Part shown: positions 1-49,097 of the stretch, piece after piece | Numbering within the stretch: position 1 is the first letter of the stretch | Layout: each line of letters opens with the position of its first letter | NCBI GenBank assembly: GCA_902597895.1 | Contig: CACJZM010000004.1 | Coordinates: 1 to 49,097 of the forward strand | DNA: 49,097 bases | Origin: an uncultured Pelagibacteraceae bacterium | GTDB lineage: Bacteria; Pseudomonadota; Alphaproteobacteria; Pelagibacterales; Pelagibacteraceae | Direction: 5' to 3' | Translations under genes and position numbers: made by a program | The notes under the pieces: generated by a model | Seen by the model: the letters and a program-made list of their open reading frames with translations, nothing else | Told to the model about the DNA's origin: nothing | The model's database searches: none

Positions 1-183
1 AATCCAAATTTTAGATATTTAAGTAAATCATCACAATACTTAAAGATATGTACTCTCTATGTTGGTGAACAACAAAACATAAGGAGAAATAAATTTTGTC
101 CAAAAAATTTTTTAAATGTGGACAAGAAATTAAATTTAAATTTATTAAATATTAACCATGAACAAAACAGGAGGAAAGTATGA
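1..183 (+). CDS. C-terminal end of an unknown protein (5' end outside window)
   Basis: The first reading frame is open from the window edge for 60 codons and ends with TGA at 181-183. An open frame this long is unlikely by chance in such AT-rich sequence. The stop overlaps the ATG of the next gene (180-182) in an ATGA arrangement, which is the usual junction style in this genome. The visible part is rich in Asn, Lys and Leu and shows no motif I recognise. The Shine-Dalgarno sequence AGGAGG of the next gene lies inside its last codons. I infer an upstream gene coupled to the following two. It could also be a chance open frame, because no start is visible. Confidence 0.45.
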   Translation, partial: NPNFRYLSKSSQYLKICTLYVGEQQNIRRNKFCPKNFLNVDKKLNLNLLNINHEQNRRKV

Positions 184-1631
184 AAAAAATAGATAAAAAA
201 TTTAAATGGAATGATTTCTCAGTTGAAAAAGTTGAGAAAAAGCATGACATCAGATTAGTAGCTAAAAGAGAAGGTCTTATTGAAGAACCTTGCTCTAAAT
301 CACCAGGAAGTATAACTGAAGGTGAAATAAAACAAGAATTTGACAATCATGTTCATAAAAATACTGAAAATTTAAGACATTATTTTGAGGATGTTGAAAA
401 GGAACAAAATAAACTTTCTTCATTTCTAAAAGAGAACCATTTTCAACCAATTGTGAATAATTTAGATGTATCTCTTAATGCATCAATAAATAAGAAAGAA
501 CTTGAAGAAGCTGACTCTCATAATAATTATAAAATGTATAAAGCTGAACAAGACCAATTTAAAAAATACCACCAGATAAGCAGAGAAGCCAATTATGCAA
601 CTAAAAATAAGACAATAGCAGCATTCGGATTAATACTATTTTTGTTTGTTATTGAATTTAGTTTAAATGGTTTTATGTTACAAGGAGCTTTGGTAGGTGG
701 TCTTGTTGAGGGTATATCGGTTGCAACTTCTGTAGCTTTTTTAAATTGTATAGGATCAGCACTAGCAGGTTATTGGATATTCAAAAATGTAACTCATTTA
801 GAAAAAAATAAAAAAATCTTATGGGGAATTTATTCATTTCTATATACAAGCTTTGTAATTTATTTAAACGCTTGCCTTGGTGCTTACAGATCAGAATCAG
901 AGCGTATATTGCAGAAATTAATTAGTAGCTCAAGTGAAGTGCAAACATTATCAACTTCACAAATTCAAGAAACCCTTACTAAGGTCATTACTCCTTGGAG
1001 TAGTGATATAGAATTCAGTTTTGTTGGTATGGTTTTAACATTTGTGGGCCTACTGTTTGCTTTAATATCTATTTGGAAAGGTTTTAGTTACAATGATACA
1101 TATCCAGGTTATGGCGATGTTGGAAAAAAAGTTAATTTCTATAAAAATGCCATAAGAAAAATCAATAAGTCTTTTGTTAGCGATATCTCAAAAATGGAGG
1201 CAAGTACTGATAATAAATTAATTGAAACTTATAATAACATCAAAAATAATGAGTTAAATTATTGGGATGCTAATGCAAATCTTATTCAAAAAGAGTTTAT
1301 AAATTATGAACAAAAAGTAGATTATGCATCAAGAGGTGTAAATCACATTATTGGTGAATATAGAAAAGAAAACTTTAGAATTAGAAAATCAGAAGTACCT
1401 GCTTATTTTAATCAAAATTGGGAAGTATCTCAAAAGCAGAGAGACCCTAAAATAGTTTTCCCTGATACAGCGTTTCATTACATGAGCGATGAAGACAGGG
1501 AAGCTAAAAAGCTAAAAATTTCTGAAGAACTTGATGTAAAATTTCAAAAAGCTCAATCAGAAATAAAAGTTTTAATTAAATCAGCAATCAATAAACAAAA
1601 GGAGTTACATGAGAAATATAGTACTTATTAA
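180..1631 (+). CDS. Unknown membrane protein with four predicted helices and long charged helical ends
   Basis: I do not recognise the family. The 483-residue protein has a charged, probably helical N-terminal part of about 140 residues. Four hydrophobic segments follow at roughly 143-166, 178-201, 213-235 and 279-302. The C-terminal part of about 180 residues is Lys/Glu rich and looks like coiled coil. No signal peptide precedes it. The start has a strong AGGAGG about 8 bases upstream. The stop overlaps the next gene, which encodes an exported von Willebrand A-like protein, so the two are probably made together and may form an envelope complex. Such a complex is inference; nothing in the sequence gives a catalytic role. 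Confidence 0.8.
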   Translation: MKKIDKKFKWNDFSVEKVEKKHDIRLVAKREGLIEEPCSKSPGSITEGEIKQEFDNHVHKNTENLRHYFEDVEKEQNKLSSFLKENHFQPIVNNLDVSLNASINKKELEEADSHNNYKMYKAEQDQFKKYHQISREANYATKNKTIAAFGLILFLFVIEFSLNGFMLQGALVGGLVEGISVATSVAFLNCIGSALAGYWIFKNVTHLEKNKKILWGIYSFLYTSFVIYLNACLGAYRSESERILQKLISSSSEVQTLSTSQIQETLTKVITPWSSDIEFSFVGMVLTFVGLLFALISIWKGFSYNDTYPGYGDVGKKVNFYKNAIRKINKSFVSDISKMEASTDNKLIETYNNIKNNELNYWDANANLIQKEFINYEQKVDYASRGVNHIIGEYRKENFRIRKSEVPAYFNQNWEVSQKQRDPKIVFPDTAFHYMSDEDREAKKLKISEELDVKFQKAQSEIKVLIKSAINKQKELHEKYSTY

Positions 1632-2475
1632 ATTTTTAATAATCTTTTTATTGAGCATAAATCCTGTTTATGCATCAAAAACACCAAATATTCCCAAAGG
1701 AATAGAGAACACAACATATTGCGACAAGAAGGGTGGAAGCTTTGGACATGTAATTGTTGTTATTGATTTAACAACAACTCTAGATGAAGCAAGAATTGAA
1801 TTTATTAAAGATCAGGTTTTTTCTAAAGAATTTTATATGAATTATGATCCTTTTACTAAGTTCTCTTATTTCTTAATAAATCACAATGAACCTACTAAAC
1901 AAAAATTTTTATTTTCTAAATGTAGGCCTAAAACTGGTGATGGAAATTTAAGTAAACTTGAAAAGGCAACACTGTTTGAAAACTCGAAAGTACTAAATAG
2001 TTATTCATTAAGATTTTTTAATGAAGCAAATGAACTTCATAATGATATTTTTTCTGTAAAGAAAGACTCAAAATTCAGTTATATTTACGAGACAATTGCT
2101 TATATTTTTCAAAATCCAAAGGCTGATTTTAAATCTAATCATTCTTATAGAGAATTAATCGTTGTTTCAGATCTGATGCAAAATACAAAAAGATTATCTT
2201 TTTATAGAGCTTGTAATGCTAATTCTGATAATGCTTTATGTCCAACTTTTAATGATTTTATGAGAAATTTAAGTGACAAAGATTATTTACTAGCTACATC
2301 CCCAGATGGAACAGATATTAATTTAAAATTGGTATATTTAAATAATAGGTGTGAAACAAATAAAGCACTGGACAGTTCCTTGAAGTTACTGTGGGAAAAA
2401 TATTTCTTGAATAGAAGCTTTAACGTTTTAAAAACAATTCATCAAACAGATATAAATTTACTAGATGAATGCTAA
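1609..2475 (+). CDS. Exported von Willebrand A-like protein of unknown function
   Basis: The 288-residue protein begins with a signal peptide (about residues 1-22, cut after VYA), so it is probably periplasmic. Two buried-strand patterns are seen: HVIVVIDLTTTL at 47-58, with Asp53 followed by Thr residues as in a degenerate MIDAS loop, and RELIVVSDLMQNT at 181-193. A C-terminal strand-helix pair lies around 238-271. This order is typical of a vWA/Rossmann-type fold, although overall similarity is weak and a complete DxSxS motif is absent. Several cysteines (38, 105, 202, 211, 248, 288) could form disulfides in the periplasm. It starts 23 bases inside the preceding membrane-protein gene, so translation is coupled. 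Confidence 0.75.
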   Translation: MRNIVLIKFLIIFLLSINPVYASKTPNIPKGIENTTYCDKKGGSFGHVIVVIDLTTTLDEARIEFIKDQVFSKEFYMNYDPFTKFSYFLINHNEPTKQKFLFSKCRPKTGDGNLSKLEKATLFENSKVLNSYSLRFFNEANELHNDIFSVKKDSKFSYIYETIAYIFQNPKADFKSNHSYRELIVVSDLMQNTKRLSFYRACNANSDNALCPTFNDFMRNLSDKDYLLATSPDGTDINLKLVYLNNRCETNKALDSSLKLLWEKYFLNRSFNVLKTIHQTDINLLDEC

Positions 2476-2508
2476 GTAAAACTTTAATCACTTGCTTTTA
2501 GCTTAGCA
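2470..2508 (+). terminator. Possible weak terminator between convergent genes
   Basis: TGCTAAG at 2470-2476 and CTTAGCA at 2502-2508 form a seven-base inverted repeat separated by 25 bases. It is followed on the plus strand by a T-rich run (ATTCTTTTTCT). It sits at the junction of two convergent genes and overlaps both gene ends. The large loop makes it a weak candidate. Confidence 0.3.
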
Positions 2509-3575
2509 ATTCTTTTTCTATTCCAATCTGCAAGAAGTTTTCTTAACCCAGCAGCTCCCACACCTAAAACTATAGCTAAAACAACTGATGTTAAACCATA
2601 AAAAGTAGGAAGATCTTTAGAGTATTGCAATATAAAATCACCTAATGGTCCAAGCTGATTAACTCCATTAGTAACTTTTTCAACAATAACTTCCTCTTTT
2701 ATAAATCTTTCAAATGCAATTGCTATTCCAACTGCTAAAATTAAAATTGCTAAAATTGTTTTAAATTGAGTGCTATCAATTTTTTCACCTATTTTTTGTC
2801 CAACCTGAACTCCAACAATAGAACCTAAAATCAATATTGTAATTAAAATTAAATCAATTGTTCCATAATTAAGTGCATGCAATACCGTAACAATAGCACT
2901 CACAAATATAGTGACAAATAAAGATGTCCCAGGAACTAATTTTGTAGGCATTCCAATAATATAGATCATTGCTGGAACTAAAATAAATGCACCTCCGATA
3001 CCCATAATTGCAGCAATATATCCAACAATTAGACCAATAATTATTGGTGCAAGCGCACTTTCATATACTTTTGATTTTTTAAATCTCATTCTAAACGGAA
3101 GCCCATGTATCCAATAATGTTGATGTAATTTTCTTTTAACAATTATTTTTTTTCTAGCTTTATCTATTTCAGAAACACCTTGAATTAACATAAATGTACC
3201 AAGAATAGCTAAGAGATACATATAAGCTAATGCAATAACATCATTGATTTTACCGATATCTTTTAAATATGTGAAAGTTAATATTCCAAGTAATGTCCCA
3301 AAAACTCCACCTAATACAATCATCAATCCCATTTTGTAATCTAAGGTACCTTTTAAATAATGTGTAGTTGAACCAGAAACAGATGTTCCTAGTATATTGC
3401 TTGCTTCATTAGGTACTGCATATGCAGGCGGTATGCCAAGGAAAATTAGAAAGGGAGTCATTAAAAATCCACCACCGACTCCAAACAACCCTGATAAAAC
3501 TCCAACAAATAAACTTAATAAAAAAATTATTGGTATATTGATTTCAACTTGAGCAATTGGAAGAAAATACTCCAT
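2484..3575 (-). CDS. TauE/SafE family anion (sulfite/sulfoacetate type) exporter
   Basis: This is a 363-residue integral membrane protein of the TauE/SafE family, which exports small anions such as sulfite or sulfoacetate. The family's two-repeat layout is visible: a glycine-rich first repeat (GVLSGLFGVGGGFLMTPF near residues 25-42) and a second copy (GYIAAIMGIGGAFILVP near 185-201), each followed by several hydrophobic helices. The polar segment between the repeats is cytoplasmic or periplasmic. It lies downstream of aprM-aprB-aprA on the same strand, which suggests it removes sulfite or a related sulfur anion; the substrate is inferred from context. The length is longer than the usual 250-300 residues because of the inter-repeat linker and a C-terminal extension. 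Confidence 0.88.
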   Translation of the reverse strand: MEYFLPIAQVEINIPIIFLLSLFVGVLSGLFGVGGGFLMTPFLIFLGIPPAYAVPNEASNILGTSVSGSTTHYLKGTLDYKMGLMIVLGGVFGTLLGILTFTYLKDIGKINDVIALAYMYLLAILGTFMLIQGVSEIDKARKKIIVKRKLHQHYWIHGLPFRMRFKKSKVYESALAPIIIGLIVGYIAAIMGIGGAFILVPAMIYIIGMPTKLVPGTSLFVTIFVSAIVTVLHALNYGTIDLILITILILGSIVGVQVGQKIGEKIDSTQFKTILAILILAVGIAIAFERFIKEEVIVEKVTNGVNQLGPLGDFILQYSKDLPTFYGLTSVVLAIVLGVGAAGLRKLLADWNRKRIAKLKASD

Positions 3576-3616
3576 AGCTTTAAGTATTCCTCCTAAAACA
3601 GAATGTCAACTATAGA

Positions 3617-3763
3617 TTAAATTTTAAGAAAAGTATTAATTAAAATGAATGACCAGTAAGCTGCTAATCCAAAATAAATAGTATTTTTCATATTTAAAAT
3701 TGAATTAAAATTTGGGAGTTGCTTAACAATTGATTTGGAATTTTTAAGAAATTTATTAAGCAT
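3617..3763 (-). CDS. Small single-helix membrane protein in the apr cluster (48 residues)
   Basis: Reading the minus strand from ATG at 3763 gives 48 codons to TAA at 3617-3619. The N-terminal half is basic and polar. The C-terminal half (about residues 26-45) is one hydrophobic segment with aromatic residues, consistent with a single transmembrane helix. An in-frame internal ATG at 3691 would give only the helix part (24 residues). No clear Shine-Dalgarno precedes 3763. It fills most of the gap between the 116-residue protein and the TauE exporter, all on the same strand, so it may be a small subunit of the sulfur module. I do not recognise it. Confidence 0.5.
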   Translation of the reverse strand: MLNKFLKNSKSIVKQLPNFNSILNMKNTIYFGLAAYWSFILINTFLKI

Positions 3764-3817
3764 ATTCAGGAATTACACCCGGAGAGTCAAATTTGCAAGT
3801 AATTAATTGAGTAATTT

Positions 3818-4168
3818 TTAAAAAATAGTTGCTCCGAAAACTTTCACAAGACCGTCCTCTTCTCCCAAAACAAGTCTCCCTAAAAAATCTCCTGGAAGTT
3901 TTGTGCTCGTTTGTTTGTATAAAACAGTTACATATAAGCCTCTTCTAAGACAACCAAATGCATTACAGCCCTCGGCCAAAGATGAAATTAACTCATTGCT
4001 TGCCCACTGCTTTCCAAGCTCGACCTCATTTGCTCCATAGAGCATTTGAGATGAAAAATCTCTGGTAAATCCACCATAGTCTTTAATATTGGACGATTTT
4101 ACTAAATTATTCCAAATAGGATCTGCAATTTTTATTATCTCTTCGTCTGGTTTTTCGAGAAGGCTCAT
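3818..4168 (-). CDS. Unknown small soluble protein of the apr cluster
   Basis: This is a 116-residue protein without signal peptide or membrane segment. I do not recognise the family. Two cysteines lie close together in a CNAFGC segment around residues 68-73, followed by basic residues. The C-terminal part looks like beta strands (YVTVLYKQTS, LGRLVLGEEDGLVKVFG). It starts 11 bases downstream of aprA on the same strand and is very likely co-transcribed with it. A role as accessory or maturation protein of APS reductase is inference from position only. Confidence 0.72.
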   Translation of the reverse strand: MSLLEKPDEEIIKIADPIWNNLVKSSNIKDYGGFTRDFSSQMLYGANEVELGKQWASNELISSLAEGCNAFGCLRRGLYVTVLYKQTSTKLPGDFLGRLVLGEEDGLVKVFGATIF

Positions 4169-4179
4169 TAAGAGAATTT

Positions 4180-6036
4180 TTAGGATGCTTCTTTTTTCTC
4201 TTTTTCGTCAATTATATGATAAACGGGCATTTTCTCCATTGAGAACTTTCCTGTTTTCGGATCTCTTCTTGATACTGTTAAGCAGTGCCAGTTTTCATCA
4301 TCTAATTTCATATGATCGCCTCTATAGTAATAACCTGGCCAACGAGTTTCTTCTCTAAATAAAGTATGTTCTGTAACACATTGAGAAGTTAAAGTTCTAT
4401 GTTTTAGCTCCCAAGCTCTCATTAATTGATGATAATCCTCTGCTCCTACATTTTCTAAATCTTCTTGTAGCCAATCTAAAAGCTCAAGACCTTTTTTCAA
4501 TAAGTTATCATTAGTCATGTAATTTACAGAAATTCCTCCAACATATTCATCCATGATTTTCTGTAATCTTTGCAAACCTTGAATGGGAGAAATATAACTC
4601 GGAGAAACAGTTCCACCTGTAATTTCGTTTCTTCCTACAGTATAATTTTCTAATGGTTTGTATATTACTTCCTTAAAGTCTTCACACTGTTTATCAGATA
4701 CTTTAATATCCTTAGCTTTTTGCTCTTCAATATATTTAACAGCAGCTTTTGCAGCTAATCTACCTTCTGTAAAAGATCCTGAGGAAAATTTATGTGCACT
4801 ACCACCTACAGTATCTCCTGCCCCAAATAATCCATCAACTGTTGTCATTCTATTGTATCCCCAGAAATATTCTGGTGGAGATAAATCTTCTGGTCCACTT
4901 ACCCATGCTCCAGAACAAGTTGCATGAGAACCCATCACATAAGGTTCTGAGGTTGTTAATTCAGGATTTGTATATTTTGGATCAATATTTTGAGAAGCCC
5001 AAACTACTGCTTGACCAACAGTCATTCCTAAAAAATTTTCCCATCCTACAGTTTCTAAATGAGGGTCTTGAAAAGCTTCTTTTGTAACCATGTGAATTGG
5101 TCCACCACCAGCCATTACTTCTTGAACGAATGCATGATTTCTTAAACATGTAGGAGTTGGATGATGATCTATGTATTCACCAACTAGTTCTTTAGTTTGA
5201 TTATACCATTTCTTTTCGTAGTTTTCTCCATTTGCATTTTGTGTATAAGTTTTTAGATGTAAAAAGTATGCTCCAACTGGACCATAACCATCTTTAAATC
5301 TGCATAAAACAATTCTGTTTTCCATTTGAGTCATTTTTGCGCCTGCAGCTATCGGTAATGCATAAGCTGAACCGTTTGACCAAGGCGCATACCAAGTTCT
5401 TCCCATACCTTCACCAACAGCTCTTGGTTTAAATATATGTGAAGCTCCACCTGCTGCAACGATTACTGTTTTTGATCTAAAGACATGATAATCTCCAGTT
5501 CTCATATTAAATCCAACAGCACCTCCCACTCTATTTTCTTTAGTTTCATCCATTAATAAATGAGTAACCATTATTCTGTTATAAATTTTATCTGCAGATT
5601 TTTTTGCTGCTTCAGCAACTATTGGCTTATAACTCTCACCATGAATCATTATTTGCCATTTACCTTCTCTTTGGTATCTACCGGTTTCTTTATTTTTCAT
5701 CATTGGTAAACCCCATTCATCAAACATATGAACAGTTGAGTCTACGTGACGAGCCATATCGTAACCCAAATCTTCTCTAACTAGACCCATTAAATCGTTT
5801 CTTGCGTATCTTACATGGTCTTCAGGTTGGTTTTCTCCCCATTGCATACCCATGTAACAATTTATTGCATAAAGACCTTGTGCTACTGCACCACTTCTAT
5901 CGATATTTGCTTTTTCAACACAAACTATTTTTAAATCTCTTCCCCAGTGTCTAGCTTCAAATGTAGCACCAGTTCCAGCCATACCACCACCAACAACTAG
6001 AATATCGCAATCTTCAAAAATAGTTTTTCTAGCCAT
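4180..6036 (-). CDS. aprA: Adenylylsulfate (APS) reductase, alpha subunit
   Basis: AprA is the FAD subunit that interconverts APS and sulfite plus AMP in the cytoplasm. The 618-residue length fits the family. An FAD-binding glycine motif (GGGMAGTGA, residues 16-24) is at the N terminus. A succinate-dehydrogenase-type FAD segment (GLFGAGDTVGGSAHKFSSGS, around 405-425) lies downstream, with the family C-terminal cap. The start codon overlaps the aprB stop by one base. The order aprM-aprB-aprA is that of sulfur oxidisers and SAR11. No ATP sulfurylase gene is present in the window. In SAR11 the enzyme is thought to handle sulfite from organosulfur breakdown; that role is established only by inference. 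Confidence 0.96.
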   Translation of the reverse strand: MARKTIFEDCDILVVGGGMAGTGATFEARHWGRDLKIVCVEKANIDRSGAVAQGLYAINCYMGMQWGENQPEDHVRYARNDLMGLVREDLGYDMARHVDSTVHMFDEWGLPMMKNKETGRYQREGKWQIMIHGESYKPIVAEAAKKSADKIYNRIMVTHLLMDETKENRVGGAVGFNMRTGDYHVFRSKTVIVAAGGASHIFKPRAVGEGMGRTWYAPWSNGSAYALPIAAGAKMTQMENRIVLCRFKDGYGPVGAYFLHLKTYTQNANGENYEKKWYNQTKELVGEYIDHHPTPTCLRNHAFVQEVMAGGGPIHMVTKEAFQDPHLETVGWENFLGMTVGQAVVWASQNIDPKYTNPELTTSEPYVMGSHATCSGAWVSGPEDLSPPEYFWGYNRMTTVDGLFGAGDTVGGSAHKFSSGSFTEGRLAAKAAVKYIEEQKAKDIKVSDKQCEDFKEVIYKPLENYTVGRNEITGGTVSPSYISPIQGLQRLQKIMDEYVGGISVNYMTNDNLLKKGLELLDWLQEDLENVGAEDYHQLMRAWELKHRTLTSQCVTEHTLFREETRWPGYYYRGDHMKLDDENWHCLTVSRRDPKTGKFSMEKMPVYHIIDEKEKKEAS

Positions 6037-6506
6037 TAATAATAAACTCCTTTTTTAAAGGCACTCTTTTCTATTTTTGGTAATTCTTTTTTTGTATTTA
6101 AGCCCTCTGGTTCATTGTATAAAACTTGAGAATTAATTTCCCCTTGATTTGGTTTATCTCCTTCAGCAAGTTTTGGAATAAATTTTCCCCATGGTTTTGT
6201 TGTTATTGGAGAAACAAAATCTTTAACGGTTCCATTTCTAAATTTTATTTTCCAAGATATTGTTCCTTTTTCCTCTTCTCTTCTAACTCTTACACTATGA
6301 CCCATAGGAGCAAAGTCTGCATAACCTCTAACATCAATTGCATGGTTAGGACATGCTTTTACACATGAATAACACTCCCAACAAAAATTAGGTTCAATAT
6401 TTTTTGCACGTCTAATAGTTTCATCAATGTGCATTATATCTGAAGGACAAATATCCACACAATGACCACAACCATCGCATCGTGTCATATATACAAAAGT
6501 TGACAT
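6036..6506 (-). CDS. aprB: Adenylylsulfate reductase, beta subunit (two 4Fe-4S ferredoxin)
   Basis: AprB is the iron-sulfur partner of AprA, carrying electrons between the FAD site and the membrane. Two cysteine clusters are visible: C10, C13, C16 with C20, and C42, C45, C48 with C52, giving two 4Fe-4S centres. The rest (about residues 60-156) is the beta-strand and tail region that wraps the alpha subunit in known AprAB structures. The length of 156 residues is normal. It overlaps aprA by one base and lies 29 bases downstream of aprM. Confidence 0.95.
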   Translation of the reverse strand: MSTFVYMTRCDGCGHCVDICPSDIMHIDETIRRAKNIEPNFCWECYSCVKACPNHAIDVRGYADFAPMGHSVRVRREEEKGTISWKIKFRNGTVKDFVSPITTKPWGKFIPKLAEGDKPNQGEINSQVLYNEPEGLNTKKELPKIEKSAFKKGVYY

Positions 6507-6535
6507 ACAGTTTTTATATTCCTTTCTTTATCATA

Positions 6536-7336
6536 TTAATAGTGCTTTGGTGCCTCACGTTTAATTCCCATACCAAATTGCTCCGGAGCATCAGCTTCTG
6601 GAGGTAAATTATCTCTTGAACCATCTGCTTCTGCTAAATTTTTCTGGATCGCAGCTCCTGGTTTATAAAACATATGTGCAAATTTAGACCAATATACTCC
6701 ACCAAACAAAACTAGATTTGATACAATGTAAAAAACTAAAAAAACTTTATCATCCCATCTACCATCTAAATTTAATGACTGCAGGTATGACCAAATTAAT
6801 CCAAATAATGAAGTAGCAATCAGTGCTAACACAAATAAGTCTGCTTGAATAATTCTATACCAAGGCTGTGCTTCTGAGTAAACATCTACTCTTAAAAAAA
6901 ACCAAAACCATGCTCCACCTAATACTGTCATGATTGCACCTACGTGCCATAGTATTGGCCACAATGACGGTGTGGTTAGTGATGTTGAAGTATAAAAGAA
7001 AATCATTACTACTGATGCAACCCAAAATAAAACTGTACCATACATTCCTAGTAGATGAGCAACTCTTCTCTTTCCTGCTCCAAGTTCAGAAGTTGTTCCA
7101 ATATCGTATACAACTGTTTTTGCAATTACAGAAACTCTTTCGCCAGTTCCTAATTCTCTAGTTGCTGATTTCTTTGCTTTTTTTGCATTATTAAAAAAAT
7201 ATTTTACGTTTTTTTTATGAATCATATCCATAACTGTTCCAACAACAATTAATCCAATCATCACAATAACAAATGATTGAAGAAATATAGAAGGTATAGT
7301 TTCGGAAAGGACCGCAAATGGATTTATTGTAAACAT
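6536..7336 (-). CDS. aprM: AprM-type membrane anchor of APS reductase
   Basis: This 266-residue protein is related to the respiratory nitrate reductase gamma / QmoC cytochrome b fold. Five or more hydrophobic segments are seen (near 14-36, 93-115, 125-148, 165-185, 200-222). Histidines in membrane segments (HLLGMYG, LWHVGAIM) could bind haem b. AprM is taken to link AprAB to the quinone pool. The gene is first in the aprM-aprB-aprA order. GGAG about 12-15 bases upstream is a plausible ribosome binding site. The assignment rests on fold type and position. Confidence 0.85.
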   Translation of the reverse strand: MFTINPFAVLSETIPSIFLQSFVIVMIGLIVVGTVMDMIHKKNVKYFFNNAKKAKKSATRELGTGERVSVIAKTVVYDIGTTSELGAGKRRVAHLLGMYGTVLFWVASVVMIFFYTSTSLTTPSLWPILWHVGAIMTVLGGAWFWFFLRVDVYSEAQPWYRIIQADLFVLALIATSLFGLIWSYLQSLNLDGRWDDKVFLVFYIVSNLVLFGGVYWSKFAHMFYKPGAAIQKNLAEADGSRDNLPPEADAPEQFGMGIKREAPKHY

Positions 7337-7437
7337 TTTATAATTTTATCTCCGCAATTTTAAAAAAAAACTCTTCTAATACAAATGAAAAATTAGATCA
7401 ACTGTGTTAAAGACACATTTATACACTAGATAGTTGA

Positions 7438-7836
7438 TTATTTCGTGTTTTTTCTAATATAATGTTGTTTTGAGGGTATCACACCTCTTACTCCACCCTG
7501 AGGATTTTCAACATCTCCTTGTCTTCGAGGAATCAGATGAATATGGCAATGCATGATAGTTTGCCCTGCAACTTTTCCAGCATTTACACCTATATTAAAA
7601 CCTTTAATTGATTTATCTAATTTTAATAGAGATTTTTTTTGAATTTTTAAAATATTATTTAAATCATTAAGTTCGTTATTTGTTAATTCAAAAAAATTTG
7701 AAACATGCCTAAAGGGTATTATTAACGAATGATGCTTAGTTACTGGATAGCCATCCCTTACAACAAAAAATAAACGTGACGAATAAATAAATTTTTTTTT
7801 ATTTTTTTTACAAAATATACAAGAATTTTTTATCAT
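7438..7836 (-). CDS. HIT-family nucleotide hydrolase/transferase paired with an HNH nuclease
   Basis: The 132-residue protein has the HIT signature: NIGVNAGKVAGQT at 81-93 followed by the histidine triad H96, H98, H100 and the IPRRQGD tail. His98 is expected to be the nucleophile. CxxC at residues 6-9 is the zinc-binding N terminus common in Fhit/HinT-like proteins. HIT enzymes cleave nucleoside phosphoramidates or adenylylated compounds. The gene begins one base after the stop of the HNH nuclease gene, so the two are probably translated together. It could be a general HinT, but the tight pairing with a nuclease suggests a joint role. Confidence 0.9.
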   Translation of the reverse strand: MIKNSCIFCKKNKKKFIYSSRLFFVVRDGYPVTKHHSLIIPFRHVSNFFELTNNELNDLNNILKIQKKSLLKLDKSIKGFNIGVNAGKVAGQTIMHCHIHLIPRRQGDVENPQGGVRGVIPSKQHYIRKNTK

Positions 7837-7837
7837 T

Positions 7838-8878
7838 TTAATTATTGAGTATTGTTAATAAACTTTTATATTCAGGATCATTTCTTAAATCGTAATTCTT
7901 ATCTCCATTCCACCATAATACTTTATTATTATAGGTCATTTGATTTTTAACTTTATTATATTCAAAAATAAGTTGTTTTTTTCTTTTTAATTTTGAAAAT
8001 CCAAGGTGTTTTATAATTTTATCTTTCCATAAATATCTATTTCCAACAATATTTTCATTTCTATAAAATAAAGCATCTATATAATGTGGTCCAACTAGAA
8101 ATTCGTTTTTTTGATCATTGCAATATTTATGACCAGCAACAAGGTTCCATTCTTGATTGTGTAGTACCCATTTATATGGGAGCACATGATCTACAGCTGG
8201 TGTTTCTCTAGATAATGACAAAAATTGATTGCAATAAAAACATTTATTACTTTGATAAGGAACTAAAAATTCTCTTTGCTTTGTTAAATCAACTCTTTTT
8301 TCAATATGTTTAAGGCTTTGTAAATATATTTTTCTTTTATCATTAGTGAACCTAAAATCTTCGTCTGTATTATGTTTAATTAGATAATTACCTTCAAGAG
8401 TAGTTTGTTTAATTTTTGCCTGAAGTATCAGTTCATCAAATTCTAAACTAGAAATTTTAAAGAAAGTATCTTTTAAAATTAATTTTTTTCCAAAATCAAC
8501 TACTTCAAAAAAATAATTTTTAAAAGTTCTATTATCTGTACCAAAACTGTGAAAGCGTTTTAAAACATCATTAAATCCATCTTTTCCAATAATATGTAAG
8601 GCTTCATCTCTTGAAATTTTCTCTGCATCTAAAAGATCAAATACACGCTCCTGAACTGTTTGCCTGTGAATAAATCCTTGTTGTGGTTTTCTGTCTTTTT
8701 GAAATCTCTTTTCATAAATCCTTAGATATGAGTCAGATAAATCATAGTACCAGTCAATTGATGATTTAGAATTTTTATAAAATTTTTCAAATGATTGGAA
8801 TAGAGCAGGTTTGTGTGTACCAGAGTTTAGGCCATGCAATAAAATTGCATTAATAATTTCATAATTTGAAAACTTCAT
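7838..8878 (-). CDS. HNH endonuclease-domain protein
   Basis: The 346-residue protein carries a zinc-type HNH nuclease core at about 213-254: C213-x2-C216, D230-H231, N245, then H250-x2-C253-N254. The first 200 residues are helical and match nothing I recognise, and a 90-residue tail follows the nuclease core. It is the second-last gene of the chain that starts with the Cys/Met enzyme and pab genes, 11 bases after pabC, and the HIT gene follows after one base. Possible roles are a restriction or conflict nuclease, or a DNA/RNA processing enzyme. I see no methylase, helicase or toxin-antitoxin partner other than the HIT gene. Confidence 0.88.
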   Translation of the reverse strand: MKFSNYEIINAILLHGLNSGTHKPALFQSFEKFYKNSKSSIDWYYDLSDSYLRIYEKRFQKDRKPQQGFIHRQTVQERVFDLLDAEKISRDEALHIIGKDGFNDVLKRFHSFGTDNRTFKNYFFEVVDFGKKLILKDTFFKISSLEFDELILQAKIKQTTLEGNYLIKHNTDEDFRFTNDKRKIYLQSLKHIEKRVDLTKQREFLVPYQSNKCFYCNQFLSLSRETPAVDHVLPYKWVLHNQEWNLVAGHKYCNDQKNEFLVGPHYIDALFYRNENIVGNRYLWKDKIIKHLGFSKLKRKKQLIFEYNKVKNQMTYNNKVLWWNGDKNYDLRNDPEYKSLLTILNN

Positions 8879-8889
8879 TATAGTCTGCG

Positions 8890-9633
8890 TTATATAATAT
8901 TTTCATAAACTTTAGTGACCTTTTTTTTATAATTTAAGCTCTTTTTTTTCCACTTGAATTGATCAATGCTGTCTACAGAAGTAATACCTTTACCGGAACC
9001 TACTAAAAGAATTTCTTGAAAACTATTTAGATCTTTAATTTTTATATCTTTAAAATTTATCTTAATTTTTTTATTTAAATATTTAATAGTATTTCCAATA
9101 TAGCAATTATTTTTAGGAGAGAAAAATTTACCATTTTTTACAAACAATAAATTTGAAGTGCCTGTTTCTAGTATTTTATCTTTATAGCATAAGGCAAGGT
9201 CATATTTAGTATTATCAAGTTTGCTTAGTCTTTTTAGAATTTGTTTATAAAATAAGTTCTTATATTTTGGTTCTATCCTTTTGTAATTAAATACTTTTAA
9301 TTTAAATTCTTTTTTAGGAGTTAATCTTTTTCTTATAGATATCGAAATAGTTTTTTTGTTTAAAGCTATTCTAAATAGATGATTATTATAATTTTTTTTT
9401 AAGCTTTTATTTATAAGAGATAGTAATATTTTTTTAAGATTTTTTTTTCTTATTTTATATTTTTTCGTGGAAGAGATTAAATTATTTAGATGATTATTTT
9501 TGAGAACTATTTTATTTTTATTCCCAACAAGTCTCATCGTCGTAAAAACACCTCTGTTTCCCCAAAGATCATTGAAAGGAATTTCTTTTAAATCTTTAAG
9601 CTGATAGGATTTTTTTAATAAGAACTTTGCCAT
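8890..9633 (-). CDS. pabC: Class IV PLP aminotransferase fold, probable aminodeoxychorismate lyase
   Basis: This 247-residue protein of the fold-type IV PLP family is related to PabC (4-amino-4-deoxychorismate to p-aminobenzoate plus pyruvate) and to branched-chain aminotransferases. The N terminus has the GVFTTMRL strand. The catalytic lysine lies in the KRLSKLDNTKYD segment near residue 137. A cofactor-binding loop (ETGTSNLLF, near 160) follows. It starts 38 bases inside pabA, and pabB lies directly upstream, so p-aminobenzoate synthesis for folate is the natural role. The sequence is unusually rich in Lys and Asn. Function as an aminotransferase cannot be fully excluded. Confidence 0.82.
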   Translation of the reverse strand: MAKFLLKKSYQLKDLKEIPFNDLWGNRGVFTTMRLVGNKNKIVLKNNHLNNLISSTKKYKIRKKNLKKILLSLINKSLKKNYNNHLFRIALNKKTISISIRKRLTPKKEFKLKVFNYKRIEPKYKNLFYKQILKRLSKLDNTKYDLALCYKDKILETGTSNLLFVKNGKFFSPKNNCYIGNTIKYLNKKIKINFKDIKIKDLNSFQEILLVGSGKGITSVDSIDQFKWKKKSLNYKKKVTKVYENII

Positions 9634-10153
9634 TTTTAGTTAAAAAAGATTCTGGGTGAAATTGAAAACCGAAAACTTTATTTATATGATCTTCTATACC
9701 CATAGCTATGTTAGTTTTAATACATCTCATAGTAATTTTCATGTTTTTTGAAATGAAAGGTTCTTCCAATCTTAAAGAATGATATCTTCCAACTTCAAAA
9801 AACTTATTTTTATTAAATAATTTACTATCTTTTGTTACTTTTATTTTAGATTGAAAACCATGAAAAATTCTTTTTTGTTGTACTATTTTACCGCCTTCAT
9901 TATATAAAATTTGTTGGTAACCAAGACAAATACCAATTATTTTTTTTTTTCCTTTGTATTTATTATAAATTTTTGATGTCAAAGTATAATCCTTTGGTGA
10001 ACCTGGTCCAGGTGATAAAACTATTGTTTCACTTTCATTTAATTTTTTATGGTTTATTTCAAAATAATTAGAGCAATATACCTCGTCGAACATTGAAAAT
10101 TGATGAACAACGTTCCAGGTAAATGAGTCTTGATGATCAATTATATAAATCAT
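9596..10153 (-). CDS. pabA: Glutamine amidotransferase subunit of aminodeoxychorismate synthase
   Basis: The 185-residue class I glutamine amidotransferase delivers ammonia to the PabB partner. The nucleophile is in GICLGYQQ (Cys near residue 76), and the HPES motif (FQFHPES, near residue 167) supplies His and Glu. DHQDSFTWNVVH at the N terminus and SPGPGSP (near 47-53) are family marks. The length is normal. It overlaps pabB by 4 bases. TrpG is the alternative name, but the pabB and pabC neighbours favour PabA. Some bacteria share one subunit for both pathways. Confidence 0.9.
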   Translation of the reverse strand: MIYIIDHQDSFTWNVVHQFSMFDEVYCSNYFEINHKKLNESETIVLSPGPGSPKDYTLTSKIYNKYKGKKKIIGICLGYQQILYNEGGKIVQQKRIFHGFQSKIKVTKDSKLFNKNKFFEVGRYHSLRLEEPFISKNMKITMRCIKTNIAMGIEDHINKVFGFQFHPESFLTKNGKVLIKKILSA

Positions 10154-11364
10154 TTATATAACTCCAACAAAGATTTTGCTTTTATAAAGTTTTCGTTAAA
10201 TTCTTTTTTTGCTGAACTATCTAACACTACACCTGATGCAGCAGATATTTCAGAAATATTTTTGTAATTTAAAATTGATCGGATAATAATATTAAATCTC
10301 ATATCTTCATTAAATTTTATAAAACCAAAACTACCTGTAAAAATATTCCTATCCTCTTTTTCTTGTTTATTTAATAATTCTAAAGTCCTAATTTTTGGAC
10401 AGCCAATCACTGAACCACCTGGCATCATTGATTGAATTATATTCAAAACTGAGGTTTTATTTTTTATAATACCTTGGATAGAACTTACATAATGAAAAAG
10501 ATGTTTATATTCCTCAACATATTTCTCTTTTAAGATTTTTACAGATCCCGGTTTACATATTCTTGATAGATCATTTCTCTCTAGATCAACAATCATATTG
10601 TGCTCTTTTGTTTCTTTGTCATTACTTTTAAAAAATTTAAGGGCGTTTATTTTTTTAATCTTGCTATTCTTTCTTAAAGTTCCTGCAATTGGTTTAGTGA
10701 TAATTTTATTACCTTTTTTTTCAATTAAAGTTTCAGGGGAACAGCTTACTATCGAATAATCCTTGTCCCTTATCATAAAAGATTCGGGAGAAGAGTTTGC
10801 TCTCATTAATCTCCAAAAGAAATTAATGGGATTAATTTTAGATCTGTTTTTGTACTTTGTGCAAATTTTAATTTGATAGGTTTCTCCTTGTCTAATTTTT
10901 TTTGAAAATAAATTAAAAATTTTATTATATTTTGCAAAATTGAGATTTAATTTAAAAGGAGATAAGATTTTAGTTTGACTAAAATTATCGTTAAATTTAG
11001 GGTTTTTGATATTAGAAAAAATATCAATTTTTTCTCTTATTTTTATAATTGTTTCAGGTTTATAAAATATACCTTTATAAAAATTTAATTTTTTTTGATT
11101 TTTAATTCTTATATTTAATAAGTTACATAAAATTTCGTACCCAAAAAAACCTAGATATATGTCAGTTTCTTTTTTAAATTTTTTTTTAGAAAAACTATTT
11201 AAAAAGTTATTTATATTTGCATTTGTTAAAATTATCTTTTTTGAAAAATCTGTATAAATATTATACCCGCCATCAACTTTATAAATTATCAAAGCTTTAT
11301 CTGATTGATAAAGTTTTTCTAAATATGGATTAAATTTAAGCTTCTGCTTTTTGTAATCTATCAA
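10150..11364 (-). CDS. pabB: Aminodeoxychorismate synthase component I
   Basis: This chorismate-binding enzyme converts chorismate with ammonia to 4-amino-4-deoxychorismate, the first step to the p-aminobenzoate part of folate. Family motifs are visible: KPIAGTLRK near 230, ERNDLSRICKPGSV near 267, and MPGGSVIGCPKIR near 322, followed by GSFGFI. KPIAGT with lysine is the form typical of PabB, where anthranilate synthases have PIAGT preceded by other residues. At 404 residues it is a little short, with a reduced N-terminal domain. It overlaps the MFS gene by 29 bases and pabA by 4. Confidence 0.9.
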   Translation of the reverse strand: MIDYKKQKLKFNPYLEKLYQSDKALIIYKVDGGYNIYTDFSKKIILTNANINNFLNSFSKKKFKKETDIYLGFFGYEILCNLLNIRIKNQKKLNFYKGIFYKPETIIKIREKIDIFSNIKNPKFNDNFSQTKILSPFKLNLNFAKYNKIFNLFSKKIRQGETYQIKICTKYKNRSKINPINFFWRLMRANSSPESFMIRDKDYSIVSCSPETLIEKKGNKIITKPIAGTLRKNSKIKKINALKFFKSNDKETKEHNMIVDLERNDLSRICKPGSVKILKEKYVEEYKHLFHYVSSIQGIIKNKTSVLNIIQSMMPGGSVIGCPKIRTLELLNKQEKEDRNIFTGSFGFIKFNEDMRFNIIIRSILNYKNISEISAASGVVLDSSAKKEFNENFIKAKSLLELYK

Positions 11365-12562
11365 TTGCTTGCTCTCTAATTGGTAAGTGTATTAAACCTG
11401 CAAAAATAGATAATGCAATTGCCAAATACCACGCATAGTCATACGACCCATGCATATCATAAAATAAACCACCCAAATATGCTCCAAAAAATGAACCAAT
11501 TTGGTGACTTAAAAAAACTAAGCCATATAATAATCCAAGAAATCTTGTACCAAAAATATGGGCAACAATTCCTACAGTTGCGGGCACAGTTGATAACCAA
11601 AGAATTCCAAAACTAGCTCCAAAGATTATAGAGTTAATTGTACTAGGTGGTGTAAAAATAAATAAACAAATGGATATTCCTCTTAAAAAATAAATTCCAC
11701 TAAGTATTATTTTTTTACTTCTTTTAGCGGACAAATATCCACTCAATAGAGAACCAATTATATTAAAAAAACCTATTAATGATAAAATCATTGCTGCTGT
11801 CCAATCTTCTAGTCCTCTATCAATTACATATTTAGGAACATGGGTTCCAACTAAAGTAATATGAAAACCACATACAAAAAAACCAGATGTTAAAAGTAAA
11901 TAACTTTTATTTTGAAAAGCTTCTTTTAAGGCAGAAAGTGTAGATTGACCATTTTCTGTTTGTATTGTTTCCTGTAATTTTGGCGATCTTACGAAAAAGG
12001 CAACTACAAAACCTATACATAAAAAAATTGTAAAAATAAATAAAGTATCTTCCCATCCATTACTTTCTAGAGAGTAATTTGTAAATAATGGAGATAAAAA
12101 ATAACCAAATGACCCAACTGCAGTTACTATGCTCATAGCAATTGTTCTATTTGATAAAGGAAAATGTTTTCCAACTACAGACATTGGGATACTAATTGCA
12201 GTACCACCACAACCAATTCCTACTAATACACCTAGACAAATTTGAAAATAAATTCCTGTATTAGGTCCTGAGTATAAAAAATATACTCCCAAGATATAAA
12301 ATATAAATGCAAGGCTAATAGCTTTATGGCCACCATATTTATCTGCAATTGCTCCAAATACAGGTCCTGATAATCCCCAACCAAGCATTTGAATTCCAAT
12401 TGCCAATCCGAACTCAGTATTAGTAATTCCAAGATCTATATTGAAATCCATAAAAAACATTCCAAAGACTTGCCTCACACTTAAAGATAGAAACACAACT
12501 AATGATGCTGCTATTAAAGTTACTAAAGCTAAATTGTTTTTTATAAATTTTTCAGAACTCAT
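11336..12562 (-). CDS. Major facilitator superfamily permease
   Basis: The 408-residue protein has about 12 hydrophobic segments in the usual 6+6 arrangement. The MFS loop motif after helix 2 is visible as GAIADKYGGHKA near residues 71-82. Glycine-rich helices (GVLVGIGCGGTAIS) resemble the monocarboxylate/oxalate-formate branch. The substrate is not evident. It lies between the Cys/Met PLP enzyme (4-base overlap) and pabB (29-base overlap), so it is part of the same transcript. Transport of an amino acid or a sulfur compound linked to the neighbouring lyase is a guess. Confidence 0.85.
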   Translation of the reverse strand: MSSEKFIKNNLALVTLIAASLVVFLSLSVRQVFGMFFMDFNIDLGITNTEFGLAIGIQMLGWGLSGPVFGAIADKYGGHKAISLAFIFYILGVYFLYSGPNTGIYFQICLGVLVGIGCGGTAISIPMSVVGKHFPLSNRTIAMSIVTAVGSFGYFLSPLFTNYSLESNGWEDTLFIFTIFLCIGFVVAFFVRSPKLQETIQTENGQSTLSALKEAFQNKSYLLLTSGFFVCGFHITLVGTHVPKYVIDRGLEDWTAAMILSLIGFFNIIGSLLSGYLSAKRSKKIILSGIYFLRGISICLFIFTPPSTINSIIFGASFGILWLSTVPATVGIVAHIFGTRFLGLLYGLVFLSHQIGSFFGAYLGGLFYDMHGSYDYAWYLAIALSIFAGLIHLPIREQAIDRLQKAEA

Positions 12563-13734
12563 TTGACAAATTTAAGACATCTTCTTAAATCGTCAATCAA
12601 ATCTTTTGGATCTTCAAGACCGATATGTAATCTAACTAATCTCTCATCACTTTCTAAATTTAAAAATTTTCTATTTCCTCTCTCCGATTTTTCTTGATGC
12701 AATGCAAGACTTTCAAAACCTCCCCAACTATATCCATAACCAAACAATTTTAGAGAGTTGACAAATTTTATAACTGATTTTTTATTTTTGGACTTGATTT
12801 TAATTCCCATTAATCCAGATGCACCTGAATAATATTTTTTCCACATTTTATAATTAAAAGAACCCTTTTTATATGGATAAAGAAGTTTCACTTTTTTATT
12901 TTTTGACAAAAAAGAAGCAACTCTTTTTGCATTTTCTTGGTGCTTATCCAGTCTTACATCAAGAGTTCTTAAACCTCTTGTTATCAAATATGCATCATCT
13001 GGCCCTAATCTTAATCCAGTAATTTTTTGAGTTTTTTCTATGTGTTTGAAGACTTTTTTATTTACTGCAAGACTTCCCCCCATTACATCTGAATGACCAG
13101 AATAATATTTCGTAGCAGAAACTATAGCCATATCAAATCCTAATTTAATAGGTTTAAAAAAATAGGGTGTTGCCCATGTATTGTCTATAGCTGTAAGAAT
13201 ATTATTTTTTTTTGCTATACTTATTATTTTAGATAAATCTTGGAATTCAAAAGTATTACTTCCAGGATTTTCAACAAATATTAATTTTGTTTTCTTAGTA
13301 ATATTTTTTTTAATCGAATTTAAGTCATGAGGATTATAAAATGTAGTTTTGATCCCATATTCTTTTAAGTAATCTTGGGTTAACATTCTTGTAGGATTAT
13401 AAACTGAATCAGTAGCAATAATTTCATCTCCTGGTCTAACAACACTGAATATAGCTAGAAACACTGATCCGAAACCAGTTGGTGTTAAAAATACATGATA
13501 AGATTCCTCAAGTTTTGTTAAAATTTTTTGTAAAATATGTGTGGTTGATGTTCCTTGCCTTCCGTAATCAAAATGACCGCCTCTAGGGTCCCTTTTATGT
13601 TTTGCTTGAGTTCTTCTTATTTCGTTCATAGACTTAAAGATAATCGTTGAAGCTCTTACTACTGGGGGATTTACTGAATGATTATGAAAATCTTTAGCTG
13701 TGTGCTTTAAAAATGTCTTAAATGATCTACTCAT
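12559..13734 (-). CDS. metC: Cys/Met metabolism PLP enzyme, probable cystathionine beta-lyase
   Basis: The 391-residue enzyme is of the trans-sulfuration family. The PLP lysine lies in SATKYYSGHSD (about residue 211). The Asp that binds the PLP pyridine nitrogen is in AIDNTWATPYF (near 187-197). The RGLRTLDVRLDKH segment (near 253-265) and the C-terminal SLGG-like part (GYSWGGFESLAL) are family marks. Cystathionine beta-lyase (cystathionine to homocysteine, pyruvate and ammonia) fits best. A cystathionine gamma-synthase or methionine gamma-lyase activity is possible because family members are hard to separate by eye. It is the first gene of a seven-gene minus-strand chain. Confidence 0.88.
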   Translation of the reverse strand: MSRSFKTFLKHTAKDFHNHSVNPPVVRASTIIFKSMNEIRRTQAKHKRDPRGGHFDYGRQGTSTTHILQKILTKLEESYHVFLTPTGFGSVFLAIFSVVRPGDEIIATDSVYNPTRMLTQDYLKEYGIKTTFYNPHDLNSIKKNITKKTKLIFVENPGSNTFEFQDLSKIISIAKKNNILTAIDNTWATPYFFKPIKLGFDMAIVSATKYYSGHSDVMGGSLAVNKKVFKHIEKTQKITGLRLGPDDAYLITRGLRTLDVRLDKHQENAKRVASFLSKNKKVKLLYPYKKGSFNYKMWKKYYSGASGLMGIKIKSKNKKSVIKFVNSLKLFGYGYSWGGFESLALHQEKSERGNRKFLNLESDERLVRLHIGLEDPKDLIDDLRRCLKFVK

Positions 13735-13810
13735 TATAAATTTGATATGTTTTTATGACAATGCTATATCCGAAAGATAAGTCAATAAAATAATTAATTG
13801 AAAGGATAAA

Positions 13811-13894
13811 ATGGGATACCCAAAAAAGCATAGAGGCCGAAGGAAAATGGGCTCAAAAAAAAGAAGAGCAAGAAAGAAAAATAAAAAGAAATAA
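13811..13894 (+). CDS. 27-residue Lys/Arg-rich protein, possible ribosome-associated (COX24/DUF1713-like)
   Basis: ATG at 13811 has AAAGGA directly upstream and opens a 27-codon frame ending with TAA at 13892-13894. About two thirds of the residues are Lys or Arg, with the core RRKMGSKKRRARKK. This pattern resembles the short basic domain shared by mitochondrial AURKAIP1/COX24 and small bacterial ribosomal proteins (KRRxKMxxHKxRKRxxx). It sits 6 bases upstream of a plus-strand membrane-protein gene and is likely co-transcribed. A protein this short is easily missed by gene callers. Binding to rRNA is inference from charge and motif. Confidence 0.62.
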   Translation: MGYPKKHRGRRKMGSKKRRARKKNKKK

Positions 13895-13900
13895 TTTAGG

Positions 13901-14590
13901 ATGCCTAATATATCCAAAATCAGATCCTTAAGTTTATGGGTCTTTATAATTCCATTAATTACTATCAACGCATGTCTAATTGTTGTAACTGTATTTCAAC
14001 AATACGTTCCTCATGGAGTTGGTATAGGGCCAACATTTCCATATTTTGATGGAGGTACTTCTATTAGCAGAACTGCTAGAAATTTTCCAACAAATCTTAT
14101 TTTTAAACCGGGAATGATAATCACATCATTACTTTTAATAAGATATTGGATTTTAAATAAAGAATTGCTGTCGGTTATAGAACCTACAAATATCAAATCA
14201 GTTAATTATTTTTATATATTTGGAATTCTATCTGCAGTTTTTTTAATTCTACATGCAATTTTTTTGGGAATAAAGTTTGATAATAACTTATATAAGTTAT
14301 TTAGAAAGCTAGTTTTGCTTGCATTTATTATTTTTGAAATTTTAGCACAAAGCTTTCTTGTCTATAATTTGTATAAAAAATACAATTCCCTAAAAGAATT
14401 TATAAATAAAAAAATTTTAAGATTTAAAATTATTTTAGTTTCTACTTTAATAATTGTTACGATCGTATCTACTCCTATAATTTCACAAGAAGGAAATATT
14501 AAATTTAAGCATGCTTTAGAATGGGACTACTTCTTTGGTGTGATATTTTTTTATTTCTTGACTTTCTTGATGTGGAAAAAAAGAGCTTAA
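13901..14590 (+). CDS. Six-helix membrane protein, possible Frag1/DRAM/Sfk1 family
   Basis: The 229-residue protein has about six hydrophobic segments (near 12-33, 66-84, 103-125, 134-155, 172-192, 207-225). After the first helix there is an extramembrane loop containing PYFDGGTSISRTARNFPTN, and the last helix begins HALEWDYFFG. The loop with a conserved aromatic-Asp-Gly pattern and the six-helix layout resemble the Frag1/DRAM/Sfk1 family, which is implicated in lipid or GPI remodelling in eukaryotes and poorly understood in bacteria. The gene starts 6 bases after the 27-residue basic protein. The family assignment is tentative. Confidence 0.6.
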   Translation: MPNISKIRSLSLWVFIIPLITINACLIVVTVFQQYVPHGVGIGPTFPYFDGGTSISRTARNFPTNLIFKPGMIITSLLLIRYWILNKELLSVIEPTNIKSVNYFYIFGILSAVFLILHAIFLGIKFDNNLYKLFRKLVLLAFIIFEILAQSFLVYNLYKKYNSLKEFINKKILRFKIILVSTLIIVTIVSTPIISQEGNIKFKHALEWDYFFGVIFFYFLTFLMWKKRA

Positions 14591-14591
14591 A

Positions 14592-15707
14592 TTATTTTGT
14601 AATCCAGCCTCCTCCTAAAACTTTATATCCATTAATATCTTTTTTATAAAATACACAAGCTTGTCCTGGAGATATTCCATGTTCATCTTCAAGTAGATTT
14701 AAGACCGATTTATCTTCTTTAAAACTTAGTTTTGATCTTAGAAGTTTGCCGGTAGATCTTACTTTTACAAGTATTTCATCTTCAAATACTTCTTTATCTT
14801 CTAATAAATTCAAATCTTTTAGAATAATTTCTTTTTTAAGAAGATCATTTTTTTGACCAACGATGATTTCGTTTTTGTCTGCATTTATATCAATTACATA
14901 AAGTGGTTCCTTTGCTGCTATCTTAATTCCTTTTCTTTGACCAATTGTAAAATTTACAATCCCATCATGAACACCAAGGACATCTCCATTTAAATTTTTT
15001 ATATTTCCTTTTTTGAAAGCTTCAGGTCTAAATTTTTCAATTACCGATACATAATTTCCATCAGGGACAAAACAAATATCTTGACTATCAGGTTTATCAG
15101 CTACATTAAGATCTAACTTTTTTGCAATATCCCTTGTCTCAGACTTTAACAAACCACCAAGTGGGAACCTTAAATAATCCAATTGTTCTCTAGTAGTATT
15201 AAATAAAAAATAACTTTGATCACGGTTTTCATCTGTTGCCCTATACATGTCAGTTTTATTATCTTTGGTAATGCTCTTTACATAATGACCTGTAATCAAA
15301 GCATCTGCTTTTAAGGATTTTGCTTCTTCAAATAAATCATTAAATTTTACAGTTTTATTGCACTGGACACATGGAATAGGAGTTTCTCCCTTTAAGTAGC
15401 TATCTACAAAATTGTCAATTACTCCTGACTTAAATTTACTTTGATAATATAAAACCTTATGTTCTATATTCAATTTATGAGCTACTCTCTTTGCATCAAT
15501 AATGTCTTGTCCAGCGCAACATACTTTAGATTTTGCTACTTGCTGGTTGTCATCAGATAACTTTAATGTAATTCCAATTACATTATAGCCTTCCATTTTC
15601 ATCAAACCAGCTACAGTAGATGAGTCTACGCCACCAGACATTGCTACAACAACAGTAGTATCTTTTGGGTTTTTATTTAAACCTATTGAATTCATTTTTA
15701 TTTTCAT
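14592..15707 (-). CDS. mnmA: tRNA-specific 2-thiouridylase
   Basis: MnmA thiolates U34 of tRNA for Lys, Glu and Gln, using ATP and a persulfide sulfur donor. The PP-loop (AMSGGVDSS, residues 22-30) is near the N terminus. The catalytic cysteine pair is in IPCVQC (near 112-117) and in [10 protein letters not shown] (near 213-222). The C-terminal beta-barrel ends with the [11 protein letters not shown] segment. The 371-residue length is normal. An alternative start 12 bases later (Met5) is possible. It is convergent with the plus-strand membrane protein, with one base between stops. Confidence 0.96.
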
Positions 15708-15748
15708 TCAGTTGGTATTTATACTTATTTCTAATATAAGATATATAA

Positions 15749-15934
15749 ATGTTTTTTGAATTTGAACCAGGTGATAAAGTAACAAATCCTCAAAATAAAG
15801 ATTGGGGAATAGGACAAGTACAATCAATTATAAAAAATAAAATAACAATTAACTTTGAAAATGCTGGAAAAAAAGTCATCAATGCAGAAAATATTAAATT
15901 AGAAAAATATGAAGATAATGGAACTAGAGGATAA
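15749..15934 (+). CDS. DUF3553 small protein
   Basis: The 61-residue protein matches the DUF3553 pattern: FEPGDKVTNPQNKDWGIGQV near the N terminus, then NFENAGKKVI. These are beta strands forming a small SH3-like barrel of the kind found in transcription or repair factors (CarD/UvrD C-terminal type). Its function is not established. It runs 26 bases into the cysQ-like gene and so is probably translated with it. It is divergent from mnmA with 41 bases between the starts. Confidence 0.85.
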   Translation: MFFEFEPGDKVTNPQNKDWGIGQVQSIIKNKITINFENAGKKVINAENIKLEKYEDNGTRG

Positions 15935-16691
15935 AAAAAAAATTGTTGATACTTTAAATAAGAATTTTATTGAGGCAGGTGAATTATCAATTGATTTAAG
16001 AAAAAAAGGTTTAAAAGAAACAATTAAATCAGACAATACTCCAGTTACAAATGGTGATTTAGAAGTAAATAAAATTATCACAAATAAAATAAAAGAACTT
16101 ACTTCTGAAATTCCAATTGTTTCAGAAGAATCTTCTCTTAATAAAAAAAATGAGCTTTTAGAAACATTTTGGTTGATAGATCCCATTGATGGTACATATG
16201 ATTATATACATGATAAAGATGAGTTCACAATAAATGCAGCTCTCATTATAAATAAAAGACCAGAAATAGGTATTATATATGCACCAGCCAAAGAAAGATT
16301 GTTTTATACTTACGGTAAAAATTTTAGTTTTGAAAAAATTGATAACAGTGAAAGAGCTTTAGATTGTAAAAAAATTACAAAACATGGTGAGGTGAGAGCA
16401 GTATCTTACTCTGACAAACTAAAACCAATAATTCAAAAATTCCATGAAGAATTTAAAGTCACTGAATTTAAAAAAATGAAAAGTTCCTTTAAATTTTGTG
16501 TTGTAGCGACTGGAGAATACGATTTATATGTAGCGGAACCTAGAGCATCAGAATGGGACATTGCTGCAGGTCATGCTATTTTACAAAATGCAGGTGGTTC
16601 TGTCACTGATTTTGATGGAAATGAAATTTTATATGGAAAAAAAGATTTCAAAAATCCAAGTTTAATTTTAAAAAGATCAAAAGATTTATAA
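15909..16691 (+). CDS. cysQ: Inositol-monophosphatase-fold 3'(2'),5'-bisphosphate nucleotidase
   Basis: The 260-residue protein is of the Mg-dependent, Li-sensitive phosphatase family. Metal-binding motifs are visible: EES near residue 76, DPIDGTYDYI at about 93-102 and EWDIAAGHAIL near 216-226. CysQ removes the 3' phosphate of PAP/PAPS and protects sulfur assimilation. A general inositol monophosphatase is the alternative. The gene overlaps the DUF3553 gene by 26 bases. A second possible start is Met4 (15918). A 46-residue membrane protein follows with a one-base overlap. Confidence 0.87.
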   Translation: MKIMELEDKKKIVDTLNKNFIEAGELSIDLRKKGLKETIKSDNTPVTNGDLEVNKIITNKIKELTSEIPIVSEESSLNKKNELLETFWLIDPIDGTYDYIHDKDEFTINAALIINKRPEIGIIYAPAKERLFYTYGKNFSFEKIDNSERALDCKKITKHGEVRAVSYSDKLKPIIQKFHEEFKVTEFKKMKSSFKFCVVATGEYDLYVAEPRASEWDIAAGHAILQNAGGSVTDFDGNEILYGKKDFKNPSLILKRSKDL

Positions 16692-16831
16692 TGGAAGAAC
16701 AATTAAGAATTATACTAATAATTATAGTGTCTGTTTCAATATTTGGGCTATTAGTATTTGTGTATGTCAAAAACTATATAAAAAGAAAAATTCAATATTA
16801 TTTAAATGAAAAAAATAAAAATTTAAAGTAG
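16691..16831 (+). CDS. Small single-pass membrane protein (46 residues)
   Basis: ATG at 16691 overlaps the last base of the cysQ stop (TAATG). The 46-codon frame ends with TAG at 16829-16831. Residues about 6-26 form one hydrophobic helix rich in Ile and Val. A Lys/Arg-rich tail of about 20 residues follows and would lie in the cytoplasm by the positive-inside rule. The layout resembles CcmD-like or other bitopic microproteins, but no known family is recognised. The end runs 9 bases into the convergent recX gene. Confidence 0.6.
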   Translation: MEEQLRIILIIIVSVSIFGLLVFVYVKNYIKRKIQYYLNEKNKNLK

Positions 16832-17386
16832 ATTTAATATTTTAATATATTCGTCTTTTTCTATATCCATTATTTTTTTTGATGTTTCAAAGTCAAATCC
16901 TGCTCTCGCTAATATTCCAATATCTTTTTTATAAAATAAAGATCTGTTGCTTTCTTCCCTTGCAGGACCAATCCTCTTCTTTTTACAAATTTTAATTGCC
17001 GAAAAAAAGTCTTGGTCTTCATTATTATTTTTTATATCAGCTAGAGTCTCTCTAACATACTTGTCGCTAATTCCTTTCTGAATTAAATAATTTCTAATTT
17101 TGTTAATGGAGCTTCCTCTTTGTATTAAATTTTTCGCTTTTGAATTAGAATAAAATTTATCATTAATAAATTTGCTTTGTTCTAAATCGTTGAGTACAAC
17201 GGTTATTAAATCACTTATACTTGATTTATTAACACTAGAATTTTTAAAACTTAAATATTTTTTTAAAAGATATGTCTTTAATTGCTGTTTAGATGGTGCA
17301 TATTTTTCAATGTAATTTAGTGCAAAATTTCGCATTTCATCTACTGTGGCCTCTAAGTCTTTTTTTTTATTTTTTCTATGAATCAT
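16823..17386 (-). CDS. recX: RecX-family regulator of RecA
   Basis: RecX proteins bind RecA and control its activity. The 187-residue form is made of three-helix repeats, seen as AlNYIEKYAPSKQQLKTYLL-type N-terminal helices, the LIQRGSSINKIRNYLIQKGI repeat in the middle and ARAGFDFETSKKIMD near the C terminus. I prefer the ATG at 17386: the upstream in-frame ATG at 17422 would run over the start of the divergent gene and adds only a hydrophobic, unrelated extension. Similarity is moderate, as usual in this divergent family. No recA gene is nearby. Confidence 0.8.
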   Translation of the reverse strand: MIHRKNKKKDLEATVDEMRNFALNYIEKYAPSKQQLKTYLLKKYLSFKNSSVNKSSISDLITVVLNDLEQSKFINDKFYSNSKAKNLIQRGSSINKIRNYLIQKGISDKYVRETLADIKNNNEDQDFFSAIKICKKKRIGPAREESNRSLFYKKDIGILARAGFDFETSKKIMDIEKDEYIKILNLL

Positions 17387-17410
17387 GAATGAATAATATA
17401 ATATAATTCT

Positions 17411-17884
17411 ATGTTGGAACAAATTTTCACTTATTTTACAATTGATATTATTTATATTTGGTTAAATATTGGTGTTATTCCTTTTTGGTTGATGCTTATT
17501 TTTTTTCCAACCTCCAAGATTTGCAATATTTTTGTTAGCTCTATCTTTCCAATTATAATTTTCAGTGCAATTTATTTATATTTAGTTTATTTTTTCTTCT
17601 TATCCGATTATGATTTTTTAGGTAATTTTGCTCTTTATTTAAGCTTAGATGATTTAAAAGATTTATTTTCAAATGACGGATTTTTAATACTCTTCTGGAT
17701 ACACTTTCTAGCTATAAATTTATTTTGTGGTTCTTGGATTGTTAAAGATTATCAAAAATTTGCTATCTCCAAATATCTGACTTTTTTTCCAATTTTAATT
17801 ACTTATTTTATTGGGCCTTTAGGTTTGTTTATCTACTGGATTATAAGAATTTTTTACGCAAAGAAAATTTCATTATTTGATTAA
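17411..17884 (+). CDS. ABA4-like (DUF4281) membrane protein
   Basis: The 157-residue membrane protein has four hydrophobic segments (near 18-36, 41-65, 92-110, 122-148). Marks of the ABA4-like family are an FWIHFLAINLFCGSWIVKD segment and the C-terminal IGPLGLFIYWIIR helix. In plants ABA4 is needed for neoxanthin formation; bacterial homologues have no established role. The gene is divergent from recX and convergent with the rhodanese gene, overlapping its end by 4 bases. No carotenoid genes are in the window. Confidence 0.78.
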   Translation: MLEQIFTYFTIDIIYIWLNIGVIPFWLMLIFFPTSKICNIFVSSIFPIIIFSAIYLYLVYFFFLSDYDFLGNFALYLSLDDLKDLFSNDGFLILFWIHFLAINLFCGSWIVKDYQKFAISKYLTFFPILITYFIGPLGLFIYWIIRIFYAKKISLFD

Positions 17885-18264
17885 GTAATTTTAAAACCAT
17901 TATTTCTCATTGATGCAAAACCTCCATCTATATGAGAAACTTTTTTAAAACCCATTTCTTGTAATGACTTTGCTGATAAAGCTGACCTTAAACCACCTGC
18001 ACAAAAAAGAACCATCTCCTTATTCATATCAATTTTTCCATCTTTAAAATAAGCACTTTCAGGATCCATCCAAAATTCTAACATTCCTCTTGGGATATGA
18101 ATTGAATTTTCAACTCTACCATTTTTTTCAAGCTCCCGAATGTCTCTTAAATCGATCAAATTACATTCTTTATCATTAATCTTTTTTTTTGCCTCATCTG
18201 AACTTATGGTTTTGATCTGAGCTAGAGCTTCTTTTACTAAAGACTGTGATGATTTTATTGTCAT
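17881..18264 (-). CDS. Rhodanese-like sulfurtransferase domain protein
   Basis: This is a single-domain rhodanese of 127 residues, cytoplasmic. The CH2A-like region is LIDLRDIRELEKNGRVENSI (near 37-56). The active-site loop is FCAGGLRSA, with the catalytic cysteine near residue 88 carrying the persulfide. IDGGFASM near the end closes the fold. The six-residue loop (CAGGLR) is the sulfur-transferring type rather than the phosphatase type. Partners cannot be told from the neighbourhood. Confidence 0.9.
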   Translation of the reverse strand: MTIKSSQSLVKEALAQIKTISSDEAKKKINDKECNLIDLRDIRELEKNGRVENSIHIPRGMLEFWMDPESAYFKDGKIDMNKEMVLFCAGGLRSALSAKSLQEMGFKKVSHIDGGFASMRNNGFKIT

Positions 18265-18294
18265 AATAATATAATAATTATACTAAATAATAAC

Positions 18295-19287
18295 ATGAAA
18301 AAAAGCATTATTAAAAAAATATTTATTAAAATCTCTAAATTTCTTGGATATGAAATAATCGATCAGAATGAATTTTATTCTCCAACATTGAACAAAGAGC
18401 TAAACGAAAACCTCTCATCAATAAGTAAATCAATAGTTTTACCAATGGGAGAAGTTAATTTAACGAGGAAAGTAAAATCATTATTGATATTATTTAGAAC
18501 TAATACAAATGTGGAAATATGGGATCAAAATAGAAAAAGAATATTTGAAAATCCTAAAATAGAATATGTTTTAAGATCATTGTTTTCGCTAATTAAATCA
18601 ATTAAAAAACTTAATGAGCAAAATAAAGATATTGAAGTTATTTTAAAAGTTGTTGATGACAATTCAAATGAAGAAAATTTAAAAAAAATTAAAAATTTAC
18701 TTCTTTTATCCAGTTTAAATTTTGAAATAATTAATCATTCATTTAAAGATCATAAAAATTTTATTAAAGAACAAAAATCAGAGGAAACTTTCGCGAATTT
18801 ATCTAGTTTGTTAAAATGCTTTGAATTAGGAAAATCAGAAGGAAAAGACCTTATTTTTTTTGTGGAAGACGACTATTTGCACTTTGAAGAATCTTTAGAG
18901 GAAATGGTTTCAACTTATGAAAGAATAACCTCTCAATTAAATAAGGACATTTTTATGTGTCCTTCAGATTACCCTTATCTTTATATGAATAATGAAAAAA
19001 CTAGTTTGCTACTTGGTAGCAAAAGACATTGGAGATCTATTAATAAAACACTTTGTACGTTTTTAGCTCCAATTAGTTTTATTGATAAATATTGGGATAA
19101 TTTTAAGAAAAATTGTCAGGATAGGCATGATCCATTCGAAAAATATCTAAATGAACTTTATGAAAAAGAACTTTGTATTTCACCTGTAAAATCTTTATCT
19201 GTACACTTTGCAAATATTAATTCTAGCTACGGATTATCACCATACATAAATTATAAAGCTTTATGGGAAGATAATAATTATGACTAA
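18295..19287 (+). CDS. Probable GT-A-type glycosyltransferase
   Basis: The 330-residue protein lacks membrane segments. A nucleotide-binding half with EVILKVVDDNSN (near 116-127) is followed by a metal-binding FVEDDYLHFE segment near 190-199, which looks like the DxD site of a GT-A fold. The C-terminal part (PSDYPYLY, RHWRSINKTLCTF) could be the acceptor side. The donor and acceptor are unknown; cell-surface glycan synthesis is likely. It overlaps the bcp-like peroxiredoxin gene by 8 bases. The first 50 residues are basic and may sit at the membrane surface. Confidence 0.68.
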   Translation: MKKSIIKKIFIKISKFLGYEIIDQNEFYSPTLNKELNENLSSISKSIVLPMGEVNLTRKVKSLLILFRTNTNVEIWDQNRKRIFENPKIEYVLRSLFSLIKSIKKLNEQNKDIEVILKVVDDNSNEENLKKIKNLLLLSSLNFEIINHSFKDHKNFIKEQKSEETFANLSSLLKCFELGKSEGKDLIFFVEDDYLHFEESLEEMVSTYERITSQLNKDIFMCPSDYPYLYMNNEKTSLLLGSKRHWRSINKTLCTFLAPISFIDKYWDNFKKNCQDRHDPFEKYLNELYEKELCISPVKSLSVHFANINSSYGLSPYINYKALWEDNNYD

Positions 19288-19744
19288 AAATACTAAAGCA
19301 CCAAATTTTAAATTAGAGTCAACTTCCGGAAAAATTATTGAACTTAATAAGATTAAATCAAAATATATTGTTTTGTATTTTTACCCAAAGGATGACACGC
19401 CAGGATGTACTTTGGAGACTAAAGACTTTAATAAACTTTTAAATAAATTTAAGAGTTTAGACTCAATTATTTTAGGTATTTCAAAAGATAGTATTGAAAG
19501 TCACAAAAAATTTAAAAAAAAACACAATATTAAATTTGATTTATTATCTGATGAGGAAAAAAAATCTATTAAAGCTTATAAAACGTGGGGTAAAAAAAAA
19601 TTTATGGGCAGAGAATTTATGGGTCAAATTAGAAGCTCTTTTGTTATATCTAACGGTAAAATCCTCAACGAATGGAGAAACGTCCGCGTAAAAGATCACG
19701 CTCAAGAGGTTTTAGATTTTATAAAAAGTTTTAAAAAGGCCTAA
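19280..19744 (+). CDS. bcp: Peroxiredoxin, BCP/PrxQ type
   Basis: The 154-residue thiol peroxidase reduces hydroperoxides with electrons from thioredoxin. FYPKDDTPGCTLE at about residues 35-47 contains the peroxidatic cysteine (Cys44). A resolving cysteine five residues later, seen in many BCPs, is absent here, where the residue is Lys, so it is a one-cysteine form or uses another resolving thiol. The rest (GISKDSIESHKKF, RSSFVI) follows the family. A hairpin terminator overlaps its stop. Confidence 0.92.
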   Translation: MTKNTKAPNFKLESTSGKIIELNKIKSKYIVLYFYPKDDTPGCTLETKDFNKLLNKFKSLDSIILGISKDSIESHKKFKKKHNIKFDLLSDEEKKSIKAYKTWGKKKFMGREFMGQIRSSFVISNGKILNEWRNVRVKDHAQEVLDFIKSFKKA

Positions 19745-19758
19745 TTTCTTAGGCCTTT
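19735..19758 (+). terminator. Hairpin terminator of the bcp transcript
   Basis: AAAGGCCTAA at 19735-19744 pairs perfectly with TTAGGCCTTT at 19749-19758 around a four-base loop. ATTTATTT follows. The stem spans the stop codon of the peroxiredoxin gene. The GC-rich core stands out from the AT-rich surroundings. Confidence 0.8.
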
Positions 19759-19790
19759 ATTTATTTAAACTAAGGGAGAATAAATTTTTT

Positions 19791-19838
19791 TTAAGGGCCT
19801 CCTGAGAGTAGACATGTGAAAATACAGGAGGCCCTTAA
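19791..19838 (-). terminator. Long perfect hairpin downstream of amtB
   Basis: TTAAGGGCCTCCTG at 19791-19804 pairs with CAGGAGGCCCTTAA at 19825-19838, giving 14 base pairs with a 20-base loop that contains the palindrome ACATGT. It lies 12 bases beyond the amtB stop. On the amtB strand the stem is followed by A8 and not by a U-run, so it is not a textbook intrinsic terminator. It could protect the 3' end of the mRNA or end transcription in another way. Confidence 0.65.
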
Positions 19839-19850
19839 TCATATGATGCT

Positions 19851-21146
19851 TTAATCTCTTATTGCGTAAGCAATTACTCCAGTCTCTGTTACATCAGTAC
19901 CTTTGAGTTCTCCTTCTTTACTCAATCTAATACCAATTGTATTTTTCATAATTGCCCAAACAATTAGGGATACTATGAATACAAATGCATTGATTGATAT
20001 TACTCCAAGTAACTGTGCACCAAAATTTGTATCTGGATTAGTAATTGGAACAGCTAGTGTTCCCCAAATACCAGCAAATAAGTGAGCTGGAATTGCACCT
20101 ACGACGTCATCAATTTTCATTGATAGTAAGAATTTAGTTCCGTACACAACTAATATTCCACCAACTGCTCCAATTAAAATTGCAGCTAAAGGTGATGGCA
20201 TTAAAGGTTCAGCTGTTATAGCAACTAGTCCACCGATACATCCGTTTAACATTTGAATAACATCTGTTTTACCAAAAGCTAATCTTGTAACAATAGCTGC
20301 TGCCATTACACCACCAGCTCCTGCTAAGAATGTGTTCATAAAGATAGTTGATACTGCTATTGCATCGTCAGCTGTACCCATTGCTAATTGTGAACCACCG
20401 TTAAATCCAAACCAACCTAACCACAGAATAAAAATACCAATTGTAACTAGTGGTATCGATGATGCTGCGTAAGGTTTGATTGGCTTTGCCTCACCTTTGG
20501 ATCCGAATCTTCCTAATCTTGGTCCCAATAAAATTGCACCAGCTAAAGCTGCGGCTCCTCCTGTTGAGTGAACAAGCGTAGATCCAGCAAAGTCAGAGAA
20601 CCCAGCAGATGCTAACCATCCGCCTCCCCACTGCCATCCCATTACGATAGGATAGATAATTCCTGATAAAATTGCTGCAAATAAGAAGAAAGGCCATAAT
20701 TTGATTCTTTCAGCTAAAGTTCCTGAAACAATAGATACAGTTGTTGCACAAAATACCATTTGGAAATACCAATCTGATCCATCTGAGTAACCAGTATCCA
20801 CAGCACTAGAATCTGACCATGGAATGAAACTTCCAATATAACCGCCCTCTGGAATACCATAAGCTAAATTGTATCCAAACATCCAGAACATTATTCCAGC
20901 AATTGAAAATAATCCTATGTTTTTAGCACAAATTACAGATACACTTTTTGATGTAACTGAACCAGCTTCAAGCATTGCAAATCCTGCTGCCATAAACATG
21001 ACTAGGAACCCACAAACTAAAAATAAGAATGTGTTAAATATAAATCCAACTTCTGCAGAAACGGTCGTCTCTGCTGCGGCAGGCATTGCAAACCACAGTA
21101 AAAAACCGAGTGTAAGAAGTGGGACTTTTCGTAAAATTTTAAACAT
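19851..21146 (-). CDS. amtB: Ammonium transporter
   Basis: The 431-residue Amt family channel takes up ammonium at the inner membrane. A signal-peptide-like first helix ends at PAAAETT (about residue 25). Eleven membrane segments follow. Pore marks are visible: FQMVFCATTVSIVSGTLAERI (phenylalanine gate region and S219-like site near 130-150), HSTGGAAALAGAI with the first pore histidine, and HLFAGIWGTLAVP with the second. AAGGAG lies upstream of the ATG. No glnK gene is adjacent, which is unusual outside SAR11-like genomes. An inverted repeat lies about 80 bases upstream. Confidence 0.96.
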   Translation of the reverse strand: MFKILRKVPLLTLGFLLWFAMPAAAETTVSAEVGFIFNTFLFLVCGFLVMFMAAGFAMLEAGSVTSKSVSVICAKNIGLFSIAGIMFWMFGYNLAYGIPEGGYIGSFIPWSDSSAVDTGYSDGSDWYFQMVFCATTVSIVSGTLAERIKLWPFFLFAAILSGIIYPIVMGWQWGGGWLASAGFSDFAGSTLVHSTGGAAALAGAILLGPRLGRFGSKGEAKPIKPYAASSIPLVTIGIFILWLGWFGFNGGSQLAMGTADDAIAVSTIFMNTFLAGAGGVMAAAIVTRLAFGKTDVIQMLNGCIGGLVAITAEPLMPSPLAAILIGAVGGILVVYGTKFLLSMKIDDVVGAIPAHLFAGIWGTLAVPITNPDTNFGAQLLGVISINAFVFIVSLIVWAIMKNTIGIRLSKEGELKGTDVTETGVIAYAIRD

Positions 21147-21223
21147 AAAACTCCTTAATTAAATTAAAAGAAGTTTTTATATTTTAATTTAAACTTAAAA
21201 CTAATGATGATTGATTAAAATAG

Positions 21224-21242
21224 ATATGCATAATTTGCATAT
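21224..21242. promoter_or_regulatory. Inverted repeat upstream of amtB, possible operator
   Basis: ATATGCA at 21224-21230 and TGCATAT at 21236-21242 form a perfect seven-base inverted repeat with a five-base spacer (TAATT). It is about 80 bases upstream of the amtB start, where a regulator of nitrogen uptake would be expected to bind. TGCA half-sites recall NtrC sites, but the match to the known consensus is partial. It may instead be part of the promoter. Confidence 0.35.
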
Positions 21243-21245
21243 AGT

Positions 21246-21281
21246 AACAGCCTTATTACGTTTTTACATAATAAGGCTGTT
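21246..21281 (-). terminator. Hairpin downstream of the HU gene
   Basis: AACAGCCTTATTA at 21246-21258 and TAATAAGGCTGTT at 21269-21281 form a perfect 13-base-pair stem with a ten-base loop. It begins 8 bases after the stop of the HU gene on the minus strand. No U-run follows on that strand. It lies between HU and the amtB upstream region and probably separates the two transcripts. Confidence 0.65.
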
Positions 21282-21289
21282 AAATAGAT

Positions 21290-21565
21290 TTACTTATTGA
21301 ATACTTCTTTAAGTGCTTTTGCAGGTAAAAATTTTACTTTTTGAGAAGCTGCGATTTGAATTTGCTCTCCTGTTCTAGGATTACGTCCAATTCGAGCTTT
21401 TCTTTTAGCCACTTTGTAAGTACCAAAACCAGCAATTTTCACAGAATCGTCATTTTTCAATGCATCCAGAATAGTGTTGGTAATTGTATCAAAAGTACGC
21501 TCTGCATCAGCTTTGCTCTGACTTAAAGAACCAGCCAATTTAGCGACTAATTGTTTTTTGTTCAT
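21290..21565 (-). CDS. hup: HU-family DNA-binding protein
   Basis: The 91-residue histone-like protein binds and bends DNA as a dimer. The N-terminal helices (MNKKQLVAKLAGSLSQSKAD) are followed by the beta-arm signature GRNPRTGEQIQIAASQKVKF (residues about 61-80), with the tip residues RNP. KIAGFGTYKV precedes it. The length is typical. It could be HupA, HupB or an IHF-like relative; the arm sequence and the FGTYKV segment favour HU. GGAGC lies shortly upstream of ATG. Confidence 0.95.
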   Translation of the reverse strand: MNKKQLVAKLAGSLSQSKADAERTFDTITNTILDALKNDDSVKIAGFGTYKVAKRKARIGRNPRTGEQIQIAASQKVKFLPAKALKEVFNK

Positions 21566-21711
21566 TTTAGCTCCGGTTTATTAGGTTAATATTTATAATT
21601 AACATAATCGTTGATTTTTCAAGCTTTTTTTTAGTGTTATAAAGTAATAAAGACACAATATATAGTTGATCAAAAAGCCTTATTTTCCTTACTTTTTTGA
21701 AGAATAAAAAT

Positions 21712-21726
21712 GGCTTAAAATAAGCC
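21712..21726 (-). terminator. Hairpin terminator at the end of rseP
   Basis: On the minus strand GGCTTA and TAAGCC form a six-base-pair stem with a three-base loop, followed by ATTTTTATT. The stem includes the last codons and stop of the rseP gene, as in the bcp terminator. Confidence 0.6.
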
Positions 21727-22824
21727 TAAATCTTTTAAATCATTAAAGGTAGCAAAAAACATTAAAAACAATAGCAAAAACATTCCGATTCGAAAAAAAC
21801 CTTCTTGAGTTTTTTGACTAAGAGGTCTGCCTAAAATTTTTTCAAAACTATAAAACATTAAATGACCTCCATCCAACAGTGGTATTGGGAATAAATTTAT
21901 CAAACCTAAGCTTATTGAAATATAAGCCATCATACTTAAAAAGGGTATAAGTCCAAATTCAGCTACTTGTCCTGTTACTTTTGCTATTCTTATTGGTCCA
22001 CCTAATTGAGAACTGTCGCCTGAACCTCCAAGAATAGACCCTAAATATTTTAACGATGAAATACTAACAAAGTAAACTTCACTAATTGAATGATATAGAG
22101 CTTTTGTAGGACCTAATTTTACATGATTAATTTCATTATTAAATGGACTTAATTTTATTCCAACCATTCTTTTTTTAATTTTGTTACCCATATTATCCTC
22201 TGTATCAACAATATTGGGTCTTACTTTTAAAAGAATTTCATTTTCAACTCTTGATACTTTAAAATCTATAGTATCTGAGGTCGACATCATTATAAGTTTA
22301 GATACATCTAAAATACTTTTGACTTTATTTCCGTCTATTTCTAAAATTACATCATTATTTTTTAAACCAGCAACTTCAGCAGGACTATCTTTTTGTACTT
22401 CATTTATCATCGCGGGGGTAAAATCTTTACCAACAAACATATAAATTGATAAAAAAATAACTATCGCTAATAAAAAATTAGCCAATGGTCCTGCGGCAAC
22501 AATTAAAGATCTTTGATATAAAGGTTTTAAAACAAACAGTTTTTCTTGATCTTCTGGAGAGTACTTTTTTAGAATTTTTTCTTGGTCTGCTTGACTGAAA
22601 ACATTTCTATCTCCAAAAAATTTTACATATCCGCCTAAAGGAATCCAGCATATTTTCCATCTTGTTCCTGATTTATCATTCCAACCAAAGATCTCCTTAC
22701 CAAAACCTATTGAAAAATCTGTTACACCAACACCATATCTTTTTGCAAAATAATAGTGTCCATATTCATGTATAAATACCACAACTAAAATTAAAGCAAT
22801 AAATGGTAGTATATAATTAAGCAT
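21715..22824 (-). CDS. rseP: Site-2 intramembrane zinc metalloprotease
   Basis: RseP cuts membrane-bound anti-sigma factors and signal peptide remnants. The zinc motif HEYGH lies in the first helix (about residues 19-23 from my start). A PDZ domain with SPAEVAGLKNNDVI follows. The C-terminal NLFPIPLLDGGHL supplies the third zinc ligand. I place the start at ATG 22824 (369 residues, MLNYILPF), because the longer in-frame start at 22989 would lie inside the symporter gene and adds an unrelated stretch. One PDZ domain is seen; E. coli RseP has two. The symporter gene ends 46 bases upstream. Confidence 0.93.
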   Translation of the reverse strand: MLNYILPFIALILVVVFIHEYGHYYFAKRYGVGVTDFSIGFGKEIFGWNDKSGTRWKICWIPLGGYVKFFGDRNVFSQADQEKILKKYSPEDQEKLFVLKPLYQRSLIVAAGPLANFLLAIVIFLSIYMFVGKDFTPAMINEVQKDSPAEVAGLKNNDVILEIDGNKVKSILDVSKLIMMSTSDTIDFKVSRVENEILLKVRPNIVDTEDNMGNKIKKRMVGIKLSPFNNEINHVKLGPTKALYHSISEVYFVSISSLKYLGSILGGSGDSSQLGGPIRIAKVTGQVAEFGLIPFLSMMAYISISLGLINLFPIPLLDGGHLMFYSFEKILGRPLSQKTQEGFFRIGMFLLLFLMFFATFNDLKDLGLF

Positions 22825-22870
22825 ATTTTCAATATAATAAATTTTTTTAACTATACAAGTTTCAAAATGT

Positions 22871-24307
22871 TCATTTTTTGCCAATTTTCCATGTAAAAAT
22901 AGGAACAAAGGTAGCAATAATAAAAGATAAGAACAATAATGATTGCAAAATAAATTGTGGAAACAATTCTTTTGGTAATAGATATCCAACTAAAATAGAT
23001 TTTGAAAAATCAGGACTTGGAAAAAAAAGTAAGCCAGCAATTAACCCAATTAATATAGATACATATGCATTTTTCTCATTGATTGATTTTGTATAGAAAC
23101 TATAAAATATAGTTAATACTGCTGAACAGCACAAAAGATCAGCTAGTAAAAAAAGATACAAAATGCTTAATCCCTTAGAAGCAACAATAAAAACTATTAC
23201 TGATATTAATAATATAATGTAGTTTGAAATTTTTGAATAATTACTTTTCAATTTTATAATTTTATTTCCATCAACAATTATCAAGCTAGATATTGCATTA
23301 ATTAGAGTATCAATGCTGCTTACTGTTAGTGAAATTGCTAAAATTACTATTATCAATGCTAAAAAAATTAAATCTTTTCCTAACAATAAAGAGAAAAAAG
23401 CTAAATCTGGCATTACAGATGAATTAGCTGAAACTGCAACCAAACCTGTAAATCCCATAAAAAAAACAATTGGAATAATTATTAAAAAGGATAAAAATAA
23501 ACTTTTTTTTAAAATATTATTATTTTTTGCAGCATATACTCTTTGCCAATTACCTTGATGAAAAAGGTTTGTTGCTGCAACAGCTATAAAAAAAGTTAAT
23601 CCAGCTGTGAAATTTGGCATATAATTTGAACTTAATAAATGAGGCTTATTCATTTTAATAAAGTCAAAACTAAACTCAGCAGAATTAAAAGAAATCAAAA
23701 AACTAAAAGATATTATTAATAAAATTAGAAAAATTATAAATTGAACACTGTCAGTAAATATTGAAGCTCTTAAACCGCCATAAAGAGTATAAATTAATGA
23801 AGAAGTAATAACAATTATAGCAGTTATCCATAAACTTGTTCCTGAAATATAATTAATTAAAATTGCTACTGCAGTCACTTCTGCTATTAAAAATATAGTC
23901 ATATAAAAAATAGATAAAAATAAAATTAATTTAAATAATTTTTTTCCAAACTTTATTCTTATAACTTCAATTAGCGTTTTGGCTTTAGGATAAAGTATTC
24001 TAAATTTTTGTCCCAGATAAATTAGGATATATAAAGGGAACGCTGCACCTATTGCATAACCGATTACAGCACCTACTCCACCCCATGTTGCTGCAGAAGC
24101 AGGACCAAATAATATCCAAGCTCCTAAAGCAGATGAAACTAAACTTGTAGTTAAAGAAAAAGTTTCAATATTTCTATTGGCAACTAAGTAATTATTAAGC
24201 CCTTTATATTTTTTTGAGTAAAATATTCCTGTTACAACAAATAACAAACATAAAAAAAATGTTAATAAAATCGAAGATGTTTGATCTAGTATATTTAAAC
24301 TTTGCAT
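22871..24307 (-). CDS. thiV: Sodium:solute symporter under TPP riboswitch control (ThiV type, thiamin pyrimidine uptake)
   Basis: This is a 478-residue member of the sodium:solute symporter (SSS/SLC5) family with about 13 membrane segments. SSS marks include the first helices with the YLVANRNIE segment (near 41-49), the GPASAATWGGVGAVIGYA region and an ATNLFHQGNWQRVYAAKN segment near 241-258. A TPP riboswitch lies directly upstream, so expression is tied to thiamin pyrophosphate. In Pelagibacter a symporter with this control is called ThiV and is proposed to import the thiamin precursor HMP. The substrate here is inferred from the riboswitch and that precedent. Confidence 0.88.
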   Translation of the reverse strand: MQSLNILDQTSSILLTFFLCLLFVVTGIFYSKKYKGLNNYLVANRNIETFSLTTSLVSSALGAWILFGPASAATWGGVGAVIGYAIGAAFPLYILIYLGQKFRILYPKAKTLIEVIRIKFGKKLFKLILFLSIFYMTIFLIAEVTAVAILINYISGTSLWITAIIVITSSLIYTLYGGLRASIFTDSVQFIIFLILLIISFSFLISFNSAEFSFDFIKMNKPHLLSSNYMPNFTAGLTFFIAVAATNLFHQGNWQRVYAAKNNNILKKSLFLSFLIIIPIVFFMGFTGLVAVSANSSVMPDLAFFSLLLGKDLIFLALIIVILAISLTVSSIDTLINAISSLIIVDGNKIIKLKSNYSKISNYIILLISVIVFIVASKGLSILYLFLLADLLCCSAVLTIFYSFYTKSINEKNAYVSILIGLIAGLLFFPSPDFSKSILVGYLLPKELFPQFILQSLLFLSFIIATFVPIFTWKIGKK

Positions 24308-24308
24308 T

Positions 24309-24373
24309 TTTCCCTTTCTGAATTACCGGACAGGTTCTTAGGGTTTATTCTCAGTCTATTATGACACCCCTTA
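24309..24373 (-). promoter_or_regulatory. TPP (thi-box) riboswitch
   Basis: On the minus strand, conserved thi-box elements appear in order: GGGGTGTC (24363-24370), CTGAGA (24349-24354), ACCCT (24340-24344), GAACCTG (24331-24337), then CCGGTAATTC, CAG and AAAGGGA (about 24311-24317). This is the known TPP-binding core with a compact P3 region. The last element, AAAGGGA, lies 3 bases from the symporter ATG and is also its Shine-Dalgarno sequence, so control is most likely at translation start. Confidence 0.9.
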
Positions 24374-24425
24374 CTTCATAATATAATTGATAAAAACAAT
24401 TAATGATAGTATTTTTTAAGACTAT

Positions 24426-24866
24426 ATGCCGACTTACACAGTTACTAATTCAAATTTTAATTTAAAATCTAAGATAAAGAAAGAGTTAGCTAAAACTATT
24501 ACTAAGGTTCATAGCAAGGTTACTGGAGCAAATACTTATTTTGCACAAGTAATTTTTACAAAAATAAAAAAAAATGATCATTTTATGGGTGGAAAAGAAG
24601 TTAAGGATCCACAAATATTTTTACTGGGACAAATTAGAGCTGGTAGAACAAAGAAAATTAAAGACGCACTTATTAAAGGCTTGAGAAATGCATTAATTAA
24701 AACTACTAAATTAGATGCTACTCAAGTGTGGGTTTACATTATAGATTTAAATCCATCTCAAATGATTGAATATGGATCAGTATTACCAAAGTCTGGTAAA
24801 GAAATAGAATGGTTTTCTAAATTATCACCTAAATTAAAAAAGAAGCTCTTGGCGTTAGAAAAATAA
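24426..24866 (+). CDS. Tautomerase-superfamily protein (oxalocrotonate tautomerase-like)
   Basis: The 146-residue protein begins Met-Pro, so removal of Met would leave the N-terminal catalytic proline of the tautomerase superfamily. Family marks include YFAQVIF near residue 39, GQIRAGRTKKIKDAL near 68-82 and VWVYIIDLNPSQMIEYG near 101-117. The length is about twice that of 4-oxalocrotonate tautomerase monomers and matches the Tautomerase_3/cis-CaaD-like group. The substrate is unknown. It is divergent from thiV and convergent with azlD (12-base overlap). Confidence 0.87.
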   Translation: MPTYTVTNSNFNLKSKIKKELAKTITKVHSKVTGANTYFAQVIFTKIKKNDHFMGGKEVKDPQIFLLGQIRAGRTKKIKDALIKGLRNALIKTTKLDATQVWVYIIDLNPSQMIEYGSVLPKSGKEIEWFSKLSPKLKKKLLALEK

Positions 24867-25163
24867 AATTATCCAATAAGAAATTAATCCAGATGAAATA
24901 GTTGCGATGACATTTCTTGAAAAATACCCTACAACGATTGCAATTATAGATGCAAATATTTTAGGGTCACTAATTTCTACAAAAGTTCCACTGTCATTAA
25001 AAAAAACGGCTGGAAATATTATTGCTGGAAATACTGCAGATGGAACATAGGTTAAAACTTCTTTAAGTTTATCTCCTAACATTTCTCTTCTCACTAATGC
25101 TACCATGGTCATTCTAGTTAAATAAGTTAAAACTCCTGCGATAATAATTGATGTCCAGCTCAC
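24855..25163 (-). CDS. azlD: AzlD-family small subunit of an amino acid exporter
   Basis: The 102-residue membrane protein has three to four hydrophobic segments and the AzlD pattern TYLTRMTMVALVRREM near the N terminus, then VPSAVFPAIIFPAVFF. AzlD works with AzlC to export branched-chain amino acids or analogues. It overlaps azlC by 4 bases. The actual substrate cannot be read from the sequence. Confidence 0.87.
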   Translation of the reverse strand: MSWTSIIIAGVLTYLTRMTMVALVRREMLGDKLKEVLTYVPSAVFPAIIFPAVFFNDSGTFVEISDPKIFASIIAIVVGYFSRNVIATISSGLISYWIILFF

Positions 25164-25846
25164 TTTTTAAACCTCAACAACAATGCCGCAATAATTAGAG
25201 CCAAAATAGGTGATATAATTATATATGATTTAAATGGTGCATCAAAAAATATTAAAGAGCTTATTCCACAAGTTATCATAACAACTACATGATCAATCTT
25301 TTTCAAATCTTGTACAACGACCGCAATAAAAGTAAGAGGTATTGCAAATTTTAATCCAAGTTCTGCGGGTACGAAAGAACCTAACACAATTCCTGCTAAT
25401 GTAGAAATTTGCCAGCAAACCCATAGTGTGCTTCCTGTTCCAATTAAATGATAATGTAAATGTTGTTCTGTTTTATTTTTTTTAAAAAATTTATTAGACT
25501 CAGCAAAACCTTGGTCTACAACTAAATAGGAAATCAAAAGTTTTTTAATTAAAGATAATTTTTGTAAGTATTCTGATAAAACTGCACCATATAACAAATG
25601 TCTTGAATTAATTACACCAACAGATGTTACAGCAATCAAAGCTGAGGCACCACCCGACAACAATTGCAAAAATACAATTTGTGATGCTCCACCAAAAATA
25701 ATTATAGACATTCCATAAACTAAATATGGATCAAAACCAAGTTCTATACCTATTGCTCCACAAATAATTCCAAATGGAATTACTGAAAGCATGTGTGGCG
25801 AAACATCCACCATGCCTTTAAAATATAATTGTTTTTTTGAAAGCAT
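25160..25846 (-). CDS. azlC: AzlC-family amino acid exporter large subunit
   Basis: The 228-residue inner-membrane protein of the AzlC/YgaZ family has about six to seven hydrophobic segments. Marks include PFGIICGAIGIELGF near 24-38, FGGASQIVFLQLL near 51-63 and NSRHLLYGAVLSEYL near 80-94. It partners the downstream AzlD to export branched-chain amino acids. It lies 13 bases after the iron transporter ATPase gene, so the pair may be transcribed with the iron genes, although its function looks unrelated. Confidence 0.9.
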   Translation of the reverse strand: MLSKKQLYFKGMVDVSPHMLSVIPFGIICGAIGIELGFDPYLVYGMSIIIFGGASQIVFLQLLSGGASALIAVTSVGVINSRHLLYGAVLSEYLQKLSLIKKLLISYLVVDQGFAESNKFFKKNKTEQHLHYHLIGTGSTLWVCWQISTLAGIVLGSFVPAELGLKFAIPLTFIAVVVQDLKKIDHVVVMITCGISSLIFFDAPFKSYIIISPILALIIAALLLRFKK

Positions 25847-25859
25847 CTATTTTGTTTTA

Positions 25860-26921
25860 TTAAAAACAAACTATGTGATCAATATAAATTGGTCTTTTGA
25901 TACCAAATTTTTCATCTACTTGATGTTGATGAATATGGTGGGAATGAACTAAAACTGGAATTAAATGATCAGTTGTTGTTCTAAGAGTATATATGAAATT
26001 TGTTCCTCTAAATTTTCTATCGACCACTTCTAATTTTAAATTACTTTTGTCATCATGTTCAAGATCCTCAGGTTGTAACAATAATTTTACATTCGAACCT
26101 TTGGGGTAATGTTTAATAAAATTTCCTTTAATAGTTCCTAAGTCATCATTTTCTAAGCTGTTTTCTCCAGTTACTTTTGCGGGGATTAGTATTCCTCTGT
26201 TTAAAAAGTTTACTACTTCAATTGAATTAGGAAAGTGATAAACGTTATAAGGATCATCGTATTGTTTAAGTTGATCATTTAAAATTACTCCACATTTTGA
26301 TCCTAGATAAAAAGCTTCATAAGAGTCATGAGTAACTACTATAGTTGTTATTTTTAAATCATTAAGAAGTTTTTTAAGTTGAACTTGTATTTCTTCTTTA
26401 AAGCTCTGATCAACATTTGATAATGGTTCGTCTAATAATAAAAGATCAGGTTGGGTAACTAATGCTCTAGCAAGAGCTGCTCTTTGTGCTTCTCCAGCAC
26501 TAATTTGATGTGGGTATTTGCCTAATATTTTCTCTATATTTAATAATTTAATGATTTGTTTTGGATTTATTTTCTTTTTTCCATTCAGCTTTTTTGCTTC
26601 AACACCTAAATTAATATTTTTTTCAACAGTATAGTGTGGAAATAGACTGTTTTCTTGGAATGATAAAGATACATTTCGATTTTCTGGTTCAACATGATTT
26701 TTTGATGAAGATAGAACTTTATCTTTAAGTTTTATTGATCCAGATTTAACTTTTTCTAAACCAGCAATTGTTCTAAGTATAGTAGTTTTGCCAACTCCAG
26801 ATGGTCCCAAAAGACAAATAATATCTCCTTTATTTTCGATATTAAAGGAAACATTTTTTACTTTTGTTTTTCCACCAGCTTTAAAACTGACATTATTGAT
26901 TTCTAAAAAATTTTTACTCAT
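25860..26921 (-). CDS. fbpC: Iron(III) ABC transporter ATP-binding protein
   Basis: The 353-residue ABC ATPase of the CUT1/POT/FbpC type powers iron uptake with the adjacent permease. Walker A (GPSGVGKTT, about 38-46), Q-loop (SFQENSLFP), signature (SAGEAQRAALARAL, near 141-154), Walker B (LLLLDEPLS) and the H-loop (VTHDSYEA) are all visible. A TOBE-like regulatory domain fills residues 240-353. Its start overlaps the permease stop by 8 bases. The Fur-type operator upstream of the binding protein supports iron as substrate over putrescine or sulfate. Confidence 0.92.
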   Translation of the reverse strand: MSKNFLEINNVSFKAGGKTKVKNVSFNIENKGDIICLLGPSGVGKTTILRTIAGLEKVKSGSIKLKDKVLSSSKNHVEPENRNVSLSFQENSLFPHYTVEKNINLGVEAKKLNGKKKINPKQIIKLLNIEKILGKYPHQISAGEAQRAALARALVTQPDLLLLDEPLSNVDQSFKEEIQVQLKKLLNDLKITTIVVTHDSYEAFYLGSKCGVILNDQLKQYDDPYNVYHFPNSIEVVNFLNRGILIPAKVTGENSLENDDLGTIKGNFIKHYPKGSNVKLLLQPEDLEHDDKSNLKLEVVDRKFRGTNFIYTLRTTTDHLIPVLVHSHHIHQHQVDEKFGIKRPIYIDHIVCF

Positions 26922-28533
26922 CTATATCTCTTAATATATATTTAGATGTTATTAAAATAAAGAAACTTGCAATGATAATCAAACACAAAGATGGAACGGC
27001 CGCAGCTTCCAATAAGTCTTCGGATGCAGAAATATATGCTGTGGTTGCAAAAGTTTCAAAATTAAAAGGTCTTAAAATTAGTGTAATCGGTAGTTCTCTA
27101 ATAATTTCTAATGAAATTAATATTATAACAAATAATAGTGAATTTCTTAAATATGGAACATGAATGTTAAAAAAAGTTTTAGTTTTTGAATAACCTAAAA
27201 GATAAGCGCTCTCATCAACAGCTATATTCATTTTTTCATACCCTGATTTAATTCCATTAAAAGCTAAAGAATAAAATCTTACAAAATAAACTATTACTAG
27301 ACCTAAGATTGAACCTATAAATATTTTTTTTATTGATAGAAATCCTAAAGCTTTGATCATATTTTCATCAAACCATGCGATAAAAGTTATAAAAGCTATA
27401 GCAAGAATTACTCCAGGTATAGCATAGCCTGAGATTGACAGGGTAGATAAAATATTTAAAGTTTTTTTATTTGAAACCCTATTTCCGTAATTGGATACTA
27501 AAGCAAAAAATATTAAAACTAAACTTGATAAAGAAACAAGATATAAAGTATTTAATAAAAGATCTATCAATTGGAAGTTAATTAAATTCTCTGGAAATTT
27601 AACTGTCCAATATAACATTTGACTTAAAGGAAATAAAAAACTTAAAGAGAATAAAATAAAACAAAATAAAAAAGCAAAAAATGACTTTGTACCAAACAGT
27701 TTAATTTTTTGTTTTTTCTTAAAACCCCCTTTTGAATCCATGTGGTATTTAGCTTTTTTCCTAGATAAATTTTCGGTTAAAAATAAAATAAAAATAAATA
27801 GTAAAAGAAAGAATGATATACGATTTGCAAATGCTAAATCATCAAATCCTATCCATGCATTATAAATACCTGTAGTTAAAGTATTTACAGAAAAAAAATC
27901 TACAGCTCCAAATTCAGCTAATGTTTCCATTGCCACCAATGATAAACCAGCAACGATAGCAGGACGTGCAGCAGGTAATATAATTGAGTAAAAAGATTTA
28001 AATTTTGAAAAACCTAGATTTTTACCCAAATCTATTAAATTTTGTGATTGGTATAAAAATGAAGATCTAGCTAGTATATATACATAAGCATATAATGAGA
28101 AAGATATTGATAATATCAATCCAAACATTCCATCGAATTTAGGAATTTGTTTGTTATAATTTCCTTCCCCAAACAAAAATTTTAAAATCGTAAACGCTGT
28201 CCCATAATTTTCGAAAAAAGCAAACAAAGAATATGCATAAATGTATGGTGGAACCGCAAAAGCAAGTATTAGAGCCCATTTAAAGAAATTAACACCAGGA
28301 AAATCATAAAAAGAAACTATATATGCTGATCCTACTCCTAAAATAAAGGTTAAGAATATAACCCCAATCAGAAGTATTAAAGAATTAAATATGTATTCAA
28401 AAAAAAATGTTTCTTTAAGAATTTCAAAATAGTTTGACGTATCCTGAAAAAAACTACTAAAGACTGTTAAAATTGGAATTAGTACTGTTAAAGATATAAT
28501 TATAGAGCTTAAATACCAAAAATTTATTCTCAT
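26914..28533 (-). CDS. fbpB: Iron(III) ABC transporter permease, fused two-domain form
   Basis: The 539-residue inner-membrane protein holds two permease units of about six helices each, with EAA-type loops (GFSKFKSFYSIILPAARPAI near 178-197, and GYSKTKTFFNIHVPYLRN in the second half). Fused FbpB/FutB permeases have this layout. I take ATG 28533 as the start, which has AAGGCGG 8 bases upstream. The in-frame ATG at 28575 lies within a hairpin and adds 14 unrelated residues. It lies downstream of the binding protein and small CxxC gene, separated by the hairpin. Confidence 0.92.
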   Translation of the reverse strand: MRINFWYLSSIIISLTVLIPILTVFSSFFQDTSNYFEILKETFFFEYIFNSLILLIGVIFLTFILGVGSAYIVSFYDFPGVNFFKWALILAFAVPPYIYAYSLFAFFENYGTAFTILKFLFGEGNYNKQIPKFDGMFGLILSISFSLYAYVYILARSSFLYQSQNLIDLGKNLGFSKFKSFYSIILPAARPAIVAGLSLVAMETLAEFGAVDFFSVNTLTTGIYNAWIGFDDLAFANRISFFLLLFIFILFLTENLSRKKAKYHMDSKGGFKKKQKIKLFGTKSFFAFLFCFILFSLSFLFPLSQMLYWTVKFPENLINFQLIDLLLNTLYLVSLSSLVLIFFALVSNYGNRVSNKKTLNILSTLSISGYAIPGVILAIAFITFIAWFDENMIKALGFLSIKKIFIGSILGLVIVYFVRFYSLAFNGIKSGYEKMNIAVDESAYLLGYSKTKTFFNIHVPYLRNSLLFVIILISLEIIRELPITLILRPFNFETFATTAYISASEDLLEAAAVPSLCLIIIASFFILITSKYILRDIDE

Positions 28534-28559
28534 ATTATAATCCGCCTTATAATAAAGAA

Positions 28560-28616
28560 AAGAAAAAGTGCCCATGCGAAAGGAGATACAGTGAGACCCG
28601 CCTATACATGGACACT
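28560..28616 (-). terminator. Attenuator-like hairpin between binding protein and permease genes
   Basis: On the minus strand AGTGTCCATG (28607-28616) pairs with CATGGGCACT (28567-28576), ten pairs with one G-U, followed by TTTTTCTTTTC. The 30-base loop is unusually GC-rich (GGCGGGTCTCACTG). Such an element would let most transcripts end after the abundant periplasmic protein, with part reading through to permease and ATPase. The loop may form further structure or be a ligand or RNA contact. Confidence 0.65.
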
Positions 28617-28629
28617 AGTCAAGAAATTA

Positions 28630-28797
28630 TTAAAAATCAAATAACTTTAGGATATGCGGAACCTCCTTGTCTTTAATCTCTGATATTTCTCTTTTATTTA
28701 TTCTTTTTTCGATTTTTTTACACTCCTCAGAACATGCAGGGCATGCCTCGGCTGAGTTATTATAATCAAAATCAGAAATAAATTTTTTTTCTTCCAT
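28630..28797 (-). CDS. Small CxxCxxxC protein inside the iron transport operon (55 residues)
   Basis: The ATG at 28797 directly follows the stop of the iron-binding protein (TAAATG). The 55-codon frame ends with TAA at 28630-28632. Three cysteines lie in ACPACSEEC (C19, C22, C26), after an acidic N terminus. The rest is a charged helix rich in Lys and Glu, ending hydrophobic. There is no signal peptide, so it is probably cytoplasmic. The cysteine spacing suits binding of iron, zinc or an iron-sulfur cluster. I know no family for it; a role in receiving iron or sensing it is inference from position. Confidence 0.68.
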   Translation of the reverse strand: MEEKKFISDFDYNNSAEACPACSEECKKIEKRINKREISEIKDKEVPHILKLFDF

Positions 28798-29826
28798 TTA
28801 CTTCCATCCAGCAGCTGTCATCACTTCTAATGCTGCAGCTTGATTTTTTCCGTATGTAGAAACTTTAGTTTTAAGATCTTGTTTAAAATCTAAACCTAAA
28901 TTATTTACTACTAATGGACTTGGTGAAACACCTTCTATCATTGGAAACTCAAAAGTGTTATTAGTAAAGTGTTCTTGAGATTCAGGTGATAATAGAAAAT
29001 CAACAAGTGCAATAGCATTTGCTTTATTTGGAGCACCTTTAACTAGAGCAGCACAACTAATATTCATATGTGTTCCTCTTCCATCTTGGTTTGGGAAAAA
29101 TGCTTTAACTTTTTTTGCAGCTTCTTGTTGTTCTGCACCTTTGTTTCCAGATAACATTAAAGCTAGATAATATGTGTTAGCCACGGCAATATCAGCTTCG
29201 CCAGCTGCTACTGCCATAATTTGAGCCCTATCGTTTCCTGTAGACTCTCTAGCCATATTCGCAACAACTCCCTTTGCCCATTCAGCTGTTGCTTTTTTTC
29301 CATTATTCGCGATTAATGAAGCTACAAGAGATTTGTTATAAATGTTGCTTGATTTTCTAATTACTAATCTACCTTTCCATTTTGGATCAGCTAAACCTTC
29401 ATAAGTCATTCCAGATAATTCAGCGCCAGTGACTCTTTCAGGTGAGTAATAAATTATTCTTGCTCTTTTTGCTACCCCAACCCAATGTGATGTTCTAAAG
29501 TTTTTTGGAACAGATGATTTAATTGTTGAAGATGTTAATCCACTTTGAGTCATTCCTTTTGCTTGAAATGCTCCACATCTTCCAGCGTCAGCAGTAATAT
29601 AAAGGTCCGCTGCGGAGTCTGAACCCTCCTCAATCATTCTTTTTTCTAAAGCACCAGATTTACCATTAATCAAATTTACTTTGATTCCAGTTGCAGCTGT
29701 AAACTTTCCATAAAGTTCAGCATCAGCTTTGTAGTGCCTCGCGTTAAAAATATTTACTTCGTTTGCTATTGCAAAAGTAGATACTATCAACGAAATAAAT
29801 ACACTAATAATAGTGATTTTTTTCAT
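28798..29826 (-). CDS. fbpA: Periplasmic iron(III)-binding protein of the ABC transporter
   Basis: This is a FutA/FbpA-type substrate-binding protein. I choose ATG 29826 (342 residues, MKKITIIS), which has GGAAGA upstream and opens with a signal peptide cut near ANEVNIF; the longer frame from 29880 adds an unrelated leader. Family marks are NIFNARHY near the mature N terminus, the AADLYITADAGR strand and the VANTYYLA pair of tyrosines near the C-terminal half that bind iron in this family. A double Fur-type palindrome lies 47-70 bases upstream of the start. It should be the most abundant product of the operon. Confidence 0.94.
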   Translation of the reverse strand: MKKITIISVFISLIVSTFAIANEVNIFNARHYKADAELYGKFTAATGIKVNLINGKSGALEKRMIEEGSDSAADLYITADAGRCGAFQAKGMTQSGLTSSTIKSSVPKNFRTSHWVGVAKRARIIYYSPERVTGAELSGMTYEGLADPKWKGRLVIRKSSNIYNKSLVASLIANNGKKATAEWAKGVVANMARESTGNDRAQIMAVAAGEADIAVANTYYLALMLSGNKGAEQQEAAKKVKAFFPNQDGRGTHMNISCAALVKGAPNKANAIALVDFLLSPESQEHFTNNTFEFPMIEGVSPSPLVVNNLGLDFKQDLKTKVSTYGKNQAAALEVMTAAGWK

Positions 29827-29872
29827 GTCTTCTTCCTTTTCTCCGCATTTGTTTTTGTTGAGAATGATTACT

Positions 29873-29896
29873 ATTATCATTGATAATGATTATCAA
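29873..29896. promoter_or_regulatory. Overlapping Fur-type palindromes upstream of the iron-binding protein gene
   Basis: TTGATAAT-G-ATTATCAA at 29880-29896 is a perfect 8+1+8 palindrome, and ATTATCA-T-TGATAAT at 29873-29887 is a perfect 7+1+7 palindrome overlapping it. Both match the Fur box (GATAATGATAATCATTATC type). They lie 47-70 bases upstream of the fbpA start, where bound Fur would block transcription when iron is sufficient. Confidence 0.88.
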
Positions 29897-29938
29897 TTGC
29901 AATTATGTCGCAGTATTTACTGTTATTTTAATGGAAAA

Positions 29939-30829
29939 TTAAAATTTCCACTCAGAAATCTTACTATATAGGAAATTTCTAAATGCTTGAACTCTAGCGT
30001 TATTTTTAAGTGATTGAGGATAAACAAAGTGTGCCTCAGTTATGGGACCCTCTATTTTAGGAAGCACTTTAACTATATTTGGTACATTAACAGTTATGTA
30101 ATCTGGTAATGCAGCTAAACCAACACCACTTTGAACAGCTAACAATAGTCCATAAACGCTATTTACCTTCATTACTGCACTTCTTTTCTTGCTATCTTTA
30201 ATACCAAGTTTAAGTGCCCAATCTGGATTAAATACTGGAGAAGGAGCGCCTTTTCCAAATGAAATAAATTTATGTTTATTTAAATCATTTATTGTTTTCG
30301 GATAACCAAATTTATCTAAATATTTAGTTGAACCATATAAATGGTAATTAATATCAATCAATTTTCTTTGTATATAATTGAGTTGCTTTGGTCTTCTCAT
30401 AAATATACCAATGTCAGCTTGTCTTGTGCTTAAATCTAGTTCTTTGTCATCAAATACCAATTCTATCTCAATTTCAGGGTGTAATTGCATAAATTCCTGA
30501 ATTCTCGGAGTTAGCCAAGTTGTACCAAAACTTACTACAGTTGTTACGGTTAGTTTTCCGTGCGGTTTATCTTTTTTATCTCCTAAAGTAGTTTCAACTT
30601 CTTTTAGTTTGCTTATAACTTCATGAGCAGTTTTAAATACATATTCTCCATTTTCTGTTAAAGTAAGTCCTCTTGCATGTCTTTCGAATAATTTTACTTT
30701 TAAATCATCTTCTAAAGATTGAATTTGTCGACTGATAGCGGATTGACTAAGATTAAGATTAACTGTTGCGCTAGTAAAACTACCTGCTTCAGCGACTGCA
30801 TGAAAAATTTTTAATTTATCCCAGTCCAT
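29939..30829 (-). CDS. LysR-family transcriptional regulator
   Basis: The 296-residue protein has an N-terminal winged helix-turn-helix (AEAGSFTSATVNLNLSQSAISRQIQSLE within about residues 13-40). The effector-binding domain follows from about residue 90 (LTVTTVVSFGTTWLTPRI). It belongs to a common LysR branch related to GcvA. Its ATG overlaps the stop of the AcuI-like reductase gene by one base, so it may control its own operon. Its effector is unknown. Confidence 0.92.
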   Translation of the reverse strand: MDWDKLKIFHAVAEAGSFTSATVNLNLSQSAISRQIQSLEDDLKVKLFERHARGLTLTENGEYVFKTAHEVISKLKEVETTLGDKKDKPHGKLTVTTVVSFGTTWLTPRIQEFMQLHPEIEIELVFDDKELDLSTRQADIGIFMRRPKQLNYIQRKLIDINYHLYGSTKYLDKFGYPKTINDLNKHKFISFGKGAPSPVFNPDWALKLGIKDSKKRSAVMKVNSVYGLLLAVQSGVGLAALPDYITVNVPNIVKVLPKIEGPITEAHFVYPQSLKNNARVQAFRNFLYSKISEWKF

Positions 30830-31827
30830 TATTTATTTAAATCAACTATAACTCTTCCAGAAATTTCACCTTTTAAAATTTTCGGATAAGTTTCAATTAA
30901 TTCCTCCAAACTTACTATAATAATTGATTTTTCAAGCAAATCAAAATCAACTAATTTTGAAGCTTCTGACCATATAAAATCTCTTCTTTTAATACTGCAG
31001 TTTGCAGAGTCCATTCCCCAAAGTTTAATTCCTCTTAACATAAATGGTATAACGCTTGTGTTAAGTTCATTGTTGTTCGCATTTCCACATACAGCGATAA
31101 TTCCATTAGGCTTAGTTTGAACTATTGCATTGGCCAAAATTTTTCCTCCAACGGTATCAACAACTCCATCCCACAACCCTTTATCAATTAGCCTTGGATC
31201 TTTGTCATATTCTGACCGATTTATAACGTTTTTTGCACCTAATGATTTTAAATAATCAGCTTTATTATCTTTTCCTGTAACGGCAGTAACATTATAACCT
31301 AACTTTGTTAAAGCCATAACTGCTACACTGCCTACACCACCCGTGGCGCCTGTTACTAAAACATCATTAACTTTTTCACCTAATAAAATACTTTCTCTTG
31401 CTTGAATTGCAAAAGCACTCATTAATGAAGTGAAGCCAGCTGTTCCTAAAATCATAGCTTGTCTACTTGTTATATCTTTAGGTTTTTTAACCAAAAAATC
31501 TGCATTTACTTTTGCTATTTGAGAATATCCACCATAGAAAATTTCACCTACTCTAAAGCCTGTTAAAATTACTTCGTCACCCTCTTTAAACTTGGGGTTT
31601 TCACTTTCTAAAACTTTTCCTGAAAAATCTATTCCTGGAATGTGAGGAAATTCTTTTACTAATCTGCCTCCATTTTTTAGAATCATTCCATCTTTAAAAT
31701 TAAGATCTGAATATTCTACTTTAATTGTAACATCACCATGTTTTAAAAAACTTTTATCTATTGATTTAATTTCTCTTGTAAAATTCTCACCTTCTTGGTT
31801 GAGAACCAATGCTTTAAATTTATCCAT
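30829..31827 (-). CDS. acuI: AcuI/YhdH-type acryloyl-CoA reductase (MDR family)
   Basis: The 332-residue medium-chain reductase is without zinc-binding cysteines. The N-terminal segment YSDLNFKDGMILKNGG and PHIPGIDFSGKV are typical of YhdH/AcuI. The NADPH-binding motif is TGATGGVGSVAV (near 159-170). AcuI reduces acryloyl-CoA to propionyl-CoA and protects cells from acrylate made from DMSP. A DddP-like gene about 12 kb away fits this, but general quinone or enoyl-CoA reductase activity cannot be excluded. The gene pairs with the LysR regulator downstream and lies 15 bases after folE. Confidence 0.85.
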   Translation of the reverse strand: MDKFKALVLNQEGENFTREIKSIDKSFLKHGDVTIKVEYSDLNFKDGMILKNGGRLVKEFPHIPGIDFSGKVLESENPKFKEGDEVILTGFRVGEIFYGGYSQIAKVNADFLVKKPKDITSRQAMILGTAGFTSLMSAFAIQARESILLGEKVNDVLVTGATGGVGSVAVMALTKLGYNVTAVTGKDNKADYLKSLGAKNVINRSEYDKDPRLIDKGLWDGVVDTVGGKILANAIVQTKPNGIIAVCGNANNNELNTSVIPFMLRGIKLWGMDSANCSIKRRDFIWSEASKLVDFDLLEKSIIIVSLEELIETYPKILKGEISGRVIVDLNK

Positions 31828-31842
31828 GATGTGCAGTTAATA

Positions 31843-32445
31843 TTATTTTGCTATGAATCTCAAATATCTATTCTGATAACTTAGGTCTTCTTTAAATTGA
31901 CCCATATAATAATTTGTTACTGTTGTTGCTTGCTCTTTTTTTATTCCTCTCATTGTCATACACTGGTGAGTTGAATCAATTGTTACAGCTACACCTTTTG
32001 CATCAAGAGACTCCATTAATGTTGTTGCGATTTGCATTGTTAATCTCTCTTGGGTTTGTAGTCTTTTAGAAAATACTTCAACAACTCTAGCTAGTTTACT
32101 TAGACCAACAACTCTTTCTTTTGGAATATAAGCAACGTGTGCAATTCCAATTATCGGAGCCATGTGATGTTCGCAATGACTTTGTACTGATATATTTTTT
32201 TGGACAACCATGTCGTCATAACCCTCTACATCTCCAAAAGTTTTTTCTAGAATTGATTTTGGATCTTCGCTGTAACCCTTAAAATATTCTTTAAAAGCTT
32301 TTACTACTCTTTTTGGTGTTTCTAACAAACCTTCTCTGGAAGGATCTTCTCCCATCCATTTTAAGATTGTCTTGAATGCTTCCTCAGCCTCTTTGTCAGA
32401 GACTTTATTTGGTAGTTTTTCATTTTCATTTTTAACCAGTTTCAT
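31843..32445 (-). CDS. folE: GTP cyclohydrolase I
   Basis: FolE makes 7,8-dihydroneopterin triphosphate from GTP, the first step to folate. I choose ATG 32445 (200 residues) with AAGG upstream; a longer frame from 32550 adds a hydrophobic leader and would reach the divergent hisI start. Zinc ligands and active site are visible in VQSHCEHHMAPI (near 75-86) and STHQCMTMRG near 146-155. The family signature PxRVVKAFKEYFKGY is near the N terminus. It complements pabABC elsewhere in the window. Confidence 0.94.
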   Translation of the reverse strand: MKLVKNENEKLPNKVSDKEAEEAFKTILKWMGEDPSREGLLETPKRVVKAFKEYFKGYSEDPKSILEKTFGDVEGYDDMVVQKNISVQSHCEHHMAPIIGIAHVAYIPKERVVGLSKLARVVEVFSKRLQTQERLTMQIATTLMESLDAKGVAVTIDSTHQCMTMRGIKKEQATTVTNYYMGQFKEDLSYQNRYLRFIAK

Positions 32446-32524
32446 AGCGACCTTATATAATACAAAATAAGCCTTTTTTAAAATATTTATTATCTGTGCT
32501 AATATGTTACATAATTCAATAAAT

Positions 32525-32992
32525 ATGTTTAAAAAAAGGGAAAATATCACTGAAATTGAGGAAGGTAATCTTTTGTCTCCTAAGTTTGATAATGAAGGTT
32601 TAATACCTGTGGTTACTACATGTTCAAATACAAAAGAAATTTTAATGCATGGTTATATGAATGTTGAAGCTTTTAAAAAAACTATTGAAACTAAAGAAGC
32701 TCACTACTGGAGTAGATCTAGAAAACAAATTTGGCACAAAGGAAAAACAAGTGGATTTGTGCAAAAAATAAAAGAGATAAGAATTGATGACGATCAAGAT
32801 TCGATTTGGTTGAGCGTTGATATAGGTGATGGTGCTAGTTGTCATGTTGGTTACAGATCATGTTTTTATAGATCTGTACCATTGGGAAAAATTGATAATG
32901 CTAGAGAAATAAAAATGAAATTTGAAGAAAAAGAAAAAAAATTTGATCCAGAAAAAGTTTATAAGGGACAACCAAATCCAACAAAGATTTAA
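32525..32992 (+). CDS. hisI: Phosphoribosyl-AMP cyclohydrolase
   Basis: HisI opens the adenine ring of PR-AMP, the third step of histidine synthesis. The sequence EEGNLLSPKFDNEGLIPVVT is the alphaproteobacterial N terminus, which supports ATG 32525 (155 residues) over the frame's earlier ATG at 32504. Motifs HYWSRSRKQIWHKGKTSG (near 58-75) and CHVGYRSCFYR (near 104-114) carry substrate and zinc-binding residues. It stands alone here, with no other his gene. The stop overlaps the DUF2237 start by one base. Confidence 0.93.
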   Translation: MFKKRENITEIEEGNLLSPKFDNEGLIPVVTTCSNTKEILMHGYMNVEAFKKTIETKEAHYWSRSRKQIWHKGKTSGFVQKIKEIRIDDDQDSIWLSVDIGDGASCHVGYRSCFYRSVPLGKIDNAREIKMKFEEKEKKFDPEKVYKGQPNPTKI

Positions 32993-33366
32993 TGAGCAAA
33001 CAACAAAAAAATGTTTTAGGTGAAAACCTTGAGGAATGTTCAAACAATCCTTTAACAGGTTGGTTTAGAGATGGATGTTGTAATACAGATGAAAACGATC
33101 ATGGTATGCATACAGTTTGTGTAAAAGTTAACAATAAATTTTTAGAATGGTGTAAAAATGCTGGTAACGATTTAATAACTCCTCATCCTGAAGTTGGTTT
33201 CCCAGGATTAAAAGATGGTGATCGTTGGTGTATTTGTGCTGTATGGGTTGCAAGAGCTATTGAGAACGGAATTGAATGTTCGGTTTATTTAAAAAAAACC
33301 CATGAAAATACTCTTAAGGTTGTTCCTTTCGAAAAACTAAAAAAAATAGCAATCGATCTTTCTTAA
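32992..33366 (+). CDS. DUF2237 protein
   Basis: The 124-residue cytoplasmic protein matches the DUF2237 family: NPLTGWFRDGCCNTDENDHG (near 18-37), HTVCVKV, then a segment around 67-80 ending in GDRWCICAVWVARA. Conserved cysteines, His and Asp suggest metal binding, but no activity is established. It follows hisI with a one-base overlap. Its stop meets that of the convergent ETF-QO gene. Confidence 0.88.
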   Translation: MSKQQKNVLGENLEECSNNPLTGWFRDGCCNTDENDHGMHTVCVKVNNKFLEWCKNAGNDLITPHPEVGFPGLKDGDRWCICAVWVARAIENGIECSVYLKKTHENTLKVVPFEKLKKIAIDLS

Positions 33367-34986
33367 TTACATATTGCCGTATTTGGGTCCCCCTCCACCT
33401 TCGGGTGTTACCCAATTAATATTTTGTGATGGTTCTTTTATATCGCAAGTTTTGCAATGTATACAATTTTGAGAATTTATTACAAATTTATTTAAACCAT
33501 TTTCCTGTTGAACTTCATAAACTCCTACTGGACAATATCTTTGAGCAGGTTCATCAAATTTTTCTAAAGTATACTTAATTGGCAAATCTTTATCCTTTAA
33601 TTGTAAATGAACAGGTTGATTATCTGCATGATTTGTCCCTGTTAAATATACAGAACTTGTTTTATCAAAAGTAATTATATTATCAGGCTTTGGATATTCA
33701 ATCTTTGGCATTTCCTTTGCTGGTTTTAGAGTTTCATGATCAGCATGTTTGTGTTTTAAGGTAAATGGTAATTTACCTCTAAATAAAATTTGATCTATAC
33801 CGGTAAATATTATACCTAAAATTAATCCCCAGCTAAAACTTGGTTTAACATTTCTTGCGGAATGAAGTTCTTCGTATACCCAGCTGTTTTTGAATCTATT
33901 CTCGTAAGATGATAAATTTTTATTTTCTCTTAAATGGTCAATTATAGTTTCTGCAGCTATCATTCCACTTTTCATTGCGGTATGAGAACCTTTAATTTTT
34001 GGCATATTCAATGTACCCGCATCGCAACCAACTAATAAAGCGCCTGGCATATGCATTTGCGGCAAACTTTGTAAACCTCCTTCAATAAGTGCTCTTGCTC
34101 CATAAGAAATTCTTTTGGCTCCTTGAAGAAGTTTAAGTATTGATGGGTGAGTTTTAAATCTTTGAAATTCATCAAATGGAGATAAATGAGGGTTTTTATA
34201 ATCCAAACCAATAACATAACCTAAAAATATTTGCTTATTTTCTGCGTGATACACAAAGCTTCCTCCATATGTATCATTATCTAATGGCCAACCAGCTGTA
34301 TGCATTACAAGTCCCTCTTCATGATTTTTCTCATCAATCTCCCAAATTTCCTTGAAACCTATTCCATACTGTTGAGGATTTTTACCTTTGTCTAATTCAT
34401 ATTTTTTTATTAATTCTTTTCCTAAATGTCCTCTACACCCTTCTGCAAATACTGTAACTTTAGCATGCAATTCCATTCCAGGTTCGAAACTATCTTTTTT
34501 ATTTCCTTCTTTATCTAAACCCATATCTTGTGTGGCCACACCTTTAACTGAACCATCATCGCTGTATAAAATTTCACTAGCAGGAAAACCTGGAAATATT
34601 TCAACACCTAAATTTTCTGCTTGTTCAGCAAGCCATCTACAAAGGTTCGCCAAGCTTATAATATAGTTATTATGATTTTTTTGGACTTTAGGTAAAAGCC
34701 ATGTTGGCCAGCTTATAGATTTAGATTTACCAAGAAATAAAAATTTTTCATTTGTAACTTTAGTTTTAATTGGCGAACTCATCTCTTTCCAGTTTGGTAA
34801 CAACTCATCCAATGCTTTCGTTTCAAAAACATTTCCTGACAAAATATGAGCACCAATTTCAGATGCTTTTTCTAAAAGGCAGACATTAATATCTGGATTT
34901 AACTGCTTAAGTTTTATTGCAGTTGAAAGTCCCGATGGTCCGCCACCTACGATTACTACATCGTATTCCATCACTTCTCTGGACAT
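33367..34986 (-). CDS. etfD: Electron transfer flavoprotein-ubiquinone oxidoreductase
   Basis: The 539-residue membrane-associated flavoprotein passes electrons from ETF to ubiquinone. The FAD motif GGGPSGLSTAIKL is at about residues 13-25. The 4Fe-4S site is near the end, with cysteines in RYCPVGVYEV and NCIHCKTCDIK, and the closing PEGGGGPKYGNM is typical. A hydrophobic loop that dips into the membrane lies in the C-terminal half (GLILGIIFTGIDQIL). The gene is last in the run and follows etfA by 25 bases. Confidence 0.95.
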   Translation of the reverse strand: MSREVMEYDVVIVGGGPSGLSTAIKLKQLNPDINVCLLEKASEIGAHILSGNVFETKALDELLPNWKEMSSPIKTKVTNEKFLFLGKSKSISWPTWLLPKVQKNHNNYIISLANLCRWLAEQAENLGVEIFPGFPASEILYSDDGSVKGVATQDMGLDKEGNKKDSFEPGMELHAKVTVFAEGCRGHLGKELIKKYELDKGKNPQQYGIGFKEIWEIDEKNHEEGLVMHTAGWPLDNDTYGGSFVYHAENKQIFLGYVIGLDYKNPHLSPFDEFQRFKTHPSILKLLQGAKRISYGARALIEGGLQSLPQMHMPGALLVGCDAGTLNMPKIKGSHTAMKSGMIAAETIIDHLRENKNLSSYENRFKNSWVYEELHSARNVKPSFSWGLILGIIFTGIDQILFRGKLPFTLKHKHADHETLKPAKEMPKIEYPKPDNIITFDKTSSVYLTGTNHADNQPVHLQLKDKDLPIKYTLEKFDEPAQRYCPVGVYEVQQENGLNKFVINSQNCIHCKTCDIKEPSQNINWVTPEGGGGPKYGNM

Positions 34987-35011
34987 AATAATTATTTTAT
35001 TACAGGTTTTG

Positions 35012-35965
35012 TTATTTTTGTATAGTGTTTAATTTGTTCAATTCTTCAAGAAACTGTGGCAATGCTTCAAAAAGATCTGCTTCTAAACCATAGTCTGCGA
35101 CACTAAAAATTGGGGCTTCACCATCTTTGTTTATAGCTACTATTACTTTACTTTCTTTCATTCCAGCTAAGTGTTGGATTGCTCCTGAAATACCAACTGC
35201 AATATATAAATCTGGTACAACAACTTTTCCAGTTTGTCCAACTTGGTGATCATTTGTAATATAACCTGCGTCTACAGCAGCTCTAGAGGCACCTATTGCA
35301 GCATTAAGCTTATCTGCTACTTGAGTGATTAGTTTAAAATTATCTCCACTTTGCATACCTCTCCCACCAGATATAACTACTCTAGCAGTACCTAATTCGG
35401 GTCTATCTGATTTAACTTCCTCTTTTTTTATAAATTTCGATTCTTCATAATTTTCTTTTGCTTCTGAAGTAATTATTTCAGCTGACCCACCTGAACTTTC
35501 TGCCTGTTCAAAAGATGTTGGCCTAATAGTTATACATTTTTTTTGATCATTACTTTTGACAGTTGCAAATGCATTTCCAGCATATATTGGTCTTAAAAAA
35601 GTATCACTTGAAATCACTTTAATAATATCACTTATTTGTGAAATATCTAAAAGCGCTGCTACCCTTGGCATGAGATTTTTACCAAATGTATTAGCTGAAC
35701 ATACTAAATATGAATACTTTTCTGAATTTTGAACAATTACAGGAGTAAAATTTTCAGCTAAGTAATTTTCATATATTGGATTGTCTACATGAATTACTTT
35801 TTTTACCAAAGGAATATTTGATGCTGATTTTGCTACATCGCCAGCGTTGTGACCGATAACAAGCACATGCAGATCCTGATCAATTTGAGATGCAGCTGTC
35901 ACTGCATTTAATGTAAAAGGTTTTAACTCCTTATTATTATGTTCTGCTATTAATAAAACCGACAT
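35012..35965 (-). CDS. etfA: Electron transfer flavoprotein, alpha subunit
   Basis: The 317-residue FAD-binding subunit of ETF takes electrons from flavoprotein dehydrogenases. The C-terminal FAD domain contains [12 protein letters not shown] (near 198-209), [11 protein letters not shown] and [12 protein letters not shown] (near 259-270), then [15 protein letters not shown]. The start overlaps the etfB stop by one base. Its neighbours point to the DMGDH-like enzymes as electron donors. Confidence 0.96.
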
Positions 35966-36714
35966 TATATTACTTTAGCCTCATTTTTGAGTTTTTGAAC
36001 CAACTCTGCAACGCTGGATACTTTTATTCCAGCTTTTCTTTTTGGAGGTTCTTCAACCTTAATTTGCTCGATTCTTGGTTTGGTATCAACCCCTAATTCT
36101 GAAGCACTAATTTGCTCTAAAGGTTTTTTTTTTGCTTTCATTATATTTGGCAGGGAAGCGTATCTTGGTTCGTTAAGTCTTAAATCACAGGTGACAATAG
36201 CAGGTATTTTCACCTCAATCGTCTCAAGTCCTTCATCGATCTCTCGGGTAACCTCTAAAGATTTATCTTTAATATTTATATTGGAAGCAAAGGTAGCTTG
36301 AGGCCAATTTAAAAGTGCAGCTAACATTTGGCCTGTTTGATTACAATCATCATCAATTGCCTGTTTTCCCATAAAAACTAAATCGGGTTTTTCTTTATCA
36401 ACAATTTTTTGTAAAATTTTTGATACTGCTAATGGTTCTACTATACCTTCCACTTTAACATGAATTCCTCTATCCGCACCTACTGCTAAAGCTTTTCTTA
36501 CAGTCTCTTGCGCTTTTTCTTCGCCGATTGTTATAGCAACAATCTCTTTTGCTTTTCCTGATTCTTTAATTTTTACAGCTTCTTCAATTGCATTATCATC
36601 TGGAGGATTGGTTGACATTTTAACATTGTCTGTAACAACTCCTGTACCATCATCTTTAACTCTTATTTGTACGTTGTAATCAATAACTCTTTTAACCGCG
36701 ACAAGTATTTTCAT
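35965..36714 (-). CDS. etfB: Electron transfer flavoprotein, beta subunit
   Basis: The 249-residue AMP-binding subunit of ETF. Marks are [19 protein letters not shown] at the start, [16 protein letters not shown] (near 37-52) and the signature region [21 protein letters not shown] near 174-194, which contains the recognition loop for dehydrogenases. It overlaps the DMGDH-like gene by one base and etfA by one base. Confidence 0.96.
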
Positions 36715-39146
36715 TATGCTCTCAACAATTTATTTTCTGGGTCATAAGGACTTTCCTCTAAAACTGTAGCGTCATGCATTTTACCCAATATATCAATTTT
36801 TAATTTTTGACCTGTATTTGCTAGATCTGGTTTAATCATAGCAAGTGCTATGGATTTATCCAGTCTAAATCCAAAATCACCACCTGTAGCTCTGCCAATA
36901 ACACTTCCATTTTCATAAACAGGATTATTGCCTAATACATCTGCATCTTTTGTACCATGAACTTCGAGTGTTATAAGTTTGTTTTTAAATCCTTTTTCTC
37001 TCCATTTATTAAGTGCATCAAGTCCAATAAAACTTCCTTTATTGGGATGAACAAACCTATCCAAACCACTTTCGTAAGGTGAATACTCTATTGACAATTC
37101 TGTACCAACAAGCTTATAGGATTTTTCTACTCTTAAACTGTTCATTGCTCTTATGCCAAAAGGTTTTAAACCTAAATCTTTACCAGCGTCCATTAATTTA
37201 TCAAATATATGATTTTGGTACTCCATAGGGTGATGAAGTTCCCAACCTAATTCACCAACAAAATTAACCCTCATAGCATTTACTGGTGCATAACCGACAT
37301 CAACCATTTTAGAACTTAACCATTTAAAGTTTTCGTTTGAAAAGTCATCATTAGAGACCCTCTGCATTAATTCTCTTGCTTTTGGTCCTGCTACAACCAA
37401 TACTCCATTGCTGTTAGTTAAATTTTCAAATTGTACAGACCCATCATTTGGCATCCATTTAAGTATCCAATCATGATCTAATCTTTGATTAGCTCCTGCA
37501 GAAACCAAATAATAAGAATTTTCCGACTCTCTCATAATTGTAAACTCAGAGTGTACTCCACCTTTAGTATTTAATGCATGACACAAATTAATTCGGCCAA
37601 TTTTTTTTGGCAATTTATTTGCAACAAGTTTATCTAAGAATTCTTCTGCTCCCGGACCTTTAATTCTGCATTTTGCAAATGCAGTCATATCTAATAGTCC
37701 GACATTTTCTTTTACGTTTTTGCATTCTTTCTCTACTGCTTTAAACCATTTAGATCTTCTAAATGACCAATCATCCTTTTGCTCCATTCCATCTGTTGCA
37801 AAGAAATTTGGCCTTTCCCATCCAAATTTTTGTCCAAAAACTGCTCCTAAATTTTTCATTCTGTCGTAGCACGGAGCTGTTCGTAATGGTCTTGCTGCTG
37901 GTCTTTCTTCATCAGGAAAATGGGTTATAAACACATGGCTATATGCTTCCTCATTTTTTTCTTTTAGATATGTTTTAGAACAATAATCTCCATATCTTCT
38001 AGGTTCAACACCTAACATGTCTATAGTTGGTTCACCATCTATAATCCACTCTGCCAGTTGCCAGCCAGCTCCACCAGCTGCTGTTATACCAAAACTATGG
38101 CCCTCGTTTATCCAAAAATTTTTTAATCCCCAGGCTGGGCCAACTATTGGATTTCCATCTGGAGTATAACATATAGCACCATTATAAACTTTCTTTACTC
38201 CAACTTCGCCAAAAGCAGGAACACGGTGAATAGCTCCTTCTATGTGCGGGGCTAACCTATCTAAATCTTCTTGAAATAATTCATATTCAGATTCTTTTGA
38301 TGGTCCATTTACATAACAAGCGGGAGCACCATCTTCATATGGTCCTAATATTAAACCGCCAGCTTCTTCTCTCATATACCATCTACTATCACTATCTCTA
38401 AGAACTCCCATTTCTGGAAGACCTTCTTTTTTTCTTTTTTGAATTTCAGGGTGAGGCTCTGTTACTATGTATTGATGTTCAACAGGAATTACTGGTATAT
38501 CCAATCCAACCATTTTACCTGTTTGTCTAGCAAAGTTTCCTGAACAAGATATTATATGTTCACATTCAATTGAACCTTTGTCTGTTTCCACTACCCATCC
38601 GTCTTTTGTTTGTTTCATCCCAATGACATTGGTATTTCTATAAATTTCAGCACCTCTATTTCTTGCGCCAGTAGCTAAAGCTTGTGTTAAATCTGCTGGC
38701 TGGATATATCCATCTTCAGGATGTTGGATCGCACCAACCAAATCAGATGTATTACACAATGGCCAAATTTCTTTTACCTGGTCTGGGGTTAAAAATTTTA
38801 CATCAACACCTATTGTTTGTGCTACACCTGCATACTGATGATACTCATCCATTCTATCTTTGTTGCTAGCCAATCTAATATTAGATACAACACTAAAGCC
38901 TACATTTTTCCCTGTCTCTTCTTCTAAATTTTTATAAAGATTTACAGCGTATTTATGTAACTGGCCTACAGAATAACTCATATTAAATAGAGGGAGTAAT
39001 CCAGCTGCATGCCAAGTTGATCCTGACGTTAGTTCTTTTCTTTCAATTAAAACTACATCGGACCATCCTTTTTTTGCTAAATGATACAACGCGCTTACAC
39101 CTACTACGCCACCGCCAACTACCACTACTTTAGTTTTAGTTTTCAT
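36714..39146 (-). CDS. Dimethylglycine/sarcosine dehydrogenase-like flavoprotein (copy A, with ETF genes)
   Basis: The 810-residue enzyme has an N-terminal FAD domain ([12 protein letters not shown], residues 11-22) and a C-terminal GcvT-type folate-binding domain (about 440-810). His46 in SGSTWHAAG corresponds to the residue that holds FAD covalently in DMGDH. These enzymes oxidise N-methyl groups and pass the one-carbon unit to tetrahydrofolate, with electrons to ETF. The etfB and etfA genes follow with one-base overlaps, which strongly supports ETF as acceptor. The exact substrate (dimethylglycine, sarcosine or another N-methyl amine) cannot be read. A paralogue lies at 46171-48576. Confidence 0.9.
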
Positions 39147-39195
39147 TTTTTCGATTCCTACTAAATTTTATATATTTCTGAAACAAAAATCGCAC

Positions 39196-39690
39196 TTATA
39201 TTGATGAACCTAGAGACACAGGCTGAGATACACCTATTGTAAGCCAGCAATCTTTTAAAGGTCCCTCTTGATCATACCTTTCAACAATCCATCTGAATTT
39301 ATAGTACGTTTTACCCTCACCAAGGACTGTGACCTCAAAAGCTGCTTTTTCATCTGTAATATTTACTTCTTGAACTTGATGATCAATATGGTTCAAAAGC
39401 ATTTTATAAGAGTCACTTTTTAAAAGAAGTTTAAAGTTTTCTAAGGGGCCAGTCATTTTTTTATTATTAGGGTGGGCAAATTCCCACGTTTGTTCAATTC
39501 CAGCATTATCATAAGGTTGGTCATTATTTTTTAAACCTCTGAGCTGGATTTTAACAACCTGATAAGGTTCTATTCCATTATTAGGTTTTATTATCTCTGC
39601 TCTAGTTGTCACAATAAACATGACAGCAAAAAATAGAATTAGAATTACATATATCAAACCGTATATAAAAAATTTTATATATTTATTCAT
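39196..39690 (-). CDS. DUF4864 protein with N-terminal membrane anchor
   Basis: The 164-residue protein has one N-terminal hydrophobic segment (about 8-28). A DUF4864-type domain of the SnoaL/NTF2-like sort follows, with [15 protein letters not shown] near 43-57 and [18 protein letters not shown] near 71-88. The domain probably lies in the periplasm. Its function is unknown. It overlaps msrA by 8 bases and is 49 bases upstream of the DMGDH-like gene, the widest gap in this run. Confidence 0.82.
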
Positions 39691-40258
39691 TTTTCCATAT
39701 TTTATTTAATCTATTATCTCTTCCACAAGCATTTTTATATAACAAATAATTTATAAAATTTTCATTATAATAATTTTGATGATTATCCTCTGCTTTATAA
39801 AATTGTTTAAATTCTTTAACATAAGTTACAACTTCTTGATTAAATTTTTTTTCAATACTTAAAATGCTATTATCAATTAATTTTTTTTGATTTTCATTTT
39901 GATAAAATGCCACAGACCTGTAACTATAACCTTTGTCACAAAATTGTCCTAAAGCATCAAACGGATCTATATTTACCCAAAAAACTTTAAGTAAAGTTTC
40001 ATAGTCAGTTTTTGAATTATCAAAAATAACCTCAACTGTTTCAAAATGACCAGAATCTCCATAAGTTACTTCCCTGTATGTTGGATTATTGGTTTTTCCA
40101 CCTGAATATCCTGAAATAACTTCAATAACTCCTTCAACTTTTTCAAAAGATTCCTCCATACACCAGAAACATCCCCCTCCGAAATAGGCTTTATTAAATT
40201 CTTTGGAAACAGCACTAGTATTAATAATTAAGGTTAAAACAAAAATAAATTTTATCAT
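39683..40258 (-). CDS. msrA: Peptide methionine sulfoxide reductase A, exported
   Basis: The 191-residue MsrA reduces methionine-S-sulfoxide in proteins. The active-site motif GGGCFWCMEE lies at about residues 27-36, after a signal-peptide-like N terminus (about 1-18), so it may act in the periplasm. GVIEVISGYSGG and YGDSGHFETVEV are family marks. Its place among methyl-group catabolism genes is not explained by its known role. It overlaps its neighbours by 4 and 8 bases. Confidence 0.93.
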   Translation of the reverse strand: MIKFIFVLTLIINTSAVSKEFNKAYFGGGCFWCMEESFEKVEGVIEVISGYSGGKTNNPTYREVTYGDSGHFETVEVIFDNSKTDYETLLKVFWVNIDPFDALGQFCDKGYSYRSVAFYQNENQKKLIDNSILSIEKKFNQEVVTYVKEFKQFYKAEDNHQNYYNENFINYLLYKNACGRDNRLNKIWKNE

Positions 40259-40725
40259 TCATTTCTTAAAACTGGAAAAACTGGATTAGATTTTTGAAAA
40301 ATTTTTTGATATTCCTGCTTAATACATTTATCAGAAATGTATTTGATATTTGCGTTTTCTGAAATATTTTGAGCTTCATCATTATGGATTCCGTATTGTA
40401 ACCATAAAGCTTTCGGAGATAATCTAATAGCTTTATTAGCATATATTATTGCTTCTTTTGAAGGTCTAAATACGTCAACAATATCAACTGGAGAGTCAAT
40501 ATCATCCAAATCTTCAAGAACTTTTTCTCCATTAATGATTTCTCCTTTTGCAAAAGGGTTAATCGGTATTACTTTGTACCCAAAATTTTGCATATATTTC
40601 ATTACTACATTAGCTGGTTTTCTTTTAATGTTTTTTGGATCTTCTTTTTTTTTTTCTGAACTAACGCCTATCATGGCAATAGTTTTAGACTCTTCTAAAA
40701 TTTTTTTGATTTCTTCTGTATTCAT
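40255..40725 (-). CDS. CoA-binding domain protein (YccU type)
   Basis: The 156-residue Rossmann protein of the CoA-binding/succinyl-CoA synthetase alpha N-terminal fold. IAMIGVSSEKKK near 17-28 is the nucleotide loop. YKVIPINPFAKGEIINGEKV follows, then VDIVDVFRPSKEA and LWLQYGIHNDEA near 109-120. YccU homologues bind CoA, with no proven activity. It overlaps the ECHDC3-like gene by 4 bases, so a shared acyl-CoA link is possible. Confidence 0.87.
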   Translation of the reverse strand: MNTEEIKKILEESKTIAMIGVSSEKKKEDPKNIKRKPANVVMKYMQNFGYKVIPINPFAKGEIINGEKVLEDLDDIDSPVDIVDVFRPSKEAIIYANKAIRLSPKALWLQYGIHNDEAQNISENANIKYISDKCIKQEYQKIFQKSNPVFPVLRNE

Positions 40726-41495
40726 TTATTTTTCCATTTAGGTTTTCTTTTTTCAATAAATGCAGAGATACCCTCATGAGCATCCTTGGCCATCATATTT
40801 AAAGTCATCATTCTGCTTGTATATGAGTATGCTTTTTTTAAAGGCATTTCTAATTGTTTATAAAATGCTTGCTTACCAATTTTAATTGTTAAATTTGACT
40901 TTGAGGCAATATTTTTTGCTAACTTTATAACCTCTTTTTCTAATCTTTTTTTAGGATAAAAATCATTTATTAAACCAATCTCCTTAGCAACCTTCGCTTT
41001 TATAGGTTCTCCTGTTAAAAGCATCTTCATCATTCTTTTTCTATTTACCTTTCTACTAACAGCAACCATAGGTGTGCTACAAAAAAGTCCAATATTTACA
41101 CCTGGTGTAGCAAACGTTGCATCTTTGGAGCTATAAGCTAAATCACAACTTGCAACTAGTTGACATCCTGCTGCATAAGCGGCTCCATGAACTTTTGCTA
41201 TAACTGGTTTTCTTCCTTCAACAATTTGTAACATTAGTCTTGAACAAAGATTAAATAGTTTAAGATATTTAGATCTAATTTTTAATGACTTAACCTCTTT
41301 TAAGTTATGACCAGCGCTAAATCCTTTTCCGGAACCCTCAAGAATTATTACTTTTGTTGAATTGTCTCTATCAAGTTTCTTAAAAGTTTTTATAAGTAAA
41401 TTTAAAGTTAAATTTGATAATGAATTATATGTTTTTGGATCATTAATAATTATTTTTTTAATACCTGACCCTAAATTTTTTATTATAACACTCAT
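40722..41495 (-). CDS. Enoyl-CoA hydratase/isomerase family protein, ECHDC3-like
   Basis: The 257-residue crotonase-fold protein. The oxyanion-hole region is GKGFSAGHNLKEV (near 56-68) and AAYAAGCQLVASCDLAYSS (near 107-125). The segment ATPGVNIGLFCSTPMVAVSR is characteristic of the ECHDC3 branch. The usual catalytic glutamates of hydratases are not obvious, so its activity is unclear. The gene follows the 2OG-oxygenase by 3 bases. The substrate is unknown. Confidence 0.88.
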   Translation of the reverse strand: MSVIIKNLGSGIKKIIINDPKTYNSLSNLTLNLLIKTFKKLDRDNSTKVIILEGSGKGFSAGHNLKEVKSLKIRSKYLKLFNLCSRLMLQIVEGRKPVIAKVHGAAYAAGCQLVASCDLAYSSKDATFATPGVNIGLFCSTPMVAVSRKVNRKRMMKMLLTGEPIKAKVAKEIGLINDFYPKKRLEKEVIKLAKNIASKSNLTIKIGKQAFYKQLEMPLKKAYSYTSRMMTLNMMAKDAHEGISAFIEKRKPKWKNK

Positions 41496-41498
41496 TGA

Positions 41499-42350
41499 TT
41501 AATCAGCTAAACCGTCAGATCTCGCCATGTTTCTTTCTAAATGGATAGGTAAAACTTTACCATAGATAGCTTTTGAATGTTCAGGCGTATTTACTCTCCA
41601 AGGATCTAGCACGTATGCAGGAATACACATGTATCTAGATTTTTGGCCCTCTATTTTTGTTACCCTGTGCAAAGTAAATCTGCCTTTAAATATTTGCAAA
41701 TCGCCTGGTTCAAGTTGTAGCTGTTTAACTCTTGTTCTATCTCCCTCTAATACTTTTTTTACTTCATCAAAATTCTCATTTCCTGGCTCTCTAATGTTTG
41801 GGCAATATTCAAATATTCCGCCTTTTTCTGGCTTTTGTATCATTAAACTCAATGTGAATTCACAACTATCAAAATGCCAAGGGAGTATTCCTTCTGGCTT
41901 CATAACATTGTAAGCATGACACGCCAAAGGATCAGCCCATCTATAAATAGGTGAAATCCCAAGACACTTTGAAACAAACTTTAATAATTCATCTGTCTCA
42001 TATAAATATTTCATTTCAGAGTCTTTTGGAAAACAATCGGAATTTAAATAGCCATTATATCGTTTCATAAAAGATCTTTTTGGATGATCTTTTGGTAAAG
42101 ATGGATCATCTTTAGCGTATAAATATGCGTTTATACTTTCTTTAGACATATAAACTTTATCAAGTTGCTTATCTAATTCTTTATTCATGATTTCTAATGA
42201 TTTGGGTAAAATAAAATTTTTAATCGTAGAACAACTATATTTGTCTAATTCTTTTTTACATCTAAGAATTAGGTTTTTAATAATTGGAGAGTCTAAATCA
42301 TTTATTGGATATTTTTCTAAATCTACAATAGATTTAAGTCTTTCATTCAC
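41499..42350 (-). CDS. 2-oxoglutarate/Fe(II)-dependent oxygenase-like protein
   Basis: The 283-residue protein has a jelly-roll oxygenase core in the second half. The iron triad is H-x-D in LPWHFDSCEF (near 175-184) and a distal His in FTLHRVTKIEG (near 235). An Arg after it (KSRYMCIPAYV) could bind 2-oxoglutarate. The Asp ligand is present, so it should be a hydroxylase or demethylase rather than a halogenase. It overlaps the nucleotidyltransferase gene by 4 bases. The substrate is unknown; a free amino acid or osmolyte is likely. Confidence 0.8.
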   Translation of the reverse strand: MNERLKSIVDLEKYPINDLDSPIIKNLILRCKKELDKYSCSTIKNFILPKSLEIMNKELDKQLDKVYMSKESINAYLYAKDDPSLPKDHPKRSFMKRYNGYLNSDCFPKDSEMKYLYETDELLKFVSKCLGISPIYRWADPLACHAYNVMKPEGILPWHFDSCEFTLSLMIQKPEKGGIFEYCPNIREPGNENFDEVKKVLEGDRTRVKQLQLEPGDLQIFKGRFTLHRVTKIEGQKSRYMCIPAYVLDPWRVNTPEHSKAIYGKVLPIHLERNMARSDGLAD

Positions 42351-42721
42351 TTTAATTCGCCATCCTCTCGCATCTTAGCTCTAATTTTTGTAGCTGATAT
42401 TTTTTGAATCTCTTCTGATAAAACAATCTCTTCAATTTTATAACCCACGCCTCTTCCATAACATATATTTGTTATATTCGGTACCAACATTACCTGAAAT
42501 CTACCTTCAAATTCAGGGTTAAGTCTTTCTTCAATTTTTTTTTTTACAGTTTCAAAATCAAATGGATTATCGTCTACTCCTTGTACATCTCTTATCTGAA
42601 TACAAACTTGTCCAGTTTTTTTTATAATTTCTTTAAATAAGTTGTAATGACCATCATGAAATGGTTGCCATCTTCCAAGCATTTGAGCTGTTGGCTTTTT
42701 GTTATCCCATTTATAAGTCAT
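42347..42721 (-). CDS. Small nucleotidyltransferase (HxGH/NadM-like)
   Basis: The 124-residue protein has the nucleotidylyltransferase motif LGRWQPFHDGH (H22-x-x-H25) and the second motif ISATKIRAKM near 108-117, like ISSTxxR of this superfamily. Closest in style are NMN adenylyltransferases of the NadM/NadR type (GRFQPxHxGH), but its role need not be in NAD synthesis. It overlaps a small kinase gene by 4 bases, suggesting a two-step activation: phosphorylation of a small molecule, then transfer of a nucleotide. Confidence 0.82.
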   Translation of the reverse strand: MTYKWDNKKPTAQMLGRWQPFHDGHYNLFKEIIKKTGQVCIQIRDVQGVDDNPFDFETVKKKIEERLNPEFEGRFQVMLVPNITNICYGRGVGYKIEEIVLSEEIQKISATKIRAKMREDGELK

Positions 42722-43128
42722 TTTTTAATATCCTCTAAAATTTTTGGTACCCAAGTCTTAGCATCTTGAGTGGTAACATGAAAATTATATTTTTCCGGTT
42801 TTATAAACATTAGATTGGTATCTTCAAATCTTCCTTTTTTAATTGTATCTACCCATATTATATAATCTGCAGGGAATAACTCTCTAGCCTCTGGTGTCGG
42901 GCATATAAAATCAGCTACTACATAATTACCTTCATCTTTTAGCTTTAATGCGTAATTAGCCATTCTTATTGATTGTCTTTTTCTTCCTTCTTCAGAAAAA
43001 TCCCAATCATTTGCAGCTTTTCTTACTTCATCTGCATTGAGTCTTTTTGCATTTAATTTTGGAGCAAGTTCATTTGCTAAAGTTGTTTTACCTGCTCCAG
43101 GCAATCCCATAACTAAAATTATTTTCAT
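42718..43128 (-). CDS. Small P-loop kinase related to APS kinase
   Basis: The 136-residue protein has Walker A GLPGAGKTT (residues 8-16). LNADEVRKAANDWDFSEEGR (near 31-50) and a FICPTPEAREL segment (near 84-94) resemble the APS-binding region of CysC. It is much shorter than CysC (about 200 residues) and lacks several lid residues, so the acceptor may not be APS. Its partner is the nucleotidyltransferase downstream (4-base overlap). Upstream it overlaps the DddP-like gene by one base. Confidence 0.8.
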   Translation of the reverse strand: MKIILVMGLPGAGKTTLANELAPKLNAKRLNADEVRKAANDWDFSEEGRKRQSIRMANYALKLKDEGNYVVADFICPTPEARELFPADYIIWVDTIKKGRFEDTNLMFIKPEKYNFHVTTQDAKTWVPKILEDIKK

Positions 43129-44363
43129 TAAATATCTTCTAACGGATGATGGGACATAAGTTCAAGTCCATTTTCACCAACTAAATATTGCTGTTCTAAT
43201 TTAACTCCCTCTTTTCCTCCTACTTTTCCAATGTAACTTTCAAGAGTAATTGTCATATTCTTTTCAAAACAGCCATTTCTTTGACCTCCATCTGTTGGGT
43301 ATCTAATTGCAGGCCACTCATCACACATACCTATTCCGTGCAACATAACTGAGTATCTATTCCCATAATACTCATCAGGTAATATCCATGACTTTTCTGT
43401 AAACTCTATAAAAGACATACCAGGTTTTATTAACCTGTAATTATGATTTATTTGATCTACAGCCATATGATATAATTTTTTTTGTTCATCATTAAATTTA
43501 TTTCCCACAACAAAAGCTCTTGAAATATCAGCGCAGTATCCATATGGGCCAACCATATCTGTATCAAAAGAAACAATTTCACCACTTTGAATTATTTTAT
43601 TACTACTTTCTTGCATCCATGGATTAGTTCTTTCACCTGATGATAATATTCGACATTCTATCCATTCACCACCATGCTCAATATTAGTTTTATGTAAAAT
43701 TGACCAAAGTTCATCTTCGGTCATTCCAGCTTTTAATTCATTTCGCATTCTAGCAACTCCAATTTCAGCTACTTCAACGGCTGCTTTCATACATTTTAAT
43801 TCTTCTGCAGATTTTATAACTCTTGCTTGTTCAAGAATTAATTTCGCATCAACTACATCGATGCTGGCTTTATTTAAAGCTGTTACTGCTGGTCCGTTTA
43901 TTACATCAATTGCTACTTTTTTACTTTTAAAAAAAGATTTTGATAAATCTTCAATTTCATTAATCCATTTTTTCAATTGCACACTTGCTTGATCGCCATT
44001 GCTGAAATAATCCCAAGTTATCGCTGGCCTTATTTCATTAATTAAATTTAGATGACTAGAGAATACCTCGCAATTAAAATACTCATATAAAATTACTGGT
44101 CCTTCTACTGGTATAAAACAATATCTTGTTAAGTTGTGCATGTTATAAACACTCATATTAACAGTATCTAATGCATAGCGAACATTTACCGGATCAAATA
44201 ATATGCACGCTTCAAGATTATTTTTTTTTAATTCTGATTTAACTCTGTCTAGTCTATAAGATCTTAGCTTATCAAAATTAATTTCATCTTCTTTTAGTCT
44301 TTTTTTAGTAATAAAATTTGGCTTTACTTTTAAATCTGGTGATATTTTTCTATTAATTTTCAT
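43128..44363 (-). CDS. DddP-like M24-family metalloenzyme (possible DMSP lyase)
   Basis: The 411-residue protein belongs to the M24/creatinase fold. Beyond the fold it follows DMSP lyase DddP in several places: ILFDPVNVRYALDT near 54-67, EHGGEWIECRILSSGER, SFDTDMVGPYGYCADIS and MLHGIGMCDEWP. Metal ligands D267, D279, H342, E375 and E390 keep the family spacing, and D348, six residues after H342, matches the proposed catalytic Asp of DddP. I chose ATG 44363 (ATGA overlap with the Rieske gene); 44387 would add eight residues. DddP paralogues with other substrates exist, so activity is unproven. Confidence 0.82.
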   Translation of the reverse strand: MKINRKISPDLKVKPNFITKKRLKEDEINFDKLRSYRLDRVKSELKKNNLEACILFDPVNVRYALDTVNMSVYNMHNLTRYCFIPVEGPVILYEYFNCEVFSSHLNLINEIRPAITWDYFSNGDQASVQLKKWINEIEDLSKSFFKSKKVAIDVINGPAVTALNKASIDVVDAKLILEQARVIKSAEELKCMKAAVEVAEIGVARMRNELKAGMTEDELWSILHKTNIEHGGEWIECRILSSGERTNPWMQESSNKIIQSGEIVSFDTDMVGPYGYCADISRAFVVGNKFNDEQKKLYHMAVDQINHNYRLIKPGMSFIEFTEKSWILPDEYYGNRYSVMLHGIGMCDEWPAIRYPTDGGQRNGCFEKNMTITLESYIGKVGGKEGVKLEQQYLVGENGLELMSHHPLEDI

Positions 44364-45538
44364 TGAACTATATTTGTTGCTACCCACTTATGAAAATGAT
44401 GAGTTGGATTATCCATCTTTGGGGAAAAATTACCTCCATTATATGCTGGAGAATTTCTTCCTATTTGCATTCTTTGAATAATATCTACATCTTCTTTTTG
44501 TATATCTTCCCATTGTTTATGATTTTGTTCTCTTAAAGATTTAAATTTTTTTGAATTAGCAGCTTCATCCCCAACATAATATATTTCCATATGTTCAAGC
44601 GTATACTCGTGATTAATTGGTTCTAGCCAATAAGCATAGTAATGGTCTTTATGTATACCTAGCATAACATTAGGAAATAGTGCTACATATTCAGCTATAT
44701 TTTCCTTATCTTTAGGCCAGCTAGGAAAACATGGAAATTTTTTATTACCTTTAAATATTGGATTGTACACAACGGTGCCTTGGCCTGCAAAACGATTTGG
44801 CAAACCTTGAATGTGATAGTGGTCTTCAAGTTTTGAATAAGAATTTAATCCTGGATGAACCCATGGTAAATGATAACTTTCACAATAATTTTCAATAGCA
44901 AATTTCCAATTGCATTTTGCATCTAATTTAAAATAACCATAATCATCAGCATGATAAATTAAATCTCTATCTTTAATTGGCCAAAATTGTTCCCATCTTT
45001 CGCTCAAAGGTTTAATATAATTTTCAAATGAAATTTCATTATTATTTATATTTATCATTATTAAATCTAACCAAATGTATGATCTAATTTCTTTTAAATT
45101 ACTTCTTGATTTTTCAAAATCAGGACTTTGATGAATATTCATTCCACCTATATGTGGTGTTGCTATTAATTCCCCATCTAAATTATATGACCATGAATGA
45201 TAAGGACACCTAATAACATTTTTAATTTTTCCAGGCTCTCTAACTAATTTAACTCCTCGGTGGCTACAAATATTGTGGAAAACTTTAATTTGATTATTTT
45301 TAGTTCTAACAATTAATATAGGCATTCCAAGAAGATCAATTGGCCTAGCATCACCAATATTTGATAAAGAACTTGCTACACCAATTACAATCCATTTATC
45401 TTCAAATAACTTTTTTCTCTCAATTAATGTATATTCTTTACTTGTATAACATTCGTTTGGAAGTCCGTTTGCCTCGCTGATTGGTTTGTTTACAATATCT
45501 AGTTTTTGTTTATCTATAATATTATAAATATCTGACAT
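44360..45538 (-). CDS. Rieske non-haem iron oxygenase, alpha subunit (GbcA-like)
   Basis: The 392-residue oxygenase has a Rieske 2Fe-2S site (C91-S-H93 and C111-x-x-H114) in the N-terminal third and a mononuclear iron site in the rest (ENYCESYHLPWVHP, with H223 and H228). The closest type is glycine betaine monooxygenase GbcA and related quaternary ammonium oxygenases (CPYHSWSYNLDG). No reductase partner gene is in the window. The setting between a methyltransferase and a DddP-like gene, with a DMGDH-like enzyme upstream, suggests demethylation of a quaternary amine. Confidence 0.85.
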   Translation of the reverse strand: MSDIYNIIDKQKLDIVNKPISEANGLPNECYTSKEYTLIERKKLFEDKWIVIGVASSLSNIGDARPIDLLGMPILIVRTKNNQIKVFHNICSHRGVKLVREPGKIKNVIRCPYHSWSYNLDGELIATPHIGGMNIHQSPDFEKSRSNLKEIRSYIWLDLIMININNNEISFENYIKPLSERWEQFWPIKDRDLIYHADDYGYFKLDAKCNWKFAIENYCESYHLPWVHPGLNSYSKLEDHYHIQGLPNRFAGQGTVVYNPIFKGNKKFPCFPSWPKDKENIAEYVALFPNVMLGIHKDHYYAYWLEPINHEYTLEHMEIYYVGDEAANSKKFKSLREQNHKQWEDIQKEDVDIIQRMQIGRNSPAYNGGNFSPKMDNPTHHFHKWVATNIVQ

Positions 45539-45541
45539 AAC

Positions 45542-46171
45542 TTATTTTATCACTTCATACAATCCAAGCCAAGCATTTACGTCTTTGCTTGCAATATAAT
45601 CTGATTTAAAAAATTCTATTTCTTTCCACTTGTTGTCATTATTTAATTGGTCAATTTTTTTATCAAATCCATATTCTTCATGGATACCTTCGTTAATAGT
45701 AAAGCAAATCAGTCCTTTATTTTTTGTTATTCTGATAAATTCATCAAGAGCGGGTGGTTTAACATGACCAAATGTAAAAGTTCCTACACACATAACAGCA
45801 TCAAAAGTATTATCAGTTTCATCAATAGGTTTGTTAAGATCAACTTTATCTAATTTTTGGTAAAGATTTTTTGGAACTAAATTTAAGAGTTTTTGTGAAA
45901 GATCTGCCCCAAAAAAATTTTTATAACCATATTTTTTTAATTCGACACCCACTAAACCTGTTCCACAACCTGCATCATATATTTTTGCTTCTTTATCTTT
46001 ATTATATCTTATAAAAACTTCTGTAGTTTCTTTTGGACCTGTATAATTCCAATCAACCATGTCTTTGTCATATTTATTTTCTTCACCCCACTCATCATAG
46101 TATTTCATAACTTCGTCAGTTTTTTTTAATTTATAAATTGGAACTTTGTTTCCTACATCTTTTTGGGCCAT
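45542..46171 (-). CDS. Class I SAM-dependent methyltransferase
   Basis: The 209-residue protein has the SAM-binding motif IYDAGCGTGLVGVEL (near 83-97), then the acidic end of strand 2 in FFGADLSQ, and FDAVMCVGTF for motif III/IV. The N-terminal part (VMKYYDEWGEENKYDKDM) is typical of the UbiE/Williams-Beuren-like branch. The substrate is unknown. It overlaps the DMGDH-like gene by one base and lies 3 bases from the Rieske gene. Confidence 0.85.
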   Translation of the reverse strand: MAQKDVGNKVPIYKLKKTDEVMKYYDEWGEENKYDKDMVDWNYTGPKETTEVFIRYNKDKEAKIYDAGCGTGLVGVELKKYGYKNFFGADLSQKLLNLVPKNLYQKLDKVDLNKPIDETDNTFDAVMCVGTFTFGHVKPPALDEFIRITKNKGLICFTINEGIHEEYGFDKKIDQLNNDNKWKEIEFFKSDYIASKDVNAWLGLYEVIK

Positions 46172-48576
46172 TAACTTCTCATTTTCTGACCACTTGGATC
46201 ATAAAGTGGTTCCTTAATAATTGCGCAATTAAATAAATCACCATTAATTTCTACCTGTATACCTTTTTCGGAGTTTAATTCTTTTGTATTTAAATAAGAG
46301 AAAGCAACGCTCTTATTTACAAAATGCGCAAAACCTCCTGATGTAATATAACCAATACTTTTATCACCTTTCATGACAGCTTCGTTATAGGTCACATCTA
46401 TTTCATTGGTCTCCACCATTAGAGGTACTAGTTTGTTTTGACAGATATCTTTTTCTGCCGATTCTTTTCCAATAAATTCTTTGTTCCAATTAATAAATTT
46501 ATCTAGTCCAGTTTCTTTGGCAGTAAAATCTGGTCTATAATCTAAAGTCCAAGCTCCCCAATTTTTTTCTAGTCTCATAGACATTAGCGCTCTTGATCCA
46601 AAAGGCTTAATATTAAATTCCTTTCCTGCTTCCATTATTTCTTCGAATAATTTAATTTGGAAATGGGGAGCTACGTAAATTTCATAACCAAGCTCTCCAG
46701 TGAAAGAAATTCTATTAATTACCGCAGGTACACCGGCGACAAACATTCTTCTACTATCTCTAAATTTTAAATTACTATTAGAAACATCTTCTCTTACAAT
46801 TTTTTGAAGTAAATCTCTTGATTTAGGTCCAGCAATACCAATTCCATGAAAGTCATCAGATCTATTTTTATAACTAACATTAAATTTTTTAATATGACTC
46901 TCAAACCATCTTCTATGCATTTCTTGTGCAGCACCAGATCCAAAAATTAAGAATTCGTTTTCATCTAAGCAAGAAATTGTCAAATCGCCATAAAGCTTTC
47001 CTTTATATGTTAGCATAGGGCTTAATGAGATTCTTCCAGGATTAGGAATTTTACCCGCCATTATATAATCTAAAAATTTTCTAGCGTCTGGTCCTGTAAA
47101 TTCATGTTTTGAAAAATTTGCCACCTCTGTTGCTCCAACATTTTCTCTTACATTTATTACCTCTTTAGAAACATAATTATGAGATCTTGATCTTTTTATT
47201 GTTGGTTCCTCAAAAGCATCTTCTTTATTTTTTGAAAACCAAAGAACATTTTCTAATCCAAAAGAATCTCCCATTACAGCACCTTGATTTATAAATCTAT
47301 CGTACAAAGCTGTTGTTTTTTGTTTTCTACCTTTTGGTAATGTTTCGTTAGGAAACGTCATGATAAATCTTCTTTCGTAATTCTCAGAAGATTTAATTGT
47401 TCCATATTGAGGTGATGCATAATTTCCAAATCTTGCAACATCCATTGCCCAGACATCTATCGAAGGTTCGCCGTCAATTATCCATTCAGCAATGCACTTT
47501 CCAACTCCTCCTCCTTGGCAAAAACCTGCCATAACCCCAACTGCAACCCAATAATTTTTCATTCCAGGTACTGGACCTATTAATGGACTTCCGTCAGGAC
47601 CGAACGTAAATGGTCCATTTACAATATTCTTTATTCCAGCTTTTTCCAAAGCTGGCATTCTCTCAAAACCAATAGCTAATCTATCTTGAATGTTATCAAG
47701 TTTAGGTTCTAAAAGTTCATGTCCAAAATTCATTGGAGTTCCCTCTACTTTCCATGGTGTTGATTTTTGTTCGTAGGTGCCGAGCAACATTCCTTTGCCC
47801 TCTTGTCTAAAATAAATATTACCCTCAAAGTCAGTTCCAATCGGAAGTCTTTGATCACCCATTGCCTCTATTTCTGGAATTGCTTCTGTAATTAGATAAT
47901 GATGCTCCATTGGCTGAACTGGTAAATTTAATCCTGCTAATTTTCCTACTTCCCTTGCCCATAATCCCCCTGCATTAATAACTATTTCAGCATTAATATT
48001 TCCTTTGTCAGTTACAACATCCCAAGATCCATCATTTTTCTGTTTTGTATCTTTGACAATTGTATGAGTATAATATTTTCCACCATGTATTTTTGCTGCT
48101 TTAGCAAATGCATATGTAACACCTGAAGGATCTACTTCGCCATCTATTGGATCCCATAAAGCTAGAAGGTATCTTTTAGGATCAATTAAAGGATTTTTTT
48201 TTTTTACTTCATTCAAAGATATAAATTCTTGATCAAGTCCCATATATCTTGCTTTAGATCTTTCTCTTTTGAGATATTCAGCCCACACATCATTTGAAGC
48301 TAAATAAAATCCTCCACTTGGTTTAAAACCAGTAGAATGACCAGATTCTTTTTCAATATCTTTATAAAGGCCAATAGTATAAGCCATCATTCTAGAAATA
48401 TTGGGGTCAGAAGAAATAACATGAACATTTCCAGCAGCATGCCATGAAGAACCTGAGGTAAGCTCATTTCTTTCTAGAAGAATACAATCCTTAAGTCCAA
48501 ACTTTGCTAAATGATATAATATTGAACAACCAACTACCCCACCACCAATAATTGCAACTTTAACATTTTTTTCCAT
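46171..48576 (-). CDS. Dimethylglycine/sarcosine dehydrogenase-like flavoprotein (copy B, next to BHMT)
   Basis: The 801-residue protein has the same build as the copy at 36714-39146: FAD motif GGGVVGCSILYH at 11-22, His46 in SGSSWHAAG for covalent FAD, and a GcvT-type folate domain in the C-terminal half. Differences (for example WHAAGNVHVI after His46 against [10 protein letters not shown] in copy A) suggest different substrates. It begins directly after the BHMT-like stop with no gap, so dimethylglycine released by BHMT would be its natural substrate. Electrons probably go to the ETF encoded at the end of the run. Confidence 0.9.
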   Translation of the reverse strand: MEKNVKVAIIGGGVVGCSILYHLAKFGLKDCILLERNELTSGSSWHAAGNVHVISSDPNISRMMAYTIGLYKDIEKESGHSTGFKPSGGFYLASNDVWAEYLKRERSKARYMGLDQEFISLNEVKKKNPLIDPKRYLLALWDPIDGEVDPSGVTYAFAKAAKIHGGKYYTHTIVKDTKQKNDGSWDVVTDKGNINAEIVINAGGLWAREVGKLAGLNLPVQPMEHHYLITEAIPEIEAMGDQRLPIGTDFEGNIYFRQEGKGMLLGTYEQKSTPWKVEGTPMNFGHELLEPKLDNIQDRLAIGFERMPALEKAGIKNIVNGPFTFGPDGSPLIGPVPGMKNYWVAVGVMAGFCQGGGVGKCIAEWIIDGEPSIDVWAMDVARFGNYASPQYGTIKSSENYERRFIMTFPNETLPKGRKQKTTALYDRFINQGAVMGDSFGLENVLWFSKNKEDAFEEPTIKRSRSHNYVSKEVINVRENVGATEVANFSKHEFTGPDARKFLDYIMAGKIPNPGRISLSPMLTYKGKLYGDLTISCLDENEFLIFGSGAAQEMHRRWFESHIKKFNVSYKNRSDDFHGIGIAGPKSRDLLQKIVREDVSNSNLKFRDSRRMFVAGVPAVINRISFTGELGYEIYVAPHFQIKLFEEIMEAGKEFNIKPFGSRALMSMRLEKNWGAWTLDYRPDFTAKETGLDKFINWNKEFIGKESAEKDICQNKLVPLMVETNEIDVTYNEAVMKGDKSIGYITSGGFAHFVNKSVAFSYLNTKELNSEKGIQVEINGDLFNCAIIKEPLYDPSGQKMRS

Positions 48577-49097
48577 TTAATATTTTATTTCCTTATTTAC
48601 TTTTTTTAAAGAAGCTTCTGTTCCATGATGGAAATGCTTACTCATATCAGGCATATACTTAATAGAAATTGGTTTTTTTCCAACTGCTACTGACATCTCT
48701 CTAACATGGTGCGCCTCTGCACCACAACAAATGCCTATAAAATGAATTTTTTCTTTTAAACAATCTTTAGCAAATTCAGCCATTTCAAATCTATTACAGT
48801 ATAGATTGTCTAATGCGACTGGAAATGCATTTCCTCCTGGTATACAATCACATCCATGATCTGTTTGATTTAAAAATCCTGGCTCTTCTTTAGTGGTCCT
48901 ATAAGGAACTGGCAAACCAGCTACATGACAAGATACATTATTTCTGATTTCCTTGAGTAAATGCATTGTCATTTCTGGACCTCTATAACAATTAAGTCCA
49001 ACAACATCTGCTCCTAGATCTTCAACAATTTTACAAGCTTCTGCAGCAGAATATCCATCTCTTGTTTTGTCTCCTCTAGGAATTGCATAATTTGCAA
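48577..49097 (-). CDS. bhmT: Betaine-homocysteine methyltransferase-like protein, C-terminal part
   Basis: The frame is open to the window edge, so the N terminus lies outside. Zinc-binding cysteines of the homocysteine methyltransferase fold are visible: DVVGLNCYRG and, further on, FIGICCGAEAHH. PGGNAFPVALDN and the tail KYMPDMSKHFHHG are consistent with BHMT. BHMT moves a methyl group from glycine betaine to homocysteine, making methionine and dimethylglycine. The DMGDH-like gene follows without a gap. The in-frame ATG at 48972 is internal to the domain and is not the start. Confidence 0.85.
   Translation of the reverse strand, partial: ANYAIPRGDKTRDGYSAAEACKIVEDLGADVVGLNCYRGPEMTMHLLKEIRNNVSCHVAGLPVPYRTTKEEPGFLNQTDHGCDCIPGGNAFPVALDNLYCNRFEMAEFAKDCLKEKIHFIGICCGAEAHHVREMSVAVGKKPISIKYMPDMSKHFHHGTEASLKKVNKEIKY

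Follow-up and report, generated by a model that had tools for sequence, protein, structure and literature searches.

A short kinase and a miniature nucleotidyltransferase of SAR11 bacteria and marine viruses as a probable sulfate-activating pair

The window analysed here is the whole 49,097-nt stretch of contig CACJZM010000004.1 (NCBI GenBank assembly GCA_902597895.1), from a SAR11 (Pelagibacteraceae) genome of approximately 1.0 Mb and 83% completeness. It carries three consecutive genes encoding a short APS-kinase-like protein (KIN), an HxGH nucleotidyltransferase (NT) and an Fe(II)/2OG oxygenase (OG) (Table 1). The 4-base overlaps between KIN and NT and between NT and OG, by which the preliminary description had coupled the three genes, are exact, and its family assignments hold as well: KIN falls into PF01583, NT has the HxGH motif (GRWQPFHDGH in the window), and OG falls into PF23169 with H159, D161, H228 and R239 in place. 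The start of KIN and the M24 gene have one base in common (TAATG). Besides the genes listed in Table 1, a methyltransferase and two dimethylglycine-dehydrogenase-like genes surround the trio; no sulfotransferase was found within the operon of the window.

Table 1. Features of the window at and around the KIN, NT and OG genes
Feature	Position	Strand	Remarks
KIN, short APS-kinase-like P-loop kinase	42718-43128	-	136 aa; proposed APS kinase
NT, HxGH nucleotidyltransferase of NMNAT descent	42347-42721	-	124 aa; proposed miniature ATP sulfurylase
OG, Fe(II)/2OG oxygenase, HalD/BesD-related	41499-42350	-	283 aa; GTG start; HxD facial triad
Enoyl-CoA hydratase/isomerase-family gene	40722-41495	-	NF006008 353.6 bits vs cut-off 313
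M24 peptidase-fold gene (DddP/creatinase-like), upstream of KIN	43128-44387	-	PF00557 2e-31
Rieske oxygenase (GbcA-like), surrounding osmolyte/one-carbon operon	44360-45538	-	Rieske 4e-19, Ring_hydroxyl_A 1e-41

The P-loop of KIN reads GLPGAGKT. The window protein passes the Pfam APS_kinase model (6.1e-11; 43 bits against a gathering score of 21.1) and stays below the NCBIfam apsK equivalog TIGR00455 (35.4 bits, cut-off 138.7), while comparison of the KIN profile with the PDB matched APS kinases (1.4e-12). The structure of a fused viral homologue (L108) was predicted with a mean pLDDT of 92.9. A fold search with this model, which covers residues 1-141, that is the kinase part, and barely probes the NT half, matched APS kinases at a Z of about 18.5, with 139 aligned residues and an rmsd of about 2. 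APS kinases, bifunctional ones included, filled the top 30 PDB rows (Z 16.1-18.6), and gluconate kinase came next at 15.4. The second aspartate of the DGD motif (human D87, D89) is kept in all 224 kinase rows, and the first is replaced by asparagine in 211 of them, SAR11 KIN included. A passage of PMC11697783 reports that mutation of both DGD aspartates abolishes the kinase activity of human PAPSS1. On the basis of these likenesses we propose that KIN is an APS kinase, which would convert APS and ATP to PAPS and ADP.

Four motifs of NT, GRxQPxHxGH, NP, YGRxVGY and ISxTxxR, are nearly invariant in a 250-row alignment; as this count takes in about five weak NMNAT-type rows, the true conservation of NT is slightly higher. 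The match of NT to Pfam CTP_transf_like (5e-4) lies slightly below the cut-off. Alignment with four NMNAT-type proteins by hhalign gave 99.8% (E 1.9e-29), and the closest solved relative is the NMN adenylyltransferase MJ0541 (8.2e-10). At the same time, NT remains under the cut-offs of the NCBIfam NMNAT models (28.2 vs. 127 and 25.2 vs. 181.2), and the stretch preceding ISxTxxR in NMNATs is missing from it. No match of NT to the ATP sulfurylase family PF01747 was obtained, and profile comparison with ATP sulfurylase reached 54% only. The Sat motifs QxRNxxHxxH and GRDHAG are present in four Sat proteins of SAR11 and of the alphaproteobacterial family f108, but not in NT. A tree split the NT rows from the weak NMNAT-type rows (99/90); built on a short alignment with many unresolved forks, it was used for this separation only. 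Judged by sequence, NT is thus not in the ATP-sulfurylase family and descends from NMN adenylyltransferases. It was found in 2/398 and 2/393 drawn Pseudomonadota genomes (two samples) and is therefore not a general bacterial gene. Among 385 drawn genomes of the window's own class, 12 gave strong matches (E at most 7e-28) and eight more gave weak ones only, which were taken for NMN-adenylyltransferase-type proteins.

For SAR11 we used the best 80 of 545 matching loci, selected by NT. In these best 80, KIN was recognised in 71 and NT, by selection, in 80; the hydratase gene was present in 79, the M24 gene in 27 and OG in 28, leaving 52 loci without OG. Nine of the 80 showed no kinase match within the stretch examined, which in four cases (L012, L019, L033 and L057) extended less than 4.4 kb upstream. 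These counts speak against a chance arrangement and indicate that the unit is the KIN-NT pair. The trio, regarded as a unit in the preliminary description, does recur in SAR11, yet only its KIN and NT members are constant.

The gene context of the pair was most uniform in f108, a family with small genomes, of which six (54-89% complete) were examined. NT is present in five, and in each of these (loci L232, L233, L234, L259 and L260) the gene order is siroheme synthase (uroporphyrinogen methyltransferase), CysI, CysH, DUF2061, KIN and NT; in the sixth genome the contig ends inside CysH. In L259, CysI and CysH are certified by NCBIfam models (707 bits, cut-off 457, and 248 bits, cut-off 154, respectively), and in the other four loci they are named by likeness and order. 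CysH carries in 5/5 loci the signature CC...CxPC...ECGIH, which we take to be that of APS reductases, so the operon requires a source of APS. Every one of the six genomes yielded a single PAPS_reduct match over the cut-off, and since this match is CysH itself, no CysD was seen. ATP sulfurylase PF01747 was detected in one of the six (G418), inside a glycan cluster. Hence neither Sat nor CysD was found in four of the five NT-bearing f108 genomes, an absence that is indicative only at this level of completeness. With the same reservation, NT is the sole candidate seen for supplying APS to the CysH operon, where APS would feed CysH-type reduction directly. The window proteins resemble their f108 counterparts closely, with 51% identity for the kinase of the cys operon and 71% for the NT that closes it.

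Searches of plasmids gave ten matches to NT, nine of them haloarchaeal and the tenth from Microvirga lotononidis. Eight of the haloarchaeal matches fall under genes annotated as cysC. In four of four tested, the haloarchaeal NT is fused behind an APS kinase that exceeds the TIGR00455 cut-off (147.8-160.3 vs. 138.7), and in all four haloarchaeal plasmids opened a sulfotransferase gene lies shortly upstream, separated by at most one small gene. The Microvirga plasmid carries a sulfotransferase, a fused KIN-NT and genes of the CysD and CysN types, the latter fused to DUF2061. Its kinase motifs are intact, and its NT deviates (HxSH, NR, GL and a final Q) at residues kept in 242-247 of the 250 alignment rows. 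Such decay, seen in one case, is as expected if NT were redundant with the adjacent CysDN.

Viral and phage loci were picked by a kinase or NT match, and 80 were kept of 578 confirmed by the NT scan. Of the 98 viral and phage loci, 88 have KIN and NT together, and in 29 of these the two are fused, kinase first; both match phrog_10255, a fused phage 'kinase'. A member of a sulfotransferase cluster is found within about 5 kb in 41 of the 94 viral-contig loci and immediately upstream in 30. After dereplication, a sulfotransferase stands immediately upstream in 14 of 55 viral loci, where random placement expects 2.0. A Pfam scan of positions -1 and -2 of these 55 loci (n=90; one locus-edge gene of the 91 neighbours was omitted) gave Sulfotransfer_3 and Sulfotransfer_1 most often, 14 times each, followed by DUF2061 and NT5C, 3 times each. 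Phages of Stenotrophomonas, Xanthomonas and Clavibacter (three in all) have a Sulfotransfer_4-like gene two genes before the fused KIN-NT, the match in Xanthomonas phage AhaSv being slightly under the Pfam cut-off. Many T4-like viral loci have DNA-replication and sugar genes as neighbours and no sulfation gene nearby.

Canonical ATP sulfurylase (PF01747) is present in 9 of 197 SAR11 genomes, and as eight of these nine also have NT, the two are not mutually exclusive. CysC-like kinases accompany Sat in the SAR11 loci L283, L286, L287 and L289. A pyruvate-kinase-like gene adjoins ATP sulfurylase in SAR11 loci L286, L287 and L288 and in f108 locus L258 (G418), and such a gene, certified as PF00224 in L248 only, adjoins KIN-NT or NT in L244, L245, L248 and L251. 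These arrangements point to KIN-NT as the occupant, in SAR11 glycan loci, of the position held by ATP sulfurylase and CysC in other strains. In the genome of the window itself (83% complete) there was no match to PF01747 or PF01507. CysD was found in eight SAR11 genomes, truncated in one and followed by CysN in seven. NT occurs in one of the eight, compared with 117 of the 189 others (Fisher p 0.0076), the CysD-bearing genomes being clumped in a few genera. Five further SAR11 genomes of 95-98% completeness (G827, G844, G895, G901 and G919), all of the window's genus, have sulfotransferase matches yet gave no match to NT, PF01747 or full-length PF01507. The single NT of the CysD-bearing genomes is divergent and stands alone.

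The CysG-CysI-CysH operon, the adjoining sulfotransferases, the replacement of Sat and CysC, and the fusion to a certified APS kinase all indicate sulfate activation. We consider it probable that KIN and NT act on sulfate as a two-enzyme, PAPS-forming module. Against this speak the asparagine at the first DGD position, the lack of ATP-sulfurylase membership of NT, the window operon devoid of a sulfotransferase, the five nearly complete genomes with sulfotransferases but neither NT nor a canonical ATP sulfurylase, the presence of NT in eight of the nine PF01747-bearing SAR11 genomes, the nine SAR11 loci with no kinase match in the stretch examined and the T4-like viral loci with replication and sugar genes as neighbours. 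That NT is itself a new miniature, NMNAT-derived ATP sulfurylase of about 115-125 residues, and so a third type of this enzyme, we hold to be likely, with somewhat less assurance; it would have arisen from an NMN adenylyltransferase through loss of the stretch before ISxTxxR. To our knowledge two types of ATP sulfurylase have been recognised, Sat and CysDN. In the first step NT, as we infer, would form APS and pyrophosphate from ATP and sulfate, and in the second KIN would phosphorylate the 3'-OH of APS, so that formation of PAPS would pull the unfavourable APS-forming step. PAPS would then serve sulfotransferases in phages, haloarchaea and probably SAR11. Together with the trimmed APS kinase, NT perhaps makes up the smallest PAPS synthase. 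The sequential activation by a kinase and a nucleotidyltransferase proposed in the preliminary description is thus supported, but in reversed order, with the nucleotide first and the phosphate second. The view that these genes belong to no known pathway gives way to the contexts listed above: action in standard sulfate metabolism, which had been named as the outcome that would count against that view, is what the comparative evidence, as distinct from experiment, indicates.

The third gene of the trio bears on a narrower explanation. OG passes the Pfam HalD model (1.1e-11, 45 bits vs. a cut-off of 26) and matches PDB entry 7u6h with an E of 0.019 only. H159-F-D161, H228 and R239 are invariant in a 17-row alignment; a structure model built on these 17 near-identical rows (pLDDT 40.1) was too poor for fold comparison. 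In the halogenases HalD and BesD, HxG/A replaces HxD and leaves a site for chloride. OG is related to these amino-acid halogenases, and having HxD it should oxygenate, not halogenate; a halogenase assignment was ruled out by the same invariant motif. Wherever OG is present in SAR11 loci it lies directly behind NT. Downstream of the viral pairs, 2OG-FeII_Oxy_5 and 2OG-FeII_Oxy_3 are the two commonest families (12 and 10, respectively, of 82 neighbours scanned out of 89, the omitted seven standing mostly at locus ends). The expectation of an oxidation beside the pair is borne out in so far as oxygenases recur as its neighbours in SAR11 and in viruses.

These observations would fit a SAR11 route formed by the whole trio, compatible with a PAPS-forming pair: an amino acid or osmolyte would first be hydroxylated by the HalD-like oxygenase, and PAPS from KIN-NT would then serve to sulfate the product. 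The 4-base overlap of OG with NT, its constant place behind NT and the frequent viral 2OG neighbours favour such a route. We nevertheless regard it as doubtful, as OG is missing from most of the best 80 SAR11 loci, the window operon is devoid of a sulfotransferase, and the viral 2OG proteins fall in other Pfam families. The osmolyte modification or breakdown route originally suggested for the trio is not supported: no link to osmolyte genes was found in the non-SAR11 loci examined and OG occurs in just 28 of the best 80 SAR11 loci. OG figures as an optional partner of KIN-NT and, as we surmise, would supply a hydroxyl open to sulfation. Because viral 2OG oxygenases recur right behind KIN-NT, a hydroxylate-then-sulfate logic is worth testing, though it is only an idea.

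Sulfate activation might also involve KIN alone, with NT adenylylating another ligand or acting as a sensor and with APS coming from a canonical ATP sulfurylase elsewhere. The clear derivation of NT from NMN adenylyltransferases (99.8%), the presence of PF01747 in G418 and in eight NT-bearing SAR11 genomes, and the CysDN genes beside the pair in Microvirga would all agree with this. Yet the CysH-CysI operon needs APS in the four NT-bearing f108 genomes where neither Sat nor CysD was found, the genome of the window lacks matches to PF01747 and PF01507, and NT decays next to CysDN in the one case seen. We therefore find this explanation unlikely and prefer sulfate as the substrate of NT.

In another explanation, the pair would phosphorylate and then nucleotidylate some other small molecule, such as an amino alcohol, a sugar or an osmolyte, and its sulfation neighbours would be incidental. 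A related precedent is Campylobacter Cj1415, an APS-kinase-like cytidine diphosphoramidate kinase that acts after a nucleotidyltransferase on a ligand other than sulfate; it is partnered by a sugar-type nucleotidyltransferase and belongs to capsule modification. The osmolyte operon around the SAR11 locus, the sugar genes near some viral loci (clusters c7 and c11) and the loss from KIN of one catalytic aspartate of APS kinases could be read in this way. The fusion to a certified APS kinase, the operon with CysI and CysH, the sulfotransferases adjoining the pair in both viruses and archaea, and the replacement of Sat and CysC make it very improbable.

A NadR-like route to NAD, with a nicotinamide riboside kinase and an NMN adenylyltransferase, is hardly credible: MJ0541 is the closest solved relative of NT and Stenotrophomonas phage Bhz60 has a NADAR-type gene next to its fused KIN-NT, but KIN matches APS kinases and not the NadR kinase, NT lacks the NMNAT stretch preceding ISxTxxR, no NAD gene recurs beside the pair in the loci and neighbour scans examined, and in Bhz60 itself a Sulfotransfer_4-like gene stands beside the NADAR gene.

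With the pair taken as a sulfate-activating module, its likeness to known systems can be set out. In human PAPSS1/2, as in fused KIN-NT, the APS kinase comes first and an adenylyltransferase with an HxGH signature second, and the two reactions and their coupling to sulfotransferases would be the same. Unlike its human counterpart, NT lies outside the ATP-sulfurylase family and has about a third of the size; KIN is shorter than the human kinase domain, with one aspartate fewer, and the fused KIN-NT proteins measure about 260 aa. With Sat (PF01747), NT shares the HxxH nucleotidyltransferase superfamily, the proposed reaction and a placement in glycan clusters next to CysC and the pyruvate-kinase-like gene; it differs in length (about 120 vs. 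at least 330 residues), in its motif (GRxQPxHxGH vs. QxRNxxHxxH) and in lacking a PF01747 match. CysDN takes the same operon slot as NT, beside CysH, CysI, CysG and DUF2061, the last being fused to CysN in Microvirga, whereas its fold is unrelated and it has a GTPase partner. NadM/MJ0541, the archaeal-type NMNAT, is homologous to NT over the first ~70 residues and shares ISxTxxR; NT is shortened before this motif, has YGRxVGY of its own and shows no NAD-gene context.

Searches of the open-licence literature found no paper naming an NMNAT-like ATP sulfurylase in its title or the opening of its abstract, which is weak evidence of novelty. If our reading is correct, NT would add a new type of enzyme to a textbook reaction, and a third, tiny ATP sulfurylase in very abundant ocean bacteria and many marine viruses would close a gap in the maps of sulfur metabolism. 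As far as we know, SAR11 bacteria are unable to reduce sulfate; they could then still activate it for sulfation. The pair might also provide a compact enzyme for PAPS production. Marine phages, for their part, would bring their own sulfation kits of sulfotransferase, PAPS synthase and oxygenases. The role of phage sulfotransferases is described as unclear in a passage of PMC10580990, and part of PMC10134843 annotates viral cysC within assimilatory sulfate reduction; a sulfation kit would explain the orphan sulfotransferases and qualify such annotations.

Across the 197 SAR11 genomes, sulfotransferases and NT co-occur (68/50/25/54; odds ratio 2.9, p 4.5e-4). We give this statistic little weight, since the genomes are not independent and all five NT-lacking genomes of the window's genus have sulfotransferase matches as well. 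The genome of the window has three Sulfotransfer_3 matches, all on a contig other than that of the window. By eye, one of these is a short protein that has YPKSGNTW at its start, and the other two lie in longer proteins that seem to contain TPRs.

The DUF2061 domain adjoins the kinase-nucleotidyltransferase (kinase-NT) pair in operons of the small-genome alphaproteobacterial family f108 and in about ten viral loci, and on the Microvirga lotononidis plasmid it is fused to a CysN-type gene (L302:8746-10335). Because of this fusion and the adjoining pair, DUF2061 may have a role in activating sulfate or in taking it up. In Stenotrophomonas phage Bhz60 a NADAR-type gene (L082:5559-6002) directly precedes the fused kinase-NT gene and is flanked on its other side by a Sulfotransfer_4-like gene. 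A YqcI/YcgG-family gene was found close to the sulfotransferase and fused cysC-NT genes in all four haloarchaeal plasmids opened (L303-L306). A pyruvate-kinase-like protein is a repeated neighbour in glycan clusters of SAR11 and f108, where it adjoins the kinase-NT pair, CysC or an ATP sulfurylase.

No recognisable kinase was found in the covered stretch of five SAR11 loci (L021, L023, L026, L060, L061); their NT keeps its usual place, at about 7900-8400. In a 99% complete SAR11 genome, two frames share one split NT (G663:C1:283958-284295), possibly a decaying copy.

As judged by eye, the operon region of the NT also holds, in some SAR11 loci, ergothioneine EgtB/EgtD-like genes and a gene for a selenium-binding methanethiol-oxidase-like protein. 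A short protein of 131 aa in the window (48577-48972) matches the end of homocysteine S-methyltransferases only marginally, and may be a detached zinc-site piece.

Coordinates of pyruvate-kinase-like and other neighbouring genes in SAR11 and f108 (L258) loci
Feature	Position	Remark
Pyruvate-kinase-like gene	L286:6933-8279	
Pyruvate-kinase-like gene	L287:8838-10202	
Pyruvate-kinase-like gene	L288:8100-9425	
Pyruvate-kinase-like gene	L258:355-1773	
Pyruvate-kinase-like gene, barrel domain only	L248:5530-6495	PF00224 1e-54
EgtB/EgtD-like and selenium-binding methanethiol-oxidase-like genes	L015:3582-5761 and L015:9210-10562	by eye

Follow-up and report, generated by a model that had tools for sequence, protein, structure and literature searches.

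The number of dddP genes in metagenomes is used as a proxy for the production of DMS, and cells of the SAR11 group are among the most abundant in the ocean. In DddP, roles have been assigned to the metal ligands and to the residues equivalent to Y366 and D377 of RlDddP (PMC4108388, PMC5395565), and an aspartate and a phenylalanine replace the two histidines by which M24 enzymes bind their substrates (PMC5395565). In surveys, matches have been accepted as dddP by E-value, or with thresholds of 40% identity and 70% coverage (PMC7494906, PMC6309047).

The gene described here lies in a window of 49,097 nucleotides, the whole stretch of DNA analysed (contig CACJZM010000004.1), which comes from a SAR11 (Pelagibacterales) genome; the closest relatives of the gene are found in Pelagibacteraceae genomes, at up to 96% identity. 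The initial annotation had placed it within a methylamine/betaine operon, which is borne out. The features are as follows, in coordinates of the window:

48577-49095, minus strand: BHMT-type homocysteine S-methyltransferase, cut by the window end
46171-48576, minus strand: DMGDH_A, FAD oxidoreductase with a GcvT domain (dimethylglycine/sarcosine dehydrogenase type)
45542-46171, minus strand: SAM-dependent methyltransferase
44360-45538, minus strand: Rieske oxygenase, GbcA-like (glycine betaine monooxygenase), 114 bits against a cut-off of 670
43128-44363, minus strand: DddP-family M24 gene, intact ORF of 411 aa, subject of the initial annotation
42718-43128, minus strand: small P-loop kinase, APS-kinase-like, its start overlapping the M24 stop
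42347-42721, minus strand: small nucleotidyltransferase-like protein, cytidylyltransferase-like, just below the Pfam cut-off
41499-42350, minus strand: PhyH/HalD-like protein, possible Fe(II)/2-oxoglutarate oxygenase, with HxD, not HxG, at H159
40722-41495, minus strand: enoyl-CoA hydratase, operon backbone, also in genomes without the M24 gene
36714-39146, minus strand: DMGDH_B, a 36% paralogue of DMGDH_A, operon backbone
33367-36714, minus strand: ETF beta, ETF alpha and ETF-quinone oxidoreductase-like genes, named by sequence and order
30829-31827, minus strand: YhdH/AcuI-family reductase, 398 bits to TIGR02823, 340 against 440 for AcuI proper, outside the module

The operon is transcribed in the order BHMT, DMGDH_A, methyltransferase, Rieske, M24, kinase, nucleotidyltransferase, PhyH and enoyl-CoA hydratase, followed further on by DMGDH_B and the ETF genes; the ETF-quinone oxidoreductase-like gene, the one of the three ETF-type genes submitted to a profile scan, gave no specific family match. 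The ATG of the M24 gene at 44363, from which the 411 residues are counted, overlaps the stop codon of the upstream Rieske gene (ATGA), and its own stop overlaps the ATG of the next gene (TAATG); an alternative GTG at 44387 would yield 419 residues, and the plus strand over 43128-44363 is full of stops. An OpuAC-type binding protein and a permease, together a betaine-type ABC transporter, are encoded upstream in 41 of the 43 full-length SAR11 loci, 24 of these 43 also have a carnitine-dehydrogenase-like gene, and the small kinase directly follows the M24 gene in 77 of 80 SAR11 loci. The tiny kinase and nucleotidyltransferase-like pair (42347-43128), to which no confident family could be assigned, is kept in most SAR11 genomes examined, and in many SAR11 genomes autotransporter beta-domain ORFs of 700-780 aa lie between the two genes (L012:9669-14188, L027:9576-11921, L064). 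The window also carries aprA and aprB (adenylyl-sulfate reductase) at 4180-6506, both over their curated cut-offs.

The M24 protein contains a PF00557 (M24 superfamily) domain scoring 109.8 bits against a cut-off of 23. In a phmmer search of the PDB the top four chains were the DddP structures 4rzy, 4s01, 4s00 and 4b28 (E 1e-76 to 1e-78), and the first match other than DddP was an aminopeptidase P (E 4e-19). Likewise, the predicted structure (mean pLDDT 86.9) matches DddP (4s00/4b28) with a Z of 44.5 over 396-399 residues, against 32-34 for prolidases, creatinase and EutD/DoeA, no structure other than DddP exceeding 34. The earlier statement that the protein resembles DddP more than it does Xaa-Pro peptidases or creatinases holds in both comparisons, by a margin far beyond chance, and an identity as creatinase or prolidase was rejected on the weaker structural match. 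A C-N hydrolase similar to creatinase or ectoine hydrolase, with a guanidino or amide osmolyte as its substrate, would share the M24 fold common to creatinase and EutD/DoeA and would find support in an arginase-family ORF present in the operon in 3 of the 43 full-length SAR11 loci, but we consider it improbable, given the Z of only 32 to creatinase and EutD. In addition, an alignment with YpdF reveals that the conserved substrate-binding histidines of the Xaa-Pro peptidase/creatinase/ectoine hydrolase group (M24B) are absent from the SAR11 protein, which has a methionine (M250) at the first site and an aspartate (D348) near the second, and a separate ectoine-hydrolase-like M24 gene is found elsewhere in the same genome (L002 (G000:C7), 1078-2247; 460 bits to EutD/DoeA, cut-off 613).

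All six metal ligands of RlDddP (D295, D297, D307, H371, E406 and E421) are kept in the SAR11 protein, as D267, D269, D279, H342, E375 and E390, and in the same alignment Y337 corresponds to Y366 and the candidate base D348 to D377, in agreement with the DddP-like metal and Asp spacing (H342 to D348) pointed out in the initial annotation. Since DddP matches far better than any other fold, and the six ligands, Y337 and D348 are all kept, the protein, as judged from sequence and predicted model, is likely to have an active DddP-type centre. A catalytically idle remnant or a moonlighting protein would fit with an M24 protein of no known activity, but is very hard to reconcile with an ORF that is open in all copies read and conserved at about 80-96% identity across SAR11, in which, among 112 copies, the ligands, Y337 and D348 are invariant except for one asparagine at one ligand, and with a gene that is gained and lost together with a module, as described below. 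Two further positions differ from the Roseobacter enzymes (numbering of RlDddP): F278 is replaced by methionine (M250) in all 112 copies, and W95 by tyrosine or phenylalanine (Y73 in this protein) in 111 of them. On our reading of the YpdF alignment, in which F278 matches an M24 histidine, F278 would be the phenylalanine meant in PMC5395565, and of the Asp/Phe pair of DddP the SAR11 protein keeps the aspartate and has methionine at Phe278. W95 may be the sulfonium-binding tryptophan of DddP, and both positions would take part in substrate binding; the structure model is uncertain in the W95-equivalent loop, where residues 70-76 have a pLDDT below 50. Changed substrate-pocket residues had been named beforehand as one part of a refutation of the DddP assignment, and changes are present at the putative pocket residues F278 and W95, whereas the metals, Y366 and D377 are unchanged.

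The relationship to DddP was then considered at the level of the family. Against the DddP equivalog model (NCBIfam NF043017) the SAR11 protein scores 342 bits, the curated cut-off being 600, and its identity to RlDddP is 34%; Roseobacter-type DddPs are 32-36% identical to it, versus 40-54% for many uncharacterised alphaproteobacterial proteins. In a maximum-likelihood tree of 85 proteins, fungal DddPs not among them, the clade of RlDddP comprises 25 entries (ultrafast bootstrap/SH-aLRT 100/99), including the Roseobacter-type proteins, the protein of locus L191 described below and the AcuI-linked proteins of family f184. The SAR11 proteins form a separate clade with family f114 (100/99), outside the RlDddP clade, although the branches between the two are weak. 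A tree constrained to unite SAR11 with DddP is worse by 85.7 log-likelihood units (AU p = 0.0025, for a group named after the tree had been seen). The phylogeny proposed in the initial annotation as a check on its DddP assignment therefore places the protein elsewhere: by the tests applied, which are based on sequence, it is a DddP-family enzyme on its own branch and not DddP. In the papers searched, mostly those available without subscription, so that an earlier mention is possible, no description of this SAR11 branch was found.

Distance alone does not exclude lyase activity outside the DddP clade, since DMSP is also cleaved by fungal DddPs whose identity to RdDddP is as low as 32% (PMC4108388). 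The protein could thus be a true DMSP or DMSOP lyase, a diverged DddP that forms DMS (or DMSO) and acrylate, with the betaine transporter also importing DMSP. It keeps every residue that PMC4108388 describes as catalytic in DddP, on what is the nearest fold (Z 44.5), and AcuI, a core gene, could deal with the acrylate. We nevertheless find this somewhat unlikely, considering the position outside the DddP clade, the score under the model cut-off, the fixed F278M and nearly fixed W95Y/F exchanges in SAR11 and the pattern of inheritance of the neighboring genes.

A total of 40 Pelagibacter genomes, each at least 92% complete, were compared, 20 with the M24 gene and 20 without it. Orthologues of PhyH, DMGDH_A and BHMT are each present in 20/20 genomes of the first group and 0/20 of the second; the other matches were one 55% homologue of PhyH, two 49% homologues of BHMT and, for DMGDH_A, a 36-37% paralogue. 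In a recA tree of 38 genomes the M24 gene switches between presence and absence at least five to six times. DMGDH_A and PhyH follow it in each of the five independent pairs, Rieske and kinase only in some; a sign test on five pairs has a lowest possible p of 0.06, and the pairs covered DMGDH_A, PhyH, Rieske and kinase, BHMT having the same distribution as DMGDH_A and PhyH. The M24, PhyH, BHMT and DMGDH_A genes thus occupy three places in one operon, yet are gained and lost together. This perfect co-inheritance with methyl-group enzymes, which DMSP cleavage does not need, speaks against a DMSP lyase. Genomes without the M24 gene mostly retain the kinase, nucleotidyltransferase, hydratase, DMGDH_B and ETF genes as a backbone, and in them the kinase gene is often immediately adjacent to that for Rieske; the betaine-type ABC transporter pair was found in 0/17 stretches fetched from such genomes. 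Physical adjacency is misleading for Rieske (20/20 with the M24 gene, 12/20 without) and for the small kinase (20/20 and 15/20), because many genomes lacking the M24 gene still carry them, mostly side by side, and they were rejected as its dedicated partners.

AcuI was likewise rejected as a partner, being present in 19/20 genomes with the M24 gene and 20/20 without it. The proposal of the initial annotation that the AcuI-like reductase at 30829-31827 handles the acrylate product is not supported, given that the gene lies 11 kb from the M24 gene, beyond folE and a plus-strand hisI, and has no co-occurrence link with it; for a DMSP lyase, too, the failure of AcuI to be co-inherited is unfavorable. 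Cupin DMSP lyases (PF16867, which may not cover DddK) were dismissed as replacements where the M24 gene is missing, as they are rare in both groups (2/20 each).

A similar association is observed around genes of the DddP family in other bacteria. Of 56 such loci, 10 have a DMGDH-type gene at a distance of up to about 10 kb, against 0 of 40 control stretches taken from these genomes (p = 0.005, with a DMGDH query drawn from the window), and any of nine quaternary-amine markers in 21/56 against 2/40, a partly circular comparison in which most markers were picked from the same loci after some had been viewed. AcuI is near in only 2 of the 56. In another Pelagibacterales family (L191, G398:C1:110500-130400) a DddP above the cut-off, with 788 bits, belongs to a cluster (6064-14007) of BKACE, carnitine-dehydrogenase-like, butyrobetaine-dioxygenase-like, BHMT and DMGDH genes with a choline/betaine-type transporter. 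Because an above-cut-off DddP occupies such a setting of BHMT, DMGDH and ABC transporter, the slot could be for DMSP, which favors a DMSP lyase in SAR11; it also raises the question of the original substrate of DddP-family enzymes. In locus L211 (G226:C13:52000-71900, region 5380-15622), a second above-cut-off DddP, of family f13, the group with most above-cut-off DddPs here, is flanked by GbdR-like regulator, DMGDH and MTTB genes and by a threonine-synthase-like/Kbl/Tdh set; a DddP-like gene in L179 has a similar set, and these neighbors may hint at a threonine- or homoserine-derived betaine. We may speculate, with little confidence, that the family was betaine-cleaving at its root, the SAR11 enzyme breaking the C-N bond of a quaternary-ammonium carboxylate by the elimination of DddP and DMSP cleavage being a specialised or side activity of one branch. 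In a further clade of DddP relatives (L202, L204, L206, L207 and L209) the position of the catalytic aspartate is a glycine (HGVGxHGE), and in four of these five loci a PhyH homologue adjoins the gene.

Based on these observations, we hypothesize, giving it about an even chance of being correct, that the SAR11 enzyme, with its predicted M24 'pita-bread' fold, two metal ions and an aspartate at the place of a peptidase histidine, performs one step in an accessory cassette for betaine use, cleaving an onium carboxylate by DddP-type chemistry, with a betaine rather than DMSP as substrate. DddP-type chemistry on a carboxylated onium compound, the most likely class of substrate, is suggested by the retained metal centre and D348, and a betaine is more probable than DMSP because of the co-inherited module. 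The betaine-type ABC transporter would import the onium osmolyte, and the M24 enzyme, probably with the PhyH oxygenase, would cleave or trim its carbon skeleton; BHMT and the two DMGDH/GcvT enzymes would strip N-methyl groups to homocysteine and folate, and ETF would take the electrons from the dehydrogenases. On the model of DddP, the carboxylate of the substrate would be held by the metals and its cation by aromatic side chains, and D348 would take the alpha proton, whereupon the bond to the onium group would break. To our knowledge glycine betaine itself needs no such M24 enzyme, which leaves a gap in this proposal. The fallback of the initial annotation, under which the protein would be related to DddP but act on a different onium compound, for example a betaine, has become the better-supported explanation, in view of the separate branch and of the co-inherited BHMT, DMGDH_A and PhyH. 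A role as homarine operon was rejected, since the published pathway is described, as cited in PMC13390433, as using an Mgd enzyme, and nothing in this locus points there.

The SAR11 branch is thus a separate and widespread one of a known family, within a defined module. With 40-43% identity to DddP-clade proteins, for example those of families f53, f184 and f214, this SAR11 protein could be counted as dddP without evidence that it makes DMS, and the gene, whose product probably acts on a related osmolyte, should not count as a proven source of DMS. The four-gene module (M24, PhyH, BHMT and DMGDH_A) could, in turn, reveal a route by which some of the betaine pool is consumed.

Compared with the systems already described, the SAR11 protein shares with EutD/DoeA and creatinase the M24 fold, and these act on small osmolyte or amino-acid-like substrates, but its Z to them is 32, versus 44.5 to DddP, and it is devoid of the peptidase-type histidines. 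Its nearest DddP-like relatives, family f114 from alphaproteobacterial genomes of 1.4 Mb (53% identity), for which, as for the other SAR11-like relatives in Alphaproteobacteria, no characterised member was found, likewise have an aromatic residue other than tryptophan at position 95, and BHMT or Rieske genes near two of three; they differ in a leucine at position 278, and no matching PhyH or DMGDH_A was found in the fetched stretches. With DddP (RlDddP 4rzy, RdDddP 4b28) it has in common the fold, the DddP-type N-terminal domain, the six ligands and the Y366/D377 equivalents; in contrast, it belongs to a separate clade at 34% identity and 342 of 600 bits, carries the F278M and W95Y/F exchanges, and is encoded in a betaine module instead of beside an acrylate gene. 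Finally, the operon resembles glycine betaine degradation (BHMT, dimethylglycine and sarcosine dehydrogenases) in combining the same enzyme types with ETF in one operon, but adds to them an M24 enzyme and a PhyH oxygenase, which have no role in that pathway.
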